64,000 nt of DNA from Polytrichum commune (taxonomy: Eukaryota > Streptophyta > Polytrichopsida > Polytrichales > Polytrichaceae), in contig OX485804.1 in assembly GCA_950295325.1 (NCBI GenBank), forward strand, positions 23,128,001-23,192,000, written 5' to 3'. Position 1 is the stretch's first letter. Each line of letters begins with the position of its first letter. The position numbers were made by a program, and so were the translations under genes. The notes below the pieces were generated by a model. It was not told the DNA's origin. It was given only the letters and a program-made list of their open reading frames with translations, and did not search any database. Of this stretch, positions 1-64,000 are shown in pieces.

Positions 1-570
1 AGATAATGTTATGCATATACAACATACAAATCATGAATTTAACATGGTTTTATTGCATTTAATATCCATGTTCACTTTCTAATGAGAAAGTCATTGAACA
101 TTTTTTCATTAATAGCATGTAACTCAACAATTGCATCAATCAAACAAAGACAATAGCATAATAGCCTAGCCACAATTATGAGAGCAAAACTCAAGGGAGC
201 CCATGAGCACTCCAAGAATCTCCAACTTGTCTTATAATCCAAATCCATACCCTAATTAACAAGAATAGACAAGGGAGCCATTGAAGACTATTACGATATT
301 TAATGAATGAAAATGTAAATTGGATGAAACTAACACATCTATTGTCATAAATTTCTCTAAACCTAAGCTATGGGGATATTAACTAAAATGAGACAAATGG
401 TCCGCTCATTTTAATGTGGGGAACGTGATGGGAACGCAATGATTGATTTTTTTGTACGAGAGAATACCCGTAGAGGTTCTAGCCTCCACAAACCAAGTGT
501 TCCAATGAAACCGGGCAAACAATCAATTGTAATATGGAGGATCCCATCAAGGAAGACAAAAGGATTGTGC
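1..570. other. AT-rich intergenic sequence
   Basis: No gene, RNA or recognisable transposon end is seen here. Reading frames are short and contain no family motif. It borders the first copy of the CCACGGGTG palindrome at 578. Confidence 0.5.
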
Positions 571-577
571 CTACACT

Positions 578-597
578 CCATGGGTGAACACCCGTGG
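578..597. repeat. CCACGGGTG palindrome copy, one mismatch
   Basis: An inverted repeat with 9-bp arms around a central AA. The left arm reads CCATGGGTG instead of CCACGGGTG. It lies downstream of the 3' end of the minus-strand DUF7869-like gene. A more decayed right half follows near 708-721 (GAACATCCGTGGG). Confidence 0.8.
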
Positions 598-863
598 ACT
601 ATTAAACATTGGACGACATTGGACGACTCCCACATATTAAACATGTTGGCTAATATGACAATGCACATGAAAATTCACAAAAAAAGATGCCTTTAAAAGT
701 GGTAGTTTGAACATCCGTGGGACAAATGTCAATGTCTACGGCTCTCTAATTAATGCTCACAAAATTAAAATTGAGCTCCAAACATGCTAGATGGTGTCAA
801 CCATCTAGCCCACCCATGAGAGTCCACCCGTAGATACCCAGGAATGAGCAAGGCAACTTTAAT

Positions 864-3843
864 CTAGAGGTCTTCTGTTGGTACCCCATCCTCGAAAGTA
901 TCTCCATCAGTCATTTTCTCACCTCTAGTGCATCGATCTAAATTATCCTTTGCGAAAAGAATTTGCCGAGCTGGGATGAGAACATTGTCATCGGACGCAT
1001 TCCTTTGTCTTGCCCATGATGCCACAACACAATCTAGGGATTGATGTTGTGGTGCATAGTCCTTGAGCCTCGTCCATCGAAAAGATTTTGCCGTGTCCCA
1101 TTCCTCATAACGTTCGTCTAAGGTCTTCTTGTTCCTTTGGCCAAGGACCGGTACATAATAGACAATCTCAATGGAACGAGGATTAGGACCGATATGTGCC
1201 AAATTCGGCTCAGAAATCACTCGTCCCATCCACACTGGATTAGGACAATCCTCACTAGGACGTAGTAACACATAATGGCCAATCCTGATATGTGCGCCGG
1301 GACGGAAGGTCTCAACAGGTCGAGAACTAGCTGGCCCCACGTAAGCATAATCAGTGATGTTTTCCTCAAGTAGATGCACATTATCCACATGGAGGGTTGG
1401 TGCAATGGAGAACCGTGTAGCTGGCCAGAATGGCTCGCTAAGTTCAGATGGAGTTGGGAGTAAAGGTTGATCCATAGCCGCAAGCACATTCTCCCAATAT
1501 AAAATTGTTGGTGCAATGGACTCCATATATTGACCCGAACTATCTTGATCTGCCGTATCCTTCCAATACTTAATAAAACCTTGCACCCCAAGCTTTATGT
1601 TCACGGAATCTTTCATCTCCCTTTTTGGAACGGGACGGGGGCACCCTACAAAAACAAACATACAATGAGCTCGGAGCAATACCACGGACTAACTGCCCAC
1701 GGGTGATCACCCGTGGGCCACATACTTCACACCATGTATTTTCTAGTGCACTTCTAAAGCAATACAAACAAGGGACCCACTAACCTGTTGGGACCATGGT
1801 CTTCTTTGTGATAGGGTCCACCTTCCAAAGAGCAATTCCTCCATCAGGCACCCAACTTGGATCTGTACAATACACTTTGTACTGCATCAATGGCACTCCT
1901 TGAGGATCTACATAAAAACGGAATTGGTGCGCCTTGGAATGCCCAATAAGTTGATCTTGACCATACTCATTGTAGTATCCCTTCACCCATTCCTTGAAAT
2001 CTGCAACCTCGTGGATTAAGGACGGGACAATAGTGGGTTCCCCAGCAGCCATGAACGATGCCATGAGGTCTGGGAGTGTATGGCAATCCTCAATCTTCAG
2101 CCTTTGTCCAAACCTCCCAAACATTGCATCCACATCCTCATGCGTATGTCCAACAATAAGGAAAGACACCCTGACTTCCCGAAAAATTCCCTTTGCAGTC
2201 AGAGCTGACCAAAACAACATGTTGTATTTTGATTTGTTGTCCTTCGCACAATTGTCCATTTGAACAAGGAGGAGGGGTGGCAAACCTGTAGGAGGAATAC
2301 TTGCGGGCGGTGGCAAGGGAAGTACTCCTGAACACTTCTCTACACCAACCACCAATGCGTCGTGTAAAGGATCACCTATGGACGAAATCGGAATGTGTCT
2401 ACTAGAGCAAACAGGTTGTACCTCAAGTTGACAAAGCAACTTCATCATCGAGGTGATAGTGAAGTTGGCATCGGATGGGTACATATCAAGGACATAATGC
2501 GCATAATTCACATCTGAGTGACCATGTGCAATCATCCCCGCAATGGATATGGGGAATCGCTCGTATTTGTCAACACGTTTGTTTTTGTGCGCGAAGACGG
2601 GAAGAGCCGTTTTCCCATAATCCATTTTGTCATGGATTATACAAAGCACCTCATTGGGAGCATACTTTGACAAAATCCTATCTTTATAGTAACTGTTTCT
2701 ATGAGCCTCCTGCAATGTTAGATGACGAAGGCTAGCATTCGAGATGGCCAAGTGACCAGTTGTGTTCTTTGTGTGTATTCGCAACAAATCCTTGAATGCT
2801 GCACAAGTTCCACAACGCGAGAATTTGTCGCCGGGGCTCTTTATAACATACTGCTTGAAATGTTGTCGATGTAGGCGGCTGAAGGTGGACGTGGAGATAG
2901 GCGTGTACCCTAGGTCTCCGTCCAAGTTGTTCACTTCCTGCAATAGGTTGCACCACGTTGTTCCCACAGGGAGCATCTCCGTCCCTATCGTCTCACCAGT
3001 TGGAAGAGTCCGAGTCATATGGGGCATGGCGTCCGCCCTACCCTCAACCAATACTCCAAGGGTGGCTCGTGCTTGCACTGTATTCGCCCGTGGTTTTCTA
3101 GTTCCTGTATTTCCATGATCTCGAGATCTAACCCCCATCAAGCTTTCAGCCTTGTTCCTATTATATTGTGCCCTTGATATCATATAGATGTTCATCCATG
3201 CTTGAGTGCATATTGTTCTCCCTTCCAACTGCACCATTTCACGTCCGTTGTGCTCATGTTTCTGGATCGATTGGAACACCGACAGGGCTATGAGCTTCCG
3301 AGCATTGAATGGCAATGCGAAGTAGTGTTCCCGAATACTCATCAACAAAGGCCTTGGGAATACCTGGCAACAATGCTCGGAACAACAATCCACCGCTGAT
3401 AACATCCGCGCATGCTCCTCAGTGGCTCCCCAAATTTTCTTCCCAGGTGGCCGAGGTGCACACATCCTCACAGTGTTGTATTGGCGTTTTCCAAGCAAGC
3501 GCCGATGACTTTGAACTTCGCGGGTCGCATTATGATGGACCAACAATATTTCCGCTAATGTATGTCCTTCAAATTTGGTGAGTGAAAGTGGCCATCGGTG
3601 CAGCGTATTCTCCCAATCTTGCGAAATAACATTGTCAGTTGGGTTCAAGATAATAACTCCAACATCCTCAGCCCCTAGGATGCTATTGTCAACACAATCC
3701 AACGGATTTGTGTTGCAAATCAATCCATCACACAAAGCATGGCCCTCATCATCAAAGAGCACAATGGCCTTCCCCTTCAAGTCCGTCCTCGACAGTCCAA
3801 TGTAATGTGGAATCTGAACATCGATATCAAAGTATGTCAACAC
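864..3843 (-). CDS. DUF7869-like protein, candidate transposase-derived gene
   Basis: Two exons read on the minus strand, 3843-1785 and 1645-864, joined by a clean GT-AG intron (donor GTTAGT, acceptor TTTTTGTAG). The phase is kept, giving about 946 residues. There is a Cys pair (RCGTC) near residue 340. Then come motif HDKMDYGK near 404, QMDNCAKDNKSKYN near 528 and VGHTHEDVDAMFGRF near 567. The last two blocks are characteristic of the DUF7869 family as I know it. The spacing of D404, D528 and the acidic HEDVD block could be an RNase H-fold DDE/DDD catalytic core, but that is inference. The C-terminal exon has a region (HYVLLRPSE, WMGRVISEP) that could be a BAH- or Tudor-like fold. The N-terminus is unsettled: the open frame begins after a TGA inside the 3858 palindrome and lacks an ATG, so an upstream exon probably exists. 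The intron carries one palindrome copy. No target duplication was found. Confidence 0.7.
1695..1718. repeat. Perfect 24-bp palindrome in the intron of the DUF7869-like gene
   Basis: GCCCACGGGTGA followed by its exact complement, so the centre is GATC rather than the usual AA or TT. It lies inside the 139-bp intron 1646-1784, so the pre-mRNA could form a 10-12-bp GC-rich hairpin between the donor and acceptor. Confidence 0.85.
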
Positions 3844-3857
3844 ACATTGACCAGAAG

Positions 3858-3879
3858 CTCACGGGTGTTCACCCGTGGG
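3858..3879. repeat. Palindrome copy at the 5' edge of the DUF7869-like ORF
   Basis: CACGGGTGTTCACCCGTG core, TT orientation, directly upstream of the open frame. Read on the minus strand it supplies the in-frame TGA that closes the ORF upstream. Confidence 0.85.
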
Positions 3880-4373
3880 GGACAACATTGACATCTCAAC
3901 AGAATATTTACATTCATATAGGGGTGAGCTCTACACCTCACTTCACACAACTCAAGTGAAGTATGTGTTACTTATCATATCCCCATTGGGAGAATGACCC
4001 TTATTACCAGTTTCCACAAAGCCCAAACACCAAAACTATCACCCCTAACACTTACTTGTGTACAATTATTACTATGCATGTAGGTGTCACATCTGCTGGC
4101 CCAAGTGCTAGCGAAATAGTTGCCATTCAGGATAGTGTCAACATTCCAGTTTAACGAATATCATCGTCATCATTTATCATAATGCATCACGAAACTCCCA
4201 ACTCGTAATAATATGTACCAATTACCCATTGACAACATATTTCACATACTCAGCAGGAAATTTACAAATAAGCATAATTGCATATACAACTATTGAGTAT
4301 GTCACACACATGATACATGCCTATCTTATAACCACACATATGTAGGGAGAACTAAAATACAAATCATGAACTG
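3880..4373. other. Upstream region of the DUF7869-like gene
   Basis: No coding exon could be recognised on either strand, although an upstream exon of the minus-strand gene may lie here or further to the right. The sequence is AT-rich and unremarkable apart from the flanking palindromes. Confidence 0.4.
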
Positions 4374-4441
4374 CCACGGGTGAACACCCGTGGGGGCTTC
4401 CATGCTGGTGCCGGATTCTCCCACGGGTGTTCACCCATGGG
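4374..4441. repeat. Two palindrome copies, 46 bp apart
   Basis: Copies at 4374-4393 (AA orientation) and 4420-4441 (TT orientation, with CCCATGGG in the right arm). A 26-bp spacer containing CCATGCTGGTGCCGG separates them. Confidence 0.85.
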
Positions 4442-4549
4442 AGGCTACCATGCTGACATCTACTACTAGAAAGTTTGTCACACACATGAGCATATGGATA
4501 ACTTCTATTCTGACATATGCTAGGATAACCGAAATAAAAACCATAAGCT

Positions 4550-4719
4550 CCCACGGGTGAACACCCGTGGGGGCCCCAAACCCGGTACCAGAGTCTCCCA
4601 CGGGTGAACACCCGTGGGGGCCCCAAACCGGGTGCCAGAGTCTCCCACGGGTGAACACCCGTGGCAGACTGGCCGTACAGGAGGGGTACGGCCAGAGTGT
4701 TGTCACGGGTGCACCCGTG
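4550..4719. repeat. Periodic palindrome array, 47-bp period
   Basis: Copies at 4550-4571, 4597-4618 and 4644-4664 repeat with an exact 47-bp step. Two nearly identical 25-bp spacers (core GGCCCCAAACC...CCAGAGTCT) lie between them. A shortened 16-bp copy, CACGGGTGCACCCGTG, lacking the central AA follows at 4704-4719. All full copies have the AA orientation. Confidence 0.9.
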
Positions 4720-5229
4720 GGAAAGTGGATGCACATTGGGGTTATAAAACCAACCTCTTCACTCATGTGAGGCACGCTCTCCATGGTTGCTCCTCAAGGG
4801 TGAAGGGGGGTGGACTCAAATGAGGAGAAAGAAATGACCCTCCAAATGGTGGCCTTTATATAGGTCGTGAGCATGGCCATCAACTTCTCATGAGGAAGTA
4901 CAAGGCATTCCCTCCAAATTCGTAAGTACATAGACGTCATTCCCTCCAATTCCTATCGCTATTAGCTAATCACGTCCTAACCTTCCTCATATTGAATAAT
5001 GATGACCTTCGGTAGTGGGGTTCTACATCGTATGTACATGGAGTGAAAATTTGTTACAAGGCGAAGGAGAGTCTTTGCGGTACCAATGATCATTGGATAA
5101 CCTTTGCATACACCTCATACCACTACCAAGCATACTCATGCCAAAATTACATAAGGACATGTGCACACATAACAGGTCCACCACTTATGATGGGCACCCT
5201 TGCAAAATGAATAGTATGAAGGTTAGGTA

Positions 5230-5559
5230 TTGTTTCATCCGCAAGAGTTAACAACGACATGGGATTCTCTCACCAGAGTTATAGTTCCTTTATATTTTAT
5301 AATTGTGAATAGGATGCCTATTTTGTGGGCAAGGTGCAAGGATAACCCGGTCAAAGCTACTATTATCTTTCATGATTGCAGTCTAATTTGGGAATATGAT
5401 TGCACCCAAATTCAAGGTTTGAAGCTCAACACTAGCCTGCTCCTTTTAGAGCAACTAGCATTGTGGCCCATTGTGTTGCAACTTCGGAATAGTTTCATAT
5501 ACTTCTCTCGAGGGGGGGTAGTCATTGGTTGGAGTAGCAATATACGTGCGAACAAATGA
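5230..5559 (+). other. Open frame without recognisable homology
   Basis: A 109-codon open frame encoding a Trp/Leu-rich peptide. No domain or motif is recognised, there are no splice partners nearby, and the surroundings are repetitive. It may be a decayed exon or chance. Confidence 0.15.
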
Positions 5560-5566
5560 TAGGGTA

Positions 5567-5815
5567 TTTTAAAAACATGGGGGCTAAAAATTATAAATGG
5601 AGTTAAGAGTAATATAGGGTATCAACCAGTATGCTCGACAGCTTTAAAGTCCTATAGGGTATGGAATAATAGGTAATTTGGAATTATAAGTAATGCAAGC
5701 CATTTTTCTATCAACCCAAAGTAGAAATTTACATAATGATAGCATCATTGTGAGAAAAATAAGAGAATTGAAAGTAACACCCCCCCTATAAAATAATGGT
5801 TGTTCGCACCTATAT
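5567..5815 (+). repeat. Dispersed repeat family, copy A
   Basis: Contains the block CCTATAGGGTATGGAATAA followed by TAATGCAAG and a 3' end near TGGTTGTTCGCACC. Related copies lie at about 11214-11407 (same strand) and 7609-7800 and 11519-11700 (opposite strand). A poly-C run of 10 or more bases follows near 5838. Confidence 0.6.
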
Positions 5816-7302
5816 CCTTAACTTTTTAACACACTGCCCCCCCCCCCCAAGATACTTATACTTTCCTAGCCTTGTCAACTTGCCTCGCTCCACCCCATTG
5901 TCCAATGTTGTATTTCATGAGCAAATGTTTTGTTGTATCCCCATGATCATTCTTCTTAACCGACTTGACATGTGGCACACCTCAATTTCATGATAGTGGA
6001 CATTTATCTTTATCAACTTTGTGAATCTTCCATATCAAGTTCACACTTTATGGTTTTTTTATTTCTCAAATTCTCGCCGCCTCATTTCGCATTCTTTGCC
6101 TTCTCATTGTTTTGTATTTACTTGGAAGCCTCTAGCCTTGATGTCAAATTTTCTTTGGTCTTCATTACACTACCTTGGAGTTAGAAGCAAGCAATGTCAT
6201 TTTTCCTTTGGTCTTTGATTATTGTACATCAAAGCAAACAACTCATACCCAACATAGTTGGAGTGCGTAATCTCATGGGTTTGAGAGTGTACGTAGTGTA
6301 GTTGGGGGTTTGATTATGGGAAGAGTGTTGGTAGCGTGAGCAAAGCGCATAACGTTTTTGGAGTGTAGTGTATAGTTGTGCGGAATAGGGAGCAATTTGT
6401 TTACTAGGATAATCCTATACATGATGTAATGTTCTTTGTGAAATAGAGTTATGCATTTCCTAAAATTGATTTTGTGAAGTTTTGAATATGGGTACCAAAT
6501 CTTGAAATTGTTCACAACATGTACTGAAATTGGTTGTTTAAATAATGAACTTGGTTCATATTTCCAATGAAATTGGAAGAACCTATCGCTAAATTGCTTT
6601 GTTAAATCATGAATTTGAGTTTGCACTTTTGTGGATTCATCTTACCAAAGGAGTATGTGTCACTTTCCTTTATAAACCTCTTGGTTTTGTTCACGACTTT
6701 GAAACATTAAACATCAAAACCCTAAGGTCACAATCATGTACTTAAGTTATCGAAGATGACCATTGAGAATTATTACATCAAAACATAAAACCTTGAATTT
6801 ATAATTATGAAGTTAAGTGGACCACCTTTCCCAAACAATCTCAACCTTAACCTCAAACTCAACCTAAACCCCGATGGTTCACAGCAGTTTTTTCAAGTTA
6901 AGTTATCCAAGATGATTGTTGAACACTCTTCTCAAACAACCTCAACCTCATCATCAACGGTTCACAATGGCTTGTGGTGGTTTTATCAAGTTAAGTTATC
7001 CAAGATGCCCATTTAATAACTTTCTCATGTGACCTCAAATTTAGCACCAATGATTCGTGACCATGCCCAGCCTTGTCAACTTGCCACAACCTTGCCTCGC
7101 CCACCCCCATTAATAGTATGATATAGGATGTGATGACTCAATACCTACCTAGACTCCTACTATGGCATTATACACAATTTGACAATTCGACCCTTCTCCC
7201 AATAGCTCAAGCCTAGGGTTAATCCATCTTTGACTTGAAAGCGCCACATGTTACAAAATGAATTTGCATGTATTGACTGAAACATGCAAAATGCCACCAA
7301 AG

Positions 7303-7327
7303 AGAGAGAGAGAGGGAGAGAGAGAGT
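7303..7327. repeat. GA microsatellite
   Basis: A run of AGAGAG with one GGG interruption. Confidence 0.8.
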
Positions 7328-7449
7328 CCATTTTCATGGCACCTCTTTGATTTGCACAACCCATTTTTCATCTTTTAGCATCACTTGTCATTCTTATCAA
7401 TCATGATGTTGGACATGTAGCAACATACCATAGAGTTCCTTTGCCACAA

Positions 7450-7520
7450 ATATGTGTGTGTGTGTCTATATGTATGTATGTATGTATGTATATATACATA
7501 TACATATATATATATATGTG
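7450..7520. repeat. GT / TATG / TA microsatellite block
   Basis: Adjacent runs of GT, TATG and TA dinucleotide or tetranucleotide repeats. Confidence 0.8.
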
Positions 7521-7608
7521 GCCAACTCGGGCGTCAATGCCCTATTTACACTGGGGAAATCATCAAATTTATAGCACTACGCTAGAGATGTTGATCCATT
7601 TATAAACC

Positions 7609-7800
7609 GGTTTAGGGTTTAGGGTTTAGGGTTTAAGGTTATTTATTTCCTTAGCATTTTCAGCTCTGGGTTAGTAGGATAGGGCCTTGCATTACTTATA
7701 TTTCCAAGTTACCTATTATTTCAAACCCTATAGTACTTTAAAGATGTCCAACGCCATTTTTGACACCCTATATTATTCTAAATCATTTTGTTCATTTTAC
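7609..7800 (-). repeat. Dispersed repeat family, copy B, with telomere-like start
   Basis: Begins with three to four TTTAGGG units (7609-7638). It continues with TTATTTATTTC, TTAGCATTTTCA and CCTTGCATTACTTAT, and is the reverse complement of copy A over its body (AAACCCTATAGTACTTTAA). Confidence 0.6.
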
Positions 7801-8319
7801 GTCCCCATATACCCTCTCAATTTTTCGCACGTATATTTCTACTCCAATACATCACAACCCCCCCCCCCCGGTATGTGTCCACTACATTTCTAGCTGCACT
7901 TCCTAGGTTTTACGCTATATACTTATGGGCCCACCACTTATGCCCTTTGGATGACCGTTTTGAGATCCCATGTCGAAATGATGGCTTAAGGCTGACCGAT
8001 CGACAAGGCTGTAGAAAAACGCGACTCCAATCATTTGGCATGTCCTTGGATAATGCACATGTTTGGGTAGACTTAGTTTGGACACCACGTGTGTGATTGG
8101 AACTCCCAATGCAGCTAGAGGACATATACTCCTTAACCTAAACCTTATGCCACAACACATACATTGAAACAACAATACAAAACAAACACATACAACCCCT
8201 TAATAGATGCAATGAGATACAATGGCTGCAATGTCAACCCCCTCTTCCCAAACTTGGATGCCCCAAATAGATAGTTGCACCCAACATAGCCCGGCTTCCA
8301 AAAGGAAGGCAATAAACCC

Positions 8320-9500
8320 TATAATGAGCCCCCCCCCCCCACCACCCCCAAACTCATGTACATTATAGAGCAAACATACTCAATTTTTCCTAATAAAAAT
8401 TTCTTCCCCTTTTCAGGATGTGCTCTTCCATATGTGGAGAAAAACCTCACATTCAAGAGTACCTCTCATCGATCCGACAGAAAATATAAAACTAAACCCC
8501 CTTGGTTTAGACTAATTCCGTAACTTTGAAGCTAATTACGGTGTCAAACCAATTGAATTTTTAAATAAAATGTTTTTGGATGAATGTTGGGTGTGCTTGT
8601 ATGTGAGCATGTTTTCTTGTCTTTGCCCTCGGATTGATAGGCTTTGCCTACGCATGGGGAATTTGTGATAGCATTTACATCCTCAAGGGCTTGGGCTTCT
8701 AATGTGAGGCCCTATATACATATCAATGTTTTTTTGGCCAACGAAATGGGATTATCGCATACGAGCATATTACTCTCATTCATCCAACAATGAAACTTTA
8801 AACTAGTATGTAGTAAGGAGGTTATTTTTCAAAGTTTATTGGAAACCCTATTTAGTTGAATTGACCCCAAATTAGTCTAGCCCAAGTTAGGGCACACTTT
8901 CATGTACCAATCGTTTTGGTGAAACAAAATAGAGTTCTCTGACGTTGGTGAAGGTTTTGCCGGTATCTTCAAGCATCTTTTGGACTGAGCACTCCCATGT
9001 GGAGTGGCAATGGTGGTTGGGGGGGGGGGGGGGTAGCAGATTCGGCTCGTTGCCCAAAACACAAGTTGAAACGTGGCCATCCTTGTACTGACGCACTTTA
9101 GTTGTTGATTGACTAGACTGATTGATTTTTAATCATGGGATGCTAGAAAAATGAAAAACAAAATCTCCATAAATTAAGAAAACTTTGGGCAAGGTTTGAA
9201 TAGTAAGAACATGGCATCATGAACTCTCAATGTAAATACAACAAATTATGGTTCACACTAACAATGTATATAAAAACCAAGGTTTCTCCGCTCAAATGAA
9301 AATCAATTTCCATGTGCTAGAATACCAACCTAGTCAAGTTTCCCTCCTCAAACTACAACTATCAATGAGCCCCACATACCTTATTAGTTTGGGCATGTGC
9401 CATCCTGACCCATTACACCAGTCCGTATGAATCATTTTGGGTTCATATCTTGCATGAACCCAACCACATACATTAACCCTTGCAAACCATATGCCCATGC
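8320..9500. other. Gene-poor region with homopolymers
   Basis: Contains a poly-C run near 8329-8341 and a poly-G run near 9019-9032. Short open frames across these runs have no recognisable content. Confidence 0.4.
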
Positions 9501-11000
9501 CCCTGTAAAACCTTCATATGCATGTACGCACATAGCCCCACTCATAAGCCCCCGTGACCCGCTTTGGGAAAAAAAATAAAAAAATGAATTTATTATCTTT
9601 GTTAACTAATTGTCTTTTTTAATTAATTGCCAAAATAAAAAATGAATTTATTTAGTTATGTAGCATGTGAGCTCTCAAAACAACAGTCAGTACTCAATGC
9701 AATAAACTCTAATTGTTGCACCATAGGTAGGTATCATGGAATGATTCAATACAACATCTACTAAGGGGAGGGAGACCAAGGGAGGGGAAGTCGAAAGCAT
9801 TGGTAACAATAGGACTAGAGATTTCTATTTAGAGATTATTAAACTACTCTTTAAAATCGGGGTCAAATACCTTTGAGTAACCTTTAAGTAACCTTTCCAT
9901 AATGTCATGCTCCAATCCATGGGTATGACTTGTGGACTTGCCATAAAGTATTTTTGAAATCACCTTTAAGGAGAATATAAAAGCTCAATTTTGGACCGTG
10001 TAGCCATAGATGTTGCATCCATGTGGGATTTGTTGTTGCTCAAATTTAGTACTTTGGTACTTAGGTTGTCAATCCATGTGCACTATCGACCCTACAATGA
10101 CCGAAAATATTTTGAGAGTGTGCGATTGACTATGTTAGGTTATAATAAGGCTCTATGTGATAGCATGGTTATACTTACATGAGTACCCTTAGATGTGCAC
10201 TTTGGGAAGGACATTCGAGGCCGTAAATATGAAAGTCAACAAATACCTTAACCGTACAAGCCCACTTGAAATGGCCGGGGATTCGTGGCACTCAAGTAAA
10301 GTCATCCGGTAACAAAAATCGGATGAGTCCATCAAGAAGCTCGGATGGAGCTTACTTTAGTGAAATACCTCCGAGTTGGCATGTAAGACCTACTTTCTCC
10401 CTCATAGTTATTTTATAAATATTAATTTGTTGGCAAGGGGCAATGATGTGGCCTTGGATGCTCTAAGCCTATTTTCCAACCTCCCATGAGATGTTTCCAA
10501 GGCCATGATGTGGCTTTGAATTTCACATGGTTATTTTGATAAATATTGTAAGATATCAATGTGTGCAATATATAATTATGAAGTGTTGTCATAGACATCT
10601 TTTTGTTCATAATTCATTTATTTTGCACATGTGTGATTGTTCAAACATTTGTAATATGGCACAATAATATATATCACCTTATGATAAATTGGTGAACTAA
10701 AAAACTCAATTCAATATTAGTATTAGTATTGTTATTATTAGTATTTGCATAATAGTATTAGTATTAGTATTAGTATCATATAATTATATTTATTTAAAAG
10801 TAACGGTTATACACTATGTGATTTGAAAGATAATACAATATGTGATGAGGATAAATTATTAAATAATTTAGATAGGCTATAGTCAGAAACTTATGATTTT
10901 CTCAGTAATATATACCCCATCTATAACATTGTCCCACGAGTCTAATTCCAAATAACATATCATTTATTTATACCTTATTCTCTTATAAACACTTGCACTA
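9501..11000. other. Gene-poor AT-rich region
   Basis: No gene is recognised. A trinucleotide-type tract (TTAGTA) lies at about 10715-10780. Confidence 0.4.
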
Positions 11001-11213
11001 ATCTATCATTAGAATGACAAATATAAGTTATTTATGGTAAGTCAAGCGGATTTTAGTGCACTCAATATGGGATTTGTAGTCAAGCGGCCTTCAAGAATGC
11101 AATTTTTGGTCGGGTTTAGAAATTTTCTCTACAAGATTGCCCCAACCCATATTAGATACCTCCAAAAGTTCGTGAGGGGGTATTTAACGTCCGCCCATGT
11201 TAAAGCAAATATA

Positions 11214-11407
11214 ATATGGGGTGTCAAAAATGACACTGGGCATCATTAAAGTACTATAGGGTATGGAACAAATCGATTATTTGGATTTGTAATTAATGCA
11301 AGGCCCTTTTCTACTAACCCGACTAAGAAAACTACATAATCATAGCATGTGAAGAAAAAAATTGAAAGTAATAACCCCATATAAAATAGTGGTTGTTTGC
11401 ACATGGA
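11214..11407 (+). repeat. Dispersed repeat family, copy C
   Basis: Same strand as copy A (ACTATAGGGTATGGAACAAA, TAATGCAAGGCCC, TGGTTGTTTGCAC). Together with the inverted copy D at 11519 it makes an inverted pair about 110 bp apart, which could be the two ends of one element. Confidence 0.55.
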
Positions 11408-11518
11408 TGCGCGATAAAAGAGAATTAGTTGTTACTAGACTCCTAATTGCATATGAGTAGGACACAAATAGATGGCGAGCAACTAGTAAGGTCCAACACT
11501 AAGTGGACTACCACACTA

Positions 11519-11700
11519 ATGGGTTTAGGGTTTAGGGTTATTTATTTCATTAGCATTTTCAACCTTGGGTTAATAGAAAAAGCCTTGCATTTCATATAAT
11601 TCCAAATTACATATTCTTCCATACCCTATAGTACTTTAAAGATGTCCATTGCCATTTTTGAAACCTTATATTATTCTAAGTCCTGTTGTTCATTTTTAGT
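11519..11700 (-). repeat. Dispersed repeat family, copy D, with telomere-like start
   Basis: Starts with GGGTTTAGGGTTTAGGG at 11521 and continues like copy B (TTATTTATTTCATTAGC, GCCTTGCATTTC, CCCTATAGTACTTTAAAG). Inverted relative to copies A and C. Confidence 0.6.
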
Positions 11701-11719
11701 GTGGCCCACTGTAATATTA

Positions 11720-13100
11720 TTGTACTTTCGTTGCCTTACATTGGATTTTCATCCAAATATACAGATGAAAAACCCACAGTAATGGAAACCCCTATTTTGA
11801 AGGGTATGCTATGTTATATTGCAGATTAACAACAACACCGTAAGTGTCGTCACATGACACTGGGTGTTTGAGTGCACTTATTAAAATCTTGACATGACAT
11901 GCCATTAGTATGCTTAAGGATGTATTCCTCTTAAATATTAAAATGAAACACATGACACTTGCCAATAGTGAGCTTAAGCATCTTACCCTTGGGAATGTAG
12001 TGGGAATTAACAAAACCGTTTAATATGAACATGTACGTTATCACTATATCACAGTAGACAATATAGCAATCATCCATGACAATGTTGCATCACAAGTTGC
12101 TAACATGAGAAGGTCAATGGATGAACTCATCCATCATCATGACATGGCTCTAAGTTATACCTCATGTAGCGTTCACATATGAAGGGTATGGGTTGGCATG
12201 TGAACTATGTTGAGGATCTGTGATCATATGTTTACTAATTTCCAATCTCAATATGATATCCTTGTCCAATAATTCTTAAGTGAGTCAGTGCCTTTAGAAT
12301 TCAAGTTGATGTTCCCTAAGCTCGGGGGGGGGGGGGCATTCCCTTGTATATTTTGCATACACCTGCGATAATGACCTATTAAAATGGGGGCTATTTACCT
12401 ATGAGAAAGGATTATAAGGGATGCTAATTTTTGAAATAATGGTAAATTGTTGTGATTATTTGCACCCTATTGGTAATTATAAATTCTTGGATGGTTGATT
12501 TTATGGTACCCTATATTACTTATATGCAATTTTTCCCCCCTGATTGCCCCCATTCCTTAAAGTGTATGATACAGTAGAATTCTCGTTAGAAGCACGTGTA
12601 CAAAGTAAGAGAAACAAACATTTACTAGGGTTTAGGGTTTAGGGTCACACTGAAGTCCGGGCAAAGCAAAACACTAAACAATAACAACAAAAGATTGCAA
12701 TTACATGTCATTAAGCAACACGAGCCAACGAATGAAAGTTGTGTTGGATAACACAGTTAGAAACCTTGAGGTCTTAGGGAACAGGCCAGCCACATGTGTC
12801 TCAAAGTCACATTTACAAGGTTTGCAGAAGCCCTACAATTGATGCCTTGATCTTCCAATCCTACACATTGGTAGAAAATCCCACGCCATGCAAGCAAAAT
12901 CCACCTAAACTAGCTAGGCTACCATTTACACATGTGGGAGATATGAGGGTAATCGAACTGAAATGGCTACTACAGATTTCAAGGTATACTAATGATCATT
13001 CAACCCTTTCTCCAAATTATATCTCCACATGTGTGAGATAGTACAAATTTAACAGGTTTTATTTTTTATTTGAAATGAACTCATTCAATGAGTTTGCATC
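11720..13100. other. Gene-poor region
   Basis: No gene is recognised. It holds a poly-G run near 12326-12337 and a short telomere-like stretch, TAGGGTTTAGGGTTTAGGG, at 12626-12644. Confidence 0.4.
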
Positions 13101-13108
13101 TACCTCAT

Positions 13109-13405
13109 CTAAGGTGTAGATTTTGCTAGTTGATTCATTGTTACTAGAGACACTGTTGAGAGAATAGCATCCACATCAACCCACACACAATCACTCTCAA
13201 CATACTTATATTTGTTGAGACCCAGCTGTTTTTTTAACCAATGGAGGTAAGCCATAGTAGTTGGGAAGAGCGTCTCTCTATTTCCGTTCTGGACTGCACG
13301 TTTCATCAAGTCAATGGGTTGCCAACAATTGCCCCACTTAGTACCAACCTTCACCCTTATCTTTTGAACCCTTCCTATATAGAACATGCCATATTTTGGT
13401 GGCAA
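13109..13405 (-). pseudogene. Unrecognised coding remnant
   Basis: A 98-codon open frame with a protein-like composition (segments RVQKIRVKVGTKWGNC and YVESDCVWVDVDAILSTVSL). The second block has the regular hydrophobic/acidic look of a real domain edge. It resembles, from memory and without certainty, the C-terminal part of uncharacterised repeat-associated proteins of non-seed plants. No partner exons are seen. Confidence 0.3.
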
Positions 13406-13619
13406 AGTATTTAATTTTTGAAACTATCGCTTTTTGTCCATGCTATTTTATATGTACCACTTAGGTAATTTAATCATGTTTTGTCAAATGCTATATTACA
13501 TATAATCATGTTTCACAATCCCAAAGCACCCTATACTACATCTAATAATTTTACAAATTTTACGCCAAATTTTTATACAAGACCCTATATTTTATCGCAC
13601 GTAGTTCCTACGTTTTTCG

Positions 13620-15300
13620 CCAGTGCCCCCCCCCCCCGAGTCCCTAAGACATTAATGTCAAAGCTAAGTGTTCATGCATGTAAATCATTCTCATCTCTAA
13701 TAACTTATGGAGTTATTTTTATCTCTTTCATGGATTGAATGACCTACGTATTATTCTTCCTCTATTCAATTATATTTCAATATTTCAATTTGAAAGAGTC
13801 TCAAGACTTTATGTATTCCTAACCTACTCCTCGCTAAAGTATCTTTACGAGATTCCACAAACCATTCAATTCATAGAGTACACATGATTTACATGAATTC
13901 ATTCATTGAAGTGTTTGACCCATTTCCTATTCAAGTTCTCATTTCCGTAAATCTTATGCCATCATTTAGAATTCCCTTTAATCGATGAGGTATGGTTATG
14001 GAGATGCAATCTTAATATTGCTCGAGATTCATGTGGTGCTTGATGTGGCCCACTCGTTGGCCACCTCCTTTGTCATCCTCTCAATATGATTTCGATTCCA
14101 ATGTCTCCCGCGGCCTTGCATATCACCTTGTACTTCAATATGTTAGTTTCCAAAGTCCTTTCTCTTTAGTTGACCGCTAATTTTGGCTAAGTCCATATGT
14201 GTTGCATGCAAAACAACCAACCCCCACCCAAAAATTTGAGTGGGATAAATGATAACTCTAGTGCCTTTGAGAAGGTCATTCTTGAATTTGTGTTATCGCA
14301 AGCATGTGTGTTCATATTAGATGTCGACTATGAACGTCAAAAATCTTAGCCAATGAAGAGCACATAATGAATCTAGTAATAATATAACTTAAGATACAAT
14401 TACAAGAATAAACGCTAGGAGAATGACTTTAAAACCAAGTTATGAAGTGATTCTCAATGCATGGGGGTGAGGGCAAAGCCACAAAGAGATTTATGCTAAA
14501 ATTACCTAATTTTTTTTTTTATGTTAAACGATTTATGTTCATTCCTAGTAGTATTTACCTATCCAGTAGGGTTTATTGGGTATGGGAGGTGGGCATGTAC
14601 CCATTATGCGCGGCAAGTATTATGTGTGATGATTTCTAATGGCCAGCAACTTTGATGCTTTATAAGTATCCATGGCCGCTTCTTATGTCATGCCATTATT
14701 TTCGTTGCCATAATATATGTTATATTTAAAATTTTGAATTCTTGGAACTCTAATGGTTCATAGTCCAAGAGAAAACAAGAGAACAATCGAACTTGAGTTC
14801 ATGGGCTAAGGTGAAAGTGAGCCTATTATGGATGCTCACGACTTCATCAATAAGGAATTGGAAATCATAGCTATGCTTGATGTCAAGCGCGATTGAGCAT
14901 CTTACACGCATATTATGAGAATGTGCAATTGATTTTGGTATGTTATAATAGGAATCTATGTTACAGAGTAGAATGTTAAAGTATGGAATCTATGTTATAA
15001 TATGAACCTATTTTAAGCATTATCAATACTATTACCATTTATCGATTGAAAGTGATTATTATTATTACTATAAATCACTACTAGTCAGCCATTAGTAATT
15101 CATAATTATTAATCACTATTAAACATTATTAATGACTATAATGACCTATGAAGCACTAGCATTCACTATTATTCACTACTAGTCACTATTAGTTACTATT
15201 AGTTACTATTACTGGTAATTACTATTAATCACTATAAATCATTTTTACTAATATTACTGATATTAACAATAGAGTGAATATGACAATTTACTAACAATAA
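13620..15300. other. Gene-poor AT-rich region
   Basis: Holds a poly-C run near 13625-13637 and TTATTAC-like imperfect tandem repeats (CACTATTAGT variants) between about 15050 and 15260. No coding region is recognised. Confidence 0.4.
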
Positions 15301-15313
15301 AAATAATATCAAT

Positions 15314-15519
15314 CATACTAATATGAGTTATCTTAATAAGTACTAATAATGAACTTACTAATATGAGTTATCTTACTAAGTACTGATAATTATCTTACTA
15401 ATACGCAGTTATCTTACTAATTACTAATAATTATCTTACTAATACTTAGATATCTTACTAAGTACTAATAATTATCTCACTAATACTTAGATATCTTACT
15501 AAGTACTAATAATTATCAT
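15314..15519. repeat. Tandem repeat, about 41-bp unit, five copies
   Basis: Units read approximately CTTACTAATA then a variable hexamer, TATCTTACTAAGTACTAATA and ATTAT, with small substitutions between copies. Confidence 0.8.
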
Positions 15520-15723
15520 ACCAATAGGGCGAACCTTACAAAGTACCAATAATTTTTTATCGCTACGTCCTAATACCATCATACCGCCCATCCCTCCTCA
15601 AAACGTACTTTAGCCGCCAAATCGCATATCTCTTCGCGTCCCGAGATTTCCTCCATCATGTCCCTTCGTACTAATGAGGCATTATGTGTCATGCGACTTC
15701 CACCCGCTCGTCATTATGGCAAC

Positions 15724-15890
15724 ATTTCGCACCCTCTCTCTCCCTCTCTCTCCCTCTCTCTCATTCTCCTCTCCCAATTCTTTCTCTCTTTCCTTCACCA
15801 CTCTCCACTTTTCTGGAATGCTCTTGCAAAACTCTTCTCCCACAATTCTGAACTTGCTTTGCTTCTCTTCATTCTCTTCATTCTCTTCTC
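15724..15890. promoter_or_regulatory. CT-rich tract upstream of the H3-mimic gene
   Basis: A long pyrimidine tract (CTCTCTCCCTCTCTC) of the kind often found near plant transcription starts. It lies 0.7-0.9 kb before the first plausible exon. A frame open through it encodes only low-complexity Ser/Leu/Phe peptide. The role is inferred from position and composition. Confidence 0.3.
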
Positions 15891-16182
15891 TTCATTCAAT
15901 TATTGTACTCCTTGTCTTGATTCTCTTCTCAAGAAAACCCTGGAATAGATTCAATGTGCATTTTCTTGGAATATGTGATAGTTTCTTGGTGAGCATAGTT
16001 GTTTCTTGCTCAATCCAGCATGTGGTAGATGTGAGATGTGGAGAAGAGGAAGGCGACCTTGAAGCAAGTGGAGGGAAGTTCCAATCATGAAGAATTGAGA
16101 ACCCACAAGCTTGTAAGTTTCTGAACTCTTTCAATGTTTTGCACTCTCTTTCATTCTTTTGCTTTCTCTTTCAATTTCATTC

Positions 16183-16308
16183 TTCCTCTTGCTTGCATTG
16201 TTCCTCTTGCTTGCATTGTTCCTCTTGCATGCATTGTTCCTCTTGCATGCATTCTTCCTCTTGCATGCATTCTTCCTCTTGCTTGCATTCTTCCTCTTGC
16301 TTGCATTT
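16183..16308. repeat. Minisatellite, seven 18-bp units
   Basis: Seven consecutive copies of TTCCTCTTGCTTGCATTG with T/A and G/C variants. The 18-bp length keeps every frame open, giving hexapeptide repeats that are not evidence for a gene. Confidence 0.9.
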
Positions 16309-16604
16309 CAAATTTCTGGTGCACTAGGGTTTGAATTGCTTGAAGAATTTCAAACCCAGAAATACTAGAGATTTGCATGTGAGTTGTGTGATGCTTGGGT
16401 GTGAAGAGTTGATTGAAATGTGAGAAAAATGCTCAAATCAGAATGCAAGATGAATGACAAGAGGTTATGTTCATAAAAATGTGAGACCAGATTGCAAGAA
16501 GAATGTGAGGGCAGAATTTACCTATTGAGATGTTTGAGAGTATGAATGTATTGCACATGTAGGCATAGTTTGAAACAAATGCTCTTGTGTTTTGTTTTGT
16601 GCAG

Positions 16605-16657
16605 GAAACCACATTCGTATTGAAAGAATTTTGACATGGTCCCCCCAAAGAACCCTG
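16605..16657 (+). other. Candidate upstream or alternative first coding exon (MVPPKNP)
   Basis: A strong acceptor (TTTTGTTTTGTGCAG) precedes it and a GTGAGT donor follows. The exon contains ATG at 16636 and seven codons, then ends in phase 1 with a G. The H3-tail exon at 17488-17518 also ends in phase 1 with a G, so either could splice to 17622. If instead it joins the acceptor near 17449, it gives a short upstream ORF that stops at once. Its role cannot be settled without transcripts. Confidence 0.4.
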
Positions 16658-16732
16658 GTGAGTGTCCATTACATAAATCCCAGTTTTTCTGTTAGTGTGA
16701 ACGCGGTTATCTGAAAGTGGATATTTGAAGTG

Positions 16733-16943
16733 CCCACGGGTGAACACCCGTGGGCTTTTGCACCCACAAGGTGGAGAGGCCCACGGGTGAACACCCGTGG
16801 GCCTCTCCCCCCATCCGGTTGAATGTGCCCACGGGTGTTCACCCGTGGGCTTTTGCACCCACAAGGTGGAGAGGCCCACGGGTGAACACCCGTGGGCCTT
16901 TGCACTCACCAGGTGGAGAGTCCCACGGGTGAACACCCGTGGG
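16733..16943. repeat. Palindrome array 1 upstream of the H3-mimic gene
   Basis: Five palindromes start at 16733, 16780, 16828, 16875 and 16922, at steps of 47, 48, 47 and 47 bp. Four have the AA orientation; the middle one is TT. The 25-26-bp spacers are related to each other (TTTTGCACCCACAAGGTGGAG, TTTGCACTCACCAGGTGGAG, CTCCCCCCATCCGGTTGAA). Confidence 0.92.
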
Positions 16944-17157
16944 CAGTGGTGATTCTTCACAAGGTCCCTAACATGTCCGTGGTCACATGTCGACATCTTC
17001 GTTTTTTTCTGTTCTTTTTTCCTAATTTTGTACCAACTTGAGGGAGACTTAACTTGTATAGATATTACCGGTTTCGGGACGGGTTGAGATTTTTTTTGCC
17101 TTTCAATTCAAGGTTTTTGGACGTGGACGAGCTAAAACTTTGTGAAAAATCAGCCCT

Positions 17158-17308
17158 CCCGTGGGCCTCTCCCTCATCTGGTTGAAAGTGCCCACGGGTG
17201 TTCACCCGTGGGCCTTTGCACTCACCTGGTTAGGAGTGCCCACGGGTGTTCACCCGTGGGCCTTTGCCCTCACCTGGTTAGGAGTGCCCACGGGTGTTCA
17301 CCCGTGAG
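17158..17308. repeat. Palindrome array 2 upstream of the H3-mimic gene
   Basis: Copies at 17191-17212, 17239-17260 and 17287-17308 (last arm CCCGTGAG) repeat with an exact 48-bp period, all in the TT orientation. A lone right half-site is at 17158. The spacers share TTTGC(A/C)CTCACCTGG. Confidence 0.92.
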
Positions 17309-17487
17309 CCTTTGCACTCACCTGGGTGGGAGATTTTGTTTGATAAATGTCTTTTTGATTTTCTATGTAGACAAATTTGGTGTGTCTCTGTAAGCATTTG
17401 AAGGTTTTAGACATAAACATGTGATAGACAGTTGGTGTTTCATTCAGGTACATAGAGGTGTCGAAGTGTTCTCTCATTTGAATTGAG

Positions 17488-20400
17488 ATGGCAAGAACTA
17501 AGCAAACAACCCGTAAAGGTATAACCACAATACCTATGTGCACGTCAATGTTATATGAGTTATAGAATCCGTGATAATATTGGGCTATGCTGAGTACTTA
17601 CATGTGCATTGTCTTCTGCAGTATCGGGAGGTGTGGGCAGACGGGTGAATTACGATGTTGAAGTTTTGGGCCCAGATTTGCAATGGTTCATGCAGTATAG
17701 TGGTTTCGGAGAGACAACGGTGCTCTCGCTTTACACGAGGACTGGGCCCAATTCCACATGGAGAAAGTACATGAAGGCAAAACATGTACTGGACATTCAA
17801 GCGGATAGGAGCCGGGTATTGATAATGTGCAAGTCGCCTGAACGGAAGAAGGACTTCAAGGTTGCAGCACTCGTGGAGACTTTCTCATATGCGGATGTGA
17901 ATGAAGAGCTCAACAATGAGGGAGAGAACATCCGCTTATTGAACGGTGATTTCCTCACCTATTGTATACTATATTGCGAGACCAATGTGCACACGAAGTC
18001 CATGGAGGAGAGGTCAGTAATGATCGAGCAGGACTACAAGTCTGCTCTAGCACGAGTGAAGGTTATAGTTGAGGAGGCAAAGGCGGCAAGGTTGGAAGCA
18101 TCTTTGAAGAAGAAGGAAATCCGCGATGGCAAGAGGAAGGATCTTGCTGATGTACGTGCCACCTCGTCTAGGAAGAAGACGAGACCCGATGAAGGACAAC
18201 CACTGATTGTCGAGGACACTGACGGCCAGGATGTTGTCTCCAAGAGAGGCAAGAAGAAAACACCCGAGGATAGTCCATTTCTTGAACTCGAGAAGATTCC
18301 CAAGCGATCAATGCATGGGCCTCCAGACAAATCGGTTGGAGACAGGTTGATGGATATGAAGTTGTTCAAGAACAAGTACCAAAGGGTGTGGATATTCGGT
18401 GAAGGCGTGAATGGCTATGTCAATATTGACAATATAGAGCGGGGAGATGCAGGATATAATTGCCGACCCATATCCGAGGCGCATTTGAAGGAGATCAAGA
18501 CATGGTTATTCAACTATGCCATCATTCCGAAGATTCATCCCAACTTCTTGACAATCGTTCCTTCGGATAGGCGAACTAAACCATTCAATTTTGAGGAGGT
18601 GAAGGACAAATCGTTCCACGTGGTAAATGGACAGCACACGTTAGCAGCCTGTCTCGAGTATGTGAATGACCCTAGCAGCACAGATGAGGTGAAGAGGTTT
18701 TTCTCGAAATGGCCTTGTAATGTGGTCTGGGCCCCTGAAGGTGATGACGACCCTCTGTTCCACCTCTCTGGTGTTCTGAACCTGGATAGTGAGTACAGGA
18801 AGCACTTTCCGTCATTTACGGAGTGCATTCAGCACGCTAGGAAGACCTGGATTAGGCGAGGAAGACCTGACCGAACTGTACGCGAGAAGGCCAGCAACAC
18901 GGAAGCTTTTAAGAAGTGGAAGGTATTTTTCAAACCTGTGACTTTTGAATTTCTCATTTCTGTGACTCCCACGGGTGTTCACCCGTGGGCGACTATCATG
19001 TTGTTGGTGATTGCTAGAAATACATTGAGGTTTTTTTCATAGAGATTGATACATTGCCGGTGTTTGATACAGGCATTTATTACGTGCGTCATGTGGACGT
19101 TCCGCGTGGAGAAGGAGACCAACCTGATCATGGAGCACGTCTTGCCTGTATTGAGCGATGACATATGGAGGAAGTGGGAGCGGATATTCAAGGATTACGA
19201 GAGTGGTGACTATGTAGACCCGAAGACCGGAGCTCTTATGAAAGAGACAAAGGGGTTTAAGTCGAAGAAGGTGGTCAAGAACGACCTGAAACAATTTCGG
19301 GGCTTGACAGAGATAGAGCTCGACATGGCAGCGAATCAAATCCTCACCACCAGAGATGGAGAGGAGCACCCTCGACATACCTTGAAGACTGTGCGCGATT
19401 GGGTGATGAACAGGAAAAAGAAGAATGAAACTTATATCGCGATGGCACAGTGTCTAGACCCGACTCCATTGTATATTGTGCACGTCGATCAGAAAGAGAC
19501 CATTGATCGTGATTGTTGGAGAGTATGGAAGTATGCGAATAAGTTTGGTAAACTCCAGCGAGACCGACTTGTAGACTTGCTTGGAGCGGAGTACCTTCTT
19601 GGCGCTATGAACCCCACAAGGAAGAGAGTACCTATTCCGGACCGGTTTAAAGAAGGAGTGAGGAACATTTTAGATACACATAACACCGAGGTTACACCCG
19701 AGCATGTCGTGTTGTCTATTGACAACAACTACAAGATCAGTGGTGGGACAGTGCTTGCACCAGTCCTGCACGCGTACATGGACACAAGGTTTCTCCCCGG
19801 AGTCCAGGCGGGAAAAGACACTGGGGGGCGTGTGAAGGAGTGTATGGATTCCACTCTGCAAGGTCTTCGTCGTGATTTCCCAGGCATTTTAAAGTCCCTC
19901 CAATTGTGGACTGTGATTTCAGAATATCTGGATCGGCATTTCATTCACAATGTGCTGAAGGCGCACCTTCCGAGCAACGCCAGATTTTGTGACGCCTTAT
20001 ACCATGGCACTAAAGAGGAGAAAATTGCATCTCGCGATTGCTTCTTCGAATCAAATGCTCTTCGGGTTACAAACTACATTTTTCCCAATAGGGGCGAATC
20101 AAGTTCGGAGGTGGCTGTGCGGCTCTGTGGAGGCCGGAAGATGTTGGACGTCCATGACCCGGGGCGATATAAACGTTATTCAGTGAAAAGGGCGTATTCC
20201 AATGAGGAGGCCAAGTGTTTATTCAAGGGGGAGTTGAGGATGCAGACCTACATAGATATCATCAAGCCTTCATGTCTTGAGGGGTCTTCTTTTCTCAATA
20301 TTTGTGGAGGCAATAAGGCGCACATAGTGGCACATGTAAGTAATGAGCATCTTTTCTCCTAAGTGGTTCTTGAATTTCTGAATATTATCGTTGGTTTGGA

Positions 20401-23400
20401 TGGTGTTTTGGATAACCTAACCATAAACCAGGTTGGGAGGCCCACGGGTGAACACCCGTAGGCCTAGACATCCACCTGCTTTATATCCACCTGGTTGATA
20501 GCCACCTTCTCGATAGCTTTCCTGACAATTAGTTGGTTGACAAATAGTTGGGACTATTGGTTTAATTCTATTCGCTTTTGGATGTAGACTAATTTGATTG
20601 AGAAGTTATTTATTTCATGCCTTGGTTTTTGCAGGCATTGGGTATGAAGGTTTTGAATATTGTGCCGGCAGAGATGCTAGAGGTGGCGAAGACGAAGATG
20701 ATTGCCGCAGTTGACTGGAGCATACAAAGGTGGAATGAGGAAGGAAAATTCGCTGCCCAGGATTTGGAAGAGGAAGAAGGGCGTATCGATATGGATTCCA
20801 TCATTGAGCGCGAGATTGGAAGAAAGCGTGCGAATGACATAAATGAAGAGGACGTAGAAGAGGAGGAGGAGGAGGAGGAAGAGGTGGAGGAGGAAGATGA
20901 CCCAGTTGTTGTCCTAGGGGAGTCTGCGGAGGAAGAGGAAGTGGCCGACGAAGAGGAAGAGGAAGAGGAAGAGGAAGAAGAGGAAGAGGTGGTCATGGAC
21001 GACGCACTGGCGGAGGCCATGGCTGAGGTCATGGCAGAGGTGGAGGAGGAGGCCTTCAATTACAAGGCGTCAGCCATGGCGGAGGCCTCTTTGGAGGCCA
21101 TGTCCCCGGAGCAGGTTCCCCACGGGTGTTCACCCGTGGGGGAGGGGGAGGGGGAGGGGGAGGGTGAGGAGGAGCGGCAAGAGGATGCTTCCAACTTAGA
21201 GGAAGTTGGTCGTCCACAAGCCGAGCACAGTGTCCATCACCCTGTGGGATCTTTCTCGTCTGGGATCCCATCTACACCCGGCCGCGGGTTTGCACAGTTT
21301 GACACATCTAGACGAAGTCAAGAACAATTAGATGTTCAACCTATGGAAGAATATGAGGAGGATGAGCGTCCGCAGTCAGCTAATCCTGCTGCAAGGTCTG
21401 CATCGAAACCGACTGCAAGAAAGAAAATGAAAGCTCCTCGAAGGGGAAGGTCATCTCTACGTCCTGCTAGAGTTGGAGATCACTCGCGGTCTTCGGAGGC
21501 AACGGAGCATTCTGGTCTTTATCGCGAGGTTGAATCTGGCCAAGCGGATGTTCCGCGGGATGCAATCATGTCTGAAGCTGTGCATGTTGAAGGGACAAAC
21601 ACAGATTTGAACGTCAGCTCACCTGTTGAGGACGTTGCCGCTGCCGTTCTCGAGGTGCTAGGACATGGGCGATCAAATCGTGATTCACCTGGTGTTGTGG
21701 TTGCAGAAGAGCCTACTGTAGCGGCACCATCCAATGAAGCAGAGGAGGTTATTCGAACCGAAGTCATATGCTTGGATAGTGATGACGATGTGCCCGAAAG
21801 ATGCGTAGAACTAGACGTGAGGGTGAAGGTGAGAGATCGAGTTCCACATCGGGTTCGGGGGACGTTTGCTGACTACATGACGGATGATTCCGAGGATGAG
21901 GATTATGGGAAGCCTGGGTACAACAGAGTGAAACTCAACTTTGTTGATGACCCTCACCCGGTGTTTGCTGGGAGACCTGACATGGGCAAGGAATCGGATG
22001 GGAAGGACAAGGTGCATTTTGCCCCATTTGTGGACAAATACTTGGTAGATGTGCCCGAGAACGTGCGATTGAATCTTGCGCATTTGTACAAGTCGTACGA
22101 CTATCACAAGATGTTCGCTTATCTCTCCACACCAGCGTTTTGTGAAGCAGTGAAGGTGAAACATATTCTTCATGCCGCTGCATTAAAGAAAATGAGAAAG
22201 AGATGGACAACGTTCGAAGCTCCCAAACATCGTGATGAACGAGGTCAATTCGCGGGGTCCTCGGCCGCTCAAGCCGGCAGTGTTGTGGACTCTACGTTGG
22301 AGATCATTGACATTACTGGAGTGCCAGAGTCTCCAAGGAGGGAAGTCGATGTTGCAGTTGCGGAGTCCTCAAGCCCTCATGTCAAACGTGTTGTTGAGGG
22401 TCAACCGGCATCGTCCGAAATGGTAATACATACTCCCTTTCCAATGCTATATTGTGTTTGGCGGTGGAAGCAAACTCGTCAAGATTTCTAAAAGTGTCTT
22501 TGCAACAGGTGTTGGTTGCGGCAGAACGGGATGTCATTCCACCGAGTTCTCATGACGACCCTGCACATGGTGGGGATCCCCCCCTAAGCCAAGCTCAAGG
22601 TATCATATATAGTGTTATTTGAATGCAATTGGTCCCACGGGTGAACACCCGTGGGACCACCTGTTTATACTTTTCAATTTCCATACAAATTGTTATCTCT
22701 CGAGTAATATTTATATAAGGGACTTTTGATATTGTGCCCACGGGTGTTCACCCGTGGGAGATTATGGGTTTGAGCGTGTGGATCTCATAAGTCATGTGTG
22801 CATGTGGTTACAGGTCATACAGCCACTGCCGGAATACCACCTTCGGTACGATATTTTCCTCGATCTCGCAAAACTAATCCATAAATGTGGAGGCATTCTT
22901 TTATCTTGCATACTCATGTGTACCCAACGTGTTGTTTCATTCGATAAAAATCATGTAGAATATACTTTTTCCTTAGATAGAAATTCTTTACAATGACTTT
23001 CAATTTTGTCATCGCCAGATCCTCACCTCTCCAACCACTGTTGTCCATCGGAGAGAGAAGATATGGTTAGTGCTGGATGTGAACGGGATCCTGGTGAGGT
23101 CAACAAAGTGCGACAATGTCAACACCAGGAAGACTGTTGAATCACAACATAGCCCTCAGATAACTGGGGAGTTGGCTCCACTCTTTCTCCCATATAGTGC
23201 CCTCATACCTAGGAGAGGACTGGGACGCTTTCTGCGTTTTGTTCTCTCAAACTTCCATGTTGTCATCTGGTCGTCGAAGCTTATGAAGAATCTTCAGCCA
23301 ATTGTCCGGCACTTCTTCAATGGTTGTAGACATCCAGAGTATGTGTTTGGGCAAGAATTGTGTCACACTCTGAAGGATGAGAGAGGACAAGTTCTTCCTA

Positions 23401-23801
23401 GTCCTATGAATGTTGATTCAAGCTTCTTCATGAAAGACCTGTGCGCATTTTTTGAGTGGAGCCGGACGCATCCAGTGCCGCATACGAAGCAACCCAGTCA
23501 TAGGACTACATTACTTGTTGATGACTCCCCTTACAAATGCATCCCAAACCCTCCTGGGAGCTACATTAACCCTGTACCATTTATGTCAAACCAAAGCTTG
23601 GATACTCTGCATAGTTACCTGCAAAGGCTCTTGAGTTCTCAACAGTATGTGCCAGATTTTGTGGGGAGCAACCCTTATCCATCAGGACAGGGGCCCTTCA
23701 ATCTAGAGCTGCCAAGTTCTCTGATTTATAAGCAATCATTAGTTAGACATAAAATACTGACTTCTGCCCGTATGGTTCCAGAGGCTCAGATGTTAATGTA
23801 G
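17488..23801 (+). CDS. Multi-domain protein: H3-tail mimic, ParB/DGQHR-like, MTase-like, FCP1-like phosphatase
   Basis: Predicted exons: 17488-17518, 17622-18922, 19073-20335, 20635-22422, 22509-22599, 22814-22845 and 23019-23801. All junctions are GT-AG and keep phase, giving about 1,762 residues. Residues 1-10 read MARTKQTTRK, then VSGGVGRR: histone H3 residues 1-9 with one change (A7T), plus the G12-G13 pair. A Lys/Glu-rich helical stretch follows. Near residue 350 comes FHVVNGQHTLAAC after a YNCRPISEAHL segment, resembling the ParB/DGQHR fold. VLSIDNNYKIS and, at the exon 3/4 join, LNICGGNKAHIVAHALGMKV weakly resemble methyltransferase motifs IV (DPPY) and I; both are degenerate. Exon 4 holds a Glu-rich tract. 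The last exon is an FCP1/NLI-type HAD domain: VLDVNGILV, VVIWSSKLMKNL and LLVDDSPYKCIPNP. The second Asp of HAD motif I is Asn. A split into two genes at the short exons 5-6 is possible. Confidence 0.65.
18968..18989. repeat. Palindrome in intron 2 of the H3-mimic gene
   Basis: TT-orientation copy inside the 150-bp intron 18923-19072, about 45 bp after the donor. Confidence 0.9.
20441..20462. repeat. Palindrome in intron 3 of the H3-mimic gene
   Basis: AA orientation with one change in the right arm (CCCGTAGG), within intron 20336-20634. Its flanks contain CCAGGTT and CCACCTGGTTG, matching the spacer motif of the upstream arrays. Confidence 0.85.
21119..21140. repeat. Palindrome inside coding exon 4, in frame
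   Basis: TT-orientation copy within the open frame, read as HGCSPVG between an Ala/Glu-rich segment and a Gly-Glu dipeptide run. The flanking repeats GGGGGAGGGGGAG make this a fast-evolving linker. Confidence 0.85.
22634..22655. repeat. Palindrome in the intron between exons 5 and 6, first copy
   Basis: AA orientation. The inverted symmetry extends outwards to 28 bp (GGTCCCACGGG...CCCGTGGGACC, 22631-22658). Confidence 0.9.
22737..22758. repeat. Palindrome in the intron between exons 5 and 6, second copy
   Basis: TT orientation, 103 bp after the previous copy and about 55 bp before the acceptor at 22813. Confidence 0.9.
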
Positions 23802-24028
23802 ATTCCCTATTGGGGCCGCCTATAGTGCACATTTGCACTATCGGTACATTGTATTTGAAATGAGTGGATCTGAAACTTTGTTGCCAACTTGTTTTGGTTT
23901 TGTGGATTTTCTTCATGCAAACATGTCATGGTCATGAATGTATCTCACTGGGAGTCTACTACTTTGCAACACTGCGGTGTTAGAGAATACCCGACTATTT
24001 CCGACCACAGTGAATGTCTGGCATTGTC

Positions 24029-24048
24029 CCACGGGTGTTCACCCGTGG
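24029..24048. repeat. Palindrome downstream of the H3-mimic gene
   Basis: TT orientation. Flanking CATTG and CAATG extend the symmetry to about 30 bp (24022-24051). Confidence 0.88.
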
Positions 24049-24473
24049 CAATGTGGTAGTTGATTCAATGAATGTATCAGGCCACTTGGACAATGTTAGT
24101 TGTGTTTTTGGGAATTATGGTTGTCATAGCGAATTTTAATATGTAGGACTTAGTCGGCTATAATTCATATGTTTTGAACATGTTCATCTTTACTAAAGGG
24201 CAACGGACGGGCTCCTCTTGCACATAATGTCCTTCTTCCATGGACTCTTATGTTATTGTATCCTAACAGCATTCCCCATTCCAAACGCGACCTAAGAACT
24301 ATATTGCCAGTCCACCATGTCGACAACGTCCTCCGGATGCTAACGCCGACTTCGCCGAAGTGACATCTCCATGCCCTAAGGTAATTTATTTTCCACATGA
24401 ATCCCAATTTTTTTAGTTGTGTTTCATCCCAGGGATTCTAATATCAATTTGTCGTTTGTTGTGGTAGACACAT

Positions 24474-24854
24474 ATGCTCCAAACACACGATGTTGCGCTC
24501 GCGGTTGCGGTGGCTGTTCCGGTCGCGGTTGAGGAGGCTGTTCCGGTCGATGTTGCGGGTCCGGTCACACGCGCTCGGGTGAAGAGACACCTTTCTCTCC
24601 AAACCACTCACCCCAATGAGCCCACGGGCTCGGGAAATAGTTCTGGATGTTGGAGGTGTAGTTCACCCAATACCACCTCATCCATGTCTGATTACGTGGC
24701 TGCAAGGGTGAAACAACTTCGAGAAGCTACAGTTTTGATGGAGGAGAAAAAACGGCTTGAAGAAGTCAAGCGCAAGCAATGTACTATAGCTCAAAGACAA
24801 CCTCATGACAAGATGTTGAAAATGATTAAGGATTCATACTCCTCTTGTAGATAG
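24474..24854 (+). CDS. Possible terminal exon of an unrecognised small gene
   Basis: A 126-codon open frame ending in TAG. An acceptor-like GTTGTGGTAG lies just upstream at about 24468, and the frame continues as THMLQTHDV. It contains a Val-Ala-Val-Pro low-complexity stretch, a Cys-x-x-Cys-type segment (GCWRCSSPN) and a basic, probably coiled-coil tail (VKQLREATVLMEEKKRLEE). No family is recognised. It sits between two palindrome copies, as the larger upstream gene does, and may be a further exon set of that locus. Confidence 0.35.
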   Translation: MLQTHDVALAVAVAVPVAVEEAVPVDVAGPVTRARVKRHLSLQTTHPNEPTGSGNSSGCWRCSSPNTTSSMSDYVAARVKQLREATVLMEEKKRLEEVKRKQCTIAQRQPHDKMLKMIKDSYSSCR

Positions 24855-24879
24855 CCGGACCTTTATGGTGATAGATTTT

Positions 24880-24899
24880 CCACGGGTGTTCACCCGTGG
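24880..24899. repeat. Palindrome copy after the 24.5-kb open frame
   Basis: Exact 20-bp CCACGGGTGTTCACCCGTGG, TT orientation, 25 bp after the stop codon. Confidence 0.9.
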
Positions 24900-25063
24900 A
24901 TACAACAATTCATATACTTTGTTCACATTTTTTGTGCCCACTGTGGCATCTATGATTCAATCAAATGATTTTTTGACCCTCATTTGTGTAGTCGGATATG
25001 ACATGTAGACCTTCCTTCATGTGTTATGGATCTTGCATCGTGTGTTGCATGGCGTTGATTGGT

Positions 25064-25433
25064 CACGGGCGTTCACTCGTGGTTAGATGTATTTGTATTC
25101 TCTGAGTAGTATTAAGTGCCCATGATAGCTTTTATGATTAGACCCATTATATTTGCATACAGTTGTTGACATGCGCATGGTTGTTCCTTAGTGGTATCGA
25201 CTTATGTTGTATTATGGATATACTAGGCTCATCTATTGCGGGGTGTTGGTTGGTCACGAGTGAACACCCGTGGTGACAACTGGGCTAAGTTTTTATGTGG
25301 GCTAGAATAAGCATTATTTTAGCTTATATATATACACCAATGTGCATGAAATAGTGCCCTAGTCTATGTTGATGACCTTCCTCTTGTTCTAAACCTTGTC
25401 AATGATGGCAATTCACGGATATTTACTCGTGAA
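25064..25433. repeat. Three decayed palindrome copies
   Basis: CACGGGCGTTCACTCGTG at 25064-25081, CACGAGTGAACACCCGTG at 25255-25272 and TTCACGGATATTTACTCGTGAA at 25412-25433. Divergence rises with distance from the genes. Most changes are C-to-T or G-to-A type, as expected for methylated CpG sites. Confidence 0.65.
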
Positions 25434-25825
25434 CCACGTTCCCAATGCACGTTCCCATTGGTACGAATTGTCTCATAATGGCCCAATTGGCTCATTTTAG
25501 TTAATATCCCCATGCCTGCTTTTTATACATCTACCTTTACTTTAGAAAAAAATTAATAACCTTTTTAAATATACACACTAGAGAAAATTACCTCTCCTTT
25601 ATGTATACTATGTATGCCAATGTTTCAAATAATATCCCTTCTTACACCCACGTTAGTTCGTACGTGATATGAAGAATCCAGCCCCGGGGTAATTAACAAA
25701 TGCAAATCACAATTGTTGTCATTTCAAGCTTCATGATTGAACAAGATATGCAAAAAGTTATAAGAAGTCAAGTAAAGACCATCCTCCTCTTCTCACGATC
25801 ACATGATCTCCCCCAATTATTTTAA

Positions 25826-26048
25826 CCACCCTAAATATTGTATTTAGTGTCACTTACTATTTGAAGTTACACAATGTTGCATCTTTTTATTATTATTGTA
25901 ACATTTTACCAAGTAAAGATGTTAATGTTCTATAAGTCCAAACAACTAATTTGACCTTTGTTGGCAAAGAAATGAGATATACAACAAATAGTTATAGCTT
26001 CGCATAATTCTAAATAGTAAGTGACACTAGATACAATATTTAGTGTAG
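25826..26048. mobile_element. MITE with about 40-bp terminal inverted repeats, copy 1
   Basis: The ends match as inverted repeats: CTAAATATTGTATTTAGTG and TCACTTACTATTT at the left, mirrored at 26008-26048. A second copy is at 46765-46987. No coding capacity is present. The superfamily is not assigned. Confidence 0.7.
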
Positions 26049-26666
26049 CGAACCTAGGGAGCCTGTTGGTGGTATCCAATATAGTCAACCTTTGGGTCTA
26101 CTGCAAGCCTCGATGCATGAAAAATTTAAGACGAATCATGATTGATGATCGATAGTTGATGCTGTGAATGGAAGATATCCACATCGTATGGTGTTGTTGT
26201 CGGGTGAATGACATACAAGGATTCTCATTTGGAAGGAGTTTGCCATATGTCGTGCACACATTGATCAAGGACATGTTGAATCCCATGTGGAAATTGACAT
26301 AGGTTGACCCTCTAAGGGTCGGTTTACATTAGGATCGAGGTGTATGAAACTTGGTCCAAAACAACCCTTAAAATGTACCATGTTTTTGGCCTCAAGATTG
26401 GACCTAAGCTTGGAAATTGGTTAGGCTCAGATGGGAAGGAGTGTGTTCTCTTGACTGGAGACCAACAAGATTTGGCGGGTAAGTGATGCCATATTGGTGT
26501 CACTTCATGTTTTTCATACCTAGGACCCATGACCCTAGTGTAATCTCCTCGGGTCCAAAATTTGACTCTCTACCAATGAGAACTCTTGAATTTGGAGCTT
26601 CTTTGGTCTTGGACCCTAGTAGTGTGATGATCCATACGTACAACACTCTTTGGTAGTACATACTAA

Positions 26667-26951
26667 GGGTCACTTCACACACGAGCCAAGGGCCATGAAC
26701 ATATAATTGTGAAGGCCGTTGATTCTCATTCAAAGGCCATACCATGAGCTTGCCACGAACTTACAATTGTTTAGCTGACACGATCTGCATGTAAGGGATC
26801 CATGTAGACTTTTCATCCACAATCATTTCTCTAGGCCCTTAGGTCTTCACATGCTAGCGCAATGGACTTGGACGGTTTCGGTTTTTTCGACCAACAACAG
26901 TTCTTAGATCATAATGGTCACACGCCAATAGTCTCGCGTATGAAGTGACCC
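26667..26951. mobile_element. Tourist-like MITE, 285 bp
   Basis: Terminal inverted repeats GGGTCACTTCACACACGAG and (complement) GGGTCACTTCATACGCGAG, flanked by TAA on both sides. The 3-bp TWA duplication and GGG ends point to PIF/Harbinger. Confidence 0.75.
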
Positions 26952-26982
26952 TAAGTTAGCAAGTTTTGACAAACTAACGATC

Positions 26983-27093
26983 AGTTTCCATGTAGGCCGC
27001 TCGCCCACCACATTCTAGTGGAAATGTAGATGCCACCAGATGGAATCTACATCTCCACTAGAATATGGTGGGCGAGCGGCCTATATGGGAACT
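26983..27093. repeat. Hairpin, about 49-bp arms
   Basis: Left arm AGTTTCCATGTAGGCCGCTC... and right arm its near-perfect complement (GAGCGGCCTATATGGGAACT) around a 13-base loop. It may be a foldback element or a small-RNA precursor. Confidence 0.75.
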
Positions 27094-27490
27094 AACCCAT
27101 AGCCTCCACCGCCTTCACTTCCACAGCATTTCAATGGGAGCTTTTAGAGGTGGATGGATGGATGAATGAGGGGGGATGAAAGTAAGTAGGAATCATGAAA
27201 CCCTGATCAATTCTGGATAACTTCCTTCATGAACTTGCTTTCTACCTACTACAGAGCAGCTCCATTCACACCTCACATAAGTGGTGGGGTTTCCCCCCTT
27301 GGACAAAACCAAGGGCCAGGCCAGGACTTATTGGATTCAGGCAACTTTAGCTTCCACTGATTCAGGGGTATGCTCACTACACCCAAACTCGCCGTCCATT
27401 GAAGAATGTGAGTGGTGTTACTTAGTTCTAGATAACCTTGATCTTTTGAGGGTCTTGTTGGCAATCAAAACAAGGGTTCAATGCATCTTA

Positions 27491-27996
27491 GGAGGGCCAC
27501 GTCACACACGAGACTGAGAGCCCGTGACCATCACGCTTCAAGCACTCTCATTGGTGGACAAGGTGGAGCTGGTGGTCCAAGTTCGCTTCCCACTACGCTT
27601 GAGGGACCAATGGAGTATGGGAATGCAAGATGGATGTAAAGTCGACATGGGTTTCTACATGGCATCGAATGGATCATGTTTCATGGTCGCCTGGATTATT
27701 TTTCAAAAACCACCTGTTGGAGGTAGGCCGAACACAAAACCGGGAGATCATGGCACTCCGAACGCTCACAACCGTTTGGTTTATTCTGTTTTATCATGTG
27801 TGAGGACCCGCATGAATAGAGATTCATTGAAATAGCATTTGGCTGAGGGCGCGGTCACATATGGTTTCACACTGCACTTGAGGATCCGTGACCACACTAC
27901 ATGATTTTGGAGGTGTGTTGGGACAGGCTTTACCACTTTCTTTTGGGCTCTCGCAATTTAATGTTCATGACTCTTGGTTCGTGTGTGAAGTGGCCC
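27491..27996. mobile_element. Tourist-like MITE, about 506 bp
   Basis: Left end GGAGGGCCACGTCACACACG and right end complement GGGCCACTTCACACACGAA, flanked by TTA. The interior is the same family as the elements at 39930 and 42425 (TGTGAGGACCCGCATGAATAG). The interior ORF at 27524-27835 is not a gene. Confidence 0.8.
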
Positions 27997-27999
27997 TTA

Positions 28000-29580
28000 G
28001 TGCCGGTTCACACGCGGTCCCAAGTCATAAGTCCCAAGTATGACATGGATGCCTACATGGCAACACTTTTTTGGAGGTGAGGTTTGGGACTTGTGTTGAG
28101 AGTTTGGTCGAGCAAAAAGCTAGACCCAATCCTCAACACAAGCCCCGTGGATGTTTTTACATAAAATAAATCAAGATCCAACTTCAATGAAAATTAACCA
28201 TACTTTTATGGTTTCGTGAGGCTCAGAAGTTGGGACTTTGCCTTTATGTTGGGACTTACTGAAATGAGTGGGATTTGGGACTTGGAACTTGGGAGCCCGA
28301 GTGGATTGGTGCTTAGCATGTACACTAAATAGTCCTATTAGTGGGGATGAAAAATTAGCATGGAAGTAATTAGAGTGGGTCACACTATTTTCTAGTCAAG
28401 ATGGAATGAACGAGGGTCCCCTAAGTCTTTACAAAGACTTCCAACCAACACATTGCATATTAGATATAGGATAAAAATAGTACACCAAATAAATGTATTC
28501 ATCCACAATAATTGTCAACTAGAAATTTAGCTTGGGTTGGAAATTAACGTGACCCACATTAATTCTCATTATGAGGATTAGAATGGGCTCATGAGAATTT
28601 ATGTGGCCTGCGATATCAAGACTGTTAGTGTAGTTTTTGGACATCGTATGAATAAGCTGTGAATTTTGGAAGATTTAGTTATAGCTTGGGTATCTATAAC
28701 CAATCCTTGTTCATTTTAGAGAAGAGTGTGTAGGCATCATTTTGGGCAATGATTACAACTAAGTGTAACTTTACTATATGTATGAGGTCCACATAGTTTA
28801 TGGTATTGGGTGTATCTTTCACAATGAAGTGGGCACAATAAAGAAGAATATCATATATTATTTGTGTAGGCCCAAGTGGTGGAGTCTATTTAGCGTGATT
28901 ATAGATGGACAAATCGTTTGCTTGGTATTGTTGAGTTTGTATTTCTTTGTTTACAATCTCTTGGAAACAAATGAGAATGCGTGAGCATCCAACAAAGATT
29001 TTAAATAAGAAAAACAACAAATTTCAAAGGTTTCTTTGTAGTTCACAAATAATTAAGGAGATTTGACGCATAATTGTTTTAAACTCAAAATTTGGTAATG
29101 TTTGAATCTTGCTTAATAATTAGTACAAACTTTGACAAGATGTGGGGTATCATGAAAAAAAAAATGGTGAAAAAGGTTTCAGTAGTTATGATGGTGGGTT
29201 TAATGCACATGGAGAGGAGGCATGTGTCGGCGGCTTGTAGTGGGCATAGGTGGTAAAGGGGGCATGAGAATTTAGTGGGCCACATGTTGTGTTTCCTTTG
29301 ATTGCCCATGTATTGGTCATATTGTGGCATTAGAAGCAAGTTGGGGCTACCAAAGGGCTATGACTTTCCAAGCATCTTGAGTGCAATGAGTAGCATGCCC
29401 AATGTCTTTTCCTTGTTGGAACTCACACCACCAATTTGTCATGTCAAAGCCAGTCATAGCAAATGGGAAGACTCCAAGCTTAATGCACTTGAGTGTTGCC
29501 TCTTGCATCATCCCTTCTCACTTTGCATGCCAACCATGTATTACTTGCATTCATGCCTCACAACTCCACTTTTGCTTCGA
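28000..29580. other. Gene-poor region
   Basis: No coding region is recognised. GGTTCACACGCGGTCCC at 28013 resembles a further transposon terminus, but its partner was not found. Confidence 0.35.
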
Positions 29581-29584
29581 CTAA

Positions 29585-30806
29585 GGGGCGGTTTACACTA
29601 TGGACCATGGAGTCGTCCCACGTAAGAGGTCTATTTTGCGTGGGACGACTTCATGGGACGACTTCCATGGTCCGAGTTACTAAAATATTAGTTTTCATGG
29701 TTCATGGGCCCTTCACTAGGTGTAAACCGAATGTGGACCATGAAGAATGACCATGCGGCAAGAAGTGGATGTGCTGATTTTTTTAATATAAGCCCAAAAA
29801 GGGCAGTTTTGGGGGAAAATGAAGTTTGAGCATTTTGTTGACTTCAATTTGCCTTCACTTGCCTACACATGCCTTCACTTATCTTGTCAATTAGTTTTTT
29901 CTTCTTTTCACCTTAAAGTTTGATCATTCTCTTGTCATCTCTTGGGCTTCAATTGTCTTCACTTTTTGTTAAATGTGTCGAAGATGTGGCTTGCAAATCT
30001 TCTCACAACAATTTTTACAAAAAAAAAATGAGCGATGCAATTGTAAATGTTCAATGTAATTTACATGTGACATGTACCTTGTGTTTCACTACACTAAATA
30101 GGATATTTAGTGTTTGATTATATTTGATGTTGTTACCACCCAACCTTCCTCAACACTAAATTTCAATTCTTTGATAATTAATGTTAGAAGATTTCCCATT
30201 GCGCTTCTTTTGACCACCCTGATCTACAGTCACTAAACGACTATGTATTTTCTTATTTCTTTTTCAACTGTATGTTTTAAACATTTTGGAGCGTGTAATA
30301 TACCGTTGGAAAGGTATTTTCAAGACCTTTCCAATGGTATATTACACGCCTCCAAATTCCAAACATTGCAGCTGGTAGACCAAAAAAACAAATCTGCACT
30401 TGAATTCTTGAGTTCTAGATGTCCCGCGTTGTTTGATGAAACACGTGTAAGCGGGTTTAAAGGGTAGGGCAAGGTAGTGCTGGTGTGTCTCATGGGCTAT
30501 AATATAATTAAGGCACATAAAAGGTAGATTCATTAAAACATTCGTGAAATGGCATTTCTCTGACTTGGGCCCTTGCCTTTTCCTACCAGACCACCTCTCT
30601 TGCCTCTCTCAACGAAAAACCCGTTGGACCATGTCAGTGCATTTATTAGGCCTTAAAATTTATATTTTGGGGACCTCAACCTCCGTGGTCCCTCTGCCAT
30701 TTTTTCCTTAGTGTAAACCGAAGTTGTCCCGGGACAACTTCAAGAACCAATCAGCTGCCTTGCAGAGCCCTGGTCCAACTTCATGGTCCATAGTGTAAAC
30801 CGCCCC
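29585..30806. mobile_element. Tourist-like element, 1.2 kb
   Basis: Terminal inverted repeats GGGGCGGTTTACACTATGG at both ends, flanked by TAA target duplications (29582-29584 and 30807-30809). The interior carries secondary inverted motifs (AGTGTAAACCGAA) and a hairpin at 30290-30352, suggesting nested insertions. No transposase frame is seen. Confidence 0.78.
30290..30352. repeat. Hairpin, about 27-bp arms
   Basis: GCGTGTAATATACCGTTGGA AAGGT and its near-perfect complement around a 7-9-base loop, inside the 1.2-kb element. Confidence 0.8.
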
Positions 30807-30859
30807 TAACCCCTATAAGACCAACCCCCCCTCCCCCAAACTACAACATCAACTTCTCG

Positions 30860-32345
30860 TACCAATGGAAACAAGCCCCAAGAGTGAATTTGCCAACAAA
30901 ACGACGCCAACCATTGACACTGCTACCAAACAAATACAATTCCGCCCACATCATCAAATACATCCCAACACAATGTATCTACATGGATGATTCCTTTATC
31001 CCTCCCACTAAAATTGCAAAAGGCCACATGATAGGCAATATAGCAGGCTCATGAATATAGAACCCCAATACAAGCTCCACATAGCAAACATACTCCCATG
31101 ATTACCAAACATCCTTAAAGCGGAACTATATGTCATACTACTAGCCATTGAAGCCATACAAACCACCCACCAAGACACATACATTATCACCGACAACCTC
31201 AACAACATATCTTTACTTAACAACCACATAAGGCCATCATCGCAACAACACCATCTAGAGAAACTCCTAATCATGGCCATCACCCAAGAAATATCTTGGA
31301 CCAAACAAAACATTACAATACAAAAAGTAAGGGCACATACAAGAATCACCGGCAACGAGCGCATACAAAATAGCCAACAAGCTAGCCAATGAGGGAGCCA
31401 CCAAAGATAAAGAAACCTCCACCTCATACATCCACACCACTCACTCAACCCATATTGGCTAACAAACAGACCCTCCACCACATGTGATGATCAATTCGAG
31501 ATCTCCACGCATTCATCACCAAAGCCCATAAACAAAATGAAACCAACACTAGGCTGACAATGCTAAACACAAATTTCCCTAGGTAGATAAATGGCTATTC
31601 AACGAAAAACTCAACCACAAATTATCCAACTCCTTTGGGAAAACACCAAGTACCACCGATACACAAATCTCCCAAACACTTAAAATTCCAACACGCATAA
31701 TATATAGCAACCACCGTAAATATATCTTCTAGCCACTAATGCATCCAAACCTCAACTGCACCTTATGTCCCAAATGACGGAGATACATGGCCACATCTAC
31801 TATTGCACTGCACCAATCAATACATCAAAGGCCTCAGAATAGCCTAACACAATAAAGCAGTTCACCTCATAGTGCAAGCCCTAAAAGCCAATAAAGACAC
31901 AAGATCCTACACTCTAACAAACGTGGGGACCTTTAATGACCAACCTCCATACTCAACCATACATGACCGGCTACTACCATGCATGTGCTCTACCACCACA
32001 TGCCAATCCCAAGCACAACTAAGACCAAACATATTATACATAATAGGAGCACAAAAGCACAACCAAATCCCACCAACTCCAACCCACAATCACACAATTC
32101 AACTTCTAGAATTTACATATTCCAGAAACAACCCTGGAAGCCAAACACATAAAATATGACCCCCTAATAGACACCCTAAGGCAACAAAGATGGAATGTAA
32201 ACCCACTCATAATCATCATGGCAGGAATAAGAGGAGCCGTCCATGAACATTCAAAGGCAAAAATAGAACACCTCAAATCCACGATCAAAAATATCATGAA
32301 CTCCAACCATAAAAATGCCATAAAATACCTCATATACCTCATCTA
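30860..32345 (+). pseudogene. Degenerate LINE 3' part with RNase H domain
   Basis: A frame starting near 31120 reads AELYVILLAIEAI, then YIITDNLNNISLL and KVRAHTRITGNE, which are the second and third acidic motifs and terminal block of an RNase H domain. A frameshift later gives IANKLANEGAT, the usual end of the domain. Upstream, CIYMDDSF corresponds to the first RNase H motif (normally YTDGS). Further downstream, NCTLCPK and RWNVNPLIIIMAGIRGAVHE suggest the C-terminal region of the same polyprotein. Several frameshifts and stops show it is dead. Codon use is strongly A/C-rich. Confidence 0.65.
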
Positions 32346-32649
32346 GACCCCATGGCCAACCCACCACCATGACCATGCCCATAATATACATAATTCCCTT
32401 CCCCCCCCCCCCCTTCCCCCACCCCAACTCTCCTACTATTTGACCCTAAAGAGCCACCTCTTGAAAGAAAAGTTATAATCCTTATGATGTAGCTTGGTAA
32501 AACATGAACATGGCAAGGCCAAGGGGCTCGCATTCACGTTGACTAAAAAATCGATGTTTTTCATTTCTTTGCTTTGAAATTGCCATTTCTGCATCACCTT
32601 TTACATTTTTGCGTCGTTGGTCGCTAATGTATAGATTTCTTTTCTTGTA

Positions 32650-34630
32650 AATCTCAAGCGATCCAAAATAAAGGAACTAACATTGAATCAAGAGTGACAC
32701 ACCTATAATGGTTTAAACCAATCGGCATCTCTATGGATCTATTTGCAGTGGCACATTCAGTCCACAAAACCGCAACATTCTTTATCTTCAAGAAACCATC
32801 AGATGATTTGATGAGCTCACTCATGGACAACAAACGGCATGAGAAGGTTACAATTGGAAATGTCGTCTGATATACTGTGGATAAGATGTCGATAGATTTC
32901 ATGTACTATTTTGGACAAAGTATTTTATACTGCAATTTTCAATTCAATTGCATGCGCTTCAATCAGACAAGCAAGCAATGGGAGGCAATTGATCAATGGG
33001 AGTCAACAGTGATGGTTAAGTTACATCTGAAATGGGCAATTGGAAGCAGGTGAATGAAGTGGGTCTGAAGACAACATGCATGCGAAGGTGAATAGACGAA
33101 ATGAAGACAAGTTTACAGCCAAACACATCTAACCTTCTAAAGACTGAGAATCAATTCCTTTTCTTGATGGGTCAGTTCACTCAGGAAGGTCCTCTTCTAG
33201 TTCACTGGAGGTTGTTTGTTCTTCATTATGAATAGGAAGGTATCATTTTCCTTCTTGGATATGTATGGCTTGCCATTCACACTTCATATTACAACTATAA
33301 AGCTCCATGGATGCTTCCCTTCTTGCCTTAATGCGTGCTTGTATGATTGCATCATCTAGAATCTGTTCACTGGTCAATGATTGAGATTGATGTTTCTCGA
33401 AGTCTTTTGATAAAAAAAAGTGGTGTTGAATTATCTGATACCAGTCTTTGACTAATTGAGCTTCATGTAAAATCAAAGAACTGATGGAACAATCGCTTAA
33501 TTGAATTTACGACATAGCTTCAGGATTGAACTAGCTTACCATATAATTTGTCACATGTTGCTCACCTCAGCAAAATATCAATGTACGGTCGGTTCAATTC
33601 ATAGCAACACTTCTGAATTGCAAGGTTTGTTCTTCAGTGAAAGTTAAGCTTCTCAAGTACTTTCCGCAACTCGTCAGTAGCAGTCCACAATTCAATCCTT
33701 GCTCAACAACGACTTGCTCCGTTTTCAAATCGATTGTGCTCAGCATCTAGAATGTCCAGCCAAAGGGGTCGAATGAGATTGCCTTCTACATCAAAAGAAC
33801 TCGCTCCAGTGGAAGGTCTGAATATATTATGGCATTAATAGCGGTGAAGGATGGCTGATTTGCCACACTATTAGCTATTCCAGACATCTCGGCATCTTTG
33901 AAGACTTTTGACATTCCCACATGCAGACACGACTTTCTCTATGGCCTCAGTCGCCTTGGCCTGCAAATTTTTGCCTTTGATTATCCAAACAAATTGATAG
34001 CGCAAGTGCACATGCAAAGTACAAGTATGAACTCTATGAAGGGGGATGGAAAGAACCGTTCTCCAGCGCTTCAAATTCGGCCCATCTTGTACAGGTGCAC
34101 CACACATGTGATTAGAGAACATACCGCCTTCCCAAGAATGACCATGGTTCCTTCAACAATTCCTCCGCTTGCTTCATTGTGGTCACAACTGGTTTTCCGT
34201 TGCTTGCATGCAATAAATACAAGAGTGTCCAGCATTTGGACCAGATTTCAATACATACATGCATTTCAACGTTTTCACATCGCCACTCATATGCCAATGT
34301 ATATCAAATCTTCTTAACCCACTTACTTCAAAGAACTGGCCAACCACTGCTTTGATCAACTTCCGTATTTGAGTATGATCAAAGACCCACTTCAGAATGT
34401 TTTATGACTCTTGATGACTTGAAAAGATGCTATAGTGAATATCTCACTCAGATTGTACTAAGAAGTACAGAGGACAACCTTTTTGGATGTCAGGCTTCAA
34501 AGCTCGATTCATGACAGATATGGAGGCTCGTTCTAGTTTTTGGCCGTGTATTATCCCAACTTCGTCAACCAGCTTCAATATAAACATCGATAGTTTTCCT
34601 TCAAGTTTTGCAAAAGGGACCATGGTCAAT
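32650..34630 (-). pseudogene. Possible decayed multi-exon gene, unrecognised
   Basis: Several minus-strand blocks with protein-like composition lie in order. They are a block at 34444-34629 (KLEGKLSMFILKLVDEVG), 33890-33990 (NLQAKATEAIEKVVSACG), 33243-33476 (SEQILDDAIIQARIKARRE) and 32654-32902 (TFPIVTFSCRLLSMSELIK). Between them, at 33660-33800, frames are broken by stops. No family is recognised. It could be a captured or degraded host gene. Confidence 0.25.
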
Positions 34631-35227
34631 TAGTTATATGATCTAAAGAGAATGTAAAGTAATTAAATTAATTAGTTAAAAATCGGGAAAATGCTTTTAA
34701 TTACCTGTGCACACACGGGGGTCACTTTCTCTTAGAATAAGTATACAAATGTGATCGCGCAGTATTTTTGGCGTAGTATTTCTGGGTATTTTTTCGACGA
34801 CATCAAACGCTGGCCCAAGAGCAGAGCATCATCACATTATGAAAATAGGGGTTGAGATGTCTGCCAAACCGAGTCCAAAGTTGTATTCGGATGAGGTTGT
34901 ACACAATTCATAGCACAAAGTGAGTTCCATGGACATTCAGAACATCCATACTCACAACATTAATAGGGCTACAAGATCGGCAGTAACAAAAATTTGGTCG
35001 TATCCTGGTTCAATTTTCTTGCCACTTTCTCATCCAAGATACATCTGCGATCCCTCTGATTCTAAGCAAGGCCGTAGATGACAAAAAAAAATTTGTATAC
35101 TAGGCCTTCATCTAGGCAATCCAGATGCTTTATTCCCCAAAGAATGTCGCACCTTGGCAAGTAAAATTCTCTTCCCAAGGTTTTACGAAATCCTAACAGT
35201 CCATACTAAGTATTTGACGCATGGGGT

Positions 35228-38200
35228 TTAGGAGGTGGGATTCATGGCTGGGTCCTGATTATGGGAGTTCCTCACCCAGCACTGCTTCCGAATCTGGCCC
35301 TGGGTGCCCGTCAGAACGCCGATCTTGCCCATCTTCCTGAGTGAGATTCCAAACTGCTCAAAGAAGGCCTTCTGGTCCTTGGCGAACCGCTTCACCAGTT
35401 TTACTGTCCGGGGGTCATTGAACAGAGATTTGTCGGATGTGAACAGCCCCAAGCCGGTCTCGAGATTCTTGAAGTACTGGTTATCGAACTTGAGGGGTGT
35501 CACGGGGTCCTGGAAGAACTGGGTGTTGGGGTCGAAGTTGGGGGCCTTGAGGACGCCGTTGTCAGTGCAGTTGGCGAGGAGTTCGCGTCCATAAGGTTCC
35601 TGGTATTGGGGGTCTACGTGTGGGTAGATCCGGTCGCTAATACTGGAGCAATGACCTTGGCCGATTGTGTGCGCACCTGCGCAAATACACCACGACAATC
35701 CAAACCACAAATTACTCAGTAACAGTCAATTTGGCAGAGGGTGTCACCCCAAATACTGAACAACATCAGGACTCAATTCGGGTTTGGGTACGAAGCAGCA
35801 GTTACCGACGTAGGCAAACCGCGCCAAACCTAACACATACTCCCTCCGTCCCAAAATGCTTGTCCTACCCGGAGTTTTCTGTTCCAGAATGATTGTCCGA
35901 TTTCAAATGTTTATTGATTTTGTTGATGTAAATTTTTTTCCCAAACAATCTTGTGTACCAAACAATTTCTACATTAACAAAATCTATAAACATTTGATTT
36001 CGGACAATCATTTTGGGACAGATTACTCCGGGGTGTAGGACAAACATTACGGGATGGAAGGAGTAACACAAAACCAACTCTGTCCAACACTATGTACAAT
36101 AATCTGTTACAACCCTAAACCATAAAGTGTGTAACAATCAAATGGGGGGCACAGGAAATGGTTGGGAAGGATGCAATTACACAATTACACCACTTCTGAT
36201 TATTTACCTCTGGGTGCTCTACTCCACATGGCACACCAGTTTATATACTCTACATAGCTGGCGCACCCCGTGCATGGATTATTGTTTATAGTACAACCCC
36301 ATTCGGAGCTGCTCCAACGATTTAATAGCTACAATGATATAGGTGTTCTGGAGGTGCTTTCACATCGTCACGAAAATTTTAAGACTGTTCAATTTTAATA
36401 CTGGGTGGTTAGTACCCCTAATTTATAAATATGTCGTGGAAGTGCCTCTGATGTTCGACAGGGTAAACCTTTTCTAATTCAGACACAAATGGTAGCCATG
36501 GATTCCTCTCAACACCAACCCCCTCGTCTTTTGTGAAATAACCAAATTTCATCAATCTACACCACGGATTTGCAAATACTCGAGAAGACCAAGAACTTGA
36601 GTTTGGATATGTTCGATGGGGAAAAATCTTCAAGCAATCAATGACCGATCGACAAAGCAGGCAAGACAGATTAGAACAGCAGGTAGGGTGTTAGGTCATT
36701 CAGCTTACTCACCGGAGAGAGTGACGAGGTCGACAAGGTCAAGGCCCACATTGTGGAAGTCTTCCAAAAGGCCGGACACGTTAAGACTGAAAGCGGGCAA
36801 GAGAGTCTGCGAGCTCGGAGCGTAGGAAGTGAGTGCATCCTTGCGTCCCAGTTCAATCGGATACAGTGGACCACCCGCCTGCAGCACCGGAAGAAATTTC
36901 ATTCTCATTCGTCAGTTTAATGCAACTTTCCAGATTGACTAAGCTGGAAAATGAGCACTGTAATAATCGATGAAATGAGCATTGCAACAATCGATGAAAA
37001 AAAGACAAGTAAGGCAATATTCCCCCAATTCAAAGGGTTAACGTTTGAATGTAATGAATGCCTCCATGCCTTGACTCCTACTTGCGCTACTGACATGTCT
37101 GGATGAATTGCACTACGATATATTTTTCAGAGTAATAGGTTGCCAGACAGCAGTTCCATCGAGATCCAAGGAGGAAACCAGACAAAGCAACATTGCAAAT
37201 TCCTTGGAGAAGAAACACAGCTAATCATCAAGACAACAGTTCAATGTCTTGCTTTATTACACTATTCATTTCCAGAGTTCCTTCAAAGCAGTAGTTCCAT
37301 CCAGACCAGATGAGGCAAAACAAAAGAATGCAACTGCATTCCAACAGAAAGAGAGTATTAATCAAGTTAAATTAATTGGATTCATTGGATGATTAAAGAT
37401 GAATTGGATTAATGTCCCAGGAGCTGTTCCAACAAGATCTCATGACTCGGAAAGACTAAAGAATGAACCTCTTCCTAAGACCTTACAACCATTACAATAG
37501 AATGTTTCATATAATTATGTCATGATGATTTCAACTTGCTTGCAACATACTTCCAGAGCATTTCCATCAAGATCCATTGACTGGGAAAGGCACGAAAGAA
37601 CATTGCAACATTCCCTGAAAAAGAGAGTAACTTAACCCTCCAAGACAAAAACCTTGACAAACACTATACAGTCTTCATGATGAATTGCACTAACTTCCAG
37701 ACCACACAGTTCCATCAATATCCGATGAGGAAATCAGACCCCCCAAAAAACTGAAAAGCTCACTTAAACACTGTCACATCATTAGTATTGGTTACCAAAA
37801 TGACCCCATCCCAGCTCACCTGGTGGACGGAGTAGACAGCGGTAACGGCCAGCACATCAGCACACGACACCACCCCCGGGCACGTCTCCTCCAACTCCGC
37901 CTTCATCTCGTCAATGATGTTGAAGTCCGTCAGGCTGAAGTTGATGGCCGCATCCTTCTCCGCCACACTAGTCCGGCTGGAGTTCAACAGGACGGACCCG
38001 TCACAACCCTGTACAAAGCAGTCGTGGAAGAACAATCGAAGCAGAGGCGCAGGGTTAGTGGGGTCCAACTTGGAGTACTTCGCCACCACCTTCTTCACAA
38101 TGCTTTGCAGCTCAGGACACTGCTTCTCGTAGTAATGCAGCTTCAAAGGAGGCGCAAGATATTCAGGCACACTGTCTGGATCTTCTGCCAGCTTCCTGAT

Positions 38201-38320
38201 GTTTCTGGGAACGATGAAATGCGCATCACCTACAGTCACTAGTTGCACCACACTAGCCGCCACCACTAGAGCTAGCACCACCCCACTAATGTTCCCTCCA
38301 TAGCACCCTCTGCTCCCCAT
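35228..38320 (-). CDS. Class III peroxidase, gene A
   Basis: Three exons, 38320-37820, 36878-36713 and 35676-35228, with GT-AG junctions, give 371 residues. The family oxidises phenolic substrates with hydrogen peroxide in the cell wall or vacuole. A hydrophobic signal peptide (ISGVVLALVVAASVVQLV) is followed by an unusually long pre-domain stretch. The distal haem block is LLRLFFHDCFVQGCDGSVLL, with catalytic Arg and His. The conserved Cys pair block is ETCPGVVSCAD, and the proximal haem-ligand block is DLVTLSGAHTIGQGHC. The ATG at 38320 was chosen because the longer frame has only GTG upstream. The classical first intron of the family, after the distal haem block, is absent. A Stowaway-like MITE lies in intron 2, and degenerate GTTCCATC repeats fill intron 1. 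It is tandem with gene B, same strand, 24 kb away. Confidence 0.93.
35840..36063. mobile_element. Stowaway-like MITE in peroxidase A intron 2
   Basis: Starts CTCCCTCCGTCCC and ends with the complement of CTCCTTCCATCCC, flanked by TA on both sides. The interior mirrors itself (CAATCATTTTGGGACAG against TCCAGAATGATTGTCC). The TA duplication and ends are typical of Stowaway/Tc1-mariner MITEs. A lone Stowaway-like end (GGGACGGAGGGAGTA) is at 44475-44489. Confidence 0.88.
37140..37745. repeat. Degenerate minisatellite in peroxidase A intron 1
   Basis: Four diverged copies of a block built on GTTCCATC, GATCC and ACATTGCAA recur at about 140-280-bp intervals. Confidence 0.5.
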
Positions 38321-38399
38321 CGTGCAACCCACCTGATCGATGATCCCACTGGCCTAGTCTTTTTCCACAGGTGGATTCGATCCTTTTTGTGTGATACCT

Positions 38400-39240
38400 A
38401 GACCTATAGATACCTATGATCGCTGGTGGAATGTGGAACGACGCTGCGAATTCTAAGCATACAGGAGCTCCTCAGTGCAGCAGCTACTGACGAGGGCAAG
38501 CTAACTACTAACTTCCCAGAGGATTCCTCGAGCGGACGCGGCTGCTCGATGATCGTGACCTTACTGTTATGGCTGCCGAGGAGTGAGAGTGAAATGGGCG
38601 AGCAACTGATCGGCTTGCTTCCGGCAGCAAAACAAAACTGTGTTGTAAGGGAGATGATGATTGATGATGACCTATGCTAAGTCACGCTCCTGCTGACAGA
38701 CTTTCTAGTATTGACCACTACGTATGATGAGCAGCAGTTTAAGTACTACTGGAGGAGGCCGCACTTCAGAAGTTCACATAATCAACTTAAGAACTTGCTG
38801 CAAGTTGTGATGCTTCGGAGATGCTGCCCACTCCCTGCACCGATGGAAGGTATACTGCATACTACTTATATATGTAGTGCCGTCTTCGGTCTTTGGTGGG
38901 GCAGCGGTGCTCAGAAGCTAAATTTTGTTTCATAATTAATTAATAGGAAGCAACCTGCACGGCGTAATTGTGCCGGCTAATTCGGCAACACACACACTGC
39001 AGTGCACAGCACGAAGTCAACCCGCATGATCATTATCGGTAGTCCAGCTTTCAGGGATCCAGCTTCAAATGGAATTCCCATATGCTCATACTGTTTGAGC
39101 CCAGAATTAGCATCAGAGGGCCATAATCAGTCAACGAGGCCCATTTGAGATTATTTTACCACAAATCCATGGCGCTGGAGTTTCTACCAACACTTCAAGT
39201 GGCATTAATTAGCTAGCATGCTGTAGAAGTGGTATCATAG
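38400..39240. other. Upstream region of peroxidase A
   Basis: Probable promoter and 5' intergenic DNA of the minus-strand peroxidase. No other gene is recognised. Confidence 0.4.
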
Positions 39241-39254
39241 AATATGGAAGTTGC

Positions 39255-39360
39255 GTTCACGCCCGGGGGGTTCCGCCTCCCCCCGGTGAGGGCGTGTCCT
39301 TCTTGCTTTTTATTCATTTTTGGCGTTGGTCGATTGACCTCCTGTCTCTCAAAAAAAAAG
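39255..39360 (+). mobile_element. Severely 5'-truncated LINE insertion
   Basis: About 106 bp ending in a run of nine A. It is flanked by perfect 14-bp duplications AATATGGAAGTTGC at 39241-39254 and 39361-39374. Its body (GGGGTTCCGCCTCCCCCCGG, then TTGGCGTTGG and CTGTCTCTC before the A-run) matches the 3' end of the LINE ending at 58518. Confidence 0.92.
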
Positions 39361-39754
39361 AATATGGAAGTTGCCTGCCCGGGCCTTATCCACCTTCCAA
39401 ATAATTCATTAGTTTGGTGTTTCTAGGAAGAACATGCTCCCTAAGAGTTTGTAGTGGATCCATCCCATAGCCCCGTCACTGAGGCGCTGTGAATGAGCCT
39501 CTTGATTTCGCGAGCATGGTGCATCCGGACCGTTGATCCACCAAGGCCCATCCAAGGGCCTCAATGATCCTAGGTGGCGAGGGGGTGGGGGTGGTGCTTG
39601 CCACCAAGGTAGGTGGGGGCCGGGGTGGTGCTTGCCACCAAGGCGGGGTGGGGCCGTGGGCCTCATGTCTTTTTTCGGGGAGGCCGGCTTTAGGGTGGTG
39701 TCGGGCCTAGTGGCTAGGCGGGCTCGGTGGGCTAGGCAGCTAGGTAGGCCTACT

Positions 39755-39926
39755 TACTAACTAACTATTTGGTTACCCTTACTCTACTTACTAAATAACT
39801 AGTTGGTTGGTAACCCTTACTCTACTTACCAAATAACTAGTTGGTTATCCTTACTCTACTTACTAAATAACTAGTTGGTTACCCTTACTCTACTTACTAA
39901 ATAACTAGTTGGTTACCCTTACTTGC
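39755..39926. repeat. Tandem repeat in the left MULE arm
   Basis: About five units of ACTAGTTGGTTACCCTTACT with TTACTAAATA. The same array is inverted in the right arm at about 43690-43865. Confidence 0.85.
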
Positions 39927-39929
39927 TAA

Positions 39930-40427
39930 GGGCCACTTCACACACGAGCCAAGAGCCATGACCGTGAAATAGTGAGAGCCCACAAGAAAGTGTCTAAAGG
40001 CCGTCCCAAGACACCTCCAAAATCATGTAGTGCGGTCACGGATCCTCAAGTGTACTGTGAAGTCATATGTACCGGGCCCTCAACCAAATGCTATTTCATT
40101 GAATTCCTATTCATGCGGGTCCTCACACATGATAAAATAGAATAAACCAACGGTTGTGAGCGTTTGGAATGTGATGGTCTCCCAATTTTGTGTTAGGCCT
40201 ACCTCCAAGATGTGGTTTTTGAAAGTAATCCAAGTGACCATGAAACGTGACCCATTTGATGCCATGTAGGAATCAATGTAGACTTTACATCCATCTTGCA
40301 TTCACTTACTCTGTGGGTCCTTCAAATGTAATGTGAAGTGAACTTGGACCGGCTCCGCCTTTTCCACCAATAAGAGTGCTCAAAGTGTAAGGGTCACAAG
40401 CTCTCAGTCTCGTGTGTGAAGTGGCCC
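39930..40427. mobile_element. Tourist-like MITE inside the left MULE arm
   Basis: Terminal inverted repeats GGGCCACTTCACACACGAG on both ends with TAA duplications (39927-39929, 40428-40430). It is 498 bp and the same family as 27491-27996. Confidence 0.9.
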
Positions 40428-41113
40428 TAAGTGGCAAGGGACGGCTAAGGCTGGGTCATTTCTTTTACGTACTCATACATGAATTTACACTTCAAAGCAA
40501 TGTGGGCACTTCCAACTTCCCCCAACATTGTAAGGTAACCGCATCTTAAACGGACATTCTTTTTTTTCACCCACTTGTACTAAGATACTAGGATGCCAAA
40601 TATGTAATTAATGCGAGATGATTAGCACATCCAATTTGTGCCCATGCCCATTTTCCTCATAATTTGAGGAGCTCATGTGAATATTCTATTCACTATCAAA
40701 ATGAACATTCCATAAGTTAAAACAATTACCATTTAGGCATCCCAAATTATGAGATTTGTTCCATTTAGCATGGTTAATAAGTTCTCAACACGATGTCCTC
40801 TATCTTTTCAAGACATGCATTTTGGTATCTATACCTAACTTCAAGACTTGCACATATACCACTCAAATATACATGTCCAATTAAGAAGAGTGACCACAAA
40901 AGGCCCATATACATTTGTAAATAATTGTATCATACTTAGTGTCACCTACATTACATAATATATGTATTATGCCTATTGTCAAGCAAATCGAATATTTTTA
41001 TCTGGAAATGTAATGCCTCTAATGACATTACCATTATATTGTAATTCTATGCTATATGATTGTGGATAGTCTCCCTCCTTGCAATGGTTGTAACATGATA
41101 GCCTACCAATATA

Positions 41114-42381
41114 CTATTTGTTTGTTTTGTCATTGAAAATCTCCACCAACTTTCCAACCAATGACCCATCAATGCCAATTGTTCCAAATTCTAACTCGCC
41201 TCTAGTCACTTGCGAAGCACAAATCCTACACGAGGTGGAATCATAACTAGATAAAATGATATTATAGTCTCTGCACACACAACATTTTTGCTTGAAAACC
41301 TTTGGAAATTGTACGCGCTTTCGTTTTTGGGCAACATATTGTCGTTGGTGTTTTTCCCTTGTATTATTTGGCCTTTGTAAACCTTGCGTACTTATCTCGG
41401 TTGTAGTAGAAGGTTGGGTCATATCATCTTCCATGGTGACCATTGTGTCCTCTCCCCTCCAAGGCCTCCCATGACCAAATCTTGTCCTAGTCACATGAGC
41501 TTGGATAGAAGAAATATTAGTTCCTGCACGAGGTAGACTAATTGCTTTGGGTGTAACCCTAGGATTAAATATTGATTTCGTGGTTCTCCTGAACACCTTA
41601 ACTTCTTTATCCAAGGCATCAAGTTGTGGTTGAGTTAGTAAATAGATTTTATCTCGCATGAAAAAATCACGCATAATGGCTTGAATCCTATCATTTATGG
41701 AATCAACAGTAATATTAGTCCCTTGACTAACTTGGGTGCCCAAATCTTCCATGGGTTCATCTTCCAAAGATAATGGAAGCATACTGACATTTGCATCATT
41801 ACATATTATGTCCTCTTCACCTTCAGCCTCCGTAACTGCCTCTGCAAAACAAATGATTTTACGATCAATAACTTAAATCATAACGTAATTTAATAAATTA
41901 TGCAATGTCAATATCTCGATATCAACCCATTCTATACTTATATATCAAAGTTTCCCACATATCTCATTAGACGGCCACAAAAACTCTACCACTCGCGTTA
42001 ACTACGTTAACATTCTCCTTATAATATGTAGCTAATCATTTTTCAATTCCAAATAATACCTAGTTTGTATATGAGTTGAGTTTCTGACATACCTATTGGA
42101 TTGCTTTCTTCGTCGTCAAATAATGTGTCATTTTTTATTGGCCTTCCCGCTTCAGTTGAAGCTTCAACCTCAAAATTTTCATATACAACATGTAAAAATC
42201 CCTCTTCGTTCGATGATAGTAGTAATATCTTCAAATGTTTTAACTCTCGATCCAATATCATGCGTACAACCAACATATGCTTACATATGTGCACTCGGTC
42301 GTTGCACACACAACACTCAGAACCTAGGTTTAATGCATACCAAACATTTGGATTTGTTTGACTTCGAACCAAAAATTCCAT
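41114..42381 (-). pseudogene. Truncated MULE transposase C-terminus with SWIM zinc finger
   Basis: Two spliced exons on the minus strand, 42381-42093 and 41841-41114 (donor GTATGT, acceptor TTTTGCAG), give about 338 residues. Near the start, ECCVCNDRVHICKHM fits the SWIM pattern CxC...CxH, typical after the catalytic core of MULE and FAR1-type transposases. The catalytic domain is missing, because only about 40 bp separate the ATG from the MITE at 42425. A second Cys block, KCCVCRDY...CRICASQ, lies near the C-terminus. The intact frames and splice sites suggest recent loss of the N-terminus or a short retained accessory protein. The element is probably non-autonomous. Confidence 0.65.
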
Positions 42382-42424
42382 ACTATATGGATCAATTATT
42401 TCTAAATGTCCTTCTTGCCACTTA

Positions 42425-43685
42425 GGGCCACTTCACACACGAGACTGAGAGCTTGTGACCCTTACACTTTGAGCACTCTTATTGGTGGAAAAGGCGGAGC
42501 CGGTCCAAGTTCACTTCACATTACGTTTGAAGGACCAATAGAGTAAGTGAATGCAAGATGGATGTAAAGTCTACATTGATTCCTACATGGCATCAAATGG
42601 GTCACGTTTCATGGTCACTTGGACTACTTTCAAAAACCACATCTTGGAGGTAGGCCTAACACAAAATTAGGAGACCATCGCATTCCGAACGCTCACAACC
42701 GTTGGTTTATTCTATTTTATCATGTGTGAGGACCCGCTGTCGTAGTGTAAATGCGTACACCATTTACATGTGAACTTATTTTGTGTTGCATTACGATTCT
42801 TTCATTTGGAGGAAAGTAAAAGGGAGTAGAATTAGATTACCTTTTTGTTTACTCATAGTTATTCTTAGTGACTTTTAGTTTATATGTTTTATTCTTATCT
42901 ATATTTGTTACTCTTAGTTTAGTCTTATTACCCTTTTAGCCTTATTTCTAGTTTTATCCTTAGTTTATTTTTAGACCAATGGATAATTAGAAACCATGTG
43001 ATGAGGATAAGAGGAGGATTTGAGGCCTTATCTCACATGTGTGGTTGAAGATATATGTGGTTGAGGAGAAGAGAGTGGGGAGAGACAAGTTTTTTGTTGT
43101 TGTTGAAAGCTCGACGGTTGTTGTGTATTTTTTTTGGAGAAGAAAACTTGAAATAAAATATGCAATTGAGTTTTTTCATGTGATTGTTTTATCTTGAGTG
43201 TTTACATGCTTGAAGGAGAGTGAGCGAAAACAAAGTTGTGCTAGTTTGAGTGGAGGGAAGTTTGCTAGCTCTTGCATAGAAAGAGCTGAGACTTCGACCG
43301 TCCACAAAAAGACGGACAAGTCTTTGTTGGCAACAATCCTTTGAAAGAGTAAGACTTATTGATAGATTTGTTTTGTAAAGATTTGAAAGATTGAGGAAGT
43401 TTTGAGGACAATTGAAGATTCGACGGTCCGGCGAGCGAAACCAGTTGCAGCCAGAAGCCCCGTGCTTTCCTAAAGCGGACCCCTCTCTCCACGACACCGC
43501 ATGAATAGGAATTCAATGAAATAGCATTTGGTTGAGGGCCCGGTACATATGACTTCACAGTACACTTGAGGATCCGTGACCGCACTACATGATTTTGGAG
43601 GTGTCTTGGGACGGCCTTTAGACACTTTCTTGTGGGCTCTCACTATTTCACGGTCATGGCTCTTGGCTCGTGTGTGAAGTGGCCC
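42425..43685. mobile_element. Tourist-like MITE in the right MULE arm, split by an LTR
   Basis: The inverted counterpart of 39930-40427, flanked by TTA (42422-42424 and 43686-43688). Interrupted at 42737/43497 by a 759-bp insertion. Confidence 0.9.
42738..43496. mobile_element. Solo LTR
   Basis: A 759-bp insertion with a 4-bp duplication, CCGC, on both sides. It begins TGTCGTAG and ends CCACGACA, the TG...CA boundary with a short inverted repeat typical of LTRs. No internal gag-pol sequence is present, so a solo LTR is the simplest reading. The orientation is not established. Confidence 0.8.
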
Positions 43686-44199
43686 TTAGCAAGTAAGGGT
43701 AACCAACTAGTTATTTAGTAAGTAGAGTAAGGGTAACCAACTAGTTATTTAGTAAGTAGAGTAAGGATAACCAACTAGTTATTTGGTAAGTAGAGTAAGG
43801 GTTACCAACCAACTAGTTATTTAGTAAGTAGAGTAAGGGTAACCAAATAGTTAGTTAGTAAGTAGGCCTACCTAGCTGCCTAGCCCACCGAGCCCGCCTA
43901 GCCACTAGGCCCGACACCACCCTAAAGCCGGCCTCCCCGAAAAAAGACATGAGGCCCACGGCCCCACCCCGCCTTGGTGGCAAGCACCACCCCGGCCCCC
44001 ACCTACCTTGGTGGCAAGCACCACCCCCACCCCCTCGCCACCTAGGATCATTGAGGCCCTTGGATGGGCCTTGGTGGATCAACGGTCCGGATGCACCATG
44101 CTCGCGAAATCAAGAGGCTCATTCACAGCGCCTCAGTGACGGGGATCCCATAGACTCCATTTCTTTGCACTCATTTGAGCTTGATCTTTAGTATTAAAT

Positions 44200-44800
44200 T
44201 TGGGTGCCGACCAAATAATGAAGGAAAAGAAAACACACCATAAATGGTGTCTGTCTTGAACTTACATGAACATTGAGAAGCAATGTGAACTTGGGATCAG
44301 TGGCATTCATGTTAGGGGGAGTGATGCTAACTCCACAAATTTGTCAATAAAGGAAGAGAAAAATATTGATTTATTTCTGTTCTATGCTATGTTGTTTTTG
44401 CCAAACTCTATGTAGTCCTTGATATATTTATGCCTAATTTGTAGATGTTGAAATCTAGATACTTTTATATTATTTGGGACGGAGGGAGTACATGTTGATT
44501 TGAGATTGTTCACCTTGTGAACATCAGCCACCCCTCCCCCCCAACAATTTTGGGTACCAACACAAATTTCACTTCAAATTTTTGTATTTACTTCAATATC
44601 GGGAAGAAGGAAAAAACTAAAGAAAACTTGGAGTGCACATGGTCGTTTATTTTTATTTCTATATGGGAATGATATTTTTTGGTTCAAACAACTACCACAT
44701 GTATGTCAAATACCTTGACTTCTTAGTTTAAGGTGCTCCTACCTTAATGGCAAGTTTCATGTGTTTTTATTTTAGTATCCAAGAGGGAGATATTTTGGAG
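44200..44800. other. Gene-poor region with a Stowaway fragment
   Basis: No gene is recognised. A lone Stowaway-type terminus is at 44475-44489. Confidence 0.4.
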
Positions 44801-44839
44801 CATACTAATGGGCAAGTGTCATTTGTGTCCACTTTAGTC

Positions 44840-45430
44840 AATTGGTAGACCATTGTGTAACACAGGCATACACCTCATAACACTATGGAACATACTCATG
44901 CTAAGATATTAGTAAGCCAACTTGAACACCAATTGTCATGAGGTGACACAAATGGTGAAGTTGTTGATCGTTAATGTAACCTAGAATACGCCTCAAAATA
45001 AAGTGATACTATTACGCATGTGACCCCATCATGCATGTGGTAAATATCATAAACTAGTGTAGTGTAACGTAGGAATAACTCTTCAAGTGTCTTTTGGTGC
45101 ATTTTTAGTGTGTGGGGTTTCCTTGAAAGTGGCTCAAGTATGTCTTTGAGAATTCATCCATATTGATGGAGAAACATGTGAAATTTGTACCATTGGTTGA
45201 GTTATTGAGTTGTTGTGTAACATAAACATGCACCTCATAACACTACTAAAGACACTCATGCCAAGGTATTAGTAAATGCACTTGAATGTCAAATATCATG
45301 AAGTGACACTTAATATGATGAAGTTGTTAACCATAAGTGTAACCTAACATACGCCTCAAAATAGGATAAGTGACAGTATTATGCATGTGACATTGAATAC
45401 CATAAATGGTGTAGTATTGAGTTAATGTAG
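44840..45430. repeat. Imperfect direct duplication
   Basis: A block of about 200 bp (CACCTCATAACACTA, then TATTAGTAA and ACGCCTCAAAATA) at about 44855-45040 recurs at about 45215-45395. Confidence 0.65.
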
Positions 45431-45499
45431 TAATCTCAGTTACCTCTTGTTCCAATGATTTAACCCTCAACTTACATGGCAACCACAACGACTGCTACT

Positions 45500-45700
45500 T
45501 ACAGGTGAACCGGTTGAATTTCAAGAATCACTGGTTCAAGTTTGAAGACTTTTGGGAAGATTGCTGATCATTTTAGAGGAATTTATTCTAGAACGTACTT
45601 TAAAACATGTAATATTAATAAAGATAAACCAAAAGATGTCAACGTGTCAGCGGTTACACTTGGAAACACTAGGATTTCGACAGCTTAAGCCCAAAAATCT
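45500..45700. repeat. Repeat shared with 49.68-49.84 kb
   Basis: GAACCGGTTGAA...TTGGAAACACT...GGATTT is shared with the region 49690-49835, including AACCAAAAGAT. The superfamily is not assigned. Confidence 0.5.
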
Positions 45701-46764
45701 CCCTGGGACACTGAACCATAGATCCTAGCAGTCAACCTCAAAGCACCCTGAACTACAAGTTTTGTGTCGAATTAGTGTGTGTGTTACCATTTGGATTTAC
45801 GCATTGCTATAACATCTGACTGAGAGTATCTTTTTTACCCAAATAACATGAGTAGTCAGTATGCACACTGAAGAATATGATACAACATAGTTGGTAGAAT
45901 ATGATAATATCAGTAACAAAGGTTATAGCGACACGTAATTCCAAATGATAACCCACACTAATTAGACAAAAAGGTGCAGTCGAATGGCGTCAAACTGAGA
46001 TGAGTCAACCCGAAACCTATGAGGGCGAAGCTTCGTACCCTTAACCTCTTGACCCTTTGCCACGAATACTAAGCCCTAAAGAATGTTATGAGTAACTTAT
46101 TGTAACAGGTTAGAGGATATGCCATACAAGCGCTGGCATGAACGTGGAATGAGGCGAATTTCAAATCCGGCTTCTTTGTAGGAGGAAGGAAGCAGCTTCC
46201 TCTTCTTCCGCTTCCTGCTCTGCATTGTAGGAAGTTGCAAAGTATATTGCATCTGTCTTCTGACAGATAAATGGCCATAGTGTGAGCAGTGAATTCTTTA
46301 ATAAATGTACGGGTAGGTATATATATACTGTAACTACAAAGGAAAGGGCTGGACCAGGAGGGTAAGGTTTCTACTGATTTCAGTTGACATGACAGTCAAC
46401 GTGCCCTTTGGGAAGCTTAATATAATTAAGCTAAGTCAGTGCCACAACCTTTTAATGTTATCCTTCAAGTTACGGGGCCACAAACACAGACCTCCAACAT
46501 ATTTAAGATCTCTATTACGAATGAACATTAACGGTACGTTTCCATGTAGGCTGCTTGCATGCTAGAGCCTAATAATAGTGATCTACTAAAATGTGGATGG
46601 CCGTGGACACATGCTGCTAGATTTTCATGCATTCACTAAAGCACTTCTTAACCTACAAGAGCCAGTCACCAAAGGATTTGAACACTGATGGTCTAGAACT
46701 CCATCCTTGGTAACATGAAGGAGGGAGTTAGTAGTTGGACCCCGATTTGAGAAGATGAGAGTAG

Positions 46765-46987
46765 CTACACTAATTATTGTACTTAGCATCACTTATTATT
46801 TGGAACTACACAATGCTATACAAAACTATTTATTGTATACTTGATATTTGGTCAACAAAGGTCAAATTGGTTATTTGAACATTACGGAGCATCAACATCT
46901 CTACTTGATATGAAATTGCATTTAAAAAAAAATAGCAATGTGTAACTCCAAATAATAAAGTGACACTAAATATAATATTTAGTGTAG
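46765..46987. mobile_element. MITE with about 50-bp terminal inverted repeats, copy 2
   Basis: Ends CTACACTAATTATTGTACTT and, inverted, CTACACTAAATATTATATTT. Related to 25826-26048. Confidence 0.75.
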
Positions 46988-47130
46988 TTGGCACATATGA
47001 ACCCTACCCCCACCAAATTCCATCTGCATTTGGACAAGTTTGTCCTTATTCCCACTAGAATCTGGTGGAAACCCACCTTCCCTAAGTTATATATACGACT
47101 CACTCTCAGGCCACATGAAGTTTAAGCTAA

Positions 47131-47450
47131 TAGAGTTATCCTTTAACTCAAAGGAGTTTGGTAGGGAGTTTCTTACAAAACCTTCCATGTTTGGCAAGCT
47201 TGAGGTGCATGCGTCGGAGGTCGTGTGGAGGTTTGAACCAATAACATTCTATATCGGTTCATTGAGGGTCAAACTCATTTTAGCACCGCATGCGTTGCTA
47301 AAATGAGTTTGACCCTCAATTCCCTCATGTAGAATGTTATTGGTTCAAACCTCCACACGACCTCCGACGCATGCACCTCAAGCTTGCCAAACATGGAAGG
47401 TTTTGTAAGAAACTCCCTACCAAACTCCTTTGAGTTAAAGGATAACTCTA
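47131..47450. repeat. Long near-perfect hairpin, 155-bp arms, 10-bp loop
   Basis: 47131-47285 and 47296-47450 are inverted copies around CCGCATGCGT. A few mismatches cluster near the loop. Both arms are open when read outside-in (SKEFGREFLTKPSMFGKLEV), so the unit may be an inverted duplicate of a coding fragment, which is not recognised. Confidence 0.92.
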
Positions 47451-47519
47451 ATATCTGTGATGAAACAACTATGCTTCCTTGAGAAGCTGTGTGCACTAAC
47501 TTTGTTGGAGTTGAAGTCA

Positions 47520-49510
47520 AAAGTGAGCAGCCACTAACTTCTCACTCTCTTCGAAGTGCATCAACAGTAGTAGTGTGGCCACCGCCTCATTCTACTCTTT
47601 TGTCGCCATGAAATTTCTGCCATTCAATCTTTCTTGTATTCAGGAGTCAGCAAATTCCTTTCAAGTTGTTCAAGTAGGCCTAAATAGGCCTAAGCTGGCG
47701 TGGGGGCCAAAGTGGTTTTGTAGAGCCCACATTAACTTTCCACCCCATGCTAAATCTCTAGTTTAAAATCAGCATGGGCCACAATCATTTATGTTCTAGG
47801 AAATCAATGTGGGTGAACATCTTATTTTTATCGTAATTTTGATGTAAGGCGTTTGTTTATTTTCTGTGAGATGTTGGTTGAAAGTCTCAAAAAATACTAG
47901 TGGTCTTGGACTCGTGCAATTGTTATCCATGCCAATTATATTCACCCACGCATATAAGTACCTCATCTAGTTATAGATGAACCGGTTCATTGTCCCAAAT
48001 TATTGATTCAAAGTATTTATTTTAAGAAACTAATTTAATCATGTGTTTAGAAAAATGTATGTTGTAAGTGAAAACACAAGGAATCACTGAAGCATTTCAA
48101 TGGAGAGCCGACTGATAATACGGAAGTAAGGATAGTGAGTGAGCTAGCTCAAACTTCTCCATGTTCACTGGTTTGCAGTTGTTTTAATCACCATATGGCA
48201 TATTCTTATCGATACCCTCATGTTTTGATATTTTCTCTTCAACGGTCTTATGTTCATTGACATTCCCTCTTGAGATTGTGAACGGGCCATGTCTATAGGA
48301 AAACTAACGAGCCTCCACCTTAGCATGTATCATCATTTTATATGTTGTTGTCCCCCCCCCCCCACTTCCTACATCTACTAACCCCCTTCTCTTGCCTAAT
48401 GACCCTTTGGCCCAACAACATTGATATCATTGTACCTTACCCCTTGCTTCCATCATGATCTATAACCGACCAACAAGCTCTACTTTAGGAGGCAACGTGC
48501 AAATCTTACAAAAGCAATGTTATGTAGTTCTCATGCCCTAAAAACTTTCACCTTTTACCACACTTAACCTTTTGAGCCGTATAACTTCTACCTATCACGG
48601 TCAATCAAGTGGAAATAAATCGCGTGTCATTGACATTGACATTTTCTTAGATTCTAGCACACACACAAATTGTACTCTACTTAAACTACACGATCCTAGT
48701 TCTAACCAATGAGCTAGCATTATGGTCTAGGGTTTCACTGGACGATTCATCACCCGAGTCCATTCATTTAAGCGGTTGGTGGTCGGGTCGGGTCCCGAAC
48801 AACCTAGTGAGGCAACGGTGACTCGTAGACGTGGTTCGTGCCCGGTTTTGGAGGCTCGGGCGTGTGCTTTTGCACTACATGTGGAGATTGTAATTGCATA
48901 AGGGATGGGAAATATGATTTGGCCCGACGTTGGTGGTTGCCAATCTTGGTCAAAGATTTGTCCGGTGCCATCCACGTCTCCCTTCGTGATGCTCTGGGGT
49001 AGTAGTGCACCCAACTACGGTATCATAGTAATGGTAAATGTAGGCTCTCGGTTTCCTTCATTTTTCTTCTTTTGCCCCTTCTCTTCATTGCCCGCCTCTA
49101 TTGACACACTTTTTGCTTCAACTTCAACGATAGGTGCAACTCCGCCACGACACGCGCGGGACCTCGTATGCGTCCGTGGGAAGATGTTTGTGTTGCCTTG
49201 TTATTGCCTCGTGCAGTTTGATCTAATTAAGTTCCGAGGCAATTTTGGAGAAACACTCGAAACCCTTGCAGGATTTGTGCACTAAGGAGAGTGCAAAGAA
49301 TAATTCAAAAGACTTTTGAATATGGTAATTGCTACAAATTTTGAAGCAGTAGAGTTAGGGTAACACATAGTCAATCTATAGGTTAATCCATAATCGCTCA
49401 TCTAAATTCCAAGGCTTGGCTACGACAGTTGTCTAATCTCTTATGCGGGTCATCAATCACAAGTTGGGTCACCACATAAACCTTAACTCCATCCATGTCA
49501 ACTCTACATA
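47520..49510. other. Region without a recognised gene
   Basis: Several open frames (for example 48727-49014 minus, 48905-49285 plus) overlap on both strands and show no family motif. A poly-C run lies near 48352-48363. Confidence 0.4.
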
Positions 49511-49819
49511 ACCATAGTGAGTGGTTATATATCCATAGTCAACCGTGGATCCCTCGACCTTATATATATATATATATATGATACATCCCTACTTTGCCAA
49601 CTGAAAGAAGAAGAGACTTATAAACTTAGTGGCAATTCAACACTTCCCTTGGAAGCAAGGAACGGGGAGAGCCAACCGTTGATTACAAATGAACCGGTTG
49701 AAGTCCAAGACCTCAGGAAAATCACAGATCATCTTAAGGGAATGTATGGAATATGCCTCAAATTAATAAAAGAAAACCCAAAAGATCACAACATGTGACC
49801 GGTTGGACTTGGAAACACT

Positions 49820-50270
49820 CGGATTTTGTCGAATGGTGCCCAAGAATTTGTGGCCAATTATTGCAACCAGAAGCAGTTCACCACACTTGATCGATCACAT
49901 GGAGGGCCGCCGGCCTTGTTTATTCGGGAAATCGTGAGGTTTGGAATGCCAGCGCTTGAGATGATGAGTTCGAGGATGTCATTGCAAAGAGGGTTCCAGT
50001 TGCATGAAAGCCCTTCACGAGTTGAGGTAGAAAGCCTGGCCATGGCACAATTTCCAGGCCCAGAAATCGGTTCTATATCCAGAAGATGAGCAAGGATTGT
50101 CACTAGAGGCTTTTGGTGATTGGGGCCTTCCGGTTGAGCGGGTGAGGCATCCGCTATCATTTCGAGAGTTGCGATCAGGCACTAGGGAACTTGAGAATGT
50201 TGAGGCACACTTTGCTTTGCGCAATGATCTCATTCAACACTTGTGGACGGTGAAAGGAGGGCTGCAGACT
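49820..50270 (+). pseudogene. Coding remnant, possibly transposase C-terminus
   Basis: An open frame runs from about 50051 to a TAG near 50270, with AFGDWGLPVERVRHPLSF, then ENVEAHFALRNDLIQHLW. The last block resembles the C-terminal helix of PIF/Harbinger-type (ALP1-like) DDE proteins. That assignment is from memory and weak. The overlapping frame 49826-50089 could be an upstream part, shifted by one base. Confidence 0.25.
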
Positions 50271-50474
50271 TAGATTTACACCATAGGGCTGCAAATTTGA
50301 ATTCTGATAATATGAGACTCTCTTTATTGTGAAAAAAATTGGGCATTGAGGTTAAGACCAGTCCCACCATTTTCTGTAACCCATCATGTGATTCTCATTA
50401 AAGGCACCTTGATTTTGACTTAAACCTACACTATGCAAACCATACATAACATTTGTATGTCCAAATGCACTAGG

Positions 50475-50665
50475 CTAGGAGCACACATAATCAGTTTGTG
50501 GCACTTCTACACTTAACCCTGCTCTAAAAGCTCTACACTGGCTTGGTCCTTCGAGTCTTCTGTCTTGGCTGCCACCGAGCGTCTCGTCGGGTTGTGACTC
50601 CCCTGCAGTAGCTTGGGTGTCCGGGATTGCCTCCGTGTCGCCCCAGTTCGAGTCCTCTTGATCTC
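50475..50665 (-). pseudogene. Terminal exon of the chimeric gene-fragment chain
   Basis: Begins after an acceptor (GTGATTGCAG) and reads GDQEDSNWGDTEAIPDTQAT to a stop at 50475. The NWGDT-type acidic tail could be the C-terminus of ribosomal protein SA, whose fragment lies just upstream on the same strand, but the match is loose. Confidence 0.35.
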
Positions 50666-50726
50666 CTGCAATCACATGCAAGTTACACGAATGTCAAACA
50701 CCACTCTGTAACCAGAACAGAGCTCA

Positions 50727-50843
50727 GATGCTGTGCTTTCCCTTGTTGTTGGCAGGGATGCCGATGTCCACATGGCTCATGGGCGAGTCGGTGTCACAAA
50801 TCTGGATCTGTGGGATGTTTCCAAGAGCTGCTTCCATGATGGG
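50727..50843 (-). pseudogene. Ribosomal protein SA (uS2) exon fragment
   Basis: Acceptor TTTTGGTGCAG at 50844-50854, then [20 protein letters not shown] and [19 protein letters not shown]. This is the well-known conserved core of the small-subunit ribosomal protein SA. The frame stops directly after KHSI, where the family continues with Gly and a hydrophobic helix. The flanking SA exons are absent, so it is a captured or degraded piece. Confidence 0.8.
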
Positions 50844-50995
50844 CTGCACCAAAATATCAAATTTATCACCCAAATCAGAACTCAATCCACACAACCCTAA
50901 ACTCCGTGTCAAAGTAACAAGTGCGCTCTTGCATGGAGTTATCCACAATGGTCACGAATCATCAGGGCCGTCTCTTCGACAATAAAAATCAAAAG

Positions 50996-51247
50996 CTATC
51001 GCATAGTAAAGTAAAAGTAGAATATAAACAGGAGGCCAGTAAAAGAAACTATGAAAATACGCACGCCACTCAGTATCAATGTTCGAGCAGCCATGATAAA
51101 TTTCCCTGAGGAAGAGAAATTGGTCACCTGATCGTCATTGTCATGCTCAGAGAGCCACATTCTTGTAGGAGATTGGGTTTGAGTAGGAGGTTCTATCTCA
51201 GAAAGAGTGGTTTCCTTTTCCTGAATTGCCAAATCCTCGAAAGTCAA
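50996..51247 (-). pseudogene. Unidentified exon between captured fragments
   Basis: Reads TFEDLAIQEKETTLSEIEPP then MWLSEHDNDDQ and a GTGACC donor. Same strand as its neighbours. No family is recognised. Confidence 0.3.
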
Positions 51248-52101
51248 TCTTCAAATGCGCTCTTCATTGTGTTGGTCTGTAACACAATACAGTGATGTCA
51301 TTATTTTCGTGTTTATCGAGACACATAGAATTCTCATATTGACAGGCTCAAAACAGTATAATGAGACAAAAATATTGGGGCATCAAATATGTCTCCATCC
51401 CCATGATCGCCATGATCTTAAGTTCTGCAACTAGCTGACACATTTAAGTTATAAACAAATTAAGTCCTTCCTAATTGGTTCTTCAAATATGGACTGTCCC
51501 TGTTGTTACTTTCAGCTTGAACCAAAACTTTCGAAGGGAGATGTTGCTCATCGTAACTGCATGGTCAGATGAGGATCAAAGAACATACACCATAAAGACG
51601 CATATTTAAGAGAGATTAAACTACATCGTCACTTTTTATTAACTACTCCACACTGAATATTGAACACAATTGGAGGACTTATGAATTCAGTTAAGAATCA
51701 ACAAACATACACTTCCAATAACCATAACTAAATCAGCGGAGGCCCAATTTGGCTGGTGCCGAACTTGGAAAGGTTTCATGAGATGAACCAGTGTTGATTA
51801 CCAGATTTGTGGACAGTCCCTTGGCCAATGTCTACAAGCCCACATAATTTGTGAGAAGAGTAAAACTCTAGTGCTTCCACTAACAAATGAATTTACCACA
51901 AGGATGACACAATTACTCCAGAATACACATTTACTTTTGACAACTCTCAAAGCATATGACTGTAGATTTTAACAAGATTTTCAAAATTGAGCGCATAGAA
52001 TTCCCAAAAGAGCTTCTCTCATTTTGCCACACTGGGGATGCATACCAAGGTTCCTGAGCGATCGCTGCTTGGAGGTCGTTGGGAGCCACAGGAAAACTTA
52101 C

Positions 52102-53655
52102 CTCCATTCTCCATCCACTTGGTTCACCATAGGCACATCACGGAGGGCAGGCAAAGGAATGTGAATAATAACGTTTTGAAGTTCAAATGATTTAGAGGCT
52201 TCATATTCGATATTCACATATGATTCTCCACCAGATACTGATGGCCAGCAATTGACTGCAACATGAAAACATATAAGTATTTATCATCAGCACAAAGTTA
52301 TCTGCTGTCATTCTAAACAAGCAACAATCTTTGTGCTGAAAGAAAATCACTCAATAATATCAAGAAATACCATTCTTGATCCTCTTAGACAGAGCAGCAC
52401 ACAATATTTGTAACATGAAATACACATACATCCTTGTAGAATCATATAACAGTTTCCAGACTTCGTTGAGACACTAGGTTGAAAACAAAAAAGTAGAAAT
52501 AGGCATGAATAAGCCACTCTACACATTCATGATCACGTACTGCTCAGAGGAACCAGAGAATCTTGTTTGCTTTGCATACGCCACTTTAAGATACCAAGAG
52601 GATTTCCTGTGGGGAATGGTCGGCTGGGATCCTTTAACCCCAGAATATTTTTGTCAGAATATAAGTTCTTGTCGATGTTGGGATGTGTCTTGAAAACAAA
52701 TGCTCTGTTAGCACTTGACTCAACCTGTAGACAAGCCATAATAATTTAGACCACAGCAGCATTACACATCTATTTATGCAATCTTTTAAAGACTGCATGA
52801 CCATACAAGAATTCTCCTCAGATACAAATACATGCAGTTTTGAAGTATGTACATTTTAACTGTATATTCTTCTGATCTATCTCAACAAAGGGAGCACTCT
52901 CTCACCACAAAGTCACATCCATCAGAGTGTACAGAAATTGTTTCATCATTACTAAGATGACGTAAAACAAAAATCAAAGATGTCATAATGAAGATGTACC
53001 TGCACTCGAATGTAAGCATCCTCTTCTTTCTGCACAACAAGAGACGTACTACCCTGTACTTCCAGATTCTCAACACCACCATCCTTCTTCAATTGAACTA
53101 CAAGCTTCTCCTCCACTCCCACTGTTATGGGATCTGAGCTCACAGGCACAGCAGCTGCTCGTGCTGGACCAGGAGCCACATCTTCAACTATAACCTCGCC
53201 TTCAGCTTTGAGTGACTCCAGGAATTGATTTGTCTTGGTCGACTTGCCCAATTGCATGCCAGATCCCTTGGCAGGAGCTGAGGCAGAGGTGGGACGGGCT
53301 GTTGCAAAAGTCACAAAACACAGTTCTCAGCAAACCCAGAATCCCCTAAGATACAGACTGGAACAAAATTTTAAGCTGACAGCTTGAAGGAATATTCTAC
53401 AGGTAACTGCTGAAATCTCGGTTGCCACAGTGGCTTCCAGTGCCATAGCATATAGTCAAGATCACTGTGAACTCGCATACCTTTAGGCTTAAAGGTATCT
53501 GCATCCATGCCAAAACTTGATGCATTGTTTCCAAAACCTCCACCACCAGAGGTATTGATGTCACTGAAGCCATTATCAAATCTCATTGAATGCATCATCG
53601 GCATCAATACATCCTCCTTAACATCCACCTGTGGAAGATGGCATTCTGCACCTTT
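52102..53655 (-). pseudogene. Coatomer subunit delta (COPI) fragment, four exons
   Basis: Exons 53655-53481, 53298-53000, 52724-52541 and 52255-52102 join in frame with good GT-AG sites. Recognisable blocks are GGGGFGNNASSFGMDADTF, then GMQLGKSTKTNQFLESLKAE, DPITVGVEEKLVVQLKKDGG, FKTHPNIDKNLYSDKN, DPSRPFPTG and [16 protein letters not shown]. These cover the linker and the first part of the C-terminal mu-homology domain of delta-COP. The N-terminal longin domain and the last exon (after GEWR) were not found in the window, so this copy is truncated at both ends. Reading frames are intact, which suggests recent capture or a gene with very long introns. Confidence 0.82.
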
Positions 53656-53965
53656 CTGCAAAATTGAACAGGTTTAACACATTTGTTTAGAAGTTCAATA
53701 CCTCTTCATTCAGTATCACACAGCAGCTCCTGTACGCTTTCTTGGCATTCCATCCTTAATACACCAGCCCCAATTGGTTTTCCCATAGCGAAATATTCAT
53801 GAATACCAGTTACTACATTATGCTGGCTGTCTACCCTCAGTTCTGACAAAGGTAAAGGAGAGACTAGGCAAGGACTGCATGTTTTAGCAACGCTAAATGA
53901 TCAACCGGCCTGTGCCGATGTAGTAACACTAAAATGAGAGACCTGAACATATGTTGGAATCTTAC

Positions 53966-54085
53966 TTTGGGGAGTATGACTCTACCAAGTTCGCCAACAT
54001 CAGACACAGTCAAACCTAAGCTATGCCATAGCTGCGTCTGATGAATTTGAGAAAAGAAGCTCGAATGCCACATCGTCTTAGCAAT
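53966..54085 (-). pseudogene. B3 DNA-binding domain exon fragment
   Basis: Acceptor CCACTTTCAG, then an exon ending LTVSDVGELGRVILPK before a GTAAGA donor. SDVG-x-LGR-[IV]-[VI]-LPK is the start of the plant B3 domain (ABI3/VP1, LEC2 type). The rest of the domain is not found downstream. Same strand as the delta-COP and SA fragments. Confidence 0.65.
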
Positions 54086-54615
54086 CTGAAAGTGGACTCA
54101 GCCTGCGAGTGCTTACTTCCTGCCAATATAGCTCAATGTCTAGATGCATCGTGAACGACGGACATTACATGAAGTTGAACGAAATCTCGGGAACTCACAA
54201 TGAACTTCAGATTGTTGGAGCTCCGAGTCCTGAAGGTGATCGGACGCAATGACGTCTTCTTGCCTAACAACAACAACAACATCAACACATTTCGATGAGC
54301 TCCACGTCAGATGCTCACTTCTCGAAACGGGAGTCGTTTTCATCGACCGAATGCTCCACGAAAGTCCTCCGGAAGCACACGGCGAGGAAACAACAAGAAG
54401 AGGGAGTTATCTTTTATGGATGTGAGCTCTGTAATAACATGGATGGCAATGTGAATCTGATGAACTTCTACGTTCAGAGGCACTTCCAGATCGCACAGCA
54501 AAAGTAATGCTAAGACGACGTGACTACCACTACTATGTACTTTTCTTGAGTTTATTGATGGGTTTTTTCCCCTCACATAAGCTTTATGTTTTGCTTTGGC
54601 AAAAGAAAGAAAGAT

Positions 54616-55961
54616 TCACCTCATGTCGATTAGGGGAGACTCCTTCGCCAACACTGAATCAGCAGCACCTCGAGAGTTCACAATTGACACTCCAAGCATT
54701 CGGCGAATTCGTAGGTGTTGTCGGCACCCAGCATTCGGCGAATTCCAACTGCAAAAACCCTCTAAACCCACAACCAACAATCCCAGCACCCTAAAACTAA
54801 ACCCGTAATCCCAGCAGACAACAGGAAACCCTACTCCCAACAATGTCAACCCAGGGTTTCGGCATTCACCTGTGAAGACGGGCAAATTTCGAGGAGTCTC
54901 ATCCGCAACTGCAGCGCCAGATTCCAAATTGGTCGGAGAGGGTGCCCACGGTGGTGCAGGCGTGTCGAAGGCCACCACAGGGACTGCAACGGCGCGATTC
55001 CTTCTAGTCCTCGACTCCAAGTTGCGGTCCTTGATGAGCTTCGCGTGTTCAAGCTCCTCTAGCTCCGCAGCACGCCTCTCCACCCTCATGCGTCGCTCCA
55101 GTCTTTCAATCTCCTCCTGCCGACGGAGGGTGAAATATCTTCTTGCCTCCTCGGTCATGCCCTCTTCCAACGGCATGGTGAAGAGAGACATTGCACACTG
55201 ATCCTGCAGTGCATTTGCCTTGCGGAGGCTCGCTTCCGCCATGGTTTCTGTAGCCCGAGCTTGACATTGCAACACCTTCTCCCGTTTCTTCTGCTGCAAG
55301 AGATCCACCTTTGCCGACTTCGAACCCTGTGGCCTGGTGGGACGGGGGGAAACCCTATGGGACTCGCGACGACAAACCTCTGTGCACTTGGTTCATCTGC
55401 AACGAGGACCTCATCTTCTTCGGCACTTGGTTCATCCGCCATGCCAACCTCACTAGCAATTGTCGGAGGAGAAGGAGATTTCCGCTTGCCCATGCTTTGC
55501 CCTCTAGGGCAAATCTCCGTTGATCGCCGTTGCACATCCATAGGGGAATCCCACCACCTCGGAATCTCCTTCAAAACATGCCAGCAATGCAAGTAAGCAA
55601 ATTTTTGGTGTTTGGGATGCCTATCCCGATAAAATTGGAGCGATTTGTCAACAACATCGTCAAGGGAGGCGCCGGACTCTCTGCAATCAAACACTTGCTT
55701 GTACGCCCCACTGAATTTGCCCACATCGTGCTTGATTTGACCCCATTTTGTCTCTAGCGACCTAGCTGGTCTCACAGGATTTGAGCGTGGTTTGCTCTGA
55801 TTGAAATGAGCGGTGATGCGATCCCAGAATGCAGAATTGCGTTGACCATTGCCACAAATTGGGTCTTGCGAAACAACAAGAAAACTCCTACACAAGCTTC
55901 TCTCCTCATCGGCACTGAAATTTCTTCCCTTGCGTGGCTTTCCCGCCATTTGGTGTGCCAT
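54616..55961 (-). pseudogene. PIF/Harbinger MYB-like accessory ORF with frameshift
   Basis: Starts MAHQMAGKPRKGRNFSADEE at 55961. A trihelix/MYB-like segment follows (SLCRSFLVVSQDPICGNGQ, SLETKWGQIKHDVGKFSG), then a NAM-associated-type region (KFAYLHCWHVLKEIPRWW). Frame one runs to about 55345. There a run of six G/C bases shifts to a second frame that continues RPQGSKSAKVDLLQQKK, a helical REKVLQCQARATETMAEA segment and a long coiled coil. This architecture is that of the first ORF of plant PIF/Harbinger transposons, which helps the DDE transposase bind DNA. The shift could be a real mutation or a homopolymer sequencing error. Confidence 0.78.
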
Positions 55962-56099
55962 GGTGGCCTCTGCCACGACCGTAGCGGGAGGACAACTTCT
56001 CTCGGCAAACTCGAAAAATGTGCCGAGAGCGGGAGTAGCTTTACAGGGACCTTGTGCATAACGGGCTGGGTACCAAGCCCGTTGGCCCGAGCCCGGGCT

Positions 56100-56151
56100 C
56101 ACTATTCCCGGTAGTTACCGTTGCCGGGAATGGGTTGGCGATGCCCTTAAT
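56100..56151. mobile_element. Putative Harbinger terminus
   Basis: The plus strand reads GGGTTGGCGATGCCC then TTA, so the minus strand shows TTA followed by GGGCATCGCCAACCC upstream of the MYB-like ORF. This fits a Harbinger end with a TTA target site. The opposite end was not located. Confidence 0.45.
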
Positions 56152-56159
56152 GGTACCAA

Positions 56160-56840
56160 TGTATCAAAAAAGACCAACACATATATCAAAAGGAAGTTTT
56201 TAATTAGACTTTGGCACAAATGACATTATAGATTTAAGTGCACACCATGTACATTTGATCACCATTGTCCCATATATCACTGTATGTTCAATTCCTCTTT
56301 GTCATAGACCTTGGGAAAGCCACGATGTTGGACTAATGTCTAGTATTGGAGACATGGTGAGGTAAAATTTTAACTAAGAGAATAATTCAACAAGATCATA
56401 GAGTCTTCGAACCTTGGGTAAAGTGTACTCCATCTCTTCCATCCATTTCGTATTCATGTTAGAGTTAAATCAAGAGTTTGCACTTTCCATAATGACATTG
56501 GATATTTGATATTATTGGTTGACGACATTGGCATACCTCATGGACAAGTTTGTGATGGTCTTTTTCACATAAACAATTGGTGGTTTTACTACATTTAAAC
56601 CTACACATCATCTTATATTCCTGAGATTAAACCTCTTGACATGGATATTAAAGGAACAAAGCAACGAGAAGCTAGGATATGTATATGATCATGAGTAGGT
56701 CCCTATTACCCATTTTTTGGGACATGCAATATTTCTATAACCAAGTTCACAAGATCCCCATAATATTTATGTCAAGCTCCATTGCTTTAACAATCCACAA
56801 GGATTTCCGGGATCCAAAATTTGGGGGCATATTAGCAAGG
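56160..56840. other. Region between the Harbinger ORF and the LINE
   Basis: No gene is recognised. It may include the 5' boundary of the LINE, which was not resolved. Confidence 0.35.
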
Positions 56841-56851
56841 CATGGAAAATC

Positions 56852-58518
56852 ATGGTCAAAGGGTTGTACCAAATTCCACTACGCACAAGGATGGAAGTAC
56901 TTAATTCCAACATCTGGTGGTCAGAGGGGGTGGAACTTCTAACCAAGGGGTTTGAGTACCATAAAGGCATCAACCTTTACCGCAAAGGGATCAGATGTGT
57001 TGATGACATATGGGATAGCAATCAACATAATTTCCACACATGGGAAAGAGCGCAAGAGAAATTCAGACTTAGGAATACGAAGCAGGGTGATTGGGAAGAA
57101 TTGACCAACAAGATCTCTGAACAATGGCGTAATATCCTAGAGGAGGATGAGGATACTGCATACCCCGGACAATGACTCAAATTCTATATGAAGGACGCAG
57201 AAGACCCGGTCTGTGTCTTTCAATGTGAAGAATGTTTCACACCAGAATGCCTATAGTGGCATAATGCTACCCTCCCCTTCCCTATGCAATGCTATACGGT
57301 GGGCACTCACTCTAGATGTCTTAGAGTGTGGGAAAGGCCACTTGGAGAGATAGAAGGCTACTTCCACAAGGTGAAGATTATTCACACAAATAGGGGTCCG
57401 AAAAAAGAAGGGGAAAGAGAAAATATCATCTTCTTCTATGGCAAACTGGCTACACTTGGATGGGACCCAGACAGGTGGCGGTGGATTGATGGAGGTCACT
57501 TTCTGGACTACACCACCAAGAATGGAAGGGACGTCATCATTAACAGAAATCCGGGCACCACCCATGCGGCTGAGAAATGACAGGGTTACTACCCGGGCAA
57601 CTACAGGTTCTATTGGTCACAAGTCTGGGACCCATTGCGAGCCGAAAAAGAAGCGGCGTTCATCTGGTCAATTTGGCACAAGGCGGTTGCCGTCAACGAG
57701 TGGAGGGCCCGCATTGCTCCGGCCTCTATATCTAAATAATGTATATTTTGCCTCCCTAATACTAGCGAGTCGGTCAAATATAAATCATGGGACTGTATCC
57801 AAGCTAAAAGGGCATGGAGATGGGCCACGTTCATCATGCACGAGCTATGCGGGGTGAGAACGGGTAACTACGATTGTTTCAATTGGAAACAAGCCTTGTT
57901 CCGGGAAAGAATTCCTAAAAGATATGGCAAACTGATTAAAATCTGGCACCTCCTTAGAGGGATCACACTTTGGATCATTTGGATCGAGCGTAATGATAGA
58001 GTGTTCAACCAAGAACAACGGTATGCGTCTAAAGTTAAGCAAAGAATTTGGGATGACCTTATCATTTACGCCAAGACGGTGTGGAACCCGGTACTTGAAC
58101 ACATCAAAATTAGTAGCTTTTCGGCGGTGGCTATGCTTTAAGGTTTCGACAAAACTTGGGGGGCCAGGAATGTTTTATGTAGGAGAAGGAATTTACATAT
58201 TGAGTGGAATTGGAAGAGACATAGTTGGTAGGTAGTGGTTGCCCTGCCTCCGGGGCGGGGAGGTGGTTTGGGGGGTGTCCTTGGCAAGTGGATTGGGGGG
58301 GGGGATCCTTGGTTTGGTGGGGTCGGGGGGTTGTCTGTGGTCGGGTTTGGCTCTTGGTTCCGTTTACGTGGTGGTGTCCCGCACCCGGGGGGTTCCGCCT
58401 CCCCCGGGGGGTTCCGCCTCCCCCGGTGATGGGTGCGGTTTTTCTTTTGGTTTCAATTCATTTGGCGTTGGCTGGGTTGGCCTTCTGTCTCAAAAAAAAA
58501 AAAAAAAAAAAAAAAAAC
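56852..58518 (+). pseudogene. LINE 3' half with zf-RVT region and poly-A tail
   Basis: Frames at 56852-57175, 57284-57580, about 57580-57740 and 57836-58141 together read as the C-terminal part of a non-LTR reverse transcriptase polyprotein. Blocks include YWSQVWDPLRAEKEAAFIW, SIWHKAVAVNEWRARIAP and a CIFCLPN Cys block. They end in LLRGITLWIIWIERNDRVFN, the tryptophan-rich helix after zf-RVT. Stops and frame changes show it is inactive. A GC-rich 3' UTR with a duplicated GGGGTTCCGCCTCCCCCGG follows, then about 28 A (58491-58518). No RT catalytic core (FADD) was seen, so the copy is 5'-truncated. Confidence 0.78.
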
Positions 58519-58618
58519 TTATGTCAATAGGCTCCTGAAACAACATTCCTCAAACAAAGCACGTGACTTTGATGGATGCATAACCCAAAGATGCTTCAAT
58601 GTGCTCACAATATATTGT

Positions 58619-58891
58619 TCATTGTAAGGCCTCCCTTTTAGCTTCAACAATGACCACAGTTGGGAGGGCCTTGGATTGTTTAAAGGAACAATCCTCACTT
58701 TGGACTCTTATAACTTCTACATCTCTATTCTGATTTTGAAACGTGAATTGATAGTATTTATGATTCGCAATTGCTAACTGGACGAGACGAAATCCAAGCC
58801 CAATGAATTCACTAGGATTCAATAATCTGTCAAGTAAGTGATTCCAATGACGGTCCTCTACAAGCATGTAGTACGTGAATGAAAATGTCAA
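58619..58891 (-). other. Open frame without recognised homology
   Basis: A 90-codon frame with protein-like composition (GLGFRLVQLAIANHKYYQFT, KALPTVVIVEAKREALQ). No family or splice partner is recognised. Confidence 0.25.
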
Positions 58892-58899
58892 GCTCTGAT

Positions 58900-59860
58900 A
58901 ACTTTATACCATAATGCAGTCTTTTAGAAGAGTAGCTTCATGGATATTGATGCATTGATGGAAAATGGGAAAGAAAACACCTCTCCATGAGTTCATAATT
59001 TCCAAAAAAATGTAAACTTTCATCTATGTGATTTAAGCTTATAAAATGTTGTCATCTAAGCAAATGACATGTAAGCATTTAGTCGCTCGTGCACAAGCTT
59101 TGAACATTTCTACTTTCTACGAGCTCAATTCATCAGGTTTTGGAATACCACTGAATGACACGTCTTAACTCAATGGTGTTTCAAAAGTCTTTGCAGCTGT
59201 TGAAATGATAGCAACGTGTGTTGGAGCTCAATAAAGCACCCTATTACGAAGTCCTCATTCTGTTGTCAGTGCTAAATTAAGCTGCCACAGCCATGGCTCT
59301 AGGTTTTTTAATAAGTGAAGAGCTTGAGCATGCAACTCAGGTTTGCAAGGCCACATTTTTGCTTCTCATAGAAAACATGGGAACACGGGTAGGTCACTTA
59401 GTGCATTTTAAAAACGACGTGCGGCATAATATAGAGAGGATGAAAATCATTTGAAATAAAAATTATAAAGGAATTCCAAATAATGAAGGGGCCATTAAAT
59501 GTAGACAATCCCATTATAAGTAAGTTAGATGGACATAAAATGTGGGTCATTATTTTTTTGTAAAATTAATATAGGGGCTGAAGATAAGGATCCTAGAAGG
59601 TATGTTTAGTATGTTTGCTATGATCTCCTATGTGTTTTCTTCATAACTTTGTTTGCAATGATATTACTGTTTGCACCCTTCTTTGTTTCCATGGTTTCCC
59701 TTAACACTTGTCAAGGCGTTAGGAAGTAGATTAGCTTTTATTACTTAAAAGGAATATATAGTACAAAAAATTGCAGTGACTTGGACAATATAAGTAATGG
59801 AAGGGTGCAAACAAATGGGCCATTTTTGAAATTTAAGTAATTATAGGGAGGCTTTAATTT
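58900..59860. other. Gene-poor AT-rich region
   Basis: No coding or structural feature can be supported. Confidence 0.4.
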
Positions 59861-59880
59861 AGCCCTTGAAGGTAAATAGC

Positions 59881-60466
59881 CCGGGTACGCACCTCCCGTA
59901 TTATATGGTCCTGATTATAATCACTTATAATGCGTTTTAGTCCAATATTGAGTGATACAATTTGTTTTAATGTAGGAAACCCTTGTAGCCCTTCTAACAA
60001 GGAATCCAAAAATGTAATTATATATAGGAAATGAATATATTTTGAAGCATATAATTGCATTAAAAACCTAATTATATGATTTTTTTAATACAGGTACCAT
60101 AGGTCAAACTACCCAACTTTTTGGGCTTTTTAATAAAATTTTAACATTGTGAATGAATTATAATTTTAATGGGAGGCAACTATTCGTGGCTTATAATTTT
60201 AATGGGAAGCTTAATAAATATGCAACCCAACTTTTTTTTCATCTCATTTATTTAATTTGGTCTTCATCCAACTTTTTTTTCATCTCATTTTATTTAATTT
60301 GGTCTTTACCCAACTTTTTTTCCATCTCATTTTATTTAATTTGGCCTTCACCCAACTTTTTGATCATTTTAATTTGATATAATTGATATAATTTTTACAA
60401 AAGCCGTCCTCTAAGCCGTTTTAAGTACGATGCCCCCTGCGTATAATATGGGAGTTGCGTACCCGG
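59881..60466. mobile_element. Non-autonomous element, 586 bp, 10-bp target duplication
   Basis: Terminal inverted repeats CCGGGTACGCACCTCCCGT and CCGGGTACGCAACTCCCAT, each running into ATTATA. Perfect GGTAAATAGC duplications flank it (59871-59880 and 60467-60476). A 9-10-bp duplication suggests a Mutator-type origin. The interior carries about three and a half units of a 43-bp T-rich repeat (CCCAACTTTTTTTCATCTC) at 60226-60370. Confidence 0.85.
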
Positions 60467-60499
60467 GGTAAATAGCCCCAAAACAAAAAACCCCCAGCC

Positions 60500-62140
60500 G
60501 CACGTGGTGCGCAAAAATGCCTTAGAGTGACCTACCCGTGCATGGGAAGCACGAGCAATTAAACTCTTAAAACGTTTGCATCTTTTCTCTGATTTGGAAC
60601 TTGGAACTTGGATGAGAACAAATCCTGATTCAATACAACGGCCGTAAATGTCTATTGAGTTGTTAAGTGCCCAGAATATTAGGGCCACATACCTTACTTC
60701 AAACATCCAGTTTTGTGCTAAGGTAGGTGATTATTATGTTGTCAATTTGAGGAATTCGATGCCTAAGCCGTCAATTTCAACATCAGAGTATCTGAGCCAC
60801 TTCACAGCTGTGAATCACCCTGCAAGTGTGGGCAGCATGCACAAAGGTAAATAAGTGTTGGAACACTTGCACTAAGGTAAACATGCCTAAATCAAACACA
60901 ACAATAATCTGGACACCCCATATATGAGTGATATGTGGGTTAGGTGTGGCACCAAAAAGACATGCGTTTAAAAGAGATTAGACCATGTGCTCGATTCAAT
61001 GTCAACCATTCTAAGTCTCAATAGTCAGTATGACTGGGGGGCCTGTATGACCACTTAATGAGCACTAGAATCATCAATTTGATAATGAATAAGATATTCA
61101 TATGAGCTCCAAGAATTATGAGGCAACTGGCTACGGGCAGGACTTGGATTTTGCTGATCATCTTGCACTTATTGCGTGTTTCATATCCTACGAGAAGTGG
61201 GTGCAGAGAGAAAAGTACTCATCTAAGGCACGCCCACCTTATTCCTCAACTAGGTAGGCTGTTAATAAGTATTTGACATAATTCTGCACGCACGCTGCCA
61301 TACTTGCAATTGAAGTCCAGTGGATTTTATAATCTCCCAATAATACTACATGTTGTTCAGGACATCAGCCACCACATATTTAGAGTGGCTATGGTGCTTG
61401 ACTCGCCCATTAACCGATGCCGCTTGCAACAGGATTTCTACAGATGCTTAGAGATCACATATCAGGGATATGGCTGTTGGCACACCAGTCTCAAGAACAC
61501 TCACTGGTGTACGTTGATGTATTGAACAGTGGAACAGGACTAGATTGTTCAAAGACATGTTAAGCTGAAATCCCAAGTATGTGTTAAACACTACAATTCC
61601 AGAGTTTCTTATACCCTTCACAAAATGTGGACCTCGGTCGGCCCTGAACTTTTGAGAGGGTCCTGGCTTTCTTAGGGAAAGTAGATTATGGTTTGATAGG
61701 CTTATTTTCTGGAGTGGAATATATTCAATACGTATGATGCAGATAAGGCTTATATTCTGGAGTGGAATAGATATTAGAGCCGAAATTCTCTGAAACCTAG
61801 CCTCCAAAGCATTGACTCATACATAAAATGGTGAAAATTTGATACGACAAAAACCAATGTGGGAGGGAAACCTTCCAGGCAGCCAAGTAGACGCATTTGT
61901 ATACAAATATGGTTACATCTTTGACAACTTATTTCTTTGATAAATCGTCACATCATTGAGTATCTGAATATTCCTCCCCCATATCAATCAGGACTCTTCT
62001 CATTTTTCAAGGAGGAATGGTCTTGGGTATGAGCTACCATGCATGGTCCTGGAAAACTGTTTTAGGGAAACTAAATTGCACTTTTAGAGAGCAATTGAGC
62101 ACTACTCTATTTGAATGCAACATACATCAGAAAAAGCCGG
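60500..62140. other. Region downstream of peroxidase B
   Basis: No gene is recognised. A short direct duplication (TTATTTTCTGGAGTGGAATA / TTATATTCTGGAGTGGAATA) lies at about 61701-61770. Confidence 0.4.
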
Positions 62141-62157
62141 AATTTCTATTTTTCAGA

Positions 62158-64000
62158 TTACTGTTCCGGGTCGAAGACTGGGTTATCGTTGTGCGAATTC
62201 CGCACCGAACATTTCTTACGAATCTGGCCTTGTGTGCCCGTCAGCACACCGATTTTGCCCATCTTTCGTAATGAAATGCCGAACTGCGCAAAGAACGCCT
62301 TCTCGTGGCGAGCATAGTATTTCACCAACTTGAGTGTGCGGGGGTCATTAAACAATGTCTGGTCCGATGTAAATAGTGCAAGACCTTTCTTGAAGTTCTT
62401 GAAGTACTGATTGTCGAAGACAAGAGGTGTGACAGGGTCCATGAAGAATTGCGTCTCATTGTTGAAGTTGGGGGCTTTGATTACCCCGTTGTCAGTGCAG
62501 TTGGCCAGAAGCTCGCGCCCATACTTTTTCTTGTACTGGGGGTCTACGTGTGGGTAAATGCGGTCTACGATGCTGTTGCAATGGCCTTGGCCAATGGAAT
62601 GTGCACCTGGAGGTCATGGTAGATCAATGATCAGAAACTGAGACCAAATCAAGATCGAAGCATCAAAATGGGCCAATGACTTTCTACATAACCAAACATC
62701 AGAATCAGTGTGGCGCACCCTATGCTAGATGACAAGTCATGGAGACCATTCTAAAATAAACATAGCACAACAATTTTAATGCCACACTAAATTGGATATA
62801 TCTTCTCTACAAAACTCTTCCATCAACAAGGAGGTTTTGGGGAATTTTCCACATGGGGAAACATGTACTGAAGTGGACAAAACCTGGGGGACGGGCCTCC
62901 AGTCTCCAGGTTTTGCTGGTCCATCTCCCAGGTTTTGTCCATTGCTTTCCCACATGTTTCTCCATGTGAAAATTTCCAAAGTTCCTTGTGGTTTCAGTCC
63001 ATATTTCAGATGCAGCAAGCATCAGCTTGGATACGTTCAAAGCCATTTGGACTTTTCTATATGAGTGTGAGAAATTAAGAAAACTCGTAGAGGGTCAAGA
63101 CATTAAATGTACTTACCAGAGAGGACAACCAAGTCCACCAGGTTCAATCCAGCAGCTTCGAAATTTTCCAGTAGGCCGGACACATTGAGGTTAAATGGAG
63201 GCAAGTAAGTCTCCGAGTTTTCGGCGAAGGAAGTGAGTGAATCTCTCCGACCTAGTTCAATTGGGTACAATGGTCCGCCGGCCTGATCGCCCACAGTTAC
63301 AGATGATAACAAGTTAGCTTCGTTCAATTCCACGTATGCATAAAAATAAGCCCTCCCATCATGATCTCCAGCAGTCCTCTTCAGCCAAGAGCACACTCAC
63401 TCCAAGAGATTCCTTTCATATTTTCAATGCCTATTTGAATTTTCAATGCCTATCTTGATCAATGGTTCAATGGGGTGTAATGATCAGGCAGCCCAGTGAC
63501 CCACAAATGACAGTTAAATTCATTGTACTATGCATAGATTGCAGCAAGACACAAACCCTCCCACTGTGATCTCCAGCATAGTTACTCTTACAGGACACTC
63601 AAACCACAAAGTTTCACATTTTCCATGACCACATATATTTCAGAGAGCAGTCACTTCAGTTGGGCAAACGGTGAAGAGAACTTAGAAGACGATCAGTTAC
63701 CCTCATTAAATCTTATGTATGCTTACACGAATTCACTGTCCCATCATCCAGCATTATTTGTTAATCGAAAGAGGAGACTCCAAAGATGAAAATTTCGTTC
63801 TTTTATCACCACATGAATGTGAAGAGAATCTTCCCGATCGTTCCAACTTGCATGACTGTCAACAAAACCTTAAATAAAATGTTAGAAAAGAAGAAGAGGC
63901 AAGTATCCATTACCTGTGCAATGGAGTACACAGCCACAAGGGCCAGCACATCAGCACAAGACACGAGGCCCGGACACTCTTTCTCCAACACCTCCTTAAT
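62158..64000 (-). CDS. Class III peroxidase, gene B, partial at window end
   Basis: Exons 62606-62158, 63282-63117 and the end of an exon from 63914 to beyond 64000. Exon lengths of 449 and 166 bp are identical to those of gene A. Blocks are VLEKECPGLVSCADVLALVA, GGPLYPIELGRRDSL, LVVLSG/AHSIGQGHC (proximal haem ligand at the exon join), FDNQYFKNFKKGLALFTSDQ and GISLRKMGKIGVLTGTQGQ. The stop is TAA at 62158. The distal haem region and signal peptide are outside the window. It is a tandem paralogue of gene A. Its AHSIGQGHC and the C-terminal CSVRNSHNDNP differ slightly from gene A. Intron 2 contains a foldback. Confidence 0.93.
62838..62985. repeat. Foldback in peroxidase B intron 2
   Basis: Arms of about 57 bp (TTTTCCACATGGGGAAACATG...GGACAAAACCTGGG and its complement) around a 30-base centre that itself repeats CCAGGTTTTG. 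Confidence 0.75.

Follow-up and report, generated by a model that had tools for sequence, protein, structure and literature searches.

We found that gene B, a gene of the moss Polytrichum commune, encodes a predicted protein whose start, in its commonest form, reproduces residues 1–9 of histone H3 directly after the initiator methionine, and that this gene is carried by a multi-copy DNA transposon of about 25 kb with terminal inverted repeats (TIRs). The sequence analysed is a 64,000-nucleotide stretch of contig OX485804.1 (the window, to which all coordinates refer). A first-pass annotation had noticed the H3-like start and assigned it to a single multi-domain gene; gene B is actually part of the transposon, which has palindrome arrays of its own. 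This combination suggests that the element imitates chromatin to handle host gene silencing.

Gene B is carried by a multi-copy TIR DNA transposon

The element spans about 370–25513 of the window, and its ends and its second gene, which we named gene A, are as follows.

370–392, + strand: left terminal inverted repeat; AT at 370–371, then GGGGATATTAACTAAAATGAG; exact 23-bp inverted match to 25491–25513
864–3858, − strand: gene A, with open frames 864–1688 and 1780–3858
25491–25513, − strand: right terminal inverted repeat; AT end at 25512–25513; pairs with 370–392

In Pfam scans of gene A, the larger frame (1780–3858) matched DUF7869 (PF25273, E 2.1e-46) and the frame 864–1688 matched no family; we infer that gene A is a putative transposase. 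The two genes diverge, and about 11 kb of AT-rich DNA (4800–15500), with no open frame longer than 122 amino acids, separates them. Past gene B, towards the right end of the element, a small open frame (24468–24854) is possibly a third gene; its Pfam scan gave nothing above the cut-off.

We searched the genome containing the window (408 Mb, 64 contigs) for further copies. The 21-bp core of the TIR occurred 40 times in the forward and 41 times in the reverse orientation, and a control search with the reversed pattern gave no match. Twenty-eight inward-facing pairs of cores lay less than 70 kb apart, with a median distance of 25.1 kb, and 25 of them enclosed gene B, as judged from 51 gene B places entered into the comparison. 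Of 11 elements, 10 had AT outside the core at each end, and in the eleventh the left end was AA; this AT may be a 2-bp target-site duplication or a part of the TIR. With paired TIRs around a gene, repeated in the genome, the element is a TIR DNA transposon.

A genome search with the first 444 amino acids of gene B returned at least 98 matches, several of which are fragments of a single copy. The best matches had 97–99% identity, and other groups had about 93–95, 81–85 and 66–74%. By hand count, 32 of the 47 top-ranked matches, each covering at least 377 residues, were free of stop codons. Another 54 copies were fetched, of which 20 came as 10-kb slices and 34 as shorter ones of 1.1–1.4 kb. In most of the 10-kb slices the likeness to the window extended to both slice edges, and copies that have spread in the genome were 97–98% alike over 10 kb.

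Exon structure and domains of gene B

The spliced frame of gene B consists of seven exons and remains open for 1762 amino acids.

17448–17518, + strand: exon 1; short 5′ UTR, in-frame TGA three codons ahead of the ATG, then MARTKQTTRK (17488–17518)
17622–18922, + strand: exon 2; VSGGVGRR, a beta-rich N-terminal domain (weak PH-like match), a basic linker and a weakly ParB-like NGQH domain
19073–20335, + strand: exon 3; no Pfam family up to E 1
20635–22422, + strand: exon 4; long Glu-rich stretch, no Pfam family up to E 1
22509–22599, + strand: exon 5 of the spliced frame
22814–22845, + strand: exon 6 of the spliced frame
23019–23801, + strand: exon 7; NIF/FCP1-like domain, stop codon at 23799–23801

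The start at 17488 and the junction of 17518 to 17622, both proposed in the first-pass annotation, agree with the sequence: intron 1 (17519–17621) is 103 bp long, has GT..AG ends and interrupts the frame in phase 1. For the five introns after it, we chose GT/AG sites by hand.

In Pfam scans of exons 1–2, 3, 4 and 7, taken up to E 1, the sole family was the NIF/FCP1-like one in exon 7 (PF03031, E 3.6e-11, 43.5 bits against a cut-off of 21.8). FCP1-type phosphatases usually have the catalytic motif DxDx(T/V); the window copy reads LDVNGILV, with DVNGI in place of the motif and Asn in place of the second Asp. The earlier label of an FCP1-like protein is supported by the family match. The proposed multi-domain protein likewise keeps its H3-like tail and its FCP1-like domain, and its ParB-like part is weakly supported by the NGQH motif and a match to phrog_1033 at E 0.15. 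No ParB was found in Pfam, NCBIfam or PDB profile searches, and the AF2 model made for this question had a pLDDT of 45.5. The NGQH motif of gene B is also present in one member of a distant family. A distant family found at 23 genome places (L083 among them) shares the NGQH domain at 24–28% identity and may be another transposon family. No histone fold or family appeared in Pfam scans of exons 1–4 and 7 or of 38 exon-2 sequences. The Glu-rich stretch of exon 4 (20840–21000) could bind the basic tail within the protein; it resembles the acidic regions of histone chaperones.

The H3-like N-terminus is conserved among the copies

In the window copy, MARTKQTTRK matches eight of H3 residues 1–9, as had been noted before, and the commonest form among the copies matches all nine. 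When the first 30 amino acids were searched against PDB with phmmer, histone H3 accounted for all of the best 60 of 82 hits (up to E 10); the best E value was 0.095, and the match is statistically weak on its own because it is short. Exon 1 was present in all 55 copies checked (the 54 fetched copies and the window), and we could read it in full in 53 (52 fetched slices and the window). The slices of the other two, L036 and L062, stop just short of it; a pattern search placed their MARTKQT starts about 0.1 and 1.4 kb ahead of the exon-2 match. Beyond the 55 checked copies, MARTKQT starts of the element type, with AGA for Arg2, also lie at C6:11096452 and C6:42679128.

The 53 peptides read MARTKQTARK (36 copies), MARTKQTTRK (13), MAKTKQTTRK (2), MARTKQIARK (1) and MARTKQTSRK (1). 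Lys4, Arg8 and Lys9 were kept in every copy, so that the equivalents of H3K4 and H3K9 are intact throughout, and Arg2 was kept in 51 copies. Residue 7 is Ala in 37 copies and replaced in 16; the Thr7 described earlier is correct for the window copy and is a minority variant of the family. After Lys9 the protein continues with V-x-G-G in 51 of 53 copies spliced by script, the other two (L043 and L053) having a misplaced acceptor. Val in place of Ser10 and, in most copies, the spacing to the Gly-Gly pair of H3 at 12–13 are as the first reading had them. Since Ser10 is Val and Lys14 is not kept, the mimic is exact for residues 1–9 only.

To evaluate conservation at the nucleotide level, we counted by hand the distinct changes in codons 2–10. 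Eleven were silent and four changed an amino acid (binomial p = 1.0e-4, or 2.3e-4 with transitions weighted, the distinct changes being not fully independent). L009 and L050, for instance, differ at 5 of the 31 bases of exon 1 and have the same amino acids. In six representative pairs of copies, exon 1 was identical at 26–29 of 31 bases versus 70–83% identity in intron 1, which is thus diverged, though still alignable. The presence of exon 1 in all 55 copies and the excess of silent changes show that the match to the H3 tail is not due to chance, and they point to purifying selection on the H3 1–9 tail of gene B. By sequence, the conserved block at the N-terminus is an H3-tail mimic.

The block should also be the true N-terminus of the protein, because in 52 of 53 copies the ATG is preceded, at a distance of one to three codons, by an in-frame stop. 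The ATG itself and a donor of intron 1 starting with GTA were found in all 53. Upstream of the ATG, the acceptor TTCATTCAG followed by G was present in 43 copies; eight others (L022, L037–L042 and L059) depart from it at a single base, with AG and G intact, L028 has TTTAG followed by A, and L030 has a different sequence. This acceptor would join exon 1 to a leader.

16605–16657, + strand: probable leader exon; ATG at 16636; splicing to 17448 gives a short upstream open frame, MVPPKNPGT, then a stop
16658–17447, + strand: leader intron; eight palindromes in two arrays (five and three) with 47–48 bp spacing

The leader exon sequence was found in 21 of 53 copies. Among these are 19 of the 21 copies whose slices reach at least 1.1 kb upstream, the slices of most others being too short. 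From the leader ATG (MVPPKNP) the frame enters exon 2 in the phase that the H3 exon also has, so that a tail-less isoform by exon skipping is possible.

Relatives of gene B beyond the host genome were found in metagenomic sequences (n = 61). One of them, P0005, is 79–80% identical, starts with MARTKQTARK and reads on through the intron; with the conservation in the copies, this diverged relative supports an H3-tail copy at the N-terminus. It is the only one of the 61 with an H3-like string, and the other 60 cannot count against the tail because their gene calls are exon-sized.

Two explanations would deprive the tail of a function like that of H3. The exon may have been captured from a host H3 gene long ago and kept for reasons of start codon or splicing. 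The peptide is indeed the start of H3, and the genome has 19 other MARTKQT starts, presumably those of host H3 genes, with CGN for Arg2. The element exons have AGA for this residue (AAA in two copies), and when four element variants were compared with ten of the other MARTKQT starts, even the nearest differed at 3–4 of 20 bases, so that any capture from H3 must be old; the excess of silent changes further points to constraint on the peptide, and we regard a frozen capture without H3-like function as very improbable. It is also conceivable that the spliced model is wrong and the exon untranslated, given that splicing of the upstream exon (ATG 16636) to exon 2 would be in phase. The retention of donor and ATG in all 53 copies and the constraint on the peptide, across subfamilies with a diverged intron 1, make this hardly credible.

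Palindrome arrays of the element

A 22-bp palindrome recurs along the element and nowhere else in the window.

577–25274, no strand: 24 palindromes CCCACGGGTGNNCACCCGTGGG, 22 bp, with up to 4 mismatches, all within the element

The other 38.9 kb of the window and 10 dinucleotide shuffles of the window contained none. Eight of the 24 are those of the leader intron, directly before the H3 exon. In the 21 copies for which the slice reaches 1 kb or further upstream, 2 to 10 palindromes (up to 1 mismatch) lay ahead of exon 1. The motif has two forms: L045–L052, L054 and L058 have only or almost only the C-type, a symmetric variant with C/G for T/A (GGGCG..CGCCC), L053 has both types, and the other copies with palindromes there have the T-type. 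The two types are split largely by subfamily. One exact palindrome (21119–21140) is itself coding: it falls within exon 4, where its in-frame translation is PHGCSPVG.

A possible role in escape from silencing

We put at about even the chance that gene B encodes a transposon-borne anti-silencing factor with an H3-tail decoy or hook. In the mechanism that we propose, gene B would be expressed and its initiator Met cleaved before Ala, leaving a free Ala1 as in H3. The gene B protein, or the product of gene A, would bind the palindromes and so become concentrated at the promoter region of its own element. There the tail would act as a local decoy or hook for host enzymes of the H3 tail, such as H3K9 methyltransferases of the KYP/SUVH type and H3K4 demethylases of the LDL/LSD1 type, and the element would thereby escape silencing, with an effect like that of the VANC proteins of Arabidopsis transposons and by a different molecular device. 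That the gene B product displays an unincorporated H3 tail at the palindrome arrays and occupies H3K9 methyltransferases, H3K4 demethylases or both, forming a histone-mimic anti-silencing system of a transposon, is a tentative proposal, with a chance somewhat below even. SUVH4/KYP would be a worthwhile target, since a protein of a geminivirus, a plant DNA virus, is reported to inhibit it (PMC4606454).

Several observations count against the anti-silencing explanation. Gene B is absent from 3 of the 28 TIR pairs, and 25 of the 81 TIR cores have no partner. Three of the 53 copies have lost Arg2 or Thr6, Ser10 and Lys14 are not those of H3, and the replacement of Ala7 in 16 of the 53 is a poor fit to chromodomain readers. 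In the 770 bp upstream of exon 1, three of the 53 (L030, L055 and L061) are devoid of palindromes. Searches of gene B identified no DNA-binding domain, the Pfam scans of its exons 1–4 and 7 yielded no family that would suggest VANC, and the FCP1-like domain of the window copy is without one Asp of its motif. The possible tail-less isoform is a further point of this kind.

The tail could serve other ends. It may be methylated at Lys9 or Lys4 like H3, so that a host reader anchors the gene B protein and a transposition complex to chromatin, for the targeting of insertion or for segregation with parS-like palindromes. The invariance of Lys4 and Lys9, the unchanged Arg8, the weak ParB-like match and the confinement of the palindromes to the element within the window are consistent with such a tether. 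ParB membership, however, rests on the weak match to phrog_1033, and chromodomain readers bury Ala7 of H3, so that its replacement in 16 of 53 copies makes these readers less likely; we judge the tether somewhat unlikely. A quite improbable alternative is that the tail, like a SNAG domain, recruits an LSD1-type demethylase as a corepressor, by which the element would silence host or rival genes or limit its own copy number. The demethylase would turn over a perfect substrate with Lys4 and not hold on to it, SNAG having Phe at this position, and self-repression is hard to reconcile with the spread of copies so closely alike. This hook would nevertheless accord with the retention of Lys4, Arg8 and Lys9 in all copies and of Arg2 in nearly all, and with the published description of SNAG itself, in which it mimics the H3 tail and recruits LSD1 (PMC12612597).

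The anti-silencing explanation lends itself to experiment. The mimic comes in dozens of copies and in diverged subfamilies, and the motif types provide a built-in control, so that escape of a transposon from silencing is directly testable with a single short peptide and a single 22-bp site. An active element would also be a natural tool to manipulate plant H3K4 and H3K9 enzymes.

Relation to known systems

One of the closest known systems is VANDAL/VANC of Arabidopsis. VANDAL elements encode a MULE transposase, whereas the gene B element has 21–23-bp TIRs, AT ends and a DUF7869 gene; its motif is a 22-bp palindrome, and gene B has the H3 tail at its N-terminus. Both are plant DNA transposons in which a short motif, with subfamily variants, is concentrated in the element as tandem repeats in an intron and elsewhere. 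The targets of VANC21 are reported to have motifs that are tandemly repeated in introns and upstream regions and whose types are specific to subfamilies (PMC5735166), and VANC proteins are reported to bind noncoding regions of their own transposon and to induce loss of silent marks (PMC10398659). Motif arrays in noncoding DNA of the element, in tandem and with subfamily variants, were found in the window and in the fetched copies.

Mimics of histones have been described in viruses, pathogens and host regulators. Like gene B, viral and pathogen mimics such as influenza NS1 are H3-like tails encoded by a parasitic genome; these are short or C-terminal, whereas that of gene B comprises nine residues at the N-terminus and belongs to a plant transposon. 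From histone H3, in which ARTKQTARK likewise comes right after the start Met, gene B differs by the histone fold, which the scans of its exons 1–4 and 7 did not find. The SNAG domains of Snail1 and GFI1 share the N-terminal position and are loosely H3-like, whereas in gene B, which a transposon carries, residues 1–9 are identical to H3 in 36 of 53 copies. Like the tail of gene B, SNAG mimics the H3 tail on a protein other than a histone (PMC12612597). A literature search by title and start of abstract, with most subscription journals outside its coverage, found no report of histone mimicry in a transposon among the matches listed, and the titles among the listed matches on giant and moss transposons held nothing on the gene B element. 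In a 2026 review of gene capture by plant transposable elements, a word search of the main text found neither "histone" nor "mimic" (PMC13317346).

Other contents of the window

Outside the element, minus-strand frames at 54616–56114 gave NAM-associated Pfam matches under the curated cut-off and possibly encode an accessory protein of another transposon. Class III peroxidase-like frames (PF00141) lie at 35228–35725 and 62158–62613 and, together with the intron structure, fit a plant host; the frame at 37760–38353 looks related to them.
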